Part shown: in pieces, positions 1 to 44,960 of the stretch
How positions within the stretch are numbered: position 1 is the first letter of the stretch
Layout: each line of letters starts with the position of its first letter
From: Actinomycetota bacterium
GTDB taxonomy: Bacteria; Actinomycetota; Actinomycetes; Mycobacteriales; Pseudonocardiaceae
Direction: 5' to 3'
DNA length: 44,960 bases
NCBI GenBank assembly: GCA_021324675.1
Contig: JAJPIR010000174.1
Span: forward strand, 1-44,960
Position numbers and translations under genes: made by a program
Notes under the pieces: model-generated
What the model was told of the DNA's origin: nothing
The model's input: only the letters and a program-made list of their open reading frames with translations
Databases searched by the model: none

Positions 1-123
1 GACCCACCGGCCCGCCGCCATCGCGGCAGCCTCGGTCACGCGCAGGAGATCCAGCGCGAGGTTACGGTCGGGCGCAGGCCGGACAGCAGGAGACTTTTCT
101 GATGAGACGCTCGCAGTTGCCAT
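1..123 (-). CDS. glpX: Class II fructose-1,6-bisphosphatase GlpX, N-terminal fragment (runs off the window)
   Basis: Forty-one codons read leftward from an ATG at 121-123 and stay open to the window edge. After an unconserved N-terminal stretch the protein reads RNLALDLLRVTEAAAMAAGR, followed by W-V. This is the start of the GlpX-type fructose-1,6-bisphosphatase fold, where the conserved continuation is GRGDKN. The enzyme hydrolyses fructose-1,6-bisphosphate in gluconeogenesis and is cytosolic and metal dependent. The gene diverges from the gluconokinase gene, with 54 bases between the two starts, so both sugar-phosphate genes may share a regulatory region. No strong Shine-Dalgarno sequence is visible before the ATG. 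The catalytic part lies outside the window. Confidence 0.85.
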   Translation of the reverse strand, partial: MATASVSSEKSPAVRPAPDRNLALDLLRVTEAAAMAAGRWV

Positions 124-177
124 ACAGGCACGATAGGTGCGGTGGACTGCGGGCACCTCCCTCCGCGGGAGGATCGG

Positions 178-690
178 GTGGGGGATCACCCGATCCAGCT
201 CGTCGTGATGGGTGTGACCGGTTGCGGCAAGAGCACCGTCGCCTCCCTGATCGCAAGCCGGACCGGATGGGCACTCGCGGAAGGTGATGACTTCCACCCG
301 GCGGCCAACATTGCGCGGATGGCTGCCGGCTACCCGCTCGATGACCGGTTGCGTGCACCCTGGCTGGCGGCGATCACCTCCTGGCTGGGCCAGCGGGCCG
401 CTCGGGGTGAATCTGCTGTGGTGAGTTGCTCGGCGCTGCGGCGTGCTTACCGGGATGTGTTGCGCGGAGCGGGTCCGGGTGTCCGTATGGTGCACCTGGC
501 TGGACCGTACGAGCTGGTTGCCCAGCGTCTCGCCGCGCGACGTGGTCATTTCGTGTCCCCGAAGCTGCTGGCCTCCCAGTACGCCGCCTTGGAGCCCTTG
601 GCCCCTGACGAACCTGGCATCACCCTGGATCTCGCCCTGTCTTCCACCGACCTGACCGACGCCATCCTGCGCGCCTACGGCCCGCATTGA
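178..690 (+). CDS. gntK: Gluconokinase (GntK family)
   Basis: This 170-residue P-loop kinase is predicted to phosphorylate D-gluconate to 6-phosphogluconate, feeding the pentose phosphate pathway. The Walker A motif GVTGCGKST is at residues 12-20. It is followed by the family signature GDDFHP and by RAPWLAAI, and then by VVSCSALRRAYRDVLR, all diagnostic of GntK-type gluconokinases. The length matches the family (about 165-175 residues). The start chosen is GTG 178, because GGGAGGA at 167-173 is a good ribosome binding site four bases upstream. An in-frame GTG at 142 would add 12 residues but has no such site. It diverges from glpX, and the next gene starts 47 bases downstream. Confidence 0.93.
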   Translation: MGDHPIQLVVMGVTGCGKSTVASLIASRTGWALAEGDDFHPAANIARMAAGYPLDDRLRAPWLAAITSWLGQRAARGESAVVSCSALRRAYRDVLRGAGPGVRMVHLAGPYELVAQRLAARRGHFVSPKLLASQYAALEPLAPDEPGITLDLALSSTDLTDAILRAYGPH

Positions 691-737
691 GGCTAAATCA
701 GGGCCGTCCGGAGCTGGAAGTAAGACAAGATGTGGGG

Positions 738-1481
738 ATGGCGAGGGGGATCCGGGCGGCGTTGCTGGTGCTAGCCAAGGCGCCGGTGCCGGGAGAGGTC
801 AAGACCCGGCTGTGCCCGCCCGCCACTCCTGATCAGGCGGCCCGGATCGCTGCAGCGGCCTTTCTCGACACCCTGGACGCAGTGCTGGCGGTACCCGACG
901 TGATGCCGGTGGTCGCGCTCGCCGGCGACCTTTCCCGGGCGGTCAGCGGCGACGCGCTGAGCGCCCGGCTTCGTGCCACCACAGTCGTGCCGCAGCGCGG
1001 GGCGACGCTGGGGCAGCGGATCGCCGCTGCCCACGCCGATGCCGCCGCCATGGCCGGGCGATGCCCGGTCTTGCAGATCGGGATGGACACTCCGCAGGCC
1101 GACGCGGGCCTGCTCAGCCACTGCATCGACCTACTCGACGGTGCCGGCGCCACGCCAGGTCTCGGCACCGCGCTGGGGGTTGATGCCGCGCTGGGGGCTG
1201 ATGCCGCGCTGGGGATGGCCACCGATGGCGGCTGGTGGGTGCTGGGCGTGCGGCGCCCTGAACTGGCCGGGCTGCTCGCCGGCATCCCTATGTCGCGTGC
1301 GGATACCGGCCTCAGAACACTGGCTGCACTGCACACAGCCGGATGCCAGGTGGTGAAGCTACCCGAATTATCGGACGTGGACACCTGGGAGGACGCCGTC
1401 GCGGTGGCCCGTGGCGTGCCCGGTGGCCGGTTTGCTGCCGCGGTCGCGGCCGGTTCGGCCGTGCTGGACGGACGCTGCTGA
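738..1481 (+). CDS. DUF2064 / TIGR04282-type glycosyltransferase-like protein
   Basis: A protein of about 247 residues opening with AALLVLAKAPVPGEVKTRLC, the signature of the DUF2064 (TIGR04282) family. That family is related to GT-A nucleotide-diphospho-sugar transferases. Later motifs QIGMDTPQ and ATDGGWWVLG fit the metal/nucleotide-binding and acceptor parts of the fold. The substrate is unknown; the family name 'arsenosugar glycosyltransferase' comes from a few members and should not be assumed here. The start is ATG 738 (GTG 732 is also in frame); neither has a strong ribosome binding site. An 18-base unit is repeated about three times at 1168-1219, giving LGVDAALGADAALG just before the DGGWW motif, a likely expandable loop. 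Confidence 0.8.
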   Translation: MARGIRAALLVLAKAPVPGEVKTRLCPPATPDQAARIAAAAFLDTLDAVLAVPDVMPVVALAGDLSRAVSGDALSARLRATTVVPQRGATLGQRIAAAHADAAAMAGRCPVLQIGMDTPQADAGLLSHCIDLLDGAGATPGLGTALGVDAALGADAALGMATDGGWWVLGVRRPELAGLLAGIPMSRADTGLRTLAALHTAGCQVVKLPELSDVDTWEDAVAVARGVPGGRFAAAVAAGSAVLDGRC

Positions 1482-1505
1482 TCGCTTGGGGACTAGCGTG
1501 AGAGC

Positions 1506-2798
1506 GTGACTGTGTTGGGTCGGTGGGCCCATTGGACGGCTGGACACTCGCCGCCGGGCCCGTTCCGGGCACGGTTCTGGCGTAGCCCGTTGCGCGGCCC
1601 GTGGTTCACCGCGGTGCTCAGCGTGGTGTTGTTGCCCGGCATCACCCTGATGTTCCTCACCGGTCTGGCGTCGTATGCCGCCTACGATCCGAACCTTGCG
1701 CCGGTCAACGACACCACGCCGGATAAGGGATTGCTCGGATCGTGGCTGCCGGCCTGGCCGGCTGGGCCGTGGTGGCTGTACTGGGTGACCCAGGGCGTGC
1801 ACGTCATCCTGGGCTTGGTGCTCATCCCGGTCGTGCTGGCCAAGCTGTGGTCGGTGTTGCCCAAGCTGTTCGAGTGGCCGCCGGCGCGCTCGGTTGCCCA
1901 TCTGCTGGACCGCGCGTCGTTGCTGCTGCTGGTTGGTGGCGCAGTGTTCGAGCTGGTCACGGGCGTCATGAACATCCAGTACTACTACGCCTGGCCGTTC
2001 GTGTTCTACCAGGCGCACTACTACGGCGCCTGGGTGTTCATCGCCGCGTTCGTCGTGCACGTGGCGTTTCGGCTGGGCCGCATGGTCAGCGCGTTACGGT
2101 CCCGAAGCTTGATCCGGGAGCTACGAACCCCGCTGTCGGCCACTCGCGCGGAGCCCCCCGATCCTGATCGTCTGGTGTCGCCGGATCCGGCCGCACCCAC
2201 CATTTCCCGGCGTGGCGCGCTGGGCATGGTCGCGCTCAGCTCGCTGGCTCTGTTGATGCTCAGCGTGGGCCAGACCATCGGCGGAAGGGCGCGGTCGACC
2301 GCGCTGCTCGCCCCACGCGGCCAGGATCTCGGCACGGGCCCGAATGACTTCCAGGTGAACAAGACCGCCGCGATGGCCGGCATCGTCCCGGTTGATGACT
2401 CGTGGCGGTTGCAACTGCACGGCACGGTGTCTAGATCGTTGTCCCGGGCGAAGTTGCTTGCGCTGCCGCAGCACACCGCCCGGCTGCCGATCGCCTGTGT
2501 AGAAGGCTGGTCCACCGGCATCCAGACCTGGACCGGGGTGCGCCTGACCGACCTGGCTGACCTTGCCGGCGCCGCACCCGGCGACCGGTTGCTCGTTGAA
2601 TCACTCCAGCGCGGCGGCTTCAGCGCGGCCACGCTGTCGCCTGGGCAGGTGCGCACCCCCGATGCCCTGCTCGCGCTGCAGGTCAACGGCGCCGACCTCT
2701 CCCTCGATCACGGCTTCCCGGCTCGGATCGTGGTGCCGGCATTGCCTGGAGTGCACAACACCAAATGGGTTACCCGACTAACCTTCTCAGCAGGGTGA
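1506..2798 (+). CDS. Membrane-anchored molybdopterin-dependent oxidoreductase (sulfite-oxidase fold)
   Basis: A 430-residue two-part protein. Residues about 35-190 are hydrophobic with several predicted membrane spans (one begins FTAVLSVVLLPGITLMFLTG) and His residues that could bind haem, like a cytochrome b561-type module. After a linker, an ISRRGALGMVALSS segment forms a further membrane span or Tat-like anchor. From about residue 275 the protein is an oxidoreductase molybdopterin-binding domain. The Cys in PIACVEGWS is the expected molybdenum ligand, followed by WTGVRL, and a C-terminal PGVHNTKWV matches the cofactor-binding end of the family. Probable role: an extracytoplasmic Mo enzyme delivering electrons into the membrane; the substrate is unknown. 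It overlaps the next gene by four bases. Confidence 0.87.
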   Translation: MTVLGRWAHWTAGHSPPGPFRARFWRSPLRGPWFTAVLSVVLLPGITLMFLTGLASYAAYDPNLAPVNDTTPDKGLLGSWLPAWPAGPWWLYWVTQGVHVILGLVLIPVVLAKLWSVLPKLFEWPPARSVAHLLDRASLLLLVGGAVFELVTGVMNIQYYYAWPFVFYQAHYYGAWVFIAAFVVHVAFRLGRMVSALRSRSLIRELRTPLSATRAEPPDPDRLVSPDPAAPTISRRGALGMVALSSLALLMLSVGQTIGGRARSTALLAPRGQDLGTGPNDFQVNKTAAMAGIVPVDDSWRLQLHGTVSRSLSRAKLLALPQHTARLPIACVEGWSTGIQTWTGVRLTDLADLAGAAPGDRLLVESLQRGGFSAATLSPGQVRTPDALLALQVNGADLSLDHGFPARIVVPALPGVHNTKWVTRLTFSAG

Positions 2799-3244
2799 TC
2801 GCCATGACCCGGCGCGAATCCCTCCAGACGATCGCCTTGCTGGCCAGCTTCGTGGTCGCCGGCTACGCAGCGGTCCGGTTACTGGCCGGCAATCCGATCG
2901 GCATCGGCGCCTGGTTCGCCAGCAGCGCCATCATCCATGACCTGGTGCTGTTCCCGCTGTATGCCGGGCTCGACGCGGTGCTGGTCCTGCTGCTGCGCCG
3001 CCATCCCACGTGGGCCACCGTCGGCGGCGTCGCGTGGCTAAACCACCTGCGTGTCCCCGCCGCGGTATCCGGACTGCTGCTACTCGTGTGGTCGCCGCTC
3101 ATCCTGCGCCTGCCCACCGCATTCCATGCCGCCTCCGGACTATCGGCACAGCCATTGCTGCCACGCTGGCTGGCCGTCACCGCAGTACTGTTTGGTCTGT
3201 CTCTGGCCACCTTGCTCGCGCGCATCGCCACGAAGCGCCGCTGA
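2795..3244 (+). CDS. Small integral membrane protein of unknown function
   Basis: About 149 residues with four hydrophobic segments (for example TIALLASFVVAGYAAVRLLA and VLVLLLRR in the first half, GLLLLVWSPLILRL and LAVTAVLFGLSLATLLARIA in the second). The proposed start is GTG 2795, overlapping the stop of the molybdopterin oxidoreductase (GTGA); ATG 2804 is an alternative. The tight coupling suggests that it serves the upstream redox protein, for example as a membrane partner, but no recognised motif proves this. A conserved-looking IIHDLVLFPLYAGLD between spans 1 and 2 may help find homologues. Confidence 0.75.
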   Translation: MIAMTRRESLQTIALLASFVVAGYAAVRLLAGNPIGIGAWFASSAIIHDLVLFPLYAGLDAVLVLLLRRHPTWATVGGVAWLNHLRVPAAVSGLLLLVWSPLILRLPTAFHAASGLSAQPLLPRWLAVTAVLFGLSLATLLARIATKRR

Positions 3245-3300
3245 TCCTCGCTGCCGATCCCGGTATGGCTCCATATCGAGGTAAAAGCATCCTTTCCGCC

Positions 3301-3320
3301 CCGATATGTCTTGATATCGG
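3301..3320. promoter_or_regulatory. Inverted repeat upstream of the PadR gene, candidate operator
   Basis: Two perfect 7-base arms, CCGATAT and ATATCGG, are separated by six bases and end 33 bases before the PadR start codon. A related half-site, ATATCGAGG, occurs about 30 bases further upstream. PadR regulators commonly bind dyads near their own promoters, so autoregulation of the padR-DUF4383 pair is a reasonable inference. Confidence 0.5.
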
Positions 3321-3353
3321 GGGTGGGTGGACCGACTATGTAGAGTTAAGATT

Positions 3354-3710
3354 ATGGCGGGTTTGCGGATGACCGTAGGTGTTCTTGCGGTGCTGGGGGC
3401 GCTGCTGGAGCGGCCTGACGCCGAGCTGTACGGGTTGGAGATCGTGCGCGCGAGCGGGCTTGAGCCGGGAACTATCTACCCGATCCTGCAACGGCTGCGC
3501 GCCGCCGGATGGGTCAGTGACCGGTGGGAGGACCCGGAACCAGCGCGTGACGAGGGAAGACCGCCGCGCCGCTATTACCGTCTCACCACGGAAGGCCGGG
3601 CTCGCGCCGTTCACGCCCTGCAACGCGGTCGAGACCGCAGCGGTTTGAGCCGGTTGCTCGCGCCTCCCAGCCCACCAGCAGTTCCCACGACCGAGGGAGG
3701 GCCGGTATGA
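3354..3710 (+). CDS. PadR-family transcriptional regulator
   Basis: A 118-residue winged-helix protein. The core reads LAVLGALLERPDAELYGLEI, then EPGTIYPILQRLRAAGWV and RPPRRYYRLTTEGR, the hallmarks of PadR N-terminal domains (helix-turn-helix plus wing). The start is ATG 3354. The stop overlaps the start of the downstream membrane gene (ATGA at 3707-3710), so the two are probably co-translated. PadR repressors often control the gene with which they are paired; here that would be the DUF4383 membrane protein. A palindrome at 3301-3320 is a likely binding site. Confidence 0.9.
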   Translation: MAGLRMTVGVLAVLGALLERPDAELYGLEIVRASGLEPGTIYPILQRLRAAGWVSDRWEDPEPARDEGRPPRRYYRLTTEGRARAVHALQRGRDRSGLSRLLAPPSPPAVPTTEGGPV

Positions 3711-4537
3711 GTGGCCAGCGAGCAGCCGTCGCCAAGGACGGCAGCACCGTTCTCAGCGGCCATCGGCGCGCGGCCCTGTCCGGAGGCGTCGACGGTCCCA
3801 CCTCGCTGGGGTGGATCCCCTGCCTGCTGCCCCGCGAGGAAGGCATGGCGTGGTGGGCGGAGATGACCTCGTGCCTTGCTGAGACCACAGATGCCGGTGA
3901 ACGCCGCCGCTACCTGCGCAGCTACCGCCGGTCCGTGCCGCAACTGATCTGGACCAGTTGGATGTCCCAGGTGCGCCAGGTCGGGCACGCGCCGGCGGCT
4001 GTTCAGACCTCGGCAAGGCCGGACCTGGATATGTCCAGGGTGACCCCAGAGGACAAATTCGGGATCAAGCTGAGGGCCAGCAGGGCACCGAAGACGCCCG
4101 AGCAAAGCTATTCGCTCGTCGCCGGCATCATCTACTTGCTCGGGGGAATCCTCGGATTTTTCGTCACGGGGTTCAACAACATCACCGAGATCACCAATCA
4201 CGCGCTGTTCGGCATCTTTATGGTGAACCCGTTTCACAACGTCGTGCACGTCGCTCTGGGGGTGTTCTGGCTGCTGGCGGCATTCGCGCTCACGCCGGCC
4301 GGCAGTGAAGGAATGAACGTTGCCATCGGGACCACGTTCCTGCTCGCCACCGTGCTGGGCTGGCTGGGGTTGTTCTCCGTGCTGTCCATCCCCAGCGGGG
4401 CGTCAGGAGACAATGTCTTGCACCTGGTCACCGCGGCAGCGACCTTTGTCGTTGGCTGTGGCTTGTTCAAGGGCTTGTTCAGGGGCTTGTTCAGGGGTTT
4501 ATTCAGGGCAGCGAGCGGGCAACCCGCCACCGCCTAG
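3707..4537 (+). CDS. DUF4383-domain membrane protein with a soluble N-terminal extension
   Basis: A 276-residue protein. Residues 1-125 are soluble, with no recognised domain but rich in Trp and Arg (GMAWWAEM, RRRYLRSYRRSVPQLIWTSW). Residues about 130-265 form four membrane spans with the DUF4383 pattern: YSLVAGIIYLLGGILGFFVT, then NPFHNVVHVALGVFWLLAAF. The function of DUF4383 is unknown. The N-terminal half looks like a separate regulatory or scaffold segment fused to the membrane domain. The C-terminus carries four near-identical GLF(K/R) units from a 12-base tandem repeat at 4460-4507. It is translationally coupled to the upstream PadR regulator. Confidence 0.8.
   Translation: MSGQRAAVAKDGSTVLSGHRRAALSGGVDGPTSLGWIPCLLPREEGMAWWAEMTSCLAETTDAGERRRYLRSYRRSVPQLIWTSWMSQVRQVGHAPAAVQTSARPDLDMSRVTPEDKFGIKLRASRAPKTPEQSYSLVAGIIYLLGGILGFFVTGFNNITEITNHALFGIFMVNPFHNVVHVALGVFWLLAAFALTPAGSEGMNVAIGTTFLLATVLGWLGLFSVLSIPSGASGDNVLHLVTAAATFVVGCGLFKGLFRGLFRGLFRAASGQPATA
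4460..4507 (+). repeat. 12-base tandem repeat, four copies, in-frame
   Basis: Four copies of a 12-base unit (consensus GGCTTGTTCAGG) encode GLFK-GLFR-GLFR-GLFR at the cytosolic C-terminus of the DUF4383 protein. The unit keeps the reading frame, so copy number may vary between strains and lengthen a basic amphipathic tail. Confidence 0.85.
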
Positions 4538-4616
4538 TCACCAAGTGACCACAGACGCGGCCAGTTCGCCTCGACGCGGCCGGTGTTGCGCGGCCCAGGG
4601 CCGGTAGCGTGAGCCG

Positions 4617-5375
4617 ATGGCTGATCGGGTCTACCGCTGCGTGGCACATGTGGTGACAGCCCTGTTCCGGGCATTGGACCTGCGCCTTGACGTTGCGGGG
4701 CAGGAGCACGTCCCGGCAACGGGTGGCGGGGTGGTGGTGATCAACCACACCGGTTTTCTTGACTTCGCACTGGCTGGCACCCCGTTCTGGCGCGAGCACG
4801 GACGGCTGGTGCGCTTCATGGCCAAGCAAGAGGTATTCCGGCACCGGGTGACCGGACCATTGATGCGCGCCATGCATCACATCCCGGTTGATCGCGTCGC
4901 CGGAGCGGCCGCCTTCCGGAACGCGGTGGCGGCGCTTCGCGCAGGGGAACTGGTGGGGATCTTCCCGGAGGCAACGATCAGCCGCAGCTTCTGCCTCAAA
5001 GAGTTCAAATCCGGCGCGAATCGAATGGCGCTGTTGGCCGACGTCCCGCTCATCCCCGTGACTCTCTGGGGCAGCCAGCGGGTGTGGACCAAGGATCGCC
5101 GGCCCAGTATCTCTGCCGCCCGGCATACCCCGGTCAGCATCACCATCGGGCCACCGCTGCAGCCTGGCCGCGGCGCTGCCGCTGATGCCCAGCTCGTTGA
5201 GGTGATGAACGGCTTGCTCGACGCGACCCGCGCGCGCTATCCGGTGGTGGACGATCCCGATCCCTGGTGGATGCCGGCGCACCTCGGCGGTACGGCTCCC
5301 ACACCGGCTCGCGCTGCTGAACTGGATGCTCAGGAGCAGCTGGAACGTGCCCGGCGTCGCGGGTCGCTTGGTTAG
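4617..5375 (+). CDS. 1-acyl-sn-glycerol-3-phosphate acyltransferase-like protein (PlsC family)
   Basis: A 252-residue acyltransferase. The catalytic HX4D motif is in VINHTGFLDFA. The second block, GIFPEATISRSFCLKEFKSG, corresponds to the FPEGTRS acceptor-binding motif with Ala replacing Gly. Later VPLIPVTLWG is the conserved block IV. The family transfers acyl chains from acyl-CoA or acyl-ACP to lysophosphatidate in membrane phospholipid synthesis. The neighbouring convergent gene is an acyl-ACP desaturase, which fits a lipid-metabolism pair. The two genes are separated by only seven bases at their stops. Confidence 0.9.
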   Translation: MADRVYRCVAHVVTALFRALDLRLDVAGQEHVPATGGGVVVINHTGFLDFALAGTPFWREHGRLVRFMAKQEVFRHRVTGPLMRAMHHIPVDRVAGAAAFRNAVAALRAGELVGIFPEATISRSFCLKEFKSGANRMALLADVPLIPVTLWGSQRVWTKDRRPSISAARHTPVSITIGPPLQPGRGAAADAQLVEVMNGLLDATRARYPVVDDPDPWWMPAHLGGTAPTPARAAELDAQEQLERARRRGSLG

Positions 5376-5382
5376 TGCTGGG

Positions 5383-6318
5383 CTACTGCGCAGCGGTGGC
5401 CCGCGCCTGGGCGCGGCGCTCCTCGAACCGGCTGGCCTGGCGATCGAGCTGGGCGAGGAACTCGGCCAGCTCGGCGCGGGCCTGCTCACCCTCGGCGTCC
5501 AGATTTTCCAGGTCGAACACGGCCCAGTGGCGTAGCAGCGGCAAGATCACTTCATCATGATGGATACGCAGGTCATAGATGCCGGCCTTGGCGATCTGCG
5601 CTGCTTTGCGGGCGAAACCAGGGATGACGATGCCCGGCATGGCAAAGCCGACGACCTCGTCGGTGATCGCGCGCAGCGCGGGTCCCGGGCAGATTTCCAG
5701 GGCAGCCTTGACGAGGTTGCGGTAGAAGACCATGTGCAGGTTCTCGTCGGTGGACACGCGGAGCAGGAGCCGATCGGCAATCGGGTCCCCAGCGTGGCGT
5801 CCGGTGTTGCGATGGGAGATGCGAGTGGCGAGCTCCTGGAAGGAAACGTAGGCCAGGACGCGCAGCAGCGGCGCTTCCTGGGTGTCGTAGCCGGTCTGCA
5901 TGACCTGCATTCGGGCCCGTTCCAACTCGACCGGATCCACCCCGCGGGTCACCAGCAGGTAGTCACGGATGCAGTACGCATGCCGGCCTTCCTCGGCGGT
6001 CCATCGGTGCACCCAGGTACCCCAGGCGCCGTCACGGCCGAAGGTGCGCCCGATCTCGCGGTGATAGCTCGGCAGGTTGTCCTCGGTGAGGAGGTTGACC
6101 TCCAGCGCGGTGCGGGCAATCGGGGATAGCCGCGACTGGCCGGGATCCCAAGGTGCTCCGCCAAGATCGGCGTAGTCGCGGCCGAGACTCCACGGAACGT
6201 ACTCGTGTGGCATCCATTCCTTCGCTGCGGCCAGGTGCCGATCAAGATTTTCGGCGACCACCGGTTCGAGGGCGTACAGGAGTCGGGTGGTGTCCGAGGT
6301 CTGTGACCTCACTGTCAT
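5383..6318 (-). CDS. Acyl-ACP desaturase, soluble di-iron type (DesA family)
   Basis: A 311-residue ferritin-like di-iron enzyme expected to introduce a double bond into acyl-ACP, using O2 and reduced ferredoxin. Iron-binding motifs are visible: EEGRH at residues 109-113, QELATRISH around 161-168 and DENLH at 191-195. HEYVPWSLGRDY near the N-terminus is typical of the family, which Actinobacteria use in place of membrane desaturases. The chosen start is ATG 6318 (MTVRSQTSDT), which gives the usual family length; a longer open frame upstream runs into non-coding DNA that contains inverted repeats. It converges with the plsC-like gene. Confidence 0.92.
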   Translation of the reverse strand: MTVRSQTSDTTRLLYALEPVVAENLDRHLAAAKEWMPHEYVPWSLGRDYADLGGAPWDPGQSRLSPIARTALEVNLLTEDNLPSYHREIGRTFGRDGAWGTWVHRWTAEEGRHAYCIRDYLLVTRGVDPVELERARMQVMQTGYDTQEAPLLRVLAYVSFQELATRISHRNTGRHAGDPIADRLLLRVSTDENLHMVFYRNLVKAALEICPGPALRAITDEVVGFAMPGIVIPGFARKAAQIAKAGIYDLRIHHDEVILPLLRHWAVFDLENLDAEGEQARAELAEFLAQLDRQASRFEERRAQARATAAQ

Positions 6319-6332
6319 AGCAGGCCTCAAAA

Positions 6333-6355
6333 TAGGTAGGGCAGGCGTACCTACC
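6333..6355. promoter_or_regulatory. Overlapping inverted repeats upstream of the desaturase gene
   Basis: TAGGTA (6333-6338) pairs with TACCTA (6348-6353), and in a shifted register GGTAGG (6335-6340) pairs with CCTACC (6350-6355). The dyad lies 14-37 bases before the desaturase start, where a repressor operator would be placed. It resembles an IdeR/DtxR box in its half-sites but not in spacing, so the regulator is not assigned. Confidence 0.4.
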
Positions 6356-6563
6356 CCACCGTAGCGTTCGGCGGGGCCAATCTGGTTGTAGTTCCGCCTG
6401 CTCAGGGGATGCGTGCCAGCAGCGGCCTGGCTGCCGCGTCGATCCTTGCCAGGCCGGGCGCTAGCTCCGGATGCTGCCTCACCGACTCCATGCGTCCCGC
6501 GCTGAGCATGGGACGGCCCCCGGCGCAGCGGATTCCCACTTGTCAGGAACAGGTGTGGGTGGC

Positions 6564-6611
6564 GCAGCGCTGGCGCCGGCGAGCTACCGCACCCGCCGGC
6601 GCCAGCGCTGC
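6564..6611. other. Perfect 18-bp hairpin in the divergent intergenic region
   Basis: The 409 bases between the divergent desaturase and DUF3159 genes contain no convincing gene. Within them, 6564-6581 and 6594-6611 are perfectly complementary 18-base arms with a 12-base loop. There is no T-tract on either side. A terminator is unexpected between divergent promoters, so this may be a transcript-stabilising hairpin, the terminator of an unseen small RNA, or a cruciform/protein site. Confidence 0.7.
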
Positions 6612-6727
6612 CAGGCCAACCAGTCGAGTGACTGGACGCCTTCACTGTGTCCCTGCGCACAGCCCGCAGCGGGGTTCACCCCAACACGACCGCCGGAGCG
6701 CAGGAGGCCATCGGGCACTCTGGAGGT

Positions 6728-7366
6728 ATGCCGGTCCCGGATGCTCCCGAGTCGCTGACCGCACTGCTCGGTGGGCGCCGGGCGGCACTCGACGCGACCG
6801 CGCCCGCGGTCGCCTTCGTGGTGGGCTGGCTCGTGTCGGGTCACTCACTGGGTTGGGGGGCAGGCGCCGCCCTGGTCACCGGGGTTGCGGTGGCCGCACT
6901 GCGTTGGCACCGCGGTCATCGGCCGCTTGCCGCGCTCCTGGGCTTGCTTGGCGTGTCAGTGGCGGTGCTGGTCGCGCTTTACACCGGCCGCGCTGCTGAC
7001 TTCTTTCTCGTTCAATTGCTGTCCAATGTGGTCAGCGCGCTGGTCTGGACAGTCAGCGTGCTGGTCCGCTGGCCGCTGCTCGGACTGATCGTGGGCGGCG
7101 CCCTGGGGCAGCGCGCTTCGTGGCGCCACGATCCGGGCCTGCTGCGCGCGTACAGCCGGGCTTCCTGGGTATGGGTGGGCCAGTACGTGGTTCGGATCTC
7201 GGTGTTCACGCCGCTGTGGGCAGCGGGTGCGGTCGTCGCGCTCGGCATCGCTCGGGTAGCGCTGAGTTGGCCGTTGGTGGCCGCCTGCGTCGCCCTGAGC
7301 GGGACAGTGCTCGTGCGGACGCTGCCCGCGGACCATCCGGGGCTGCGTACAGTACGTCGCAATTGA
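6728..7366 (+). CDS. DUF3159 integral membrane protein
   Basis: About 212 residues with five or six hydrophobic segments. The order LTALLGGRRAALDATAPAVA, then FVVGWLV, and RASWVWVGQYVVRISVFTPL match the DUF3159 family found across Actinobacteria, whose function is unknown. The start is ATG 6728, immediately after GGAGG, which makes the spacing unusually short; a longer in-frame form starting at 6647 is possible but would begin in the hairpin-rich leader. It stands alone, followed by the promoter region of the secreted protease. Confidence 0.8.
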   Translation: MPVPDAPESLTALLGGRRAALDATAPAVAFVVGWLVSGHSLGWGAGAALVTGVAVAALRWHRGHRPLAALLGLLGVSVAVLVALYTGRAADFFLVQLLSNVVSALVWTVSVLVRWPLLGLIVGGALGQRASWRHDPGLLRAYSRASWVWVGQYVVRISVFTPLWAAGAVVALGIARVALSWPLVAACVALSGTVLVRTLPADHPGLRTVRRN

Positions 7367-7372
7367 CCACCT

Positions 7373-7394
7373 AACTCACTACACGTAGTAAGTT
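7373..7394. promoter_or_regulatory. AT-rich palindrome upstream of the S1 protease gene
   Basis: Ten-base arms AACTCACTAC and GTAGTAAGTT flank a central AC, with one mismatch. The 22-base dyad is markedly AT-richer than the surroundings and lies 129 bases before the protease start, in a 156-base gene-free gap. It looks like a TetR- or MarR-type operator; the regulator is not identifiable from this window. Confidence 0.5.
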
Positions 7395-7522
7395 AAGTAC
7401 TGCCCGTATGGGCTACCCGATCCCACCGATTGGTGTCTTCACCACAGCGTAACTGTTCCGTAGCGTTGAGTCGCCGTCGGGGACTGATGGGGAATCCACT
7501 TTAGAACGAGAGGAATTGACTC

Positions 7523-8425
7523 GTGCTCCCCGGAAGCCGCCGTCGTGCGCTCCTTGCTGCTCTTCTTGGCTGTGCGCTGAGCGCAGTACTCGCCCAGCCC
7601 GCGTCCGCTGCACCCCTGGTGCCGGACCTGTTGATGCTGCACACCGTGATGGTGGCGTTGGATTCCCGATCACATCAGGTCCCCGACTCGGTGACAGGCT
7701 GGTACGTCGATCCGGTTACTCACTCTGTCGTGGTGTCGGCCACTGACGACAATGCCGCCCGCGCCTTCGCCGCGGGTGTGCGCGCAGTGCGGATCCAACA
7801 CGTCAACACGCGCCCAAGGCTGCTGGCCGATCTCCATGGTGGCGACACGATCACGACCAGCGAGGGCGGGCGCTGCTCGGTGGGTTTCAATGCCATCTCC
7901 GGCCATACGCGCTACGTGATCACTGCTGGGCACTGCACGAAGCTTGGTGGTACCTGGTCGGGACCGGACGGCCAGCCCATCGGCCCGGTCGCCAAGTCGT
8001 CGTTCCCCGGCCACGACTACGGGCTGGTCGAGGTGGCCTCACCAACTTGGGACCAGACCCATGACGTCGACGCCGATAGCGGCTACGTCACCGTGGCGGG
8101 CAGCGCACCGGCCAAGGTGGGGGACCGGGTGTGCCTGTCGGGATCCACCACCGGTTTTCACTGTGGCTACGTGCAGACCGTGGGAGAGACCGTCAACTAC
8201 GGCGATGGCGAGGTCGTCCGTGGGCTGATCAAGACCAATGTGTGCGCCGAGGCAGGTGACTCTGGGGGCTCGTTCATCAGCGGCAACCAGGCGCAGGGCA
8301 CGCTGTCCGGCGGCACCGGCGGCTGCCTGCTCGGCGGTGAGTCCTATTTCCAACCGATCCAGGAAGTGCTGACGGCATACGGGCTGACGCTGGTGACCGG
8401 CCGGGAGGCCGCGGACGAGCGCTAG
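7523..8425 (+). CDS. Secreted trypsin-like serine protease (S1 family)
   Basis: A 300-residue exported protease. A signal peptide with SRRR, a hydrophobic core and an AXA-type end (PASAA, about residues 26-30) comes first. It is followed by a short pro-like region and the chymotrypsin-fold domain from about residue 115. The catalytic triad is complete: His137 in TAGHC, Asp165 in HDYGLVEV and Ser247 in GDSGGS. Paired Cys residues (118/138, 204/214 and 241/273 in approximate numbering) suggest disulfides, as in streptogrisins. The start is GTG 7523 with AGAGGAA eight bases upstream. The stop codon TAG is formed inside the first copy of the 31-base tandem repeat. Confidence 0.92.
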   Translation: MLPGSRRRALLAALLGCALSAVLAQPASAAPLVPDLLMLHTVMVALDSRSHQVPDSVTGWYVDPVTHSVVVSATDDNAARAFAAGVRAVRIQHVNTRPRLLADLHGGDTITTSEGGRCSVGFNAISGHTRYVITAGHCTKLGGTWSGPDGQPIGPVAKSSFPGHDYGLVEVASPTWDQTHDVDADSGYVTVAGSAPAKVGDRVCLSGSTTGFHCGYVQTVGETVNYGDGEVVRGLIKTNVCAEAGDSGGSFISGNQAQGTLSGGTGGCLLGGESYFQPIQEVLTAYGLTLVTGREAADER

Positions 8426-8558
8426 CGCGAGGACCATTGGCGCGGACGAGCGCTAGCGCGAGGACCATTGGCGCGGACGAGCGCTAGCGCGAGGACCATT
8501 GGCGCGGACGAGCGCTAGCGCGAGGACCATTGACGCGGACGAGCGCTAGCGCGAGGAC
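8411..8558. repeat. 31-bp tandem repeat (about 4.8 copies) spanning two convergent gene ends
   Basis: Copies begin at 8411, 8442, 8473, 8504 and 8535, exactly 31 bases apart; only the last is incomplete, and one base differs near 8533. Each copy contains the palindrome GCGCTAGCGC. In the first copy the palindrome supplies the TAG stop of the protease gene on the + strand. In the last copy it supplies the TAG stop of thiE on the - strand. The array fills the whole gap between the two convergent genes. Confidence 0.95.
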
Positions 8559-9220
8559 TGCAGCCGCTGTGCGAACGCGGCAGCTGCACCCTCAGGATCG
8601 ATGGCCTCGGTGATCGCGCGCACCACAACGACACGCCTTGCACCGGCGCGCAGCACGTCTTCGAGCCGCTGCACGTTTTCGATGCCACCGATGGCGAACC
8701 ACGGCCGCGCTGGCTGTGATGCAGCGGTGCAGCGGATGAGATCCAGTCCAGCGGCGGGCCGGCCCGGCTTGGTGGGGGTGGACCAGCAGGGACCGGCGCA
8801 GAAATAGTCCACCCCAGGTTCGCCTGCCGCGGCGGCAGCTTGTGCCGGGTCATGCGTGGAGCGGCCGATGACGACCTCGTCGCCGACTATCCGGCGCGCC
8901 CAACTCACCGGCAGGTCGTCCTGGCCCAGGTGCAGTACATGCGCGCCCGCGGCCAGCGCCACGTCGGCGCGATCGTTGACCGCCAGCAATGCGCCATGGC
9001 GCCGGCAGATGCCGGTGAGTACCTCCAGGGCGGCAAGCTCCGGACCCGCCTCCAGGGTCTTGTCGCGCAGCTGGATGACGTCCACCCCGCCGGCCAGCGC
9101 CGCGTCGGCGAACTCGGCCAGATCCCCGCGCGCTGTCCGCGCATCCGTGCATAGGTAAAGCCGCGCATCCTGCAAGCGAGCCCGCACCGCCGCTCCATCC
9201 ACCAGCGCCACCCTAGCCAT
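8546..9220 (-). CDS. thiE: Thiamine-phosphate synthase ThiE
   Basis: A 224-residue TIM-barrel enzyme that joins HMP-pyrophosphate and the thiazole phosphate carboxylate to give thiamine phosphate. Motifs in order: [21 protein letters not shown] (phosphate/pyrimidine binding), [55 protein letters not shown] and WFAIGGI. All are diagnostic of ThiE. The start is ATG 9220. It diverges from the riboswitch-controlled thiOSG operon with about 130 bases between the ThiE start and the riboswitch. No TPP element is seen on its own strand. Its last residues (QSSR and stop) lie in the 31-base repeat. Confidence 0.95.
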
Positions 9221-9349
9221 ACTTGCCGCTGCCCCGGGGCCAATGGATGCTTGCGCGCTCCCAAGCGGCCCGTGGACGGATTTGGATGGTTGTGCACCTT
9301 GTAAAGCCCGATTGACGCGCGGCGGCGAGGTACGGTGGAAAGTGGTCCG

Positions 9350-9440
9350 CACGGGAGTCCAGGCCGCACTGGGCTGAGAGGGGGTCATGGCGACCCCGAC
9401 CGTCGAACCTGATCCGGGTCATGCCGGCGCAGGGAGCGTG
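9350..9440 (+). promoter_or_regulatory. TPP riboswitch (THI element) of the thiOSG operon
   Basis: The conserved core GGCTGAGAGGG is followed by ACC-rich P3 sequence, then GAACCTGATCCGGGTCATGC and CGGCGCAGGGAG. This is the canonical thiamine pyrophosphate aptamer. CACG at 9350-9353 can pair with CGTG at 9437-9440 to close P1. The 3' strand contains the AGGGAG (9431-9436) that serves as the ribosome binding site of thiO, so ligand binding should block translation initiation. No T-rich terminator is visible. Confidence 0.93.
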
Positions 9441-11520
<2,080 letters not shown>

Positions 11521-11675
11521 TACAGATCCCCAGTCCCGCGTGTCGTGCCCTCGTGCGCGGTGTGTCGCGGCGCCGTGCCGGGCCCTGCATGTCGTCCCAG
11601 TAGTACCGTCCCGCCATCACCAGTACGCGACCCAACACAGGTCTGCCGCGCAGTCTCCGGTTCGCCGCGGCCCCG

Positions 11676-12707
11676 GTGCTGGCCTGCGCGGCGCTGAGCA
11701 TGGTCGGCTGTGCCCGGGCCAGCGTTGCCCAGCCTCCGGCGCCGAAGGCTCTGACCCAACCGGTCGTCGCCGCCCCCAGCGGCGTGAGCGACGTGGCAGT
11801 GCCGTCGATGCAGGCGCTGGCGCCTTCGCCGCAGGCGCCAGCACAGCCCTCGCCCGAGGCGGCACCACACGCTTCGCTCAAGGCGGCGGCGCAGCCGCCA
11901 CCGCCATCCCAGTGCCGTGCCGATTCAGGGTGGAGCTGCACCCAACAGCAGCATTTCACCGCCACCACTGACTACATCAGCCGGCACGTCAACGGCCGGG
12001 GTTACTTGAGCGTGGTGTTCACTGATCGGCAGACCGGAAAGGCCTGGCGCGCCGGGCCGACGCAGCATGAGGGTTGGACAGCCTCGACGATCAAGCTGGC
12101 GATGGCCACCGACCTGCTGCGTCGGCAACGCGCTCACCAGATCACGCTGACTGCAGCAGACCGGCAGGACATGGCCGCCATGCTCCATTCCTCAGACAAT
12201 GCGGCATCGGATCGGTTGTGGACCAGATTCGGCGGCGAGGAAATGTTGGCCCGGTTCCGGAATCAGTACGGCATGGCCGGCTTACATTTCGTACCCGGCT
12301 TCACGGCGAGGACCTACTGGGGCTTCGTCAAATGCACGACTGATGACCTGGCTGCCCTGCTGAACTATGTTTTCGCCCAGCTCGACCCCGCCGACCGGAC
12401 CTACCTGGTGGGTGCTATGCGCGGGGTCGCCCCTAACCAGCGGTGGGGAGTCTGGGCCGCCGGTTCAGAGCAGCAGCCCGGTAACAAGGACGGTTGGTCG
12501 TACGAGACCGATTCATATGGCAAGCACTGGGTGACGAACACGATTGGTTTCGCCGGTCCCGGCGAGCGATACCTGGTTGCTGTGATGTACCAGCTGGACC
12601 CGAGCGGCACGCTGAGCGGTGGGGTGCACACCGTCAGTGACGTCGTCGCCCTGCTGTTCGGCGTGCCTGTGCCCGCTCACATCACAGTGCCGGCTCCTGA
12701 CGGCTAG
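11676..12707 (+). CDS. Class A beta-lactamase-like serine hydrolase, probable lipoprotein
   Basis: At least 343 residues. A lipobox-like SMVGC near the N-terminus suggests lipid attachment, followed by a Pro/Ala-rich linker (residues 20-80) and the hydrolase domain. The serine beta-lactamase/DD-peptidase triad is visible: STIK at 137-140 (nucleophile Ser137, Lys140), SDN at 173-175 and KDG at 271-273 in place of KTG. It could bind or hydrolyse beta-lactams or act on peptidoglycan; the KDG variant makes resistance uncertain. The start is doubtful: GTG 11676 leaves no positive n-region, while the in-frame codons back to 11604 encode an Arg-rich segment (LPRSLRFAAAPVLACAALS) ideal for a signal peptide but contain no ATG/GTG/TTG. 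The position after thiG matches mycobacterial lipoprotein genes. Confidence 0.8.
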   Translation: MLACAALSMVGCARASVAQPPAPKALTQPVVAAPSGVSDVAVPSMQALAPSPQAPAQPSPEAAPHASLKAAAQPPPPSQCRADSGWSCTQQQHFTATTDYISRHVNGRGYLSVVFTDRQTGKAWRAGPTQHEGWTASTIKLAMATDLLRRQRAHQITLTAADRQDMAAMLHSSDNAASDRLWTRFGGEEMLARFRNQYGMAGLHFVPGFTARTYWGFVKCTTDDLAALLNYVFAQLDPADRTYLVGAMRGVAPNQRWGVWAAGSEQQPGNKDGWSYETDSYGKHWVTNTIGFAGPGERYLVAVMYQLDPSGTLSGGVHTVSDVVALLFGVPVPAHITVPAPDG

Positions 12708-12927
12708 TCCCGGCATGAACTGATCAGCATCGGCAGCCCGGACGGCATCAAAACAGCCGCCCGACTCGACAGCAGCTCAGTAATCCCACTCCTGCACCAC
12801 AATGCATTCACGTCCGCTCGATGAACCAGCCATTCACGCCTGCCGAATACCTGCGTTACCACGGCCCCGCGACTCGGTCGCGTGGCCGAGCGCTCGTGGT
12901 GAGGGAGGCCGACGTAGGATCACGCTC

Positions 12928-13095
12928 GTGTCGCCGACCGGGGATGAGGAGATACGCCAACTGGACCAGAAGATGCGGGAACTGGGCCGGAAGATGCGGG
13001 CGGGCTTTGTCACCGTTTCCATCGGAATGGTGCAGTTAACAGCATTACTGACGCAACGTGGTGAGCCAGAAGCCGAGTCAGGCGCTCCATGCTGA
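12928..13095 (+). CDS. Small coiled-coil / hydrophobic-tail protein, hypothetical
   Basis: A candidate of 55 residues from GTG 12928. Heptad-like EEIRQLDQKMRELGRKMR is followed by an apolar stretch GFVTVSIGMVQLTALL, suggesting a short coiled coil plus an amphipathic or membrane-associated helix. No family is recognised. The stop overlaps the start of the FAD monooxygenase gene (ATGCTGA), which favours real translation. An in-frame start at 12802 would give 97 residues, and another frame from ATG 12821 is open for 72 codons; neither upstream part has a good ribosome binding site. Confidence 0.45.
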   Translation: MSPTGDEEIRQLDQKMRELGRKMRAGFVTVSIGMVQLTALLTQRGEPEAESGAPC

Positions 13096-14144
13096 ATACG
13101 AGGCGTGCCGGGAATCAAATGCGGGCTTCAGTGATTGGGTGTGGAATCGCTGGTGCGAGTGCTGCACTCGCGCTTGCCGAGATCGGCTGTGCTGTCGAGG
13201 TCGACGAAGCCGCCCCCCAGTTTACGGATCACCAGGGTTGGGTCACCCTCGGACCCTCCGCGATGACAGGCCTCGATCGGCTCGGTGTCGCAGAGCAGGT
13301 CTGGGCGGTGGGCTTCCCCGTCGTCAGTGTGCACACGGTCGACACCATCACCGGTGACGTCACCGATTTCCCTCGTTACGAAGCCACGCATCGCTATCCG
13401 AGCACGCATGTGTGGCGGCGTGATCTGTTGTCCATTGTGCGAAATCGCCTCGACGAGGTCGGCGTCACCTGCCGCTACGGGAGCACCGCATCGGTGGGCG
13501 ATCTGGATGCGGACTTGATCGTCGGCGCTGATGGAGCCTGGTCAGCAACCCGGCGAGCGATCGGCAACTGCACCGAGCCCGGCTACACCGGCCAGATCAT
13601 CCGCTATGGCCACCACCCGCGGCCCGCACCCGGTTTGCCGACCGGCGTGCTGCACTTCTGGCGCCATCACAACGGGGTTGTCGGCTACGTCGCGGACGCG
13701 CGGGACGGATCCTTCTGGTTCAGCCGCTACAACAGCGACAGTCCAAGCCTCAGGGTGGACCTCCACACCATGACCGCAGCGCTGCGGGACACACCCGTGC
13801 GCGAGATACTCGACGCTTCCTGCTGGGCCAGTAACCCGATCGCGCTCTATGAGCTAGACCCGAACGGCAGATGGCATCGAGATCACACGGTCCTGATCGG
13901 TGACGCCGCCCACGCGCTGTCCCCAGCCGCTGGCCGCGGCGCAACCTCGGCAATCGAAGACGCCGTCATCCTGGCCAGACACCTCCGCGAACACGCCTAC
14001 CGCGTCGGTGAGGCGCTCGAATCCTTCACCACCAACCGTCGCCCTATCGCCCTTGCCACGTATCAACCCACTCACGGTCAGCGGCCTGCCACGATCAGCG
14101 CTCATGAGCTCAATCTGACCGCTGGCAGGTCCCAGGGTCAGTAA
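13089..14144 (+). CDS. FAD-dependent monooxygenase (PHBH/UbiH-like)
   Basis: A 351-residue flavoprotein monooxygenase. The dinucleotide-binding motif is SVIGCGIAGASAALALAEIG (from about residue 15). A middle DLIVGADGAWSATRR is the DG motif of aromatic hydroxylases, and HTVLIGDAAHALSPAAGRGA is the GD motif that contacts the FAD ribityl chain. The family uses NAD(P)H and O2 to hydroxylate or epoxidise small molecules; the substrate here is unknown. The start is ATG 13089, overlapping the preceding small gene; ATG 13119 (MRASVIG) is an alternative and lies nearer the FAD motif. It converges with thiD. Confidence 0.88.
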   Translation: MLNTRRAGNQMRASVIGCGIAGASAALALAEIGCAVEVDEAAPQFTDHQGWVTLGPSAMTGLDRLGVAEQVWAVGFPVVSVHTVDTITGDVTDFPRYEATHRYPSTHVWRRDLLSIVRNRLDEVGVTCRYGSTASVGDLDADLIVGADGAWSATRRAIGNCTEPGYTGQIIRYGHHPRPAPGLPTGVLHFWRHHNGVVGYVADARDGSFWFSRYNSDSPSLRVDLHTMTAALRDTPVREILDASCWASNPIALYELDPNGRWHRDHTVLIGDAAHALSPAAGRGATSAIEDAVILARHLREHAYRVGEALESFTTNRRPIALATYQPTHGQRPATISAHELNLTAGRSQGQ

Positions 14145-14271
14145 CTCCGTAGGCTCCGCACCCTCCTACCGGGGTGGATATCGCAGAGCGCCCCACGCCT
14201 TGCCCCGCAATTCTGTACGTTTCGCCTGACGCCACCGAGTAGCTCACGAGTCCATGTCCGGTCAGTAGGGA

Positions 14272-15101
14272 TCATAAGGGGCCGCCAGGCAGTAGGCGCC
14301 AGAACGGGGAAACGGGCCCCATCCCGGCACCGAGCGGATAAGCGTGGGCGACCGCCTGGCTTATGTAGTACTTGCCGTAACGGACCGCTGCGGGCATGGT
14401 GGCGCCGCGAGCGAGTGCGGAGGTGATCGCAGCAGCCAGGGAGTCGCCACTTCCATGGGTGTGCGGGGTCGGGACTCGGGGCCTGCTGAACTCGGTGACA
14501 TCACGCCCGTCGTAAAGCAGATCCACACATTGCGGGTCACCGTGCAGGTGCCCGCCCTTGACCAGCACCCACTGCGGTCCCAACGCGTGGAGCACGCGGG
14601 CGGCCTCGTACTGCTGCGCACGCGACTGGACGTCCATGCCGATCAGCAGCCGCACCTCGTCCAGGTTCGGAGTTACCAGGCTGGCACGCGGGAACAGCTC
14701 CAAGCGCAGCTCGTCCAATGTATCAGCGGCGAGTAGCGGATCACCGTGCATGGAGGCGGCCACCGGGTCGACGACCAACGGCACCGATGTGCCCAAGCCG
14801 ACCTCCTCGCACACCTTGGCGACCGCCGAGATGATCCCCGAGCTGGCCAGCATGCCAGTCTTGGCCGCGGCGATCCCGATATCGGAAGCCACCGCCCGGA
14901 CCTGGTCGGCGACCGTGGCCGGCGGGATCTCCACGATGCCGGTGACGGCCCGGGAATTCTGCACCGTCACCGCAGTGACCGCGACGCAACCGTGCACGCC
15001 GCAGGCGGTGAATGTGCGCAGATCGGCCTGCAGGCCAGCGCCGCCCCCGGAGTCCGAGCCCGCGATGGTCAGCGCGACGGGGGGAGCGGCAGTCACGAAA
15101 T

Positions 15102-15108
<7 letters not shown>
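14272..15108 (-). CDS. thiD: Hydroxymethylpyrimidine/phosphomethylpyrimidine kinase ThiD
   Basis: A 278-residue ribokinase-fold kinase that phosphorylates HMP and HMP-P to HMP-pyrophosphate. Motifs: ALTIAGSDSGGGAGLQAD at the N-terminus, TAVTVQNS, AAKTGML, VPLVVDPV, LVTPNLDE and the anion-hole/catalytic THGSGDSLAAAI. The start is ATG 15108. The region just before and including this start is one arm of a 15-bp inverted repeat shared with the end of thiC, and no normal ribosome binding site is visible. Translation may therefore depend on readout from thiC or on opening of that stem. It lies directly downstream of thiC. Confidence 0.94.
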
Positions 15109-16803
<1,695 letters not shown>

Positions 16804-16806
16804 TCA

Positions 16807-16909
16807 CCCTTCCTACGCCGGCATTACCCGGACAGGTTCTGCGGTCGGCGACCCCGGGTTGGTGCCCAGCCGCCCTCTCAGCCCGCTTCGGTGCGAGCTC
16901 CCGCGTGTT
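16807..16909 (-). promoter_or_regulatory. TPP riboswitch (THI element) of thiC
   Basis: Read on the - strand, GGGCTGAGAGGGCG is followed by a C-rich P3 region, then GAACCTGTCCGGGTAATGCC and GGCGTAGGAAGGG, all conserved parts of the TPP aptamer. GGAAGGG (16807-16813) is also the thiC ribosome binding site, so control is probably at translation initiation. The P3 arm is longer than in the thiO element. Confidence 0.93.
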
Positions 16910-17052
16910 CGATTGACCTGCTCGACGTTAGCCCTCGACAAAGCGGGCCCGCAAAAAATACCGATTCAAGGCCGGCTGCCCAGGGTCCGACGTCCTTCCT
17001 CCGCTGCGGTTACTTGATCTTTTCCACGACCTGTCCCTGCCGGCATAGCAAC

Positions 17053-17061
17053 TGCTATAAA
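17053..17061 (+). promoter_or_regulatory. Extended -10 promoter element upstream of the ImmA operon
   Basis: TGCTATAAA matches an extended -10 box (TGnTATAAT). It sits in a 12-base word, AACTGCTATAAA (17050-17061), that recurs exactly at 21094-21105 upstream of the RiPP precursor. Here the word also forms TAGCA-AC-TGCTA, a 5-base dyad. No clear -35 box is seen 17 bases upstream, so the promoter may need an activator. Transcription would start near 17068. Confidence 0.55.
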
Positions 17062-17156
17062 CGTGATGTGGTCTCCGCGGCGGCCTGTGGGCATGATGAC
17101 CCGTTCAGTGTCGCTGAGGCGTGGCTTGACAGGGTGCAGGTGTCAAGTGCCGGCGC

Positions 17157-17321
17157 ATGGAGCCCGAAGTACAGCCAGCCTGGGGCGCCGATATGGACTT
17201 TCCAATCCCGGATCCGGGCCTGCGGGCAATCCAGCAAGTTGTGGACGAAAACGATCTGGAGGCCGCTTGTCTCGGTGAGGGGACGCCGGGCGGCGCGCCG
17301 GGAAAAGGGGGCTGGGCCTAG
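17157..17321 (+). CDS. Small ORF upstream of the metallopeptidase gene, hypothetical
   Basis: A 54-residue frame from ATG 17157 (ATG 17193 is an inner alternative). It reads MDFPIPDPGLRAIQQVVDEN in the middle, then DLEAACLG and a Gly/Pro-rich end (GTPGGAPGKGGWA). The acidic helix followed by a Gly-rich tail looks like a small regulator or a peptide precursor, but no family is recognised. There is no good ribosome binding site. A second frame, from GTG 17068 at the predicted transcript start, is also coding-like up to about 17195 (for example DDPFSVAEAWLDRVQ). Either two small ORFs overlap or one gene is frameshifted. The position, 40 bases before the ImmA-like gene, suggests one operon. Confidence 0.4.
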   Translation: MEPEVQPAWGADMDFPIPDPGLRAIQQVVDENDLEAACLGEGTPGGAPGKGGWA

Positions 17322-17361
17322 AGACCGACCGTGACTAGGCCACCGCTGAGCACTGGGGAGC

Positions 17362-17916
17362 ATGATGCTGGAAGGATTACGGCTTCGGGCGCAATGTGGC
17401 CGAATGTTACGAAGCCTTGACATTCAACCGCCGCTGGATATCACCGAGTTGAGCAGGCGTCTCGGCGAGGCACGCGGACGACCCATTCGCCTGATCGCAA
17501 TGTCTCTGGCCGGCAGCCTGGGTTATTCGCTGCCGCATGGTCCCTATGATGTGTGCGTTTACGAAAAAGACACGTCGGAACCGCACCAAAATCATATCAT
17601 TTGTCATGAACTCGGCCACATCATGCTCCGTCATCTCGACCCCGGCTCGTCGCTGTACTGGGCTGACGATTGTGGCGGGTCTGGCGAGGCCGCCGATCTT
17701 GAGAAGATCAACCGAGGCATCCCGTTCGATGGGTTTCCCCGCCGGCTGCGGCGAATCTGTTTCGACAGTCCTCATGAGCGCGCGGTCGAGCTCATCGCCG
17801 ACACCTTGATGGAGTGGGCCGTGGTTCCCGGCTGTGCCCCCCGCCCACTGTCGGCAGAGCTTGGCGAGGCCCGGACGATGTACGGCTCCCTGTCATCCCA
17901 GCGTGGCTGGTTGTGA
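17362..17916 (+). CDS. ImmA/IrrE-family metallo-endopeptidase
   Basis: A 184-residue protein with the zinc-protease motif HELGH at residues 82-86 inside HIICHELGHIMLRHLD, and a downstream acidic residue in ERAVELIADTLMEWA. The N-terminus (LRSLDIQPPLDITELSRRLG) is typical of DUF955/ImmA-like proteins that cleave XRE-type regulators. The start is ATG 17362 or 17365, both close behind GGGGAG. Its stop overlaps the start of the following membrane gene (GTGA). An XRE regulator gene lies 3 kb away on the other strand and is the obvious candidate substrate, although this is inference. Confidence 0.85.
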   Translation: MMLEGLRLRAQCGRMLRSLDIQPPLDITELSRRLGEARGRPIRLIAMSLAGSLGYSLPHGPYDVCVYEKDTSEPHQNHIICHELGHIMLRHLDPGSSLYWADDCGGSGEAADLEKINRGIPFDGFPRRLRRICFDSPHERAVELIADTLMEWAVVPGCAPRPLSAELGEARTMYGSLSSQRGWL

Positions 17917-19076
17917 TCACCTATCTGTGTGGGGCGGTCGCGGCCGGTCTGTGCGTCGGCGCGCTGATGCTGGCGTGGGCGGTCATGCAGCACCCGCATG
18001 ATCGGGTATTGCGCTACTTCGCTCTGGTGATCACGTTGCTGGCAGTCCAGCAGGTGCTGGTGATCGATGAGTACTCCACCAGCGCCTTCACCCGGTTGGC
18101 AACCAATGTGCTTGGCTTGGGTGCGGCTTTCGGAAAAGTATGCTTCTTCCGCACTGCTTTGTGGCGCACCGGCCACCCTCAACCACGCTTGCGCCGGGAG
18201 TTGGCGGTGGTCGTGGCGGTGAGTTGTGTCGAGGTGGTGTGCCTACTGCTGGCGCCGGCCGAAGTGCGCCCGGCGATCGGCCAGCCGCGAAATGGCCATC
18301 TTCCGGAGGCGTTCGTATTTGAGCTGGTCACAACCGGCTATCTCGCATCGGTGTCGTGTCGCGTTATATGGTGGTGCTGGCGTCTCCTCCGTCAGCTTCA
18401 GGCAAACCGCATCTATCGGGTCTCATTATTCCTGGTCGGGCTGGCGTCGGCTGTTTCCCTGGCCGCAGGTGTGCTGGACATCGGCACTCATCTTGTTGCT
18501 TTTCTGCGGCCGGCTCATGCTGCTGCTGTCCAGCCTTTCTACACCTTCATCTACGTACCGGTTGCCATAGGTTTCGCGATCTTCTTCATCGGAGCGATGC
18601 TCCCAGTTGCCGTTGAGACCCTTTTCGCCATTCGGGTCGCTGCCGCGCAGTGGGCCGAGTATCGGGCCATGGGACATCTATGGTCGGAGCTGTTGGCCGA
18701 GTTCCCTCACATCAGGTTGCGCCGCTACGTCGGCATCCACCGCAGCTACTACAGCCGCGGCAACGGCATACGTGACGGCCTGGTGCTGCTGAAGCAGTAC
18801 TACGACCGGCGAGTGGCGAACGCCGCTCTTGCGGCCAGCCAGGCACGAGGGGAACCACCGGCCGTGCAGTCGCTGATCGTCACGGTGGCACTGGTTCGTG
18901 CCGCCTTGGAAGCACACCGGCTCGGCCAGACACAGGACGATCCGCATCCCGTACCGACTAGCGGATCGGCGGACTGGGCCACCGACACAGCCTGGATAGT
19001 GCAACTTGGCCGCGCATTCGCGGGCAGCAGCCAAGCTGTGCCTCCGGCCCTGCCGACAGGAACGCCACAGCACTAG
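17913..19076 (+). CDS. MAB_1171c-like multi-spanning membrane protein
   Basis: A 387-residue protein with about seven hydrophobic spans in residues 1-235 (for example LCGAVAAGLCVGALMLAWAV and VGLASAVSLAAGVLDIG), then a soluble C-terminal part (AYRAMGHLWSELLAEFPHIR, then YSRGNGIRDGLVLLKQYYD). This layout and the WxELLxEFP segment match the MAB_1171c family, annotated in databases as putative transporters and often next to ImmA/IrrE and XRE genes in Actinobacteria (from memory). A sensor or transduction role paired with the protease is also possible. The start is GTG 17913, overlapping the ImmA gene. Its TAG stop shares CTAG with the stop of the convergent amidohydrolase gene. Confidence 0.75.
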   Translation: MITYLCGAVAAGLCVGALMLAWAVMQHPHDRVLRYFALVITLLAVQQVLVIDEYSTSAFTRLATNVLGLGAAFGKVCFFRTALWRTGHPQPRLRRELAVVVAVSCVEVVCLLLAPAEVRPAIGQPRNGHLPEAFVFELVTTGYLASVSCRVIWWCWRLLRQLQANRIYRVSLFLVGLASAVSLAAGVLDIGTHLVAFLRPAHAAAVQPFYTFIYVPVAIGFAIFFIGAMLPVAVETLFAIRVAAAQWAEYRAMGHLWSELLAEFPHIRLRRYVGIHRSYYSRGNGIRDGLVLLKQYYDRRVANAALAASQARGEPPAVQSLIVTVALVRAALEAHRLGQTQDDPHPVPTSGSADWATDTAWIVQLGRAFAGSSQAVPPALPTGTPQH

Positions 19077-20305
19077 CTGTGCGCAGGGCGCGATCGGCCG
19101 GCGCCACGCATCACGGATTCCGGCGGTAGGTGTGTGCGGCCCTGAGCCAGGACGAGTACGGGGCTGGCGAGCGCCGTCAGGTCCGTCCGCGGATCGCCGT
19201 CAACGACGAGAATGTCTGCATCGAATCCCTCGGCCAGTCGCCCGGTGACATGGCCTACTCCGGTTGCCGCAGCTGCCTCTACGGTCGCGGCGGCGATTAC
19301 CTGCTCGGGCCGGAACCCGAAGTCGAGGTATCGCCGCAAGGCCATCGGGAAATCGTTGAACGCGCTTAGTCCCGCATCGGTACCGGCGATAACTCGCACT
19401 CCTCGATCAGCCAACCATTTGGTGCGTCCGACCATGGCGTAGGCGCGGTCGTCGCCGATCTTGCGCCCTAGTGCCCGCCAGTTACCGCTGCTGCCAGGGC
19501 ACACTGCGATGTCCTTGGCAACGATCCGGGCGGCCAGCTCGTCCGAGGGCTCGAACCGCCCTGGCCCGGCCAGGAACGTGCAATGCTCGATGGTGTCCAC
19601 TCCTGCCGCGATGGCCGAGTCAATACTCGCTATTCCGTGCGCGTGCGCTGCTACCGGAAGCCCCAGACCGTGGGCTTCCTCGACCAGAGCCACCAGTTCC
19701 CGGGTGCTGTACTGAGACTCCGACATACCCGCCCCGCCGGGAGTGGTCTGCCCTCCTGAGGCCATCACCTTGATCAGGTCGACTCCTGCTGCCGCGTTTT
19801 CCCGCACCCGCTGCCGAATCTGCGCTTCACCGTCTGCGACACCGCCGAGATACCAGCAGTGTCCGCCGGATGGGGTGATCGGAGCACCCGCTACCAGCAG
19901 CCGCGGGCCAGGGATACTTCCTGCCGCGATGGCATCACGGACCCTGGCGGCGAGACCATCCCGATCTCCCAGATCGCGAGCCGTGGTGACACCGACGTCG
20001 AGTAATTGCCGTGCGTGGCCGGCCATCATCAGTGCCAGTGCCGCCGGATCACCGGGGTCCTGGAACCGGAGGGTCGGTTTGTCACTGGCGTCGAAGCCGA
20101 GGTGTACGTGCGCATTGATAAGGCCCGGCAGCAGGGTGGCATCGGGAAAGGACAGCTCCGTTGTTCCTGGAGCATCACGAAGCAGCCCGTCGCGAGAACC
20201 TACCGCCGTGATGCGACCGCCGGTGACGATGACCGCTCCGCCGGCGATCACCTCGTCCTCCGGGCCTGTCAGCACTCGGCACGCGGAGATCAACAACGGC
20301 GACAC
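19073..20305 (-). CDS. Amidohydrolase (imidazolonepropionase/Xaa-Pro dipeptidase-like)
   Basis: A 410-residue metal-dependent hydrolase of the amidohydrolase superfamily. Metal-binding residues are visible: His66 and His68 in INAHVHLG, Lys179 in DLIKVMASGG (likely carboxylated), His221/His223 in AAHAHG, His241 in IEHCTF and Asp310 in IAGTDAG. The family includes prolidases and other dipeptidases acting on N-acyl amino acids. The chosen start is GTG 20305, after AAAGGGG; longer in-frame starts would overlap the XRE gene. It follows the XRE gene at 65 bases on the same strand. Being beside a RiPP cluster it could act in peptide turnover, but nothing proves a link. Confidence 0.85.
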   Translation of the reverse strand: MSPLLISACRVLTGPEDEVIAGGAVIVTGGRITAVGSRDGLLRDAPGTTELSFPDATLLPGLINAHVHLGFDASDKPTLRFQDPGDPAALALMMAGHARQLLDVGVTTARDLGDRDGLAARVRDAIAAGSIPGPRLLVAGAPITPSGGHCWYLGGVADGEAQIRQRVRENAAAGVDLIKVMASGGQTTPGGAGMSESQYSTRELVALVEEAHGLGLPVAAHAHGIASIDSAIAAGVDTIEHCTFLAGPGRFEPSDELAARIVAKDIAVCPGSSGNWRALGRKIGDDRAYAMVGRTKWLADRGVRVIAGTDAGLSAFNDFPMALRRYLDFGFRPEQVIAAATVEAAAATGVGHVTGRLAEGFDADILVVDGDPRTDLTALASPVLVLAQGRTHLPPESVMRGAGRSRPAHS

Positions 20306-20369
20306 CGAATGCCCCTTTGCCAGCTCCTGACCTTGAGCGTCCGGGGGGCTCAACACCGGGCTATACCGA

Positions 20370-20870
20370 TCATTCGGACTCTCCAGGTGGGTTGTGGCGG
20401 GTGTTGCCTTCTCCTGCTGATCGATCTCTGGCCGCGAGTTCTTCCATGATCGCCAGGATGTCGCGCAGCATGTTCGGGCCCATCTCGCCATACCGCGCCG
20501 AGATACGCTCGATTCCTCGCTCCGCCAGCTGACGAGCAATGTCGCGTTCACTGCTTTGCCGCTCTGGAAGCGCCACTACCTGATTCCGGCCTGCGACGTC
20601 ACGCCACGGCTGGTCGACGGGAGTTTCCGGGTCGAAATATTGCAAGGTCACCGGGACGGCGAGCTTCTCAGAGAAGTAACGCGCCAGGGCTTGCAGGTGC
20701 TGGAATGTCGGGTTGTCGCGGGCTCCGGTGCGAAGCTGCCAGAGATATGCAGCTGACACCGTCGGCCCGCCCATGTCTTTGATCTCCCGCGCCAGCGCTT
20801 CGTAGCTCGGGCTTCCTGCGGCAACGATCAGCGCGTCGATCTTCGCGGCCAGATCTTTCGCTCTTGCCAC
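20370..20870 (-). CDS. XRE-family transcriptional regulator
   Basis: A 166-residue protein with an N-terminal helix-turn-helix (about residues 22-65: PSYEALAREI, VSAAYLWQLRTGARDNPTFQ, LQALARYFSE). This is the arrangement of actinobacterial XRE regulators that have the conserved W-x-L-R-T-G-x-R-D-N-P motif. The C-terminal part is helical (ERDIARQLAERGIERISARY). The start is GTG 20870, directly after an in-frame stop. It is transcribed away from the RiPP cluster and is separated from the precursor gene by 594 bases that contain a promoter sharing a 12-base word with the ImmA operon promoter. It is a strong candidate for the cluster regulator. Confidence 0.87.
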   Translation of the reverse strand: MARAKDLAAKIDALIVAAGSPSYEALAREIKDMGGPTVSAAYLWQLRTGARDNPTFQHLQALARYFSEKLAVPVTLQYFDPETPVDQPWRDVAGRNQVVALPERQSSERDIARQLAERGIERISARYGEMGPNMLRDILAIMEELAARDRSAGEGNTRHNPPGESE

Positions 20871-21076
20871 TCATCCACCACCTCATACTCACGCCGGTGG
20901 CCATGACTGACCATCGCTGCAGGCAAACGTAAGCCAGCATATACGAGCAGATGCGGCCATGAAGGCGGGGCTGTCGCGGCTCTTTGCCATCCTGCGCGCA
21001 GTTATGCCTGTTGAACAGCGTCTTCAAGCACAACCTTGATCTCTGATCGCTGTCTGGCTGCGTTCCACGGGAGTGG

Positions 21077-21105
21077 GTGACAGCCAGGATATAAACTGCT
21101 ATAAA
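21077..21105 (+). promoter_or_regulatory. Predicted promoter of the RiPP cluster
   Basis: GTGACA at 21077-21082, a 17-base spacer and TATAAA at 21100-21105 with an upstream TGC make a good extended -10/-35 promoter reading toward the precursor. The word AACTGCTATAAA at 21094-21105 is identical to that at 17050-17061. Transcription would start near 21112, leaving a leader of about 350 bases. Confidence 0.6.
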
Positions 21106-21464
21106 TGGATGCGTTGAGGTTGTCGAGGGAACGTACGTACCAAGCGACATCGCGAGCGATCACGAGCCGGGAGAGTCGATGTTCCACCCACGCGCCGACC
21201 GCTGTCGGTCATCCCGCCGTCAGCGACCACTCATGCCGTGCTCGCCAGCGGCCCAGTGGAGCTGGCTGGTCCAGGAGTAGCCACGGTCTACGAGATTGCG
21301 GGAGCGATCTCACGATCTACCTCGCCTGCCGGCCGTGTTGAGGCACGGCACGCGCTGATCGGGATTTCAAACCGGGGGTCTCCTATCTGGGTCTCGGGGA
21401 GAAATTCCCCATGAACGTGGCTGATCGGCCACGAAAAATCCACCGAGGAAACGAGGAGGAAAGC
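21106..21464 (+). other. Long leader region before the precursor gene
   Basis: This 359-base stretch contains no confidently assigned gene. Two items are visible. One frame is open from 21118 to a stop at 21412-21414, with possible GTG starts at 21238 and 21256, and ends LIGISNRGSPIWVSGRNSP. A hairpin at 21416-21433 (CGTGGC-6-GCCACG) lies 20 bases before the precursor ribosome binding site. A shorter GGGGA-GAAAT-TCCCC hairpin lies at about 21396-21410. The leader may host attenuation or a leader peptide. Confidence 0.35.
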
Positions 21465-21608
21465 ATGCAGGAAGCGGCTGAAACATTCGAGTTCGCTGAC
21501 TTCACCATCACCTCGCGGGAATGGCAAAACCGCTCTTCCGGCCATGATGTCGTCAACCCATCATCCGACAATGGTCGGGCTGCGTGGAGTAGCGACGCGG
21601 AGGAATGA
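21465..21608 (+). CDS. Candidate RiPP precursor peptide (47 residues)
   Basis: The start is ATG 21465, five bases after a perfect GAGGAGG (21453-21459), the strongest ribosome binding site in the region. An in-frame ATG at 21411 would add 18 residues but lies in a hairpin. The N-terminal half is acidic and aromatic (MQEAAETFEFADFTITSREW), as expected for a leader bound by an RRE domain. The C-terminal half (from Gln21) is a likely core with Ser-Ser pairs at 24-25, 33-34 and 42-43, exactly nine residues apart, each followed by Gly or Asp, plus Pro32 and Trp41. The pairs use different codons (TCT-TCC, TCA-TCC, AGT-AGC), so the pattern is kept at protein level. There is no Cys. It is first in the operon with YcaO, SagB and radical SAM enzymes. 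The leader/core boundary is unknown. Confidence 0.72.
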   Translation: MQEAAETFEFADFTITSREWQNRSSGHDVVNPSSDNGRAAWSSDAEE

Positions 21609-21662
21609 AACACCGGCAATAACTGCTGATGGACCCGCGATCTGCGGGCACTTCGGCGCCGG

Positions 21663-21703
21663 GCCGAGGGGCATCGCGCGGCGCGGGCCGCCGGCCTCTC
21701 GGC
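21663..21703 (+). other. Imperfect stem-loop between precursor and first enzyme gene
   Basis: GCCGAG (21663-21668) pairs with CTCGGC (21698-21703), and the stem continues with GGC/GCC after a mismatch, around a GC-rich loop. It lies in the 147-base gap between the precursor and the first oxygenase gene. Partial terminators here commonly let the precursor be made in excess over the enzymes; there is no T-tract, so this is tentative. Confidence 0.35.
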
Positions 21704-21755
21704 CTGGCCATCCTACCGCGCACCCGGCAAGTCACCCGGAGTGGAGAGGCGTCCG

Positions 21756-22403
21756 ATGCCGTCCCAATCGAACATGATGAACCAGCTGAATACGTCAAAC
21801 TCGACCTGGCGCTTTAAATCCGCGTGCCCGACGCAGCGGCCTTTTCGCCACTTCCAGGTCGCCCGAGTCCTCGACAAGCAGCTCGCAGACCGGCTCCTAG
21901 AATGGCTTGAGACCGCGCCTGGCTTCATTCCCCGTAACGAGCTGTTTTACCGCTCTAGCGCCTTTCATGTGAGCCCGCAAACCGCGCCACCCGCTCTCAG
22001 AGAATTCTTCTCGGTGTCCAATTTTCAGGCCCTGCGCGGCATCATGAGCGAATCGTTCGACCTGCCCTTCGCTGACCGGGTCATCGTTTCCGTCAACCGT
22101 TACGGCCTGGGCCAGGGCACGCTGATCCACACGGACTACGAGCCGGACGGGCAGCGGACCACGTTCTCGTTCACCCACAGGTTCTTGCTGTACCTGAACC
22201 GGGGCTGGCGCGCGGCCTGCGGAGGCGAACTCGGACTCTTCGATGGTCCGGAGCCCACTGACCTGGTTGCCACCGTGACCCCGACCCACAACAGCGGTGT
22301 GGCGCTCGAGATCGGGCCGACCTCCTACCACGCTGTCGCCGCTGTGCGATTTGGCCAGCGCTACAGCCTCAACTTCACCTTCGCCGCCCTGGAGCGGTCG
22401 TGA
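21756..22403 (+). CDS. 2-oxoglutarate/Fe(II)-dependent oxygenase, first copy
   Basis: A 215-residue double-stranded beta-helix oxygenase. The iron facial triad is His125 and Asp127 (LIHTDYEPDG) and His192 (SYHAV), and Arg202 (GQRYSLNFTF) is the expected 2OG-binding residue. Adjacent RFLLYLNRGW and GGELGLFDG are typical of prolyl-4-hydroxylase-like members. It probably hydroxylates the RiPP core peptide. The start is ATG 21756, seven bases after GGAGAGG; GTG 21741 is less likely. It overlaps the radical SAM gene by four bases (GTGA). A second, divergent oxygenase lies 2.5 kb downstream. Confidence 0.9.
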   Translation: MPSQSNMMNQLNTSNSTWRFKSACPTQRPFRHFQVARVLDKQLADRLLEWLETAPGFIPRNELFYRSSAFHVSPQTAPPALREFFSVSNFQALRGIMSESFDLPFADRVIVSVNRYGLGQGTLIHTDYEPDGQRTTFSFTHRFLLYLNRGWRAACGGELGLFDGPEPTDLVATVTPTHNSGVALEIGPTSYHAVAAVRFGQRYSLNFTFAALERS

Positions 22404-24364
22404 AGCTCGCATTGATCACCATGCCGTGGGCAGCTCTGGATTCTCCGTCGTTGGCACTGAGCACGCTGGCCCCGTGCGTCGAGGGCATGCCAGGAGTCGA
22501 CGCCGCAGACATCTGGTACGGGACGCTGCGCTGGGCAGAGTACGTCGCTGAGCAGCACGGGGTGGTGACCGGCGTCTCGCAGTACGACCGCATCGCTGAC
22601 GGATACTTTGTCGCCACCGGCGAGTGGGTGTTCTCCGGGGCGCTGTACGGCCAGCCGGACCCGGAGACCACTCGATTTCACCACCTGGCGGCCAGCAAGG
22701 GCGTCGACCTCACCGAGGCCACCGAGCTATACCGGATTGCTGGGAAGTTCATCGAGAACTGCGCGGCCGACCTGCTGGCCGACGGGTATGACACCTTCGG
22801 CTTCACCACCACTTTCCTGCAGAACGTGCCGTCCCTGGCGCTGGCGAAGGAGCTCAAGAAACGCCGGCCGGACGCCACCGTGATCTTCGGAGGAGCGAAC
22901 TGCGACGGCGTACAGGGCGCCGCCTTGCACCGCTGTTTTCCGTTCGTCGACTACGTCGTGCGCGGCGAGGGCGAGGCGGTATTCCCGAGCCTGCTGAGAT
23001 GGCTTTCAAACCCCTCGGCGACAGCACCTGCCGCACTGTCCGGCCTGTGCTGGCGTGACGGCTCGGGCGCAAGCGTAGCCAACCCGATGCAAGCCCAGCC
23101 GCTGTCGATGGCTCAGGTCCCCCGCGCTGACGTCAGTGGCTACTTCCGGTCGCTGAGCCGGTCCGCGCTCGACCGCTACCTCCGGCCGCAACTCGTGCTC
23201 GAGGGCGCACGCGGGTGCTGGTGGGGCGCCAAACACCACTGCAAATTCTGCGGGCTCAACGGCAACTCGATGCAGTTTCGCAGCAAGCCCGCGGACAGGC
23301 TGTACCTGGAGATCATCCAGACCGTGTCCGAGACCCAGGTCCTGGACGTATCCCTGGCAGACAACATCCTGGACATGGCCTACCTGCGCGATCTGATGCC
23401 GCGGTTGGCCGAGGCGGACTTCGACATCCGGCTCTTCTGCGAGATCAAGTCCAACCTGACCTATGAGCAGCTGGAGCGCCTCGCCCGCGCCAGGGTCGTG
23501 GAAGTCCAGCCCGGCATCGAAAACCTCAACTCCCGCGTGCTCGGCCTGATGCGCAAGGGCGTGACCGGCGTCCGCAACGTGGAACTGCTCCGCAACTGCG
23601 AGACACTGGGAATCGGAGTGTCCTGGAACTACCTTTATGGGTTCCCCGGCGAGAGCGGGTCCGACTACACCGCGATCCTGTCCCAGACTGCCGCGCTCAC
23701 CCACCTGCAACCACCGTCGGCGGCCTTCCGGGTTGCCCTGGAGCGGTTCAGTCCCTACTTCGAAGACCGCGAGCTCGGCTTGCGCAACCGGGGCCCTGCC
23801 CAGCTGTTCGCGGCGATCTACCAGCTGCCCCCGGAGGACCTGGCCGACCTTGTCTACCTCTTCGAAAGCGAGCCGAGCGGGATCAACGGCGCGGTAGAGC
23901 AGGAACTGCTTGCCGCCGCGGAGCGCTGGCGTGCTGGATACCGGGACAGCGAGCTGCGCGCCATCCGCGACGGCCACCGGCTGGTGGTGCTCGACCGGCG
24001 GGTCGGGCGGCCCGCGGGCGAGCATCTGTTGGAAGCCCCGCTTGAGATTGCGGCTTACCAGGGGTTGTTCTCCGGCCGGACGGTGGCTGGGCTGCGCCGC
24101 CACCTCGTAGACGACTGCGGGATCACCGCCGACGAAACCGCCCTGGACGAGCTGATTGACGAATGGCTCAGGCTCGGGCTCGTCTTCGGCGAGTCGGACC
24201 ACTACGTCGCCCTGGCAACGGGCAGCGATCTGCGGCCCGGCCTGTCCCGACACCGGCCCCAGACCGGGCCGGTAGGCCGAAAGGAACACCCGGATGATCG
24301 CAAGCACCGCGCCGTCCGCAAAGTTTTCGTACCGCTGTCTGGTGGACCTAGCCAGGCTTCCTGA
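22400..24364 (+). CDS. B12-binding radical SAM RiPP maturase (RiPP maturation radical SAM protein 1 type)
   Basis: A 654-residue enzyme. The N-terminal cobalamin-binding part contains GFTTTFLQNVPSLALAKELK and VIFGGANCDG, then VDYVVRGEGE (residues about 134-192). The radical SAM core has RGCWWGAKHHCKFCGLNG with Cys273, Cys281 and Cys284, a CX7CX2C spacing instead of CX3CX2C. I recall this as typical of the 'ribosomal peptide maturation radical SAM protein 1' family. It is followed by DVSLADNILDM and EVQPGIENLNSRVLGLMRKG. The C-terminal 70 residues look like a winged helix (LIDEWLRLGLVF) and may bind the leader. Related enzymes methylate unactivated carbons in peptides. The GTG start overlaps the preceding oxygenase. 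Confidence 0.9.
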   Translation: MKLALITMPWAALDSPSLALSTLAPCVEGMPGVDAADIWYGTLRWAEYVAEQHGVVTGVSQYDRIADGYFVATGEWVFSGALYGQPDPETTRFHHLAASKGVDLTEATELYRIAGKFIENCAADLLADGYDTFGFTTTFLQNVPSLALAKELKKRRPDATVIFGGANCDGVQGAALHRCFPFVDYVVRGEGEAVFPSLLRWLSNPSATAPAALSGLCWRDGSGASVANPMQAQPLSMAQVPRADVSGYFRSLSRSALDRYLRPQLVLEGARGCWWGAKHHCKFCGLNGNSMQFRSKPADRLYLEIIQTVSETQVLDVSLADNILDMAYLRDLMPRLAEADFDIRLFCEIKSNLTYEQLERLARARVVEVQPGIENLNSRVLGLMRKGVTGVRNVELLRNCETLGIGVSWNYLYGFPGESGSDYTAILSQTAALTHLQPPSAAFRVALERFSPYFEDRELGLRNRGPAQLFAAIYQLPPEDLADLVYLFESEPSGINGAVEQELLAAAERWRAGYRDSELRAIRDGHRLVVLDRRVGRPAGEHLLEAPLEIAAYQGLFSGRTVAGLRRHLVDDCGITADETALDELIDEWLRLGLVFGESDHYVALATGSDLRPGLSRHRPQTGPVGRKEHPDDRKHRAVRKVFVPLSGGPSQAS

Positions 24365-24875
24365 CCGCGACGTGCTGGGCAGGTGGTCACAGCGTGGCGT
24401 CCAGGAGCTGTCTGTGGCTGGTCGGCTGACCTACCGAAGCCCCGTGCTGGAGTTCCTCCAGTTCCTGCGCGATGCGGCAGGCCACCGCATGGCGGTCTGG
24501 TGGAGGGGGAACCTCGGCCTCACCGATCCCGCCGTCAGCCACCTGCCTCCGGCCGCGGACGACGACGGTGCCTGGAGCGCGGCGCACCGGCCGCTCAGCC
24601 TGACCTGGCGGCGCGGTCCCGGCTTCGTGCGGGTATGCCGGGAGGGGGAACCGAACAAGCAGCACGACATCGTCTTCGGCGATCCACTGCTGGTGCGTGC
24701 CTTTACCTTGGCGCAAAGCCCAGTGCGACCAGCCAGCCATGACGCGGACCGTGGGCTGCCGGCGGCCATGAACTTCCTGGCCTCACACGGCCTGGTCATC
24801 GCGCATCGCGACCGGGTGCTGGCCACCCCGGTCCGAATATTGCGCTGGCCCAGGCAACCCGCGCTGGAGGAATGA
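24294..24875 (+). CDS. DUF5825-like protein of the RiPP cluster
   Basis: A 193-residue soluble protein with no catalytic motif that I recognise. LEFLQFLRDAAGHRMAVWWR, then WRRGPGFVRVCRE, suggest an alpha/beta fold. By size, by position after a B12 radical SAM maturase and by these segments it resembles DUF5825 proteins (from memory), which accompany that enzyme in Actinobacteria. It may be a partner or chaperone of the radical SAM protein. The start ATG 24294, seven bases after AAGGAA, overlaps the radical SAM gene by 71 bases, an unusually long overlap; GTG 24342 is an alternative. The stop is close to the next gene. Confidence 0.65.
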   Translation: MIASTAPSAKFSYRCLVDLARLPDRDVLGRWSQRGVQELSVAGRLTYRSPVLEFLQFLRDAAGHRMAVWWRGNLGLTDPAVSHLPPAADDDGAWSAAHRPLSLTWRRGPGFVRVCREGEPNKQHDIVFGDPLLVRAFTLAQSPVRPASHDADRGLPAAMNFLASHGLVIAHRDRVLATPVRILRWPRQPALEE

Positions 24876-24931
24876 CGTGGACCTGCACTGCCGGACAGCT
24901 CTGCCGAAGGCGCCGAAAGGAGGAACCGGCG

Positions 24932-25537
24932 ATGATCGAGACTGTGGAGCGACGGCGTAGTTCGCCGTTCCCGCATTGCACCTTCAACAAGGTGTTCAGC
25001 CACCAGGTCGCCTGCGGCCTGAGCAGGTGCCTGGCCGACAGGGACGACTGGTCGTACCGCAGCGAACCACACAACCGGGTGCGTACCTGCCACTGGCGGC
25101 CGGACAACCTTCCGCCAGCGATAGCCGCCCTGCTCACCAGGGAGGTCCTGGATGAGCTCGCCGAAGGGGTGCAGAACATGTTCGGCGAGGTGTTCGCTGA
25201 AAAATTCTTCGTCACCGCCAACAAACAAATACCTGGCGATGGCTCGAAGGTGCACAACGACTACTTTGCCGACCACCTCGACCATCCGTTCTTCTTCACG
25301 CATCGGTTGATCGTCTACCTTTCGCCTGACGAGGCCGCCGGGCGCGGGGGAGTGCTGGGGCTGTTCGGCTCAGAAGACCCGAAGGACCTGCAGCGGGTCA
25401 TCACGCCACGGTTCAACACCGGTGTAGCCATGGCGATGGGACCGCGCTCGTTCCATGCGGTAAGCGCGATCACCGCGGGTACCCGCTACAGCCTGTGCTT
25501 CTCGTTCACCAACGCCGACCACCGCTACCACCTATGA
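24932..25537 (+). CDS. 2-oxoglutarate/Fe(II)-dependent oxygenase, second copy
   Basis: A 201-residue oxygenase with the facial triad His108 and Asp110 (KVHNDYFAD) and His175 (SFHAV), and 2OG-binding Arg185 (GTRYSLCFSF). It shares the frame HRLIVYLSP, GVLGLFGSEDP and FNTGVAMAMG with the first copy but is otherwise quite different, so the two are old paralogues with probably distinct target residues. The start is ATG 24932, seven bases after GGAGG; ATG 24872, overlapping the DUF5825-like stop, is possible but adds a Cys/Arg-rich stretch unlike the family. The stop overlaps the MmgE/PrpD start (ATGA). Confidence 0.9.
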   Translation: MIETVERRRSSPFPHCTFNKVFSHQVACGLSRCLADRDDWSYRSEPHNRVRTCHWRPDNLPPAIAALLTREVLDELAEGVQNMFGEVFAEKFFVTANKQIPGDGSKVHNDYFADHLDHPFFFTHRLIVYLSPDEAAGRGGVLGLFGSEDPKDLQRVITPRFNTGVAMAMGPRSFHAVSAITAGTRYSLCFSFTNADHRYHL

Positions 25538-26871
25538 GCGGCCCGTACGTCGGTCTGGACGCGCTGCCCGACGCGGTGGCCGCGCTACGTCCTGGTGCGG
25601 TTCCGCAAGACGCGCTCGAAGACGCCCGGCACGCCCTGGCGGACACCCTTGCGGCCGCCGCCTACACCGTGACCACTTCCGCGACGGCTTCTGCGCTCGC
25701 CAACGGAGTGGACGGACCAGGTGATGGACCGGTTGGCGTGTGGTGGACCGGGCGGCGCGCGCATCTAGCCGACGCCGCCTTCGCCAACGCATACCGGGTG
25801 CATTCCAGCGACTTCGACAGCGTCCATTACCTCTCGTTCGGGCATCCGGCTGCCGTGTCGCTGCCTCCGCTGCTCGGGTTGTACGAGTCCGGCGTCGGAG
25901 ATCCGCTGTGCGTCCTGGTCGGGTATGTGCTGTCCGTCGAGATCATGGCGGTGCTGGGCACAACGTTCGGGGCGGCGCTGCGGGCTGCGAGCTTCCACCC
26001 GACCGTCGTGCTCGGTGCACCGGCCAGCGCGGCCAGCTGTACCTGGTTCCTGGGCGGCGGTGCCCGCGCCATCCGGTGGGCCATGGCGTACGCGGCAAGC
26101 ATCACGATCGGTTTCGACGCCCACTTCGGTAGTGAGATCAAGCCGCTGCAGGTGGCGGCCTGTGCCCGTGCTGGATTGCACGCCGCCCAACTCGCCGTCG
26201 GCCGGAGCCGGACGGGGCCGCGAATGCCGTGGTACGCCCCTGTCGCCACACTGGCCGGCGCAGGCTCCACGCAGCCTGCGCCGCAGCTGCACGTTTTCGG
26301 TCAGCCCTGGGCGGCGCGAGTGGTGCCAACACGCTGCAAATCCCTGCCAATCTGCGGCTACTTCGACCCGGTGCTCGCCGCGTGGGCTGATCGGCCAGCC
26401 GGCCTTCCGGAGCCGGGAGCCGTCCAGCGGGTGACGGTGGAGGGGCCCGAGTACCTGGTGCGAGCCAACCGGTTCATCCATCCGACGACTCTCGATGAGG
26501 CACGCTTCAGCCTGCCGTTCCTTGTCGCACTACTCCTGCACCACCGGGAGGTCACCCCCGCCGATTGCGTCCCGGCCCGGCTGGCAGACCGCGGGTTCCG
26601 GCGCACCATGGCGGCGGTCGACGTGATGCCAGCCGCAGCCGGCGACCCTGGCGTGATCCGCGTGTTCAGCCGGGACCGGGAGTGGAGCCTTCCGCTGCGG
26701 CCCTTGGCGTCCTGCCCGCGTACCAGCTGGTCGCGGCTCCAGACCAAGCTCGCCGCGTCCGGGCTCGCCGACCGGGCATCCGAGATCGTCGCCCACGTCC
26801 GCGCCTTCGAGACATCCACCCCCACCCGGTGGCGTGCCCTGGTCAGCCCTTTCGAGGAGGCAACAACATGA
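25534..26871 (+). CDS. MmgE/PrpD-family protein within the RiPP cluster
   Basis: A 445-residue protein of the 2-methylcitrate dehydratase / cis-aconitate decarboxylase / epimerase superfamily. Family landmarks are ALADTLAAAAYTV at the start, NAYRVHSSDFDSVHYLSFGH (85-104; the HxxDFD motif), SEIKPLQVAACARAGLHAAQ (200-219) and the catalytic-region CKSLPICGYFDPVLAAW (from Cys268). These enzymes remove or move a proton next to a carboxylate, giving dehydration, decarboxylation or epimerisation. In this cluster it might act on an Asp or hydroxylated residue of the core, or on a small building block. It overlaps genes on both sides by four bases, so it is an integral part of the operon. Confidence 0.85.
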   Translation: MSGPYVGLDALPDAVAALRPGAVPQDALEDARHALADTLAAAAYTVTTSATASALANGVDGPGDGPVGVWWTGRRAHLADAAFANAYRVHSSDFDSVHYLSFGHPAAVSLPPLLGLYESGVGDPLCVLVGYVLSVEIMAVLGTTFGAALRAASFHPTVVLGAPASAASCTWFLGGGARAIRWAMAYAASITIGFDAHFGSEIKPLQVAACARAGLHAAQLAVGRSRTGPRMPWYAPVATLAGAGSTQPAPQLHVFGQPWAARVVPTRCKSLPICGYFDPVLAAWADRPAGLPEPGAVQRVTVEGPEYLVRANRFIHPTTLDEARFSLPFLVALLLHHREVTPADCVPARLADRGFRRTMAAVDVMPAAAGDPGVIRVFSRDREWSLPLRPLASCPRTSWSRLQTKLAASGLADRASEIVAHVRAFETSTPTRWRALVSPFEEATT

Positions 26872-27752
26872 ATGGCGATCTGCCGGTGAGCTACCGCCTG
26901 GGTGCCGGCTTCAGCTTGCACCTCGACGGCGTGGAGGCATGCCTGTACTCGGCCGACCGGGTCAGCGGCACGGTGCTGCGCGGCTTGGCCGCGCAGATGA
27001 CACAGCAGCTATGGCACCACGGTGAGTGCCACGGCAACATAACCGATGAACTATTCGCATCAGAGCCTCTCGGCATCCCCCGGGAGCGGTGGCTGGCGCT
27101 GGCCGCAGAGCTGTACCGGCGTGGTGTCCTGGAGCCGGCAGAGCCTCCCGCTGCGGGGAACTCCCAGCTTCCCGACAGGGTCACTGCGGTAAGGCTTGAG
27201 GCGCCCCCACGGTTGCGCGAGGCCACGGTCGAGCTGCTGGTCGGGTGTGGCGCAGAGGTCACCACTGGTCGGCGTGCTGCTGCCCCCGCCCCGGCACACG
27301 AGCTCATGGTGCTCATCGACGACCGATTTGACATCGCCCAGCATCGGGAGCTCAACCGCCGCGCCATACTGGCGGGAGCGGTGTTTTTGTCGCTTCGCCT
27401 GATGGCCCGGGGTTACGAGATCGGGCCGCTGGTCTTGCCTGGCCTAGGTGCCTGTTTCGAGTGTTACTGGCAGCGGTTGCAGGCGCCGTTCACCGAAGAC
27501 GGCCCACCGCCGTGGGTGGCCGGCTCCGCGCCGAGAGGCTGCTTCCAGCAACCAGGCCGGGTCGGCGAACTGGTGACCTCCAGCGCGTTGCATGCACTAG
27601 CTCTGGAGATTCACCGGGTCCTGCACGGTCCCGCGCCCGCCACGCTGTCCGATGTGCTGTCTGTGGACCTGGAACAGTGCCGCACGCACCGGCGGCGCGT
27701 GCTGGAGATACCGGGGTGCGGTGCCTGCACGCTGGCGGGTGTGCCGGCATGA
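26868..27752 (+). CDS. TOMM precursor leader-binding protein (E1/ThiF-like C protein)
   Basis: A 294-residue partner of YcaO cyclodehydratases. Residues about 10-90 (ending ALAAELYRRGVLEP) resemble the winged-helix RiPP recognition element. The remainder is a degenerate ThiF/E1 fold without an ATP-binding GxGxxG. The zinc-type cysteines are kept as CFEC (196-199) and CGAC (284-287). In azole-peptide clusters this protein binds the leader and presents the precursor to YcaO. The ATG start overlaps the PrpD stop, and its stop overlaps the YcaO start, giving an unbroken coupled series. Confidence 0.87.
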   Translation: MNGDLPVSYRLGAGFSLHLDGVEACLYSADRVSGTVLRGLAAQMTQQLWHHGECHGNITDELFASEPLGIPRERWLALAAELYRRGVLEPAEPPAAGNSQLPDRVTAVRLEAPPRLREATVELLVGCGAEVTTGRRAAAPAPAHELMVLIDDRFDIAQHRELNRRAILAGAVFLSLRLMARGYEIGPLVLPGLGACFECYWQRLQAPFTEDGPPPWVAGSAPRGCFQQPGRVGELVTSSALHALALEIHRVLHGPAPATLSDVLSVDLEQCRTHRRRVLEIPGCGACTLAGVPA

Positions 27753-29056
27753 AAACCGCCTTCGAACAGCCCCTGCCGTCGGCCGAGGCGGTGCTGGACC
27801 AGCTGGTGGGGCTAGTGGACCCGCACGTCGGGATCGTCCGGTTCCTGGCAGAGGAGTGGGATTACGCACCCGACGAGCCGGGCTTCGTGCTGTGGCGCTC
27901 GGAGCTTGCCCCGACCTCCTCCCTGTCGGACGGCGGCTACCGGCGGGTCACTTCCGTTGGAGGCCGCGGACTGACCACGAGCGAGGCACGGATCGGGGCA
28001 GTGTTTGAGGCGTTGGAGCGCTACTGCCTGTCGATCTACCGGCGAGCCGACCTCACCGTGGCCAGCTACCGCGCGCTTGTCGGGAACGGCACCCGCATAC
28101 TCGACCCGGTCGAGTTGGCCGGCGCCCCCACCCGGCCGTGCCTGCGCGACCGACCGCTGAGCTGGACGACAGCGGTATCGGTGCTGACCGGTGACCGAGT
28201 CTTCGTCCCGGCGCAGATGGTCTACCTGCCATACGCATTCCCGGACGACGAACCGGTGCTGCGTGACCCGCTCACCACCGGCGCGGCCAGCGGCCTAGGT
28301 CTCGGATTCGCCGTTCGTAACGGCCTGCTCGAAGTCGTTGAGCGCGACGCGGTGATGCTTGTGCACTATCGGCGGTTGCGGCCGACGGTGCTTGCTCCCG
28401 GAGTCTTCCGCGGAACCGACGTGTGGTGGTTACTGGCCGAGCTGCGACGCTACGGCCTGGACTGCACGCTGTTCCATGTGGACACCGGGTTGCCGGCGCA
28501 TGTCGTGGTGTGCCGGGTGGACGATCCCACGTGCATCGGGCCTGCCCAGTCGGTCGGCTCCAAGGCTGCCGCCTCAGTGGTGGACGCGGCCCGCGGGGCC
28601 ATCCTCGAGGCGGCGCTGCTGCGCCGGGCGCTGCGGCTTCGTGCGGCGAAGGTCCGCGCCGTGGCCGAGCACTACCTGGCGGACCTGTCCAGCATCGACT
28701 GCCTGGAGGCCCGGTCGCACACCTGGGCCCAGCCAGAGATGACCAGCCACCTGGACTACCTCACCGCCGGGGATGCCGAGGTGGTGCAGCGCGCCGGCGA
28801 GGTGCCAGACCGGTGGCAGGGTGACCTGGCGCTCGTGGAAGCCGTAGCCGCCGCTGGGAACGATGTGCTGGTCGCGGACGTCACCACGCCCGACGTTGCC
28901 AGCCTCGGAGTGTGCGTGGTCAAGGTCGTCGTACCAGGCCTGCAGCCGATGCACCTCAGCGAACGGTACCCCTCGTGGACAGCCCGGCTACTGACGTTCG
29001 GTGGCCGCACCGTCGCGCCAACCGAGCTCACCCCGATTCCCCATCCATTCCTGTGA
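27749..29056 (+). CDS. YcaO-domain cyclodehydratase
   Basis: A 435-residue ATP-dependent enzyme that forms azoline rings from Cys, Ser or Thr. ATP/Mg-binding motifs are SEARIGAVFEALERY (78-92, with Glu87 and Glu90) and GLGLGFAVRNGLLEVVERDA (182-201, with Glu195 and Glu198). The C-terminus ends TPIPHPFL, which contains the PxPxP tail found in azoline-forming YcaO proteins, so true ring formation rather than thioamidation is favoured. The only precursor candidate lacks Cys, implying Ser/Thr-derived oxazolines. The ATG start overlaps the leader-binding protein gene; SagB follows after 13 bases. Confidence 0.93.
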   Translation: MKTAFEQPLPSAEAVLDQLVGLVDPHVGIVRFLAEEWDYAPDEPGFVLWRSELAPTSSLSDGGYRRVTSVGGRGLTTSEARIGAVFEALERYCLSIYRRADLTVASYRALVGNGTRILDPVELAGAPTRPCLRDRPLSWTTAVSVLTGDRVFVPAQMVYLPYAFPDDEPVLRDPLTTGAASGLGLGFAVRNGLLEVVERDAVMLVHYRRLRPTVLAPGVFRGTDVWWLLAELRRYGLDCTLFHVDTGLPAHVVVCRVDDPTCIGPAQSVGSKAAASVVDAARGAILEAALLRRALRLRAAKVRAVAEHYLADLSSIDCLEARSHTWAQPEMTSHLDYLTAGDAEVVQRAGEVPDRWQGDLALVEAVAAAGNDVLVADVTTPDVASLGVCVVKVVVPGLQPMHLSERYPSWTARLLTFGGRTVAPTELTPIPHPFL

Positions 29057-29069
29057 CGGAGCAGCCGCC

Positions 29070-29816
29070 ATGACCCTCGATGACTGGCCGGCCAGCGGCG
29101 CTTTCCACGCTCGTAGTGCCATTCCCGGCCGGTCGCTGCGCGCGCAGACCTGGACCGACACGGCGGGCTGGCCACCGGAGTGGACTGAGATCACCGTGAA
29201 GGCATACCCGCGCCGCCCCTCGGTGCCACTGCCCGACCCAGCTGGCGACCACGCGGTTGCCGCGCTGCTGGACCGGAGAGGCTCGGTGCGGACCCCGACC
29301 GGGCCAGCCCTGCCGCTGGTGGTGTTGGCGGCTTTGCTGCGCTACTCCTGCGGCCTGCGCACGGGTAGCGATCGCCCGCCTGACGTCGCCCGGCGCGTCT
29401 ACCCCTCCGCCGGGGCACGGTTCCCCCTTGAGTGCTACGTCCTTGCCAACCGGTGCGCGGGACTCGCTGCCGGGGCCTATCACTACGACACTGTGGGACA
29501 CCGGCTGGCGACGCTTAGTGAGGCCGACCTGCGGGGTGACATCGAGCAGGCGTTCGGGTTCCCCTGGATCACCAGTTCCCGGGCGGTCATCGTGTTGACC
29601 GCTGCCCTGCGGCGCGGTGCGATCAAGTACGCGGACCGGGCCTACCGGTTCGCCCTGATCGAAGCCGGGCATGTCGGCCAGAACGCGATCCTGGTCGGCG
29701 AGACGCTCGGTGTGCCGGTCACGCCGGTCGGTGGCTTCGCAGACGAGCCCCTCAACCGGGTGATCGGCGCGCGCAAGGACGGTGAATTCGTCCTCTACAG
29801 CCTGGTCCTGCCATGA
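29070..29816 (+). CDS. SagB-type FMN-dependent azoline dehydrogenase
   Basis: A 248-residue nitroreductase-fold enzyme that oxidises azolines to aromatic azoles. RRVYPSAGARFPLECY (108-123) and YRFALIEAGHVGQNAILVGE (192-211) are the FMN-binding blocks of the SagB family. Lys186-Tyr187 in AIKYADRAYR corresponds to the conserved Lys-Tyr pair reported as catalytic in these dehydrogenases. VTPVGGFADEPLN near the C-terminus is also typical. It is somewhat short for the family, with a brief N-terminal extension. The start is ATG 29070, after ACGGAG. The stop overlaps the M16 protease start (ATGA). It predicts aromatic oxazoles in the product. Confidence 0.92.
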   Translation: MTLDDWPASGAFHARSAIPGRSLRAQTWTDTAGWPPEWTEITVKAYPRRPSVPLPDPAGDHAVAALLDRRGSVRTPTGPALPLVVLAALLRYSCGLRTGSDRPPDVARRVYPSAGARFPLECYVLANRCAGLAAGAYHYDTVGHRLATLSEADLRGDIEQAFGFPWITSSRAVIVLTAALRRGAIKYADRAYRFALIEAGHVGQNAILVGETLGVPVTPVGGFADEPLNRVIGARKDGEFVLYSLVLP

Positions 29817-31099
29817 CCGCGGAGGGAACCGGGACGATCACCACGCACCTGCTGGACAACGGCATGAGCTTCGTGGCGGCGCCCGATCCCACGGCCACCA
29901 CGGTGGCGATGTCGATCACCTGGCGGGTCGGGTTCGCCGACGATCCTGATGGTATGCCGGGGCTTGCCCACCTCGTCGAGCACCTGATGTTCCAGGGCAC
30001 CCGCAGACACAGCAGGCAGGATTACTACCGGACCTACTTCGGATCCGGGGGTTGTACCAACGCATACACCCGCACTGGTCACACCACCTACCACGCGGAG
30101 TTCCCAGCGCAGTTGCTGCCCGCAGCCATCGAGCTAGAGGCTGACCGGTTCGGTGACTTCGCGCCCACCCGGCAAGCCGTGGCACAGGAGGCCACGCTGA
30201 TCACCCGGGAGATCGCCGAGACCACGGGTGCCCGGCCTCTCGGTGGCTTCCCCTGGGAGCAGGTACAGGCCACGCTGTTCGCGGACACCGCTCATTCCCA
30301 CAACGGCTACGTAGCCCCACCCGGGCCGTCCTCGGCACTGCCGGCGGCTTGCCGGGAATTTGTCGCCAGCCGTTACCGACCGGAGCACGCCACCATCGCG
30401 CTGGTCGGTCGGCTGGACCCGGACAAGGCGCTCGAGCTGGTCGGCCTCGGAGTCGGCCGGTTGGCGCCGGCCAGCGAACCGGCCTGGCGGCGCCCGTGCC
30501 CGGTGGGCGGGACGGCCGGCCGCGTCGTCGTGGACGCACCGGGGGCCGGGCAGTGGCACGCGACAGCCTTCGGCTGGCGGATTCCGGAATCGTGGCTCAT
30601 CCCGCGGCGCGGCGCCGCGCTTGCCGTTCTCGCCGCCCTTGTGCACGGCGACGGCTCATCCGGCCTGCCACGGCGGCTGCGCGCGTGCGGAATTCGGGGA
30701 GTCGTGCGGGCCGACTTCGGGATGTTCGGCAATCTTGACGAGCTTGTCGAGGCCGCGTACTTGACCATCCAGGCCTATCACGGCCCGACCCAGCGGCAGA
30801 CCGTCCGCGAGGCAGTGCAGGCCACGCTGGAGACACTGGCGTCCCACCCACCGGCGACAGAGGTGCGGACCACCGCGGCCAGGCTGGTCAACCAACGCCG
30901 CCGGGCGCTGGCCGACCCGCTCGACCTGGCGAAGCTACTGGCCGAACAACGCACCCTGTGGTTGGACGCACAGCGGCCGTGGGCGGTACTGGGGGAGCTC
31001 ACGGCCACCGACGCCGCCGCGGTCGCCGCCGCGGCCCGGTGGCTGGCCAACACCGACCGCGCCGAGGTGGGCACCCGGATCCTGGGGGTGGGCCGGTGA
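29813..31099 (+). CDS. M16 zinc metalloprotease, catalytic subunit
   Basis: A 428-residue insulinase-family protein. The inverted zinc motif HLVEH is at 53-57 (LAHLVEHLMFQGT), and Glu133 (LITREI), 76 residues later, is placed as the third ligand. HTTYHAEFPAQLL and FVASRYRPEHATIALVG are typical of M16B domains. The gene after it encodes a paralogue without the zinc motif, so the two probably form a heterodimer, as in PqqF/PqqG or AlbE/AlbF. The likely job is removing the leader from the modified precursor. It overlaps SagB and the second M16 gene by four bases each. Confidence 0.92.
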   Translation: MTAEGTGTITTHLLDNGMSFVAAPDPTATTVAMSITWRVGFADDPDGMPGLAHLVEHLMFQGTRRHSRQDYYRTYFGSGGCTNAYTRTGHTTYHAEFPAQLLPAAIELEADRFGDFAPTRQAVAQEATLITREIAETTGARPLGGFPWEQVQATLFADTAHSHNGYVAPPGPSSALPAACREFVASRYRPEHATIALVGRLDPDKALELVGLGVGRLAPASEPAWRRPCPVGGTAGRVVVDAPGAGQWHATAFGWRIPESWLIPRRGAALAVLAALVHGDGSSGLPRRLRACGIRGVVRADFGMFGNLDELVEAAYLTIQAYHGPTQRQTVREAVQATLETLASHPPATEVRTTAARLVNQRRRALADPLDLAKLLAEQRTLWLDAQRPWAVLGELTATDAAAVAAAARWLANTDRAEVGTRILGVGR

Positions 31100-32373
31100 C
31101 CGTGACTGCCACCGGGAACGGCACGAATGTCGGCACCGTGCCGCCGCTCGATCAGCTGCTCGCCGACTGGGGCAGCGTGAGCATCGAAGCTTCCGGCCGG
31201 ACAGTCCTGCTGCCGGCCCACAACAACGCCGACTCCGTGGTGTTCACCGTCGTGCTGCCGTTGCACCAAACCACCCCAGAAGCGGTTGCGCCGGCGCTAT
31301 TGTGGGCGGCTTCGCTCCCGTTGTGCAGGGTCGGATCCATCACCCTGCAAGAGCGGATCGAGGAACTCGGCGGCGAGTCGACGCTGCGTGTCGTGGCGGG
31401 CGCGGTCCTGCTAGCCGGCAGCTGTCCCCATCGGTCCCTCACCATGTCACTGGATGCCATACGCTGCGCCATGGACGGGCCCGGGGTCGCCCCGCAGCGG
31501 CTCCGGGCGAAGGCACGCGAGCTCGCCGAGCAGCATCTGCTCCGCTGGGACAACGTAGAAATGCGGGCTCAGGCACTAGCCCGGCGCATGGCGTTCGGCC
31601 CCCGAGCCCCCCTTCCGGCCCCCACGCTCCACCAGGAGTTGACCGATCTGTGTCCCAGCGATATCGAGCACTACCGGTCGTGCGGCACCGATCCTGGGTG
31701 GCTGGTCGTAGCCGCCACCGACCCGCCGCGATGGCCCGAGCATCCCTGCCAACCGCCAGTCGAGCCGCCGGCCTTCAGGCCGCACTCTCCCCCTGAGCCG
31801 AGGATACCGATCTTCGCTGAGGATCCAGGCCGGGGAATCGGCGCCGTCGCGTTCGCTGGCGTGCTCTGCCCGGGACTCGCCGGCTACTGGGAGACCCGGT
31901 TGGCCAGCACGGTGCTCGGCGGATACTTCGCCTCCCGGCTGTGGGAGCAGTTGCGTGCCGGCCATGGCCGTGTCTACAGCCCACGCAGCATCCTGGAGCA
32001 CACCGCCGCCGGGCCCAACGTCCTCATCACCGCGAACACCGCGAGCGATGACTTTCCCGACACGGTGCGCACCGTGCGGCAGGAACTGGCCAGGCTGTGC
32101 CAGCACGGAGTCGACGGGCCTGAGCTGCTCAACGCACAGCGGTACCTGCTGGGTGGCCTGTTGCGGTCTGCCAATGGTGCCCGGCGGCTGTGTGCCCTCG
32201 TCGCTACCTGGCTGGCCCGTGGAGTGCCTCCCGCTCGCTTGCTCGCATCAGCCTCGATGATCCGCGACGTGACGCCCGGGGGTGTCCTGCGCGCCGCACG
32301 GCTCACCTTCGCGCCGTCAGTGATGTCCGTGGTTTTGTGCGGCGCCCGCCCAACGACCTACCCGTCATCCTGA
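31096..32373 (+). CDS. M16-like protein, non-catalytic partner
   Basis: A 425-residue M16-fold protein without HxxEH: the N-terminal domain keeps only the outline (LLPAHNNADSVVFTVVLPLH). The C-terminal domain holds the substrate-binding motif SRLWEQLRAGHGRVYSPRS, the usual R/Y pair of inactive M16 subunits. It would complement the upstream catalytic subunit to close the protease chamber around the precursor. The start is GTG 31096, overlapping the previous stop (GTGA). The methyltransferase gene follows after 23 bases. Confidence 0.88.
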   Translation: MTVTATGNGTNVGTVPPLDQLLADWGSVSIEASGRTVLLPAHNNADSVVFTVVLPLHQTTPEAVAPALLWAASLPLCRVGSITLQERIEELGGESTLRVVAGAVLLAGSCPHRSLTMSLDAIRCAMDGPGVAPQRLRAKARELAEQHLLRWDNVEMRAQALARRMAFGPRAPLPAPTLHQELTDLCPSDIEHYRSCGTDPGWLVVAATDPPRWPEHPCQPPVEPPAFRPHSPPEPRIPIFAEDPGRGIGAVAFAGVLCPGLAGYWETRLASTVLGGYFASRLWEQLRAGHGRVYSPRSILEHTAAGPNVLITANTASDDFPDTVRTVRQELARLCQHGVDGPELLNAQRYLLGGLLRSANGARRLCALVATWLARGVPPARLLASASMIRDVTPGGVLRAARLTFAPSVMSVVLCGARPTTYPSS

Positions 32374-32396
32374 CCGAAAACCCGGGGGGACTGAAG

Positions 32397-33137
32397 ATGA
32401 CCAGCTCTTTGTTCGACAGCGTGGCGGGCAGCTACGCGATCACCCGGCCGACCTACCCGGCCGCTGTCTATGACGCGATTCGCGCCGCGGTTGGCAGGCC
32501 CTACCCCGAGCTCACCGTGCTCGATGTCGGAGCCGGCACCGGGATCGCGACCGAGGCGATGGTGCGACGCGGCGCGACCGTGATCGCGATCGACCCGGCG
32601 CGCGAAATGCTGGCGCGCCTGGCAGAGGCCCTACCGGGCACGGAGACCATCTGCGCGAATGGCAATGCCTTACCGATCGAGGACGCGGTCGCCGACCTGG
32701 TCACCTACGCGCAAGCACTGCATTGGACCGTGCCTGAGAAATCCGTGCCGGAGGCGATGCGGGTACTACGACCGGCAGGCGTGGTCGCGGCGTGGTGGAA
32801 CGTACCCGACTTCGAGGTCGGGTGGGTGGCCGAGCAGGCCGAACGGCTGCGCCGATCCGCACCCACTTACCACGGGTTCTCCGGTACCGACATCGGCCAC
32901 CGGCTGGCTGAACCCCCCTTCAACCTGCATACCGAGCACCACCTCTTCGCGTGGAGCCGTAAGGTCACCATCGATCAGCACGTTGCCATGCTGGCAACCC
33001 AGTCGTACCTGGCCGCGCTTGAGCCCGGCCCGCGGGCCGCCTTCCTCGACGACGAAGCGCGTCACCTCGCGACCGCCTTCCCCGCCGGCATGGTCGATGA
33101 GTGCTACGTGACCAAGCTCACCATCGCTCACCGGTGA
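32397..33137 (+). CDS. Class I SAM-dependent methyltransferase
   Basis: A 246-residue methyltransferase. Motif I is TVLDVGAGTGIATE (40-53). It is followed by the acidic ribose-binding VIAIDPAREML and by ADLVTYAQALHW and MRVLRPAGVVAAWWN, typical of the UbiE/methyltransferase-11 group. In the cluster it may N- or O-methylate the peptide terminus or a side chain. The start is ATG 32397, seven bases downstream of GGGGGA. The stop is four bases before the hydrolase gene. No other cluster gene encodes a conventional methyltransferase; the radical SAM enzyme probably makes different (C-) methylations. Confidence 0.9.
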   Translation: MTSSLFDSVAGSYAITRPTYPAAVYDAIRAAVGRPYPELTVLDVGAGTGIATEAMVRRGATVIAIDPAREMLARLAEALPGTETICANGNALPIEDAVADLVTYAQALHWTVPEKSVPEAMRVLRPAGVVAAWWNVPDFEVGWVAEQAERLRRSAPTYHGFSGTDIGHRLAEPPFNLHTEHHLFAWSRKVTIDQHVAMLATQSYLAALEPGPRAAFLDDEARHLATAFPAGMVDECYVTKLTIAHR

Positions 33138-33141
33138 TCAG

Positions 33142-34428
33142 ATGCCCCCGGCGAGCGTGAGCCAGGCACACGGCGAAGGCACCGCGGTGCCCACCGCGCG
33201 ACGGCCCTCGACCCGCACCGCACGGGGGTGGCGGGGGGCCTTTTCCCTGTTGGTTCCGCTGACGCTGGCGCTCGCCCTGATCAGTCCCGTGATCAGTCCC
33301 TCGTCAGCCCCGCACGGCACTGTGCTCGGGCTGCGACTGATCGCCCCGTCCGGCCCGCTACCGGTGGGCACCACTGCGCTGCATCTTGTCGACCATGGCC
33401 GCGTGGACCCATGGCTGCCATCGGCTGGCGCACGCGAGCTCATGGTCACCCTCTGGTACCCGACCCGGCGTGCCGGTGGCCGCCCCCCCGCGCCCTGGAT
33501 GGACCGGCTGGCTGCAGAGCACTACCTTGCTCGGATCAGCGGGCGTGACGCGTCACCGGCGCAGCTATCGGCGGTGCCCGACACGCACAGTGAGCGCGAC
33601 GCGCCAGTAGCGCACCGGGCCGGCGGGTGGCCAGTGGTGCTGTTCTCGCCTGGCTACGGGGAAGACCGCGCCTTGGGCACCGAGCTGACCGAGGATCTCG
33701 CGAGCCGGGGATTCGTGGTCGCCGCCGTCGACCACACCTACGACGCCACCGAGGTGGCGTTCCCGCAACACAGGCTGGTGCTGCGCCACCAGCCGGTCCC
33801 GACCCCGGAGGCGTTGGCGGCATCCACCCGGATCAGGGCCGCCGACGCGCGGTTCGTGCTCGACGAGCTGATCGCGTTGAACCGAGGAGCCAACCCGGAT
33901 GCCGAGCACCGCATACTGCCGCCGGGCACCGTGGGAGCGCTGGATCTTGCCCGGGTCGGGATGTTCGGACACTCCCTTGGCGGAGCGACGACTGCCGAGA
34001 CAATGGTCGATGACCCCCGCATCCTGGCCGGGATCGACCTCGATGGCGTGCTGCACGGCGCGGTCTTGGATAGTGGCCTTGATCGACCGTTCTTGTTGAT
34101 GAGCCGTCAAGGCCATACCCACTACACCGACCCGACGTGGTCGCGGTCCTGGGCACACTTCACCGGCTGGCACGCTGAAATCCAGCTGGCTCGGTCTGCT
34201 CACTATTCGTTCACCGACAATGAGACGTTGTTGCCGCAGATGGCCGGCGTGCTGGGATTGACTGCCCAGCGGTTGCGGGAGCTGGTCGGCACGATCCCTC
34301 CCGGCACAGCGATCAGCGGCGAACGTGCCTGCATCGCTGCTTTTTTCGAACGCATGCTCGCCGGTCACGACAACGGATTGCTGGACGGTCCGTCGCTGCA
34401 ACTGCCCGCCGTGGCGCTGATCCCGTGA
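33142..34428 (+). CDS. Alpha/beta hydrolase, PAF-acetylhydrolase-like, membrane-anchored or secreted
   Basis: A 428-residue lipase-fold protein. An Arg-rich N-terminus followed by an apolar stretch (FSLLVPLTLALALISPVIS, residues 34-52) is a signal or anchor. VVLFSPGYGEDRALGTEL is the PAF-acetylhydrolase hallmark. The catalytic triad is Ser278 (GHSLGG), Asp299 or Asp301 (GIDLDG) and His354 (SAHYSFTD). It could hydrolyse an ester or amide in the peptide product (maturation, or self-protection outside the cytoplasm) or act on lipids. It lies between the methyltransferase and exporter genes, four and seven bases away, so it belongs to the operon. Confidence 0.87.
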   Translation: MPPASVSQAHGEGTAVPTARRPSTRTARGWRGAFSLLVPLTLALALISPVISPSSAPHGTVLGLRLIAPSGPLPVGTTALHLVDHGRVDPWLPSAGARELMVTLWYPTRRAGGRPPAPWMDRLAAEHYLARISGRDASPAQLSAVPDTHSERDAPVAHRAGGWPVVLFSPGYGEDRALGTELTEDLASRGFVVAAVDHTYDATEVAFPQHRLVLRHQPVPTPEALAASTRIRAADARFVLDELIALNRGANPDAEHRILPPGTVGALDLARVGMFGHSLGGATTAETMVDDPRILAGIDLDGVLHGAVLDSGLDRPFLLMSRQGHTHYTDPTWSRSWAHFTGWHAEIQLARSAHYSFTDNETLLPQMAGVLGLTAQRLRELVGTIPPGTAISGERACIAAFFERMLAGHDNGLLDGPSLQLPAVALIP

Positions 34429-34435
34429 GCGACTA

Positions 34436-35743
34436 ATGACCCACATAGCCCAGGAACCGCAGGCGATCGATCCCGACACCGCGGCCGACGGCAAAGCCGA
34501 CCCGCCGCTGTCCCGCAACCGGGCCTTCCAACTGCTGTGGGGTAGCCAGTTCCTCTCCACTATCGGGACTCGGACGAGCAGGCTGTCCTACCCACTTCTC
34601 GTGCTGGCCGTCCTAGGCTCACCCGCCGACGCGAGCCTGGTCAGCGCGGCGTTGACGCTGCCCATGCCGCTGCTCTACCTCCTGGCCGGTGCCCTGGTCG
34701 ACCGGACCGGGCACAAGCGCGTCCTGCTGCTGTGCGAAGGCGTCCGGGCGCTGGCCTTGGGGAGTGTGGCGGTTGCGATCTTCCTGAGATCGGTGAGTCT
34801 CTGGCAGCTGATCGTCGTCGCCTTCGTTGAGGGCAGCTGCTTCGTCTTCTTCCAGCTCGCCGAGGCCGCGCTGGTGCCCCGGGTAGTGCCCGGCGGCCAA
34901 CTGGCTTCGGCCATTGCGGCGAACCAGGCCCGGACATCCGGCGCGGAGCTGGTCGGTCAGCCGCTGGGCGGCCTGCTGTTCGGCCTGGGCTGGGCGGTGC
35001 CCTTCCTCGCCGACGCAGCGTCCTACCTGGCGTCATTCATCGCGCTGCTCGGGTTGCGCATCCCGGCGCGCGTCATGTCGGGAGCTGAGGTGCGACCGGT
35101 TGGACGGCGCGGCCTGGCACACGATCTTCTCGCCGGGTTGCGATGGTTTGCCCGGCAACGGGAGGCGATCGCCCTGGCCGTGGTCATCGGCCTGGTGAAC
35201 CTGCTGTTCGCCGCACTGCCGCTGGTGATGATCGTGAGAGCCAGGGATAGTGGCAGCAACCCGGAGGCCATCGGGTGGATGTTCGCGATGCTGTCTTGCG
35301 GGGCGATCATCGGGGCGGCCGCGGCACCGTGGCTGAGCCGCCGGGTCAATCGCCGGCTCTACCTCTGCCTGTCGCCGTGGTTCTGGTCGTTGTGCGTCCT
35401 CGCGCTCTCCGCGTCGTCCCGGCCCCTCCTGCTCGGTGGAATAGTGGGCGTGGCCATGCTGGCCGCCCCGACCTTCAACGTGATCACCTCGAGTTACTGG
35501 TACCGCGTCACCCCCGACGAACTCCAGGCTCGTTCCCAGAGCGTTCTACGTCTGATCACTTGGGGCGCGCTGCCGCTCGGCTCGCTCACCGCGGGATGGC
35601 TCACTCGATGGCCGACCAGCCAGGCGATTCTGGTACTTGCGCTTGCGATGGCGATCGTGGCAACAGGAATGTTGGGGGTATCTGTGGTGCTCCGGAAAGC
35701 GACGGCGCTGAGTCCGGCTACAAGTCAAGCGATGTGGTCCTGA
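34436..35743 (+). CDS. MFS transporter, probable exporter of the RiPP product
   Basis: A 435-residue major facilitator protein with about twelve membrane spans. LLWGSQFLSTIGTRTSRLSY is span 1, and ALVDRTGHKRVLLLCEGVRA is the A-motif loop after span 2. Pro/Gly-rich repeats in the second half include AAAPWLSRRVNRRLYLCLSP. The sequence resembles the enterobactin-exporter/tetronasin-like group often found in biosynthetic clusters. It is the last gene of the RiPP operon, seven bases after the hydrolase gene, and is followed by a large inverted repeat. It probably exports the mature peptide and gives self-resistance. Confidence 0.9.
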   Translation: MTHIAQEPQAIDPDTAADGKADPPLSRNRAFQLLWGSQFLSTIGTRTSRLSYPLLVLAVLGSPADASLVSAALTLPMPLLYLLAGALVDRTGHKRVLLLCEGVRALALGSVAVAIFLRSVSLWQLIVVAFVEGSCFVFFQLAEAALVPRVVPGGQLASAIAANQARTSGAELVGQPLGGLLFGLGWAVPFLADAASYLASFIALLGLRIPARVMSGAEVRPVGRRGLAHDLLAGLRWFARQREAIALAVVIGLVNLLFAALPLVMIVRARDSGSNPEAIGWMFAMLSCGAIIGAAAAPWLSRRVNRRLYLCLSPWFWSLCVLALSASSRPLLLGGIVGVAMLAAPTFNVITSSYWYRVTPDELQARSQSVLRLITWGALPLGSLTAGWLTRWPTSQAILVLALAMAIVATGMLGVSVVLRKATALSPATSQAMWS

Positions 35744-35744
35744 T

Positions 35745-35839
35745 GGGCGCCCCAACCTTGCGCAGTCTGGATGCAGACTGCGGTCGATTCCCCCCTTTTG
35801 AGAGCAGTCTGCATCCAGACTGCGGTTGCGCTGGCGCCC
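35745..35839. terminator. Nested inverted repeats, probable bidirectional terminator
   Basis: Arms of 21 bases at 35761-35781 and 35804-35824 are perfectly complementary. Each arm is itself a hairpin (GCAGTCTG-4-CAGACTGC). An outer GGGCGCC (35745-35751) pairs with GGCGCCC (35833-35839). The structure sits between the MFS stop at 35743 and the stop of the convergent mau-like operon at 35860, with CCCCCCTTTT in the central spacer. It is well placed to end both transcripts. Confidence 0.8.
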
Positions 35840-35859
35840 GCGTGGAGAGACCGGATGCG

Positions 35860-36297
35860 TCAGCGCATGATGATCACAACGGTGAGCAGGATCGCGGTGA
35901 GCGTCAGGGTCAGCCGCACGGCGCGCTCGTGACGGCGCCACTGGCTGTCCCACCAGGTGCCGTCGCCGCTGTGGTGGCGGCCTAGGGCCATCGCCGCACG
36001 CCCCACCCCGAACCCGAGGCCGCAGGCTAGCGCGGCCGGCCAGCTGCTCACCAGGAGCACTGCGCCCAGCGGCAGGTAAGGCAGGTTGCTGGGCATGTGG
36101 GTGCGGATCCCGGTGCCCATCTCGAAGCCGAACCGCAGCGCACCCGCATCGCCGCCAGCCGCGATGACCGTCGAGGGCACCTGGGCTCGCCGGTGCGGCA
36201 GCACCACGCGGTGCAGCCCGCACTCGCCGGCGAGGATGAACAGCGCCACCGCGGCGACCACCCCTACCCGCAGGGCCACCGGAAGTACCGGGCGCAC
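35860..36297 (-). CDS. Membrane protein of the mau-like operon, C-terminal part
   Basis: A 145-residue frame from GTG 36297 with three or four hydrophobic stretches (VALRVGVVAAVALFILAGEC, LPLGAVLLVSSWPAALACGL, LTLTAILLTVVIIM). The same frame is open upstream to a TGA at 36424-36426 and encodes another good membrane span just before the GTG (YFTVGLVAGGIAISAIAVTL), with no usual start codon. The real protein therefore probably begins further upstream, or the gene is interrupted (see the 36424-36594 entry). The function is unknown. It is the last gene of the operon. Confidence 0.55.
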   Translation of the reverse strand: MRPVLPVALRVGVVAAVALFILAGECGLHRVVLPHRRAQVPSTVIAAGGDAGALRFGFEMGTGIRTHMPSNLPYLPLGAVLLVSSWPAALACGLGFGVGRAAMALGRHHSGDGTWWDSQWRRHERAVRLTLTLTAILLTVVIIMR

Positions 36298-36423
36298 CAG
36301 GCTGCCGAGCGTGACCGCGATCGCACTGATGGCGATTCCACCGGCGACGAGCCCGACGGTGAAGTAGGTGCGCGACGAATCCCGCCAGACTGGCGAGCTC
36401 AGCAGGGAGGCCGAGTTAGCGCT

Positions 36424-36594
36424 TCACGTTGAACCGGACAGCGCGTAGCCGGCGGCCAACCCGAGCAGCAGCCAGGCCAGCAGCCAACCCGACGACCCGG
36501 CGTGCGGCATCATCACCACGGCACCGGCCAGCACGCCCAGCGCTGTGGTGACCTGGCCGGGACCCGAGACGGCGTGCCGCAGGCGGTCGCTCAT
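36424..36594 (-). CDS. Small membrane ORF, possibly the N-terminal part of the downstream membrane gene
   Basis: A 56-residue frame from ATG 36594: MSDRLRHAVSGPGQVTTALG, then two apolar stretches (VLAGAVVMM and WLLAWLLLGLAAGYALSG), ending at TGA 36424-36426. It begins eight bases after the light-chain-like gene. The following 36297-35860 frame continues in the same register after this TGA, so one 244-residue membrane protein may be split by a nonsense codon. Alternatively it is a genuine small membrane protein and the next gene uses a non-standard start. Confidence 0.5.
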   Translation of the reverse strand: MSDRLRHAVSGPGQVTTALGVLAGAVVMMPHAGSSGWLLAWLLLGLAAGYALSGST

Positions 36595-36602
36595 CGAAAC
36601 GA

Positions 36603-37115
36603 TCAGGCCGAAGATGTCGCTCGATCAGACAACGTCGCGCTGCAGACCAGCTGCTCCATATTGGGTGCCCCGTGGTAATGGACCTCGCCGTCCGCGCAGC
36701 GGTACATCACATTGTCGGACTTCCATAGCCAGCCGTTGCGTGGTTCGGTGCCGGCCCGGCAGATGGTACGCGGCTGGTAACAGTCAAGCCCTTCATTCCA
36801 GTTGCCGTAGCAGCCCTCTTTGAACCATTTGTCTGGCCCGCAGTACGACGGGGAGTAGGGCGCGCCGATGCACGTCGGTCCATTGGGTCCGTAGTGGTAA
36901 CGACCGCAGTCGGGATACTCGCTGCCCTGCTCGGCCCGCGCGGGCCGAGCCAGCGGGATCCAACCCAGCATGGTCAGACCCAGAGTCATGGCGGCGGTGC
37001 CGACCACAGCGAGAAACCCGCGCCGGCGCAGTTGTGGGGCATCCTGGAACTGCACTGCACGAGGCTGCGGGTGAGCACTGGACTGGTCGAGTCGAGGAAT
37101 GTCCGGTGGGATCAT
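36603..37115 (-). CDS. Tat-exported Cys-rich protein resembling methylamine dehydrogenase light chain
   Basis: A 170-residue protein. The twin-arginine signal LRRRGFLAVVGTAAMTLGLT (30-49) ends near ARPARA. The mature part has eight Cys (70, 82, 92, 102, 112, 119, 140, 158), with KWFKEGCYGNWNEGLDCY and NVMYRCADGEVHYHGAPNME. Size, signal, Cys content and MauE/MauD-like neighbours suggest the MADH light-chain family, which carries the tryptophan tryptophylquinone cofactor. By rough alignment from memory the first cofactor Trp may be kept (Trp97) but the second seems replaced near HYHGA. No heavy chain or MauG gene is present in the window, so methylamine oxidation is not claimed. Confidence 0.6.
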   Translation of the reverse strand: MIPPDIPRLDQSSAHPQPRAVQFQDAPQLRRRGFLAVVGTAAMTLGLTMLGWIPLARPARAEQGSEYPDCGRYHYGPNGPTCIGAPYSPSYCGPDKWFKEGCYGNWNEGLDCYQPRTICRAGTEPRNGWLWKSDNVMYRCADGEVHYHGAPNMEQLVCSATLSDRATSSA

Positions 37116-37633
37116 CGCGCTCCTTGCTGGACCATCGCCGTGTTCAGCAGTCCTGCTACTTGCTCGGACAGCTGCTGGGCCGCCACCACCGGCTGCGCAG
37201 CCAGCACCGTCCCGTCACTGTCGACGTGCAGCAAGGCCGGTGCCCATGGCAAGTCGAGCTCCGCGACCAGCGCGGCGTCGACCCGGGATCGGATGTTGGG
37301 CGCATCAGCCCAATGCGGCCGCAGCCTGCTCGGGGACAGCACCTCGAAGCGCACGCCTGGGTACTCGGCGGGCAGGCGAGTGAACGGCTCCTGTACGTCG
37401 TCGCACAGCCCGCAGCCGGGGTCGAGCACCAGCAGCACCGCTGGCCCGGCGCCGGCCAGCTGCGGCATCTGCCGACCCACGGTGGCCCGCCAGGGCTGCA
37501 TCCCCTGGTCGGCCCGGAGCGCGATCACCTCGGCCTGTAGTTCCCGCAGCTGGCGCAGCATGCCGGCCATCGCCAGGGTCAGCACTGCCAGGCAGCCCCA
37601 GGCCAGTGTCAGCATGGCGGACTGCACGGTCAT
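37112..37633 (-). CDS. Membrane-anchored thioredoxin-like protein (MauD-like)
   Basis: A 173-residue protein. The N-terminal membrane anchor is SAMLTLAWGCLAVLTLAMAG, followed by a short coiled stretch (LRQLRELQAEVIALRADQ) and a thioredoxin-fold domain with the redox motif CGLC (Cys74, Cys77) in LLVLDPGCGLCDD. The cis-Pro region appears in LPWAPALLHVDSDGTV. MauD proteins help form disulfides in the methylamine dehydrogenase light chain; the target here would be the Cys-rich protein encoded next. It overlaps genes on both sides by four bases. Confidence 0.8.
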   Translation of the reverse strand: MTVQSAMLTLAWGCLAVLTLAMAGMLRQLRELQAEVIALRADQGMQPWRATVGRQMPQLAGAGPAVLLVLDPGCGLCDDVQEPFTRLPAEYPGVRFEVLSPSRLRPHWADAPNIRSRVDAALVAELDLPWAPALLHVDSDGTVLAAQPVVAAQQLSEQVAGLLNTAMVQQGAR

Positions 37634-38121
37634 GCGACTCGCCCGTCAATGGCTGCTGGCAGCGTGTACAGCAAGAACGCCAGCACCAACGCGCAGGCCA
37701 CCAGCAGCACCGCGGTGCCACCACCGGGTAGCGCGGCCGCTGGATACAGCGCGGTCGCGACCAGCGTGGCGATGGACAGCACCACGGCCCGGGCGATCCC
37801 ACCGGGGCCGACCTGAGTGCCCATCCGGTTGCAGCCGCAATCGGACTGATCCCCCTGGTGGTGGCGCCACCACAGGTGCGCAGCGAAGGCGAGGTAGATC
37901 ACGGTCTGCGCAGCCAGCGCCCAGCGCAGCTCGGCGACGCCAAAGATCACCGCGGCGGCGGATGGCGCGCCGATGAGCAGCTCCGCAACCGCGATGGCCC
38001 GGGCCGTTGTCAGGCCGGTGCCTGCCGCGCGAGCCAGGTACTTCGGTGTCCGCAAATGCTCCAGCCCGGCTTCCACCAGAAGGAATGCCGCTGCGAGCAC
38101 GGGCACTGCAAGCAGCATCAT
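37630..38121 (-). CDS. MauE-like integral membrane redox protein
   Basis: A 163-residue protein with four predicted spans: LLAVPVLAAAFLLVEAGLEH, AIAVAELLIGAPSAAAVIFG, WALAAQTVIYLAFAAHLWW and VLLVACALVLAFLLYTL. After span 3, QSDCGCNRMG (Cys95, Cys97) is the characteristic cysteine motif of MauE/DoxX-like redox proteins. It is thought to pass reducing or oxidising equivalents across the membrane to the MauD-like protein for disulfide formation. The start is ATG 38121, overlapping the upstream gene stop (38118-38120). Confidence 0.85.
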   Translation of the reverse strand: MMLLAVPVLAAAFLLVEAGLEHLRTPKYLARAAGTGLTTARAIAVAELLIGAPSAAAVIFGVAELRWALAAQTVIYLAFAAHLWWRHHQGDQSDCGCNRMGTQVGPGGIARAVVLSIATLVATALYPAAALPGGGTAVLLVACALVLAFLLYTLPAAIDGRVA

Positions 38122-38867
38122 GGAGACTCCCAGGTGACGTTCAACTCGTGAAGAAACGCTAATACCTGGTTTACATCCGAGGTGTCGGCTGGTCCGGGGA
38201 CAAGCCGGGTCACCGCCGTGGGAGTGGCCAAGATCAGGGCGTCGGGCCGAGCCCGGCCCTGTCCACCGGAACCCAGCGGCTGGCGCCACAGCTCCCCATG
38301 CTGGGTTGGAAGGCCCCGGAAATTGGGCACCGCGACCCGGGTAGTGCCGGGGCGTTCGACCGTCAGATAGCCAATCCCGGGTATCTCCTTGGCCACCCGT
38401 ACCGGTTCGGCCTGGACTTGCCCGGCGCTGCGAGGCGCGACGATCATGCCCAGCGGGGTGTCGGTCAGCCGGAACGCGTCGAAGACTGCCGTGATGCCGG
38501 CGGGAGCGCCCGAGGCCCGTGTGTGCAGCTCGAACCATTGCCCCCGCCAGGCTGCCCGGTAGTCGGGAGGCTCCGGGCGGGCGGGGTTGTCCCGGATGCC
38601 GGTGATCAGCTCACCGCCACGGTAGGGCTGGCGCAGTATCCGATCGGGGATGGTGGTGTAGGTGCTGTGCCAGTCGAAGGCGCCGGCTTCGGCGACGGCA
38701 AAGCTGCGCCGGGTACCGCGCACCAGCGCGGTGAAGTTGCATGACCAGGGTCTGGATACATCCACGGCGGCCCCGTGCAGCACCACCCGGGAACCATCCG
38801 GAGTCACGAAAGTGGTCCCACCCCGCCACGGCCAGTCATACCGCCCGCGTGGTGGGGACGTGATCAC
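38118..38867 (-). CDS. Conserved-looking protein of unknown function, first gene of the mau-like operon
   Basis: About 249 residues from GTG 38867, which follows GGAGG at six bases; a GTG at 38936 would extend it to 272. There is no signal peptide or membrane span. Segments include YDWPWRGGTTFVTPDGSRVV, DWHSTYTTIPDRILRQPYRG and PGIGYLTVERPGTTRVAVPN, suggesting a mostly beta protein. It is not the methylamine dehydrogenase heavy chain, which is a larger beta-propeller. No family is recognised. It overlaps the MauE-like gene by four bases, so it is probably functionally tied to that redox module. Confidence 0.7.
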   Translation of the reverse strand: MITSPPRGRYDWPWRGGTTFVTPDGSRVVLHGAAVDVSRPWSCNFTALVRGTRRSFAVAEAGAFDWHSTYTTIPDRILRQPYRGGELITGIRDNPARPEPPDYRAAWRGQWFELHTRASGAPAGITAVFDAFRLTDTPLGMIVAPRSAGQVQAEPVRVAKEIPGIGYLTVERPGTTRVAVPNFRGLPTQHGELWRQPLGSGGQGRARPDALILATPTAVTRLVPGPADTSDVNQVLAFLHELNVTWESP

Positions 38868-38980
38868 AGGGCGCCTCCAGGCTGGATAGTGGGGGCGATA
38901 GTCGCACACCACCCGTCGCTGTGCGCGACCAATCACGGACGGCGTGTCGACCGCCGTTTGTCCCGACGTTTCGATGCGGC

Positions 38981-39901
38981 TCAGGTGGAGACCAGTTCGG
39001 TCGGCACGGTGATGACGTCTACCATCGCGCCGTTGCGTAGCACGGTGATCGGTAACCTCTTGCCAATGGCCTCGGAGAACAGCTGACGCTGGATGCCCTG
39101 GGCATCGGTGACCGCTTGGCGGCCCGCGCTGAGTACGAGGTCACCGGCGCGCAGGCCGGCCCGGTCGGCGGGGCTACCCGGGATGACTTCCACCAGGCGC
39201 AGGCCGGTGGTTTGGCCGGTGCGCTGCGCCACCGGCGCCGGCAGCGGGGCCGGTACTCCGACCAGGCCGAGGTAACCGCGGCGCACCCGGCCATCGGCGA
39301 GCAGCGCACCGATGATCCTGCGGGTAGTCGCGTTGACCGGCACCGCCATGCCGAGCCCGAAACCGGCGACGGCGGTGTTGATGCCCACGACCTTGGCCTT
39401 TGCGTCGGCCAGCGCGCCGCCGGAGTTGCCCGGGTTGAGCGCGGCATCGGTCTGGATCACGTCCTCGATGACCCGCATGGCCCGGCCCGACCGTACTGGC
39501 AGCGAGCGGCCCAGCCCGCTGACGACTCCTGCGGTCACCGATCCAGCCAGTCCTAACGGGTTGCCGACGGCAACCACCAGCTGCCCGACGACCAGCTCGT
39601 CGGCGTTGCCCAGCGCGGCTGCGGACGGTGTTGCGCCACGAGCCCGGAGGACCGCGAGATCCGATAGCGGGTCGGTGCCCACCACGTCGAAGCGGCTTTC
39701 CGTGCCGTCGGTGAACGCGGCGACGCCGTCGCGTGCGTTTCCCACGACGTGCGCGTTGGTCAGCAGCAGCCCGTCATCGGTGAAGACGACCGCAGAGCCG
39801 GCGCCCGGGCCGATCCGCAGGCTGGCGACATGCGGGGTGACAGCTGCGGCCACAGAACTGACCGTGCGGGAGTAGGCGTCCAGGGAATCCACCGCGAGCA
39901 C
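38981..39901 (-). CDS. HtrA/DegP-like serine protease with PDZ domain
   Basis: A 306-residue trypsin-like protease. The catalytic triad is His51 (LLTNAHVV), Asp81 (LSDLAVL) and Ser160 (NPGNSGGAL). A C-terminal PDZ domain covers about residues 205-300 (RRGYLGLVG, then IPGSPADRAGLRAGDLVLSA). No signal peptide or membrane span is visible from GTG 39901, so it may act in the cytoplasm or the annotated start may miss an N-terminus. Most actinobacterial HtrA proteins are membrane anchored. A dyad at 39919-39939 lies just upstream. It is oriented with the mau-like operon, 113 bases before its first gene. Confidence 0.9.
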   Translation of the reverse strand: MLAVDSLDAYSRTVSSVAAAVTPHVASLRIGPGAGSAVVFTDDGLLLTNAHVVGNARDGVAAFTDGTESRFDVVGTDPLSDLAVLRARGATPSAAALGNADELVVGQLVVAVGNPLGLAGSVTAGVVSGLGRSLPVRSGRAMRVIEDVIQTDAALNPGNSGGALADAKAKVVGINTAVAGFGLGMAVPVNATTRRIIGALLADGRVRRGYLGLVGVPAPLPAPVAQRTGQTTGLRLVEVIPGSPADRAGLRAGDLVLSAGRQAVTDAQGIQRQLFSEAIGKRLPITVLRNGAMVDVITVPTELVST

Positions 39902-39918
39902 CGACTTTCAGCATTACA

Positions 39919-39939
39919 ACGTTGCTGTGATAGCAACGT
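39919..39939. promoter_or_regulatory. Dyad 18 bases upstream of the htrA-like start
   Basis: ACGTTGCT (39919-39926) and AGCAACGT (39932-39939) are perfect arms around a five-base spacer. The position just before the start codon suggests an operator or leader hairpin. Confidence 0.5.
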
Positions 39940-39975
39940 CGTCGCATTCCGTGGTGTTCCGCTTGGCCCCGGTGC

Positions 39976-40040
39976 GCCGTGAACTCGACGAAACCGGCGT
40001 GGGAGCGGGCCGCAAAGGTCGGTAGCGTCGAGTTCACGGC
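39976..40040. terminator. 15-bp inverted repeat downstream of def
   Basis: GCCGTGAACTCGACG (39976-39990) is the exact complement of 40026-40040, with a 35-base loop. It begins 21 bases after the def stop and could end the def transcript; the long loop and lack of a T-tract also allow a dispersed palindromic repeat. Confidence 0.5.
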
Positions 40041-40060
40041 ACGCTGGTGGTGCCGTCGGC

Positions 40061-40627
40061 TCAGGTCTTGGGGGGATCCGTGGCGGGATCCCAGGACAGC
40101 CCCGGCACGCCCCAGCCCTGCGCTTTGAGCATCTTTTTCGCAGCCCGCGCGTGCCGGCCGACCAGCCGGTTGAGATAGAGGATGCCGTCGAGGTGGTCGG
40201 TCTCGTGCTGCAGGCAGCGCGCCAGCAAGCCAGTGCCCTCGACGGTGACCGGAGCCCCGTCGGCGTCGGCGCCCGTGACTTTCGCCCAACTGGCCCGTCC
40301 GGTGGGGAATCCCTCACCGGGCACGGATAGGCAGCCCTCCCAATCATCGTCGGGATCGGGCATGGTTTCGGGACGCTCACTGGTTTCCAGTAGCGGGTTG
40401 GCCACCACGCCCCGATATCTGACGTCGTGCGCATCGGTGCAGTCGTAGACGAACACGCGCAGGTCCACACCGATCTGGTTGGCCGCCAGCCCAACTCCCC
40501 GGGCCGCCTCCATCGTGTCGAACATGTCCTGGACCAGGGCGTGCAGCTCCTCGTCAAAGTCCGTGACCAGCCTGGTCGGGGTGTACAGCACCGGATCGCC
40601 GACAATGCGAATTGGACGAACAGCCAT
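40061..40627 (-). CDS. def: Peptide deformylase
   Basis: A 188-residue metalloenzyme that removes the formyl group from nascent proteins. All three motifs are present: [10 protein letters not shown] (44-53), EGCLSVPG (97-104, with metal ligand Cys99) and QHETDHLDG (140-148, with ligands His141 and His145 and catalytic Glu142). The start is ATG 40627 ([14 protein letters not shown]), the normal family beginning; a longer frame to 40750 is rejected. It diverges from the DUF3263 gene, as in mycobacteria. Confidence 0.96.
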
Positions 40628-40774
40628 GATGGCCAACAGTAATCTCAGCCGGCGCCCCGGCGAGCGGTGGGGAGTCAGGGGCGTCGTCGCTGTATTCGCG
40701 CTCTCGCGTGGTTGAATGCACCACGGAATCACACCGCTGTAATTCATCATTGCTGGCGCGGGACGAGGGACGCG

Positions 40775-41071
40775 ATGGACGCTGCAGGAACGCTACACCC
40801 GAGTGACGGCCAGCCCGGGGGTTTGACCGACCGGGAACAGGAGATGTTGGCCTTCGAGCGGCAGTGGTGGCGCTACGCCGGGGCCAAGGAGCAGGCCATC
40901 CGGGAACAGTTCGGCATCTCCGCGACGCGCTACTACCAGGCGCTTAACAACATGATCGACCGCCCCGAGGCGCTTGCTGCGGATCCGATGCTGGTCAAGC
41001 GGTTGCGACGGCTGCGCTCGGGCCGGCAGCGCGCCCGAGCCGCCCGCCGGCTTGGTGTCGACTCGACGTAG
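40775..41071 (+). CDS. DUF3263 family protein
   Basis: A 98-residue basic protein. [20 protein letters not shown], then [20 protein letters not shown], is the conserved DUF3263 pattern; it resembles a small helix-turn-helix, so DNA binding is possible, but the function is unknown. The start is ATG 40775. Three bases separate its stop from the LytR_C gene, and the pair is found beside def in mycobacteria (Rv0430/Rv0431 arrangement, from memory). Confidence 0.9.
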
Positions 41072-41074
41072 GCC

Positions 41075-41686
41075 ATGAGCACCCCGAAGAACGGCGGGCC
41101 CGATCGCCGGCTGCGCACCGCCGGGATAGCCCTGATCGCGCTCTCGGTCATGGCTGCCACGATTGGTGTGGTGCTGGTGTTCGCCCATGGCCGGCATCCC
41201 ACTGTGCCGTCCCCGGCCACCCCGACGATCGCGGCACCGCCACCACCCCCCACCTTGATCCCTTTCCCGCCGCCGGTACCTACCAGTTCTGTCGCCATCC
41301 CGACCCCGCAGCCGGCGCCCGTAGCACCTGGGCCGCCTGCGACCGGCGAGGTGGTCCCGGCTGGTGGTCCAGCTGGCGGGGCGGCCTTGAGTCGCGGCGA
41401 GGTCCGGGTCTACAACAACAGCACCATTCGCGGTCTGGCTGCGCGGGTGGCACGTGATCTCACCGCCGCTGGTTGGACGGTGGTCGAGGTCGGCAATTAC
41501 CCGTGGGGAATCGTCCCGACGACTACCGTGTACTACCAGGAGGACTTTTCAAAGGACAGCGATCAGCGGGCCGACGCGGAGGCAATCGCCTCCGCGTTCG
41601 GGATGCGCGCCGAACCGCGTTCCCCGGGTATCACTCACGTCGGCCCTGGAGTGATCGTCATCGTGACGAATGATTACCGCCACTGA
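41075..41686 (+). CDS. LytR C-terminal domain membrane-anchored protein
   Basis: A 203-residue protein. A short cytosolic N-terminus is followed by a membrane span (TAGIALIALSVMAATIGVVL), a Pro-rich extracytoplasmic linker (about residues 45-105) and a LytR_C domain (EVRVYNNSTIRGLAARVARD, then VTNDYRH at the end). Proteins of this type sit in the cell envelope and are linked to wall polymer assembly without the LytR-CpsA-Psr catalytic domain. It corresponds in position to the mycobacterial Rv0431 type. The start is ATG 41075. Confidence 0.88.
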   Translation: MSTPKNGGPDRRLRTAGIALIALSVMAATIGVVLVFAHGRHPTVPSPATPTIAAPPPPPTLIPFPPPVPTSSVAIPTPQPAPVAPGPPATGEVVPAGGPAGGAALSRGEVRVYNNSTIRGLAARVARDLTAAGWTVVEVGNYPWGIVPTTTVYYQEDFSKDSDQRADAEAIASAFGMRAEPRSPGITHVGPGVIVIVTNDYRH

Positions 41687-41707
41687 CAACGAGACAGCGA
41701 TGACAGG

Positions 41708-42748
41708 ATGACCGAAGCCCTCCGCCTCTGGATTCGTCATGAGGTACGCGCCACCGAGCGCCGCGCGCCCCTCGTGCCCGCAGACGCCCGGCTGCTGATC
41801 GAACGCGGGATCCCGGTGACGGTCGAGGATTCTCCGCAGCGGGTGTTCCCGATCGCCGATTACGCCGCGGTCGGATGCCGGATTGCCGAGCCGGGTAGCT
41901 GGGTGGATGCGCCCGACGAGGAGTGCATCGTCGGATTGAAGGAATTGCCCGATGCGCCAGCGGCGCTGCGCCACCGTCACGTGTTCTTCGGCCACGCCTA
42001 TAAAGGGCAGCGCGGCGGTCGCCAGCTGTTGCGCCGGTTCACCGCGGGGGGCGGCACCTTGTTCGATCTTGAGTACCTGGTAGATGGCCGGGGGCACCGG
42101 CTAGCCGCGTTCGGGTACTGGGCGGGCTACGCCGGCGGTGCGCTCGCGGTCCTGCACCACCAGGGGCGGCTCAGCTCGCCGTTGCAGCCGGCGGCGAAGG
42201 AGGCGCTCGACGCGGTGTTAGCGCGATCGCGCCGGGTGGTGGCACCCCGGGCGCTGATCGTCGGCGCCTTCGGGCGGTGCGGGCGCGGTGCGCAGGCAGC
42301 TTTGGCCACCGCCGGCATCACGCCAACCTGCTGGGGTCTTGAGGAAACCGAGACCGTGGACCGGGCTGCCCTGCTTGCACACGACATCCTGATCAACGCG
42401 GTACTGGTCACCGAACCGGCACCGCCTTTTCTCACTTCGGCGGATCTGCAAGATCCGGACCGCCAGCTGATCGTCATTTCCGACGTCACGTGTGACGTCA
42501 CGTCGCCCTGCAACATGCTCCCCTTCAATAACCGCACCACCAGCTGGTCGGCACCCACCCGCCGGCTCTGTGACGGGCCGCCACCGCTGGACATCATCGC
42601 CATCGACAACCTGCCCGCACTGTTGCCGCGGGAGGCGAGTATCGCCTTCAGCGCCGATCTCCGGCCGCACCTGGCGTCGTTGGGCAGCTCGGAGCCGTGG
42701 CAGCGCTGCCGGCGTACCTTTCACCGCGAGCTGGCTCGCGCCGGCTAG
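41708..42748 (+). CDS. Saccharopine dehydrogenase-like protein (NAD+, L-lysine-forming type)
   Basis: A 346-residue oxidoreductase. The N-terminus LWIRHEVRATERRAPLVPAD is the conserved RxExxxxERR substrate-binding region of LYS1/alanine-dehydrogenase-type enzymes. HVFFGHAYKGQ and LFDLEYLVD follow. The nucleotide-binding turn reads ALIVGAFGRCGRGAQAALAT, and ISDVTCDVTSPCNMLPF and IIAIDNLPALLPREAS match fungal-type saccharopine dehydrogenase. It may act in lysine degradation or synthesis through saccharopine; the bacterial role is less certain. The start is ATG 41708. Confidence 0.87.
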   Translation: MTEALRLWIRHEVRATERRAPLVPADARLLIERGIPVTVEDSPQRVFPIADYAAVGCRIAEPGSWVDAPDEECIVGLKELPDAPAALRHRHVFFGHAYKGQRGGRQLLRRFTAGGGTLFDLEYLVDGRGHRLAAFGYWAGYAGGALAVLHHQGRLSSPLQPAAKEALDAVLARSRRVVAPRALIVGAFGRCGRGAQAALATAGITPTCWGLEETETVDRAALLAHDILINAVLVTEPAPPFLTSADLQDPDRQLIVISDVTCDVTSPCNMLPFNNRTTSWSAPTRRLCDGPPPLDIIAIDNLPALLPREASIAFSADLRPHLASLGSSEPWQRCRRTFHRELARAG

Positions 42749-42764
42749 TTGACGCTAGTACCTG

Positions 42765-44951
42765 CTAGTTCCGGGCGTCTGCGTAACGCGCCAGTTCAGC
42801 CAGCTGGATCGGGTCCAGGGAGGGGCGAACGGTGACCCGGGCGGTCGCCAGCTGCTCGGACGTCACCTCGGTCGCGTCCAGGGATTGCCGCATTGCAGTC
42901 AACGCAGCTTCACGGATCAATGCCCCGCAATCCGCCGCCGAGTAACCGGCCAGCTCAGCGGCGAGTGCATCGAGATCGACATCAGCGGCCAGGGGGGTGT
43001 TGCGGGCAGCAGCGCGCAGGATGGCGGCGCGGGCCTGCGCGTCTGGCGGTGGCACGTACACCAGGCGTTCTAACCGGCCGGGACGCAGCAATGCCGGGTC
43101 AATCAGCTCGGGACGGTTGGTGGCACCGAGCACGACCACGTCACGCATCGGTTCCACCCCGTCCAGCTCGGTGAGCAGGGCGGCTACCACCCGATCGGCG
43201 ACCCCGGCGCCTCCAGCGTCTGGGGACCCGCCGCGACGCGGGGCCAGCGCGTCGACTTCGTCGAGGAACACCAGCGCAGGGGCGGCATCGCGGGCCCGGC
43301 GAAACAATTCCCGCACTGCCCGTTCCGATTCCCCGACCCACTTGTCCAGCAGCTCTGCCCCCTTGACCGAGAACACATTCAGCGCACCCGACCCGGCCAG
43401 CGCCCTGACCAGGAAAGTTTTGCCGCAACCGGGTGGGCCGTAGAGCAGCACCCCGCGCGGCGGGTCGACGCCGAGGCGGGTGAACGAATCGGGGTAGCGC
43501 AGCGGCCACAACACGGCCTCGGTCAGTGCCTGCTTGGTCTGCACCATGTCGCCGACCTCGTCGAGGGTCAGCCCACCGGTGAGGACGGTGCTGGATGTGG
43601 ACATCGACACCGGTCGCACGGTGTCCAGCGCGTCGACCAGATCCTGCTGGGTGATCGTCAGCTCGGTCTCGGTACCGGATGCGTGGCGTAGCGCGGCCCG
43701 CACCGCTGCCTCCCGGCGCAGCGCCACGAGGTCGGCTGCGACGAATCCGGGAGTGCGCTCACCGATCGAGGCCAGGTCAACGCCGGTGACCAGCGGCACC
43801 GCAGTCAGCAGCACCCGCAGCAGTTCCGTCCGGGTGCGCGCATCCGGTAGCGGTATGGACAGCTCGCGGTCGACGAGATCGGGCGCGCGCAGCCGGGGAT
43901 CAACCGACTCCGGGTGCGCGGTGGTGACGACCAGCGCGACATCGTTCAACGCTGGCGCCAGGGTGTCGAGTACGACGGTGGCCAGCGGCGGCGGGTTGCT
44001 GGCCGGCAGCAGCGCCTCGACGTCGGTGATCAGCAGCACGCCGGGCCGGCGCTGCCGGGCGGCGGTGATGGCCTGCTGCACCCGCCGGGCGGCGTCACCG
44101 GGTTGCAGTGCCGCCGCGCTCGGGGCGGCCAGCTCCACCAGGTGGGCCCCGGTGTCGCGGGCCACCGCACGCACCATTGTCGCCTTACCAACGCCTTCGG
44201 GGCCGTGCACCGCGACCCCGAGACGGGTGCTGGCGCCCAGCCTGCGCAGCAGCTCGGGGCGGTGGAAGGTGAGCTCCAACCACTCGGCCAGCCGCCGGGC
44301 GGCGTCCTGGGCGCCGACCAGGTCGGCCACCGCCGGGGCTGGTAGCTCCGGGCTTGGGTCACTTTGCGGTGGCTGCTCTGGTTTTCCCGCGGAGCGCTGG
44401 CCGCCTCGCCAACCGATCACCGTGGACGGGTGCGGCGCCACCGGTCCAGCCGGGTCGGTGGCGGTCACGGTGAGCAGTTCGCTGGTCCAGCTGACCCCGA
44501 TCGCGGCGGCCAGCCGGCTGCGCGCAGTGCTGGCATCCGACCCCGGGGCCACATCCTGGGGCAGCAGAGACACGGCATCCCCGGCGGTGACAACCTTGCC
44601 GGCCAGAGCCAGCCGCAGCGTCTCCGGGCTGACCACGCGGCTGACCAGAGTGGACCCGGCGACGGTGATCGAGCGTGCGGCCGGTACCTGCACCGGCGCG
44701 ACCACCACTTCTGACCCGTCGATCAGCCCCAGGTTGGACAGTGTCAGGTCGTCGAGCAGCGCGATACCGGGAGCGGTCTGCCCGGCTGCGGCCAGCGCTG
44801 CGCTGGCCCGTGCACCCGTCAGCCGTACCGCGTCCCACGGCCGCAAGCCCAGTGCGTCGAGTACCTCCGGGTGCAGCCGCACCACGCCCCGCCGGGCGTC
44901 TGCCGCAGAGGTGCTGAGCCTGGCGGTCAGCGTGATCTGCGGCGCGCTCAC
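42765..44951 (-). CDS. Cdc48/VCP-like AAA ATPase with two AAA domains
   Basis: A 728-residue protein. The N-terminal region (1-180) resembles the Cdc48 N-domain (double-psi barrel plus a second lobe). The first AAA module has a weakened Walker A, GPEGVGKA (250-257, Ala instead of Thr), and Walker B ITDVEA (308-313, Val where Glu is expected), so it probably binds but poorly hydrolyses ATP. The second is complete: GPPGCGKT (505-512), FLDEVDA (562-568), then LGATNRPELIDPALLRPGRL with arginine fingers. It likely unfolds or remodels proteins as a hexamer. The GTG start at 44951 is nine bases from the window edge. It converges with the saccharopine dehydrogenase-like gene. Confidence 0.92.
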   Translation of the reverse strand: MSAPQITLTARLSTSAADARRGVVRLHPEVLDALGLRPWDAVRLTGARASAALAAAGQTAPGIALLDDLTLSNLGLIDGSEVVVAPVQVPAARSITVAGSTLVSRVVSPETLRLALAGKVVTAGDAVSLLPQDVAPGSDASTARSRLAAAIGVSWTSELLTVTATDPAGPVAPHPSTVIGWRGGQRSAGKPEQPPQSDPSPELPAPAVADLVGAQDAARRLAEWLELTFHRPELLRRLGASTRLGVAVHGPEGVGKATMVRAVARDTGAHLVELAAPSAAALQPGDAARRVQQAITAARQRRPGVLLITDVEALLPASNPPPLATVVLDTLAPALNDVALVVTTAHPESVDPRLRAPDLVDRELSIPLPDARTRTELLRVLLTAVPLVTGVDLASIGERTPGFVAADLVALRREAAVRAALRHASGTETELTITQQDLVDALDTVRPVSMSTSSTVLTGGLTLDEVGDMVQTKQALTEAVLWPLRYPDSFTRLGVDPPRGVLLYGPPGCGKTFLVRALAGSGALNVFSVKGAELLDKWVGESERAVRELFRRARDAAPALVFLDEVDALAPRRGGSPDAGGAGVADRVVAALLTELDGVEPMRDVVVLGATNRPELIDPALLRPGRLERLVYVPPPDAQARAAILRAAARNTPLAADVDLDALAAELAGYSAADCGALIREAALTAMRQSLDATEVTSEQLATARVTVRPSLDPIQLAELARYADARN

Positions 44952-44960
44952 GACCGCCGA

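Follow-up and report, generated by a model that had tools for sequence, protein, structure and literature searches.

In muscoride, azoles adjoin Pro, and in bottromycin a YcaO protein and B12 radical SAM methylation act in the formation of a C-methylated Val/Pro core. Bottromycin is described as having no canonical leader, a follower peptide, and a macroamidine, and the cyanobactin enzyme MusD of muscoride biosynthesis takes bis-azole substrates (PMC10885120). Clusters for linear azole peptides were presented as having a leader-binding protein, a YcaO protein, and a SagB protein as their critical components (PMC5719810). In clavusporin biosynthesis, a pair of B12 radical SAM enzyme and DUF5825 protein was reported to catalyze C-methylation (PMC12257519), and for polytheonamide, one peptide was reported to undergo both methylation by B12 radical SAM chemistry and hydroxylation of its Val and N-methyl-Asn residues by 2OG enzymes (PMC9505594).

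We analyzed a window of 44,960 nucleotides from an Actinomycetota bacterium of the Pseudonocardiaceae (GCA_021324675.1, contig JAJPIR010000174.1, forward strand, positions 1-44,960). An earlier note on this DNA had described fourteen consecutive + strand genes, and 14 ORFs, all on that strand, as are all window features below, were indeed found at 21465-35743; four-base overlaps, which the note ascribed to most genes, are present at 7 of the 13 junctions by ORF coordinates. Family searches, judged against curated bit cut-offs (in brackets below), backed all of the enzyme classes named, with the precursor as the sole exception without a family match. That the cluster is a RiPP hybrid, combining enzyme types for azole formation, C-methylation, and hydroxylation, was likewise upheld, and the motifs expected in the two 2OG oxygenases, SagB, and the first M16 protein are present. 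Judging from enzyme families and motifs, we consider it likely, with a probability of about 70%, that the product of this operon is an azole-containing RiPP derived from a 47-amino-acid precursor with the core VVNPSSDNGR.

The precursor gene (21465..21608) follows a GGAGG-type ribosome-binding sequence, and its product carries the leader pattern F-x-F-x-x-F-x-I-T-S-x-E-W. No Pfam match was obtained up to E 1, a modest test because HMMER filters drop weak matches. The candidate gained backing from another phylum: an orthologue, also preceded by a GGAGG-type sequence, lies in Ectobacillus antri (Bacillota; contig L110, 5109-5279), and the tblastn E value of 1.7e-11 (database of 8 loci) indicates that the match is not due to chance. 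All ten residues of the core (residues 29-38; 21549..21578) are the same in both precursors, with 21 of 30 codon bases identical and all nine differences silent. Ser33 and Ser34, both invariant, are the sole Ser/Thr/Cys residues within this block, as would suit an azole RiPP; the block contains no aromatic residue, and a conserved Trp stands three residues after it. That such a core is invariant goes beyond the earlier reading.

In the draft genome of E. antri, two contigs with 35-37% G+C carry relatives of the cluster: L110 those of the precursor, a 2OG oxygenase, the leader-binding protein, YcaO, SagB, and the MFS exporter, and L028 those of the radical SAM enzyme, DUF5825, and PrpD. The two contigs are unjoined in the assembly, so that a single cluster there is our inference. 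On these two contigs, no relatives were found of the M16 proteins, the methyltransferase, or the PAF-AH-like hydrolase. The search for the same gene set that had been called for earlier thus recovered its core in a second phylum, and two genomes only were found with it. Cluster proteins of the two genomes are 24-52% identical; this second example, with its identical ten residues, supports the precursor assignment, delimits the core, and links PrpD with the pathway. An unchanged core despite such drift points to a fixed target of the mature molecule.

The azole-forming genes lie together. The TOMM leader-binding protein (26868..27752), corresponding to the N-half of a split cyclodehydratase, matched TIGR03882 with 44.4 bits (cut-off 36.9), in agreement with an E1/ocin-ThiF-type partner of azole RiPPs; its Ectobacillus relative reached only TIGR03603, below the cut-off. 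The YcaO cyclodehydratase (27749..29056), as expected of an azole RiPP, matched PF02624 with 183 bits (25.7), and scored 204.4 bits against the narrower SagD subfamily model, below the cut-off of 219.25; it is 37% identical to the YcaO on L110. The SagB-type FMN azoline dehydrogenase, a further azole-RiPP component (likely start 29070, end 29816; scanned from 29001), matched TIGR03605 with 112.7 bits (78.4) and is 41% identical to its L110 relative; it has a Lys-Tyr pair at residues 186-187, which is presumably catalytic. Other backbone changes are known from YcaO-linked pathways, for example amidine formation (PMC8442711), and the YcaO protein here might accordingly install an amidine, a thioamide, or an unoxidized azoline rather than an oxazole. 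We regard this as improbable: the leader-binding protein and SagB directly adjoin YcaO in both genomes, which is the linear azole peptide arrangement (PMC5719810), the solved relatives that best match YcaO are LynD, TruD, and MusD, and no TfuA match was found among the thirteen cluster proteins scanned. In the oxazole pathway that we propose, the leader (approximately residues 1-27) would be bound by the leader-binding protein, YcaO with this partner would convert Ser33 and Ser34 to oxazolines, and SagB would oxidize these to a bis-oxazole joined to Pro32.

Like LAPs/TOMMs with a separate leader-binding protein, YcaO, and SagB, the locus contains all three, as well as a leader peptide and an exporter; unlike them, it adds the B12 radical SAM/DUF5825 pair, two 2OG oxygenases, PrpD, and an M16 pair, and a single Ser-Ser site is conserved in its precursor, which lacks Cys. 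The bis-azole substrate would resemble that of muscoride, and the solved relatives that best match YcaO and the leader-binding protein include MusD in both cases, with weak matches (E 1.9e-12 and 5.6e-4, the latter, or 0.00056, for the leader-binding protein); in contrast to muscoride, the cyclodehydratase is split over two proteins, and none of the 14 cluster genes gave a prenyltransferase match. A YcaO protein, a B12 radical SAM methylation enzyme, and a predicted C-methylated Val/Pro core are in common with bottromycin; identity with it was nevertheless rejected: the cluster has a leader and SagB, and instead of an N-terminal core with a follower, the invariant block (residues 29-38) comes behind a conserved leader.

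The B12 radical SAM enzyme (22400..24364) matched the TIGR03975 radical SAM C-methyltransferase model with 531.8 bits (281.85) and Pfam B12-binding with 28.2 bits, below the cut-off of 32.1; it is 47% identical to its L028 relative, and the spacing of its C-x7-C-x2-C motif is identical in 104 of 104 radical SAM rows compared. Next to it, as in B12-rSAM/DUF5825 C-methylated RiPPs, lies its presumed partner, a DUF5825 protein (24294..24875, true start uncertain; PF19142, 39.7 bits, cut-off 25), and a DUF5825 ORF was present in 79 of 80 loci retrieved with the radical SAM query. This pairing as one module is also new relative to the earlier reading. PbsB, likewise a B12 radical SAM enzyme, forms crosslinks at aromatic residues rather than methylating (PMC12257519), so that a crosslink or other radical change may be considered here too; it appears quite unlikely, given that the invariant block lacks aromatic residues, that the enzyme exceeds the C-methyltransferase cut-off, and that adjacency to DUF5825 is the arrangement reported for C-methylation (PMC12257519). 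C-methylation thus remains our preferred assignment, and the module would methylate unactivated carbons once or several times, Val29/Val30 being the likeliest residues. The same family pair is known from clavusporin (PMC12257519), whereas the window module lies within an azole pathway. In the radical SAM tree, the window grouped with eight other actinobacterial rows (support 89) and not with Ectobacillus alone, and a ten-row set containing both had a support of 96, with long-branch warnings; azole genes were absent from all six of the eight tree neighbors that were examined with wide flanks.

Two 2OG/Fe(II) oxygenases with H-x-D motifs matched 2OG-FeII_Oxy_3 (PF13640) with 42.2 and 29.5 bits (27). 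The YhhC-like oxygenase A (likely start 21756, end 22403; scanned from 21759) scored 123.6 bits against NF041706, below the cut-off of 150, and is 51% identical to L110 5490-6125. Oxygenase B (24872..25537) is 33% identical to oxygenase A; no relative of its own was found in the Ectobacillus genome, where it matched only the oxygenase A relative. These enzymes would act as side-chain carbon hydroxylases, with Asn/Asp residues as the likeliest targets. B12 radical SAM C-methylation and 2OG hydroxylation enzyme types are shared with polytheonamide-type proteusins (PMC9505594), whereas the window has a short leader without a family match and azole enzymes instead, and no separate PoyD-type epimerase, because only one radical SAM gene occurs among the 14. 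A proteusin identity was rejected, as the 47-residue precursor showed no nitrile-hydratase-like leader (no Pfam match, the modest test mentioned above).

The MmgE/PrpD-family enzyme (25534..26871; PF03972) lies mid-operon with four-base overlaps on either side. It matched MmgE_PrpD_N with 102.3 bits (32.1) and MmgE_PrpD_C with 27.5 bits, below the cut-off of 32.1, and its best solved match is IDS epimerase (E 1.9e-30). In an alignment, its H104 corresponds to the conserved catalytic histidine of the family, to which iminodisuccinate epimerase, cis-aconitate decarboxylase, and 2-methylcitrate dehydratase belong; this histidine is held most important in IRG1, and His99 and Tyr145 are the proposed bases of iminodisuccinate epimerase (PMC7347537). 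Unlike in these enzymes, the Arg two residues before the histidine is replaced by Phe in the window protein and Tyr in the Ectobacillus protein, and the second-base Tyr is Arg in both. Neither iminodisuccinate epimerase, with only its His kept in both cluster proteins, nor 2-methylcitrate dehydratase was therefore accepted as the identity: the window protein had no match to the NCBIfam PrpD models, and the Ectobacillus protein scored 31.6 bits against a cut-off of 950.

The best-known setting of PrpD is the methylcitrate cycle (PMC5719810, for example), and at 24% identity, the window and Ectobacillus proteins resemble each other no more than the window protein resembles two PrpDs encoded in other genomes (25% and 25%); neither PrpD identity nor the radical SAM tree singles out this pair. 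PrpD and the accessory genes may then be passengers beside an ordinary linear azole peptide pathway. We consider this very unlikely, since PrpD follows radical SAM/DUF5825 in both phyla and is the only family member found in each genome (E 0.001); moreover, among the 80 radical SAM loci, PrpD occurred only at that of Ectobacillus, as judged by a profile of two rows, one of them the Ectobacillus sequence, and tblastn with the window protein agreed. With PrpD as a pathway member, a role absent from the earlier reading, we tentatively propose a new azole RiPP family of Actinomycetota and Bacillota, with an invariant core, in which PrpD may dehydrate or epimerize the peptide. It would abstract a proton beside a carboxylate or carboxamide, and the new hydroxyl would be lost as water or the center inverted, most likely at Asp35 or a neighboring Asn.

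The first M16 peptidase (29813..31099; PF00675, Peptidase_M16 63.3 bits, cut-off 22.3) has the zinc motif HLVEH, and its partner (31096..32373; PF05193 only, Peptidase_M16_C 33.8 bits, cut-off 23) lacks H-x-x-E-H, a feature not remarked on earlier that fits a heterodimer pattern. Leader peptidases of heteromeric M16 type are known (PMC10885120), and such a heterodimer would trim the leader, a step perhaps performed in Ectobacillus by the M3-type oligoendopeptidase encoded on L110 (285.3 bits, below the cut-off of 561.7). Peptidase genes at both loci would also suit a scheme in which the peptide serves only as a scaffold, something very small (a PQQ-like cofactor, metallophore, or signal) is excised after modification, and PrpD acts on the free fragment; the wholly invariant core and the small acids and deep basic pocket of known PrpD-family enzymes (PMC7347537) are in line with it. 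This scheme seems unlikely, as ten contiguous conserved residues exceed the needs of a two- or three-residue cofactor, and the radical SAM enzyme, YcaO, leader-binding protein, and SagB fall in peptide-modifying subfamilies. For the peptide product that we favor, the class I SAM methyltransferase (likely start 32397, end 33137; scanned as 32370-33137; PF08241, Methyltransf_11 70.1 bits, cut-off 21.2) and the PAF-AH-like alpha/beta hydrolase (33142..34428; PF03403, PAF-AH 51.7 bits, cut-off 20; GHSLG motif) may serve in finishing or protection, and the MFS protein (34436..35743; PF05977, MFS_3 92.3 bits, cut-off 27) would export it. An MFS protein of the same Pfam family lies at L110 2517-3761 (24% identical), which is weak evidence because the family is common.

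Each part of this pathway is known already; our literature searches returned neither the whole combination, which the earlier note had thought undescribed, nor a PrpD enzyme in any RiPP pathway. The pathway is compact, with a 47-amino-acid substrate, and direct testing by heterologous expression is feasible. In it, azole formation, radical C-methylation, and 2OG hydroxylation, three chemistries of RiPPs, would meet on a single short core, and an enzyme family from primary metabolism may have been recruited into a RiPP pathway. If the proposal is true, 2OG hydroxylation followed by PrpD elimination would constitute a new way for two enzymes to generate alpha,beta-dehydro (or inverted) Asp/Asn residues.

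The fourteen consecutive + strand ORFs that the earlier note claimed for the cluster are present, running from 21465 to 35743, and Pfam and NCBIfam matches back every enzyme class named there. Its description of most junctions as four-base overlaps held for 7 of the 13 junctions and failed for the other six; probable starts lie at 21756 (2OG/Fe(II) oxygenase A), 29070 (SagB) and 32397 (methyltransferase). Between 19000 and 37500 of the window, no sigma-70-type promoter was matched and the number of terminator-like matches was below that of shuffled sequence (1 observed versus 6.8), so the ends of the operon are defined by gene content only. Upstream, on the opposite strand, 19073-20551 (-) encodes an amidohydrolase similar to Xaa-Pro dipeptidase (237.1 bits, against a cut-off of 500), overlapped by a 166-aa ORF at 20370-20870 (-) that has no Pfam match and whose translation we take to resemble an HTH regulator; a tie between these ORFs and a Pro-containing product is possible. 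Downstream, a MauE-domain ORF (37630-38538, -) and a trypsin-like protease with a PDZ domain (38981-39901, -) probably lie outside the cluster. The host probably belongs to Pseudonocardiaceae, since it shares its family with a genome (G045) that has a radical SAM protein identical to the one of Actinokineospora spheciospongiae.

A second example of the gene set was found on two unjoined contigs of the draft genome of Ectobacillus antri (Bacillota). With the radical SAM protein as query against a species-genome collection, the first, L028 (NZ_RIAV01000046.1), headed the list, at 47% identity across 607 residues; it carries genes for the radical SAM protein, DUF5825 and a PrpD-family enzyme. The second, L110, was reached by a YcaO search of the same genome and encodes an MFS protein, a 56-aa precursor, a 2OG oxygenase, a TOMM leader-binding protein (LBP), YcaO and SagB, as well as an M3-type oligoendopeptidase scoring below its model's cut-off. 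L028 terminates in 119 bases of inverted terminal identity, and the translations of ORFs from both contigs resemble transposases, so that L028 and L110 are probably a single cluster split by insertion sequences. Recent transfer, or contamination by actinobacterial DNA, was rejected as the source of the Ectobacillus genes on G+C content, which is 0.37 and 0.35 in the two contigs versus 0.68 in the window operon. Protein identity between the window and Ectobacillus was 51-52% for 2OG oxygenase A, 47% for radical SAM, 41% for SagB, 37% for YcaO, 27-28% for LBP and DUF5825, 24-26% for PrpD and 24% for MFS. Elsewhere in E. antri, L111 (G591:C16:30000-48000) holds a second YcaO that is more distantly related, and near it a single open frame gives two SagB-like matches.

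The two precursors share 22 identical alignment columns, and the block VVNPSSDNGR (window residues 29-38, bases 21549-21578) is the same in both, flanked in each by His two residues before and Trp three residues after. Of the 30 bases that encode this core, 21 are shared, and the nine that differ leave every residue unchanged. Because the core is identical while the other proteins are more diverged, a constraint on the peptide itself is indicated. No paper came up in an open-literature search for the core string, its parts or the name Ectobacillus antri.

Ser33 and Ser34 are the sole heterocyclisable residues in the invariant block, and thus their conversion to a bis-oxazole linked to Pro would be the simplest prediction. 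A Lys-Tyr pair, catalytic in McbC, is kept in SagB, and both 2OG proteins keep H-x-D plus the distal His and Arg. MusD, described in PMC10885120 as taking bis-azole substrates, ranked with the best solved matches to each half of the cyclodehydratase (YcaO and LBP). The structure prediction for LBP from a two-row alignment placed strands and then helices at the N-terminus; this would be compatible with a recognition element, but at a mean pLDDT of 35.8 the model is too low to use and does not count as evidence. One M16 protein has HLVEH and the other lacks it, the pattern that a heteromeric M16 peptidase should show; according to PMC10885120, proteases of this kind cut leaders off class III lanthipeptides. 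For a B12 radical SAM/DUF5825 pair, C-methylation is reported in PMC12257519. In polytheonamide, according to PMC9505594, B12 radical SAM enzymes perform C-methylation, with hydroxylation of Val and N-methyl-Asn by a 2OG enzyme; a related pathway has C-methylation on the side chains of Val. For the window peptide, the modification sites and the step order are inferred. Two other product classes were rejected after scanning thirteen cluster proteins: a thiopeptide, with no match to a lanthipeptide-type dehydratase or pyridine synthase, and a thioamide peptide, with no TfuA match.

The radical SAM/DUF5825 module occurs commonly; finding it joined to azole enzymes and PrpD is rare. Exact eight-residue patterns retrieved 243 radical SAM relatives from a collection of 84,980 species, and the motif spacing C-x7-C-x2-C was identical in all 104 rows compared. 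A DUF5825 ORF was found in 79 of the 80 best loci out of the 243 (77/78 when counted independently, two of the three profile rows having been drawn from those loci). In the same best 80 of 243, some of which stop early at contig ends, the YcaO, LBP, SagB, 2OG and precursor profiles gave 0 matches and the PrpD profile one, all at E 0.001; the one was L028, itself a row of the profile. A quick radical SAM tree of the 104 rows grouped the window, Ectobacillus and eight other actinobacterial rows (SH-aLRT 96), within which the window joined the eight (support 89) rather than Ectobacillus alone. This tree, whose long branches drew a warning from the program, is compatible with a common origin of the module, without demonstrating the two clusters as sisters. 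That the eight nearest rows belong to the same pathway was rejected on six of them: those covered with wide flanks (L053, L054, L057, L058, L066, and L122 for L008) had no YcaO, SagB, LBP, 2OG or PrpD match, and the flanks taken for L010 and L011 were short. The four ORFs scanned in L053 are DUF5825, two P450s and an MFS protein, with relatives in the other five wide-flank loci. L053, L054, L057, L058 and L066 are Streptomyces loci combining radical SAM and DUF5825 with P450/MFS relatives, and probably represent a different RiPP family.

Wider sampling found no third member of the pathway. YcaO at E 1e-40 matched 0/199 other genomes of the window's family, and a profile designated A1 matched none of 148 others in the Ectobacillus order (1e-60), nor any of 18 in its family, 397 in its phylum or 395 in the window's phylum (each at 1e-45), these genome samples overlapping one another. 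Within the window's genus, three of the 10 other genomes matched at 1e-20, two with other LBP-YcaO-SagB sets and the third with a YcaO match only; PrpD, DUF5825, 2OG and precursor profiles had no match at E 1 in those three loci. With the radical SAM protein as query, 20 of 393 other genomes of the class sample matched (1e-60), and the five of these covered with wide flanks gave no match to YcaO, LBP, SagB, 2OG or PrpD at E 0.01. On plasmids, YcaO matched 22 and 60 records and radical SAM 82, all below 60% identity, and the precursor had one match at E 3; viral contigs gave 0 matches to the core pattern. L133 (G138:C37:39000-58000), from the same genus, has SagB, YcaO, LBP and a radical SAM-like ORF in a row at 8118-13177; this ORF weakly resembles the window radical SAM (23% over 298 residues), the locus has no match to the window precursor, PrpD or DUF5825, and it is perhaps another azole/radical SAM hybrid. 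L132 (G191:C179:42500-61500), also of this genus, has its own LBP-YcaO-SagB set at 7546-10913, and L002 (G000:C34:36116-37069; E 2.9e-29) is a second match to YcaO in the genome of the window itself.

The solved structures nearest to the window PrpD are iminodisuccinate epimerase (E 1.9e-30) and Bacillus IRG1 (1.4e-23). One histidine is termed most important for IRG1 activity in PMC7347537. By alignment, this residue is kept as H104 in the window PrpD. Two positions ahead of it, Arg is replaced by Phe in the window protein and by Tyr in the Ectobacillus one, and both proteins have Arg in place of the Tyr that is the epimerase's proposed second base. The PrpD of a comparison genome (L127) likewise has an aromatic residue two positions ahead of the histidine, and two other PrpDs are without one there; L127 is probably a 2-methylcitrate dehydratase (440.5 bits to NF042438 for part of the protein, the cut-off of 950 being for the whole). 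The altered residues would fit, thinly, a dehydratase-like or changed pocket; a structure prediction from a two-row alignment had a mean pLDDT of 34.1, too low to use. A search at E 0.001 turned up a single PrpD-family gene in the window's genome and a single one in that of Ectobacillus, in each case the pathway copy. Against this, the pair is 24% identical, no closer than the window PrpD is to two PrpDs elsewhere (L128 and L131, 25% each). PrpD may act on the peptide as a dehydratase or epimerase, a reading to which we give a probability of roughly 0.4.

Each enzyme type is already known. A search of the open literature, with few subscription papers covered, turned up neither their combination nor a PrpD enzyme acting in a RiPP pathway; the one paper with both PrpD and precursor peptides, PMC5719810, places PrpD in the methylcitrate cycle, separate from its azole peptide clusters. 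The pathway is probably that of an azole RiPP, in which PrpD may have a new enzyme role.
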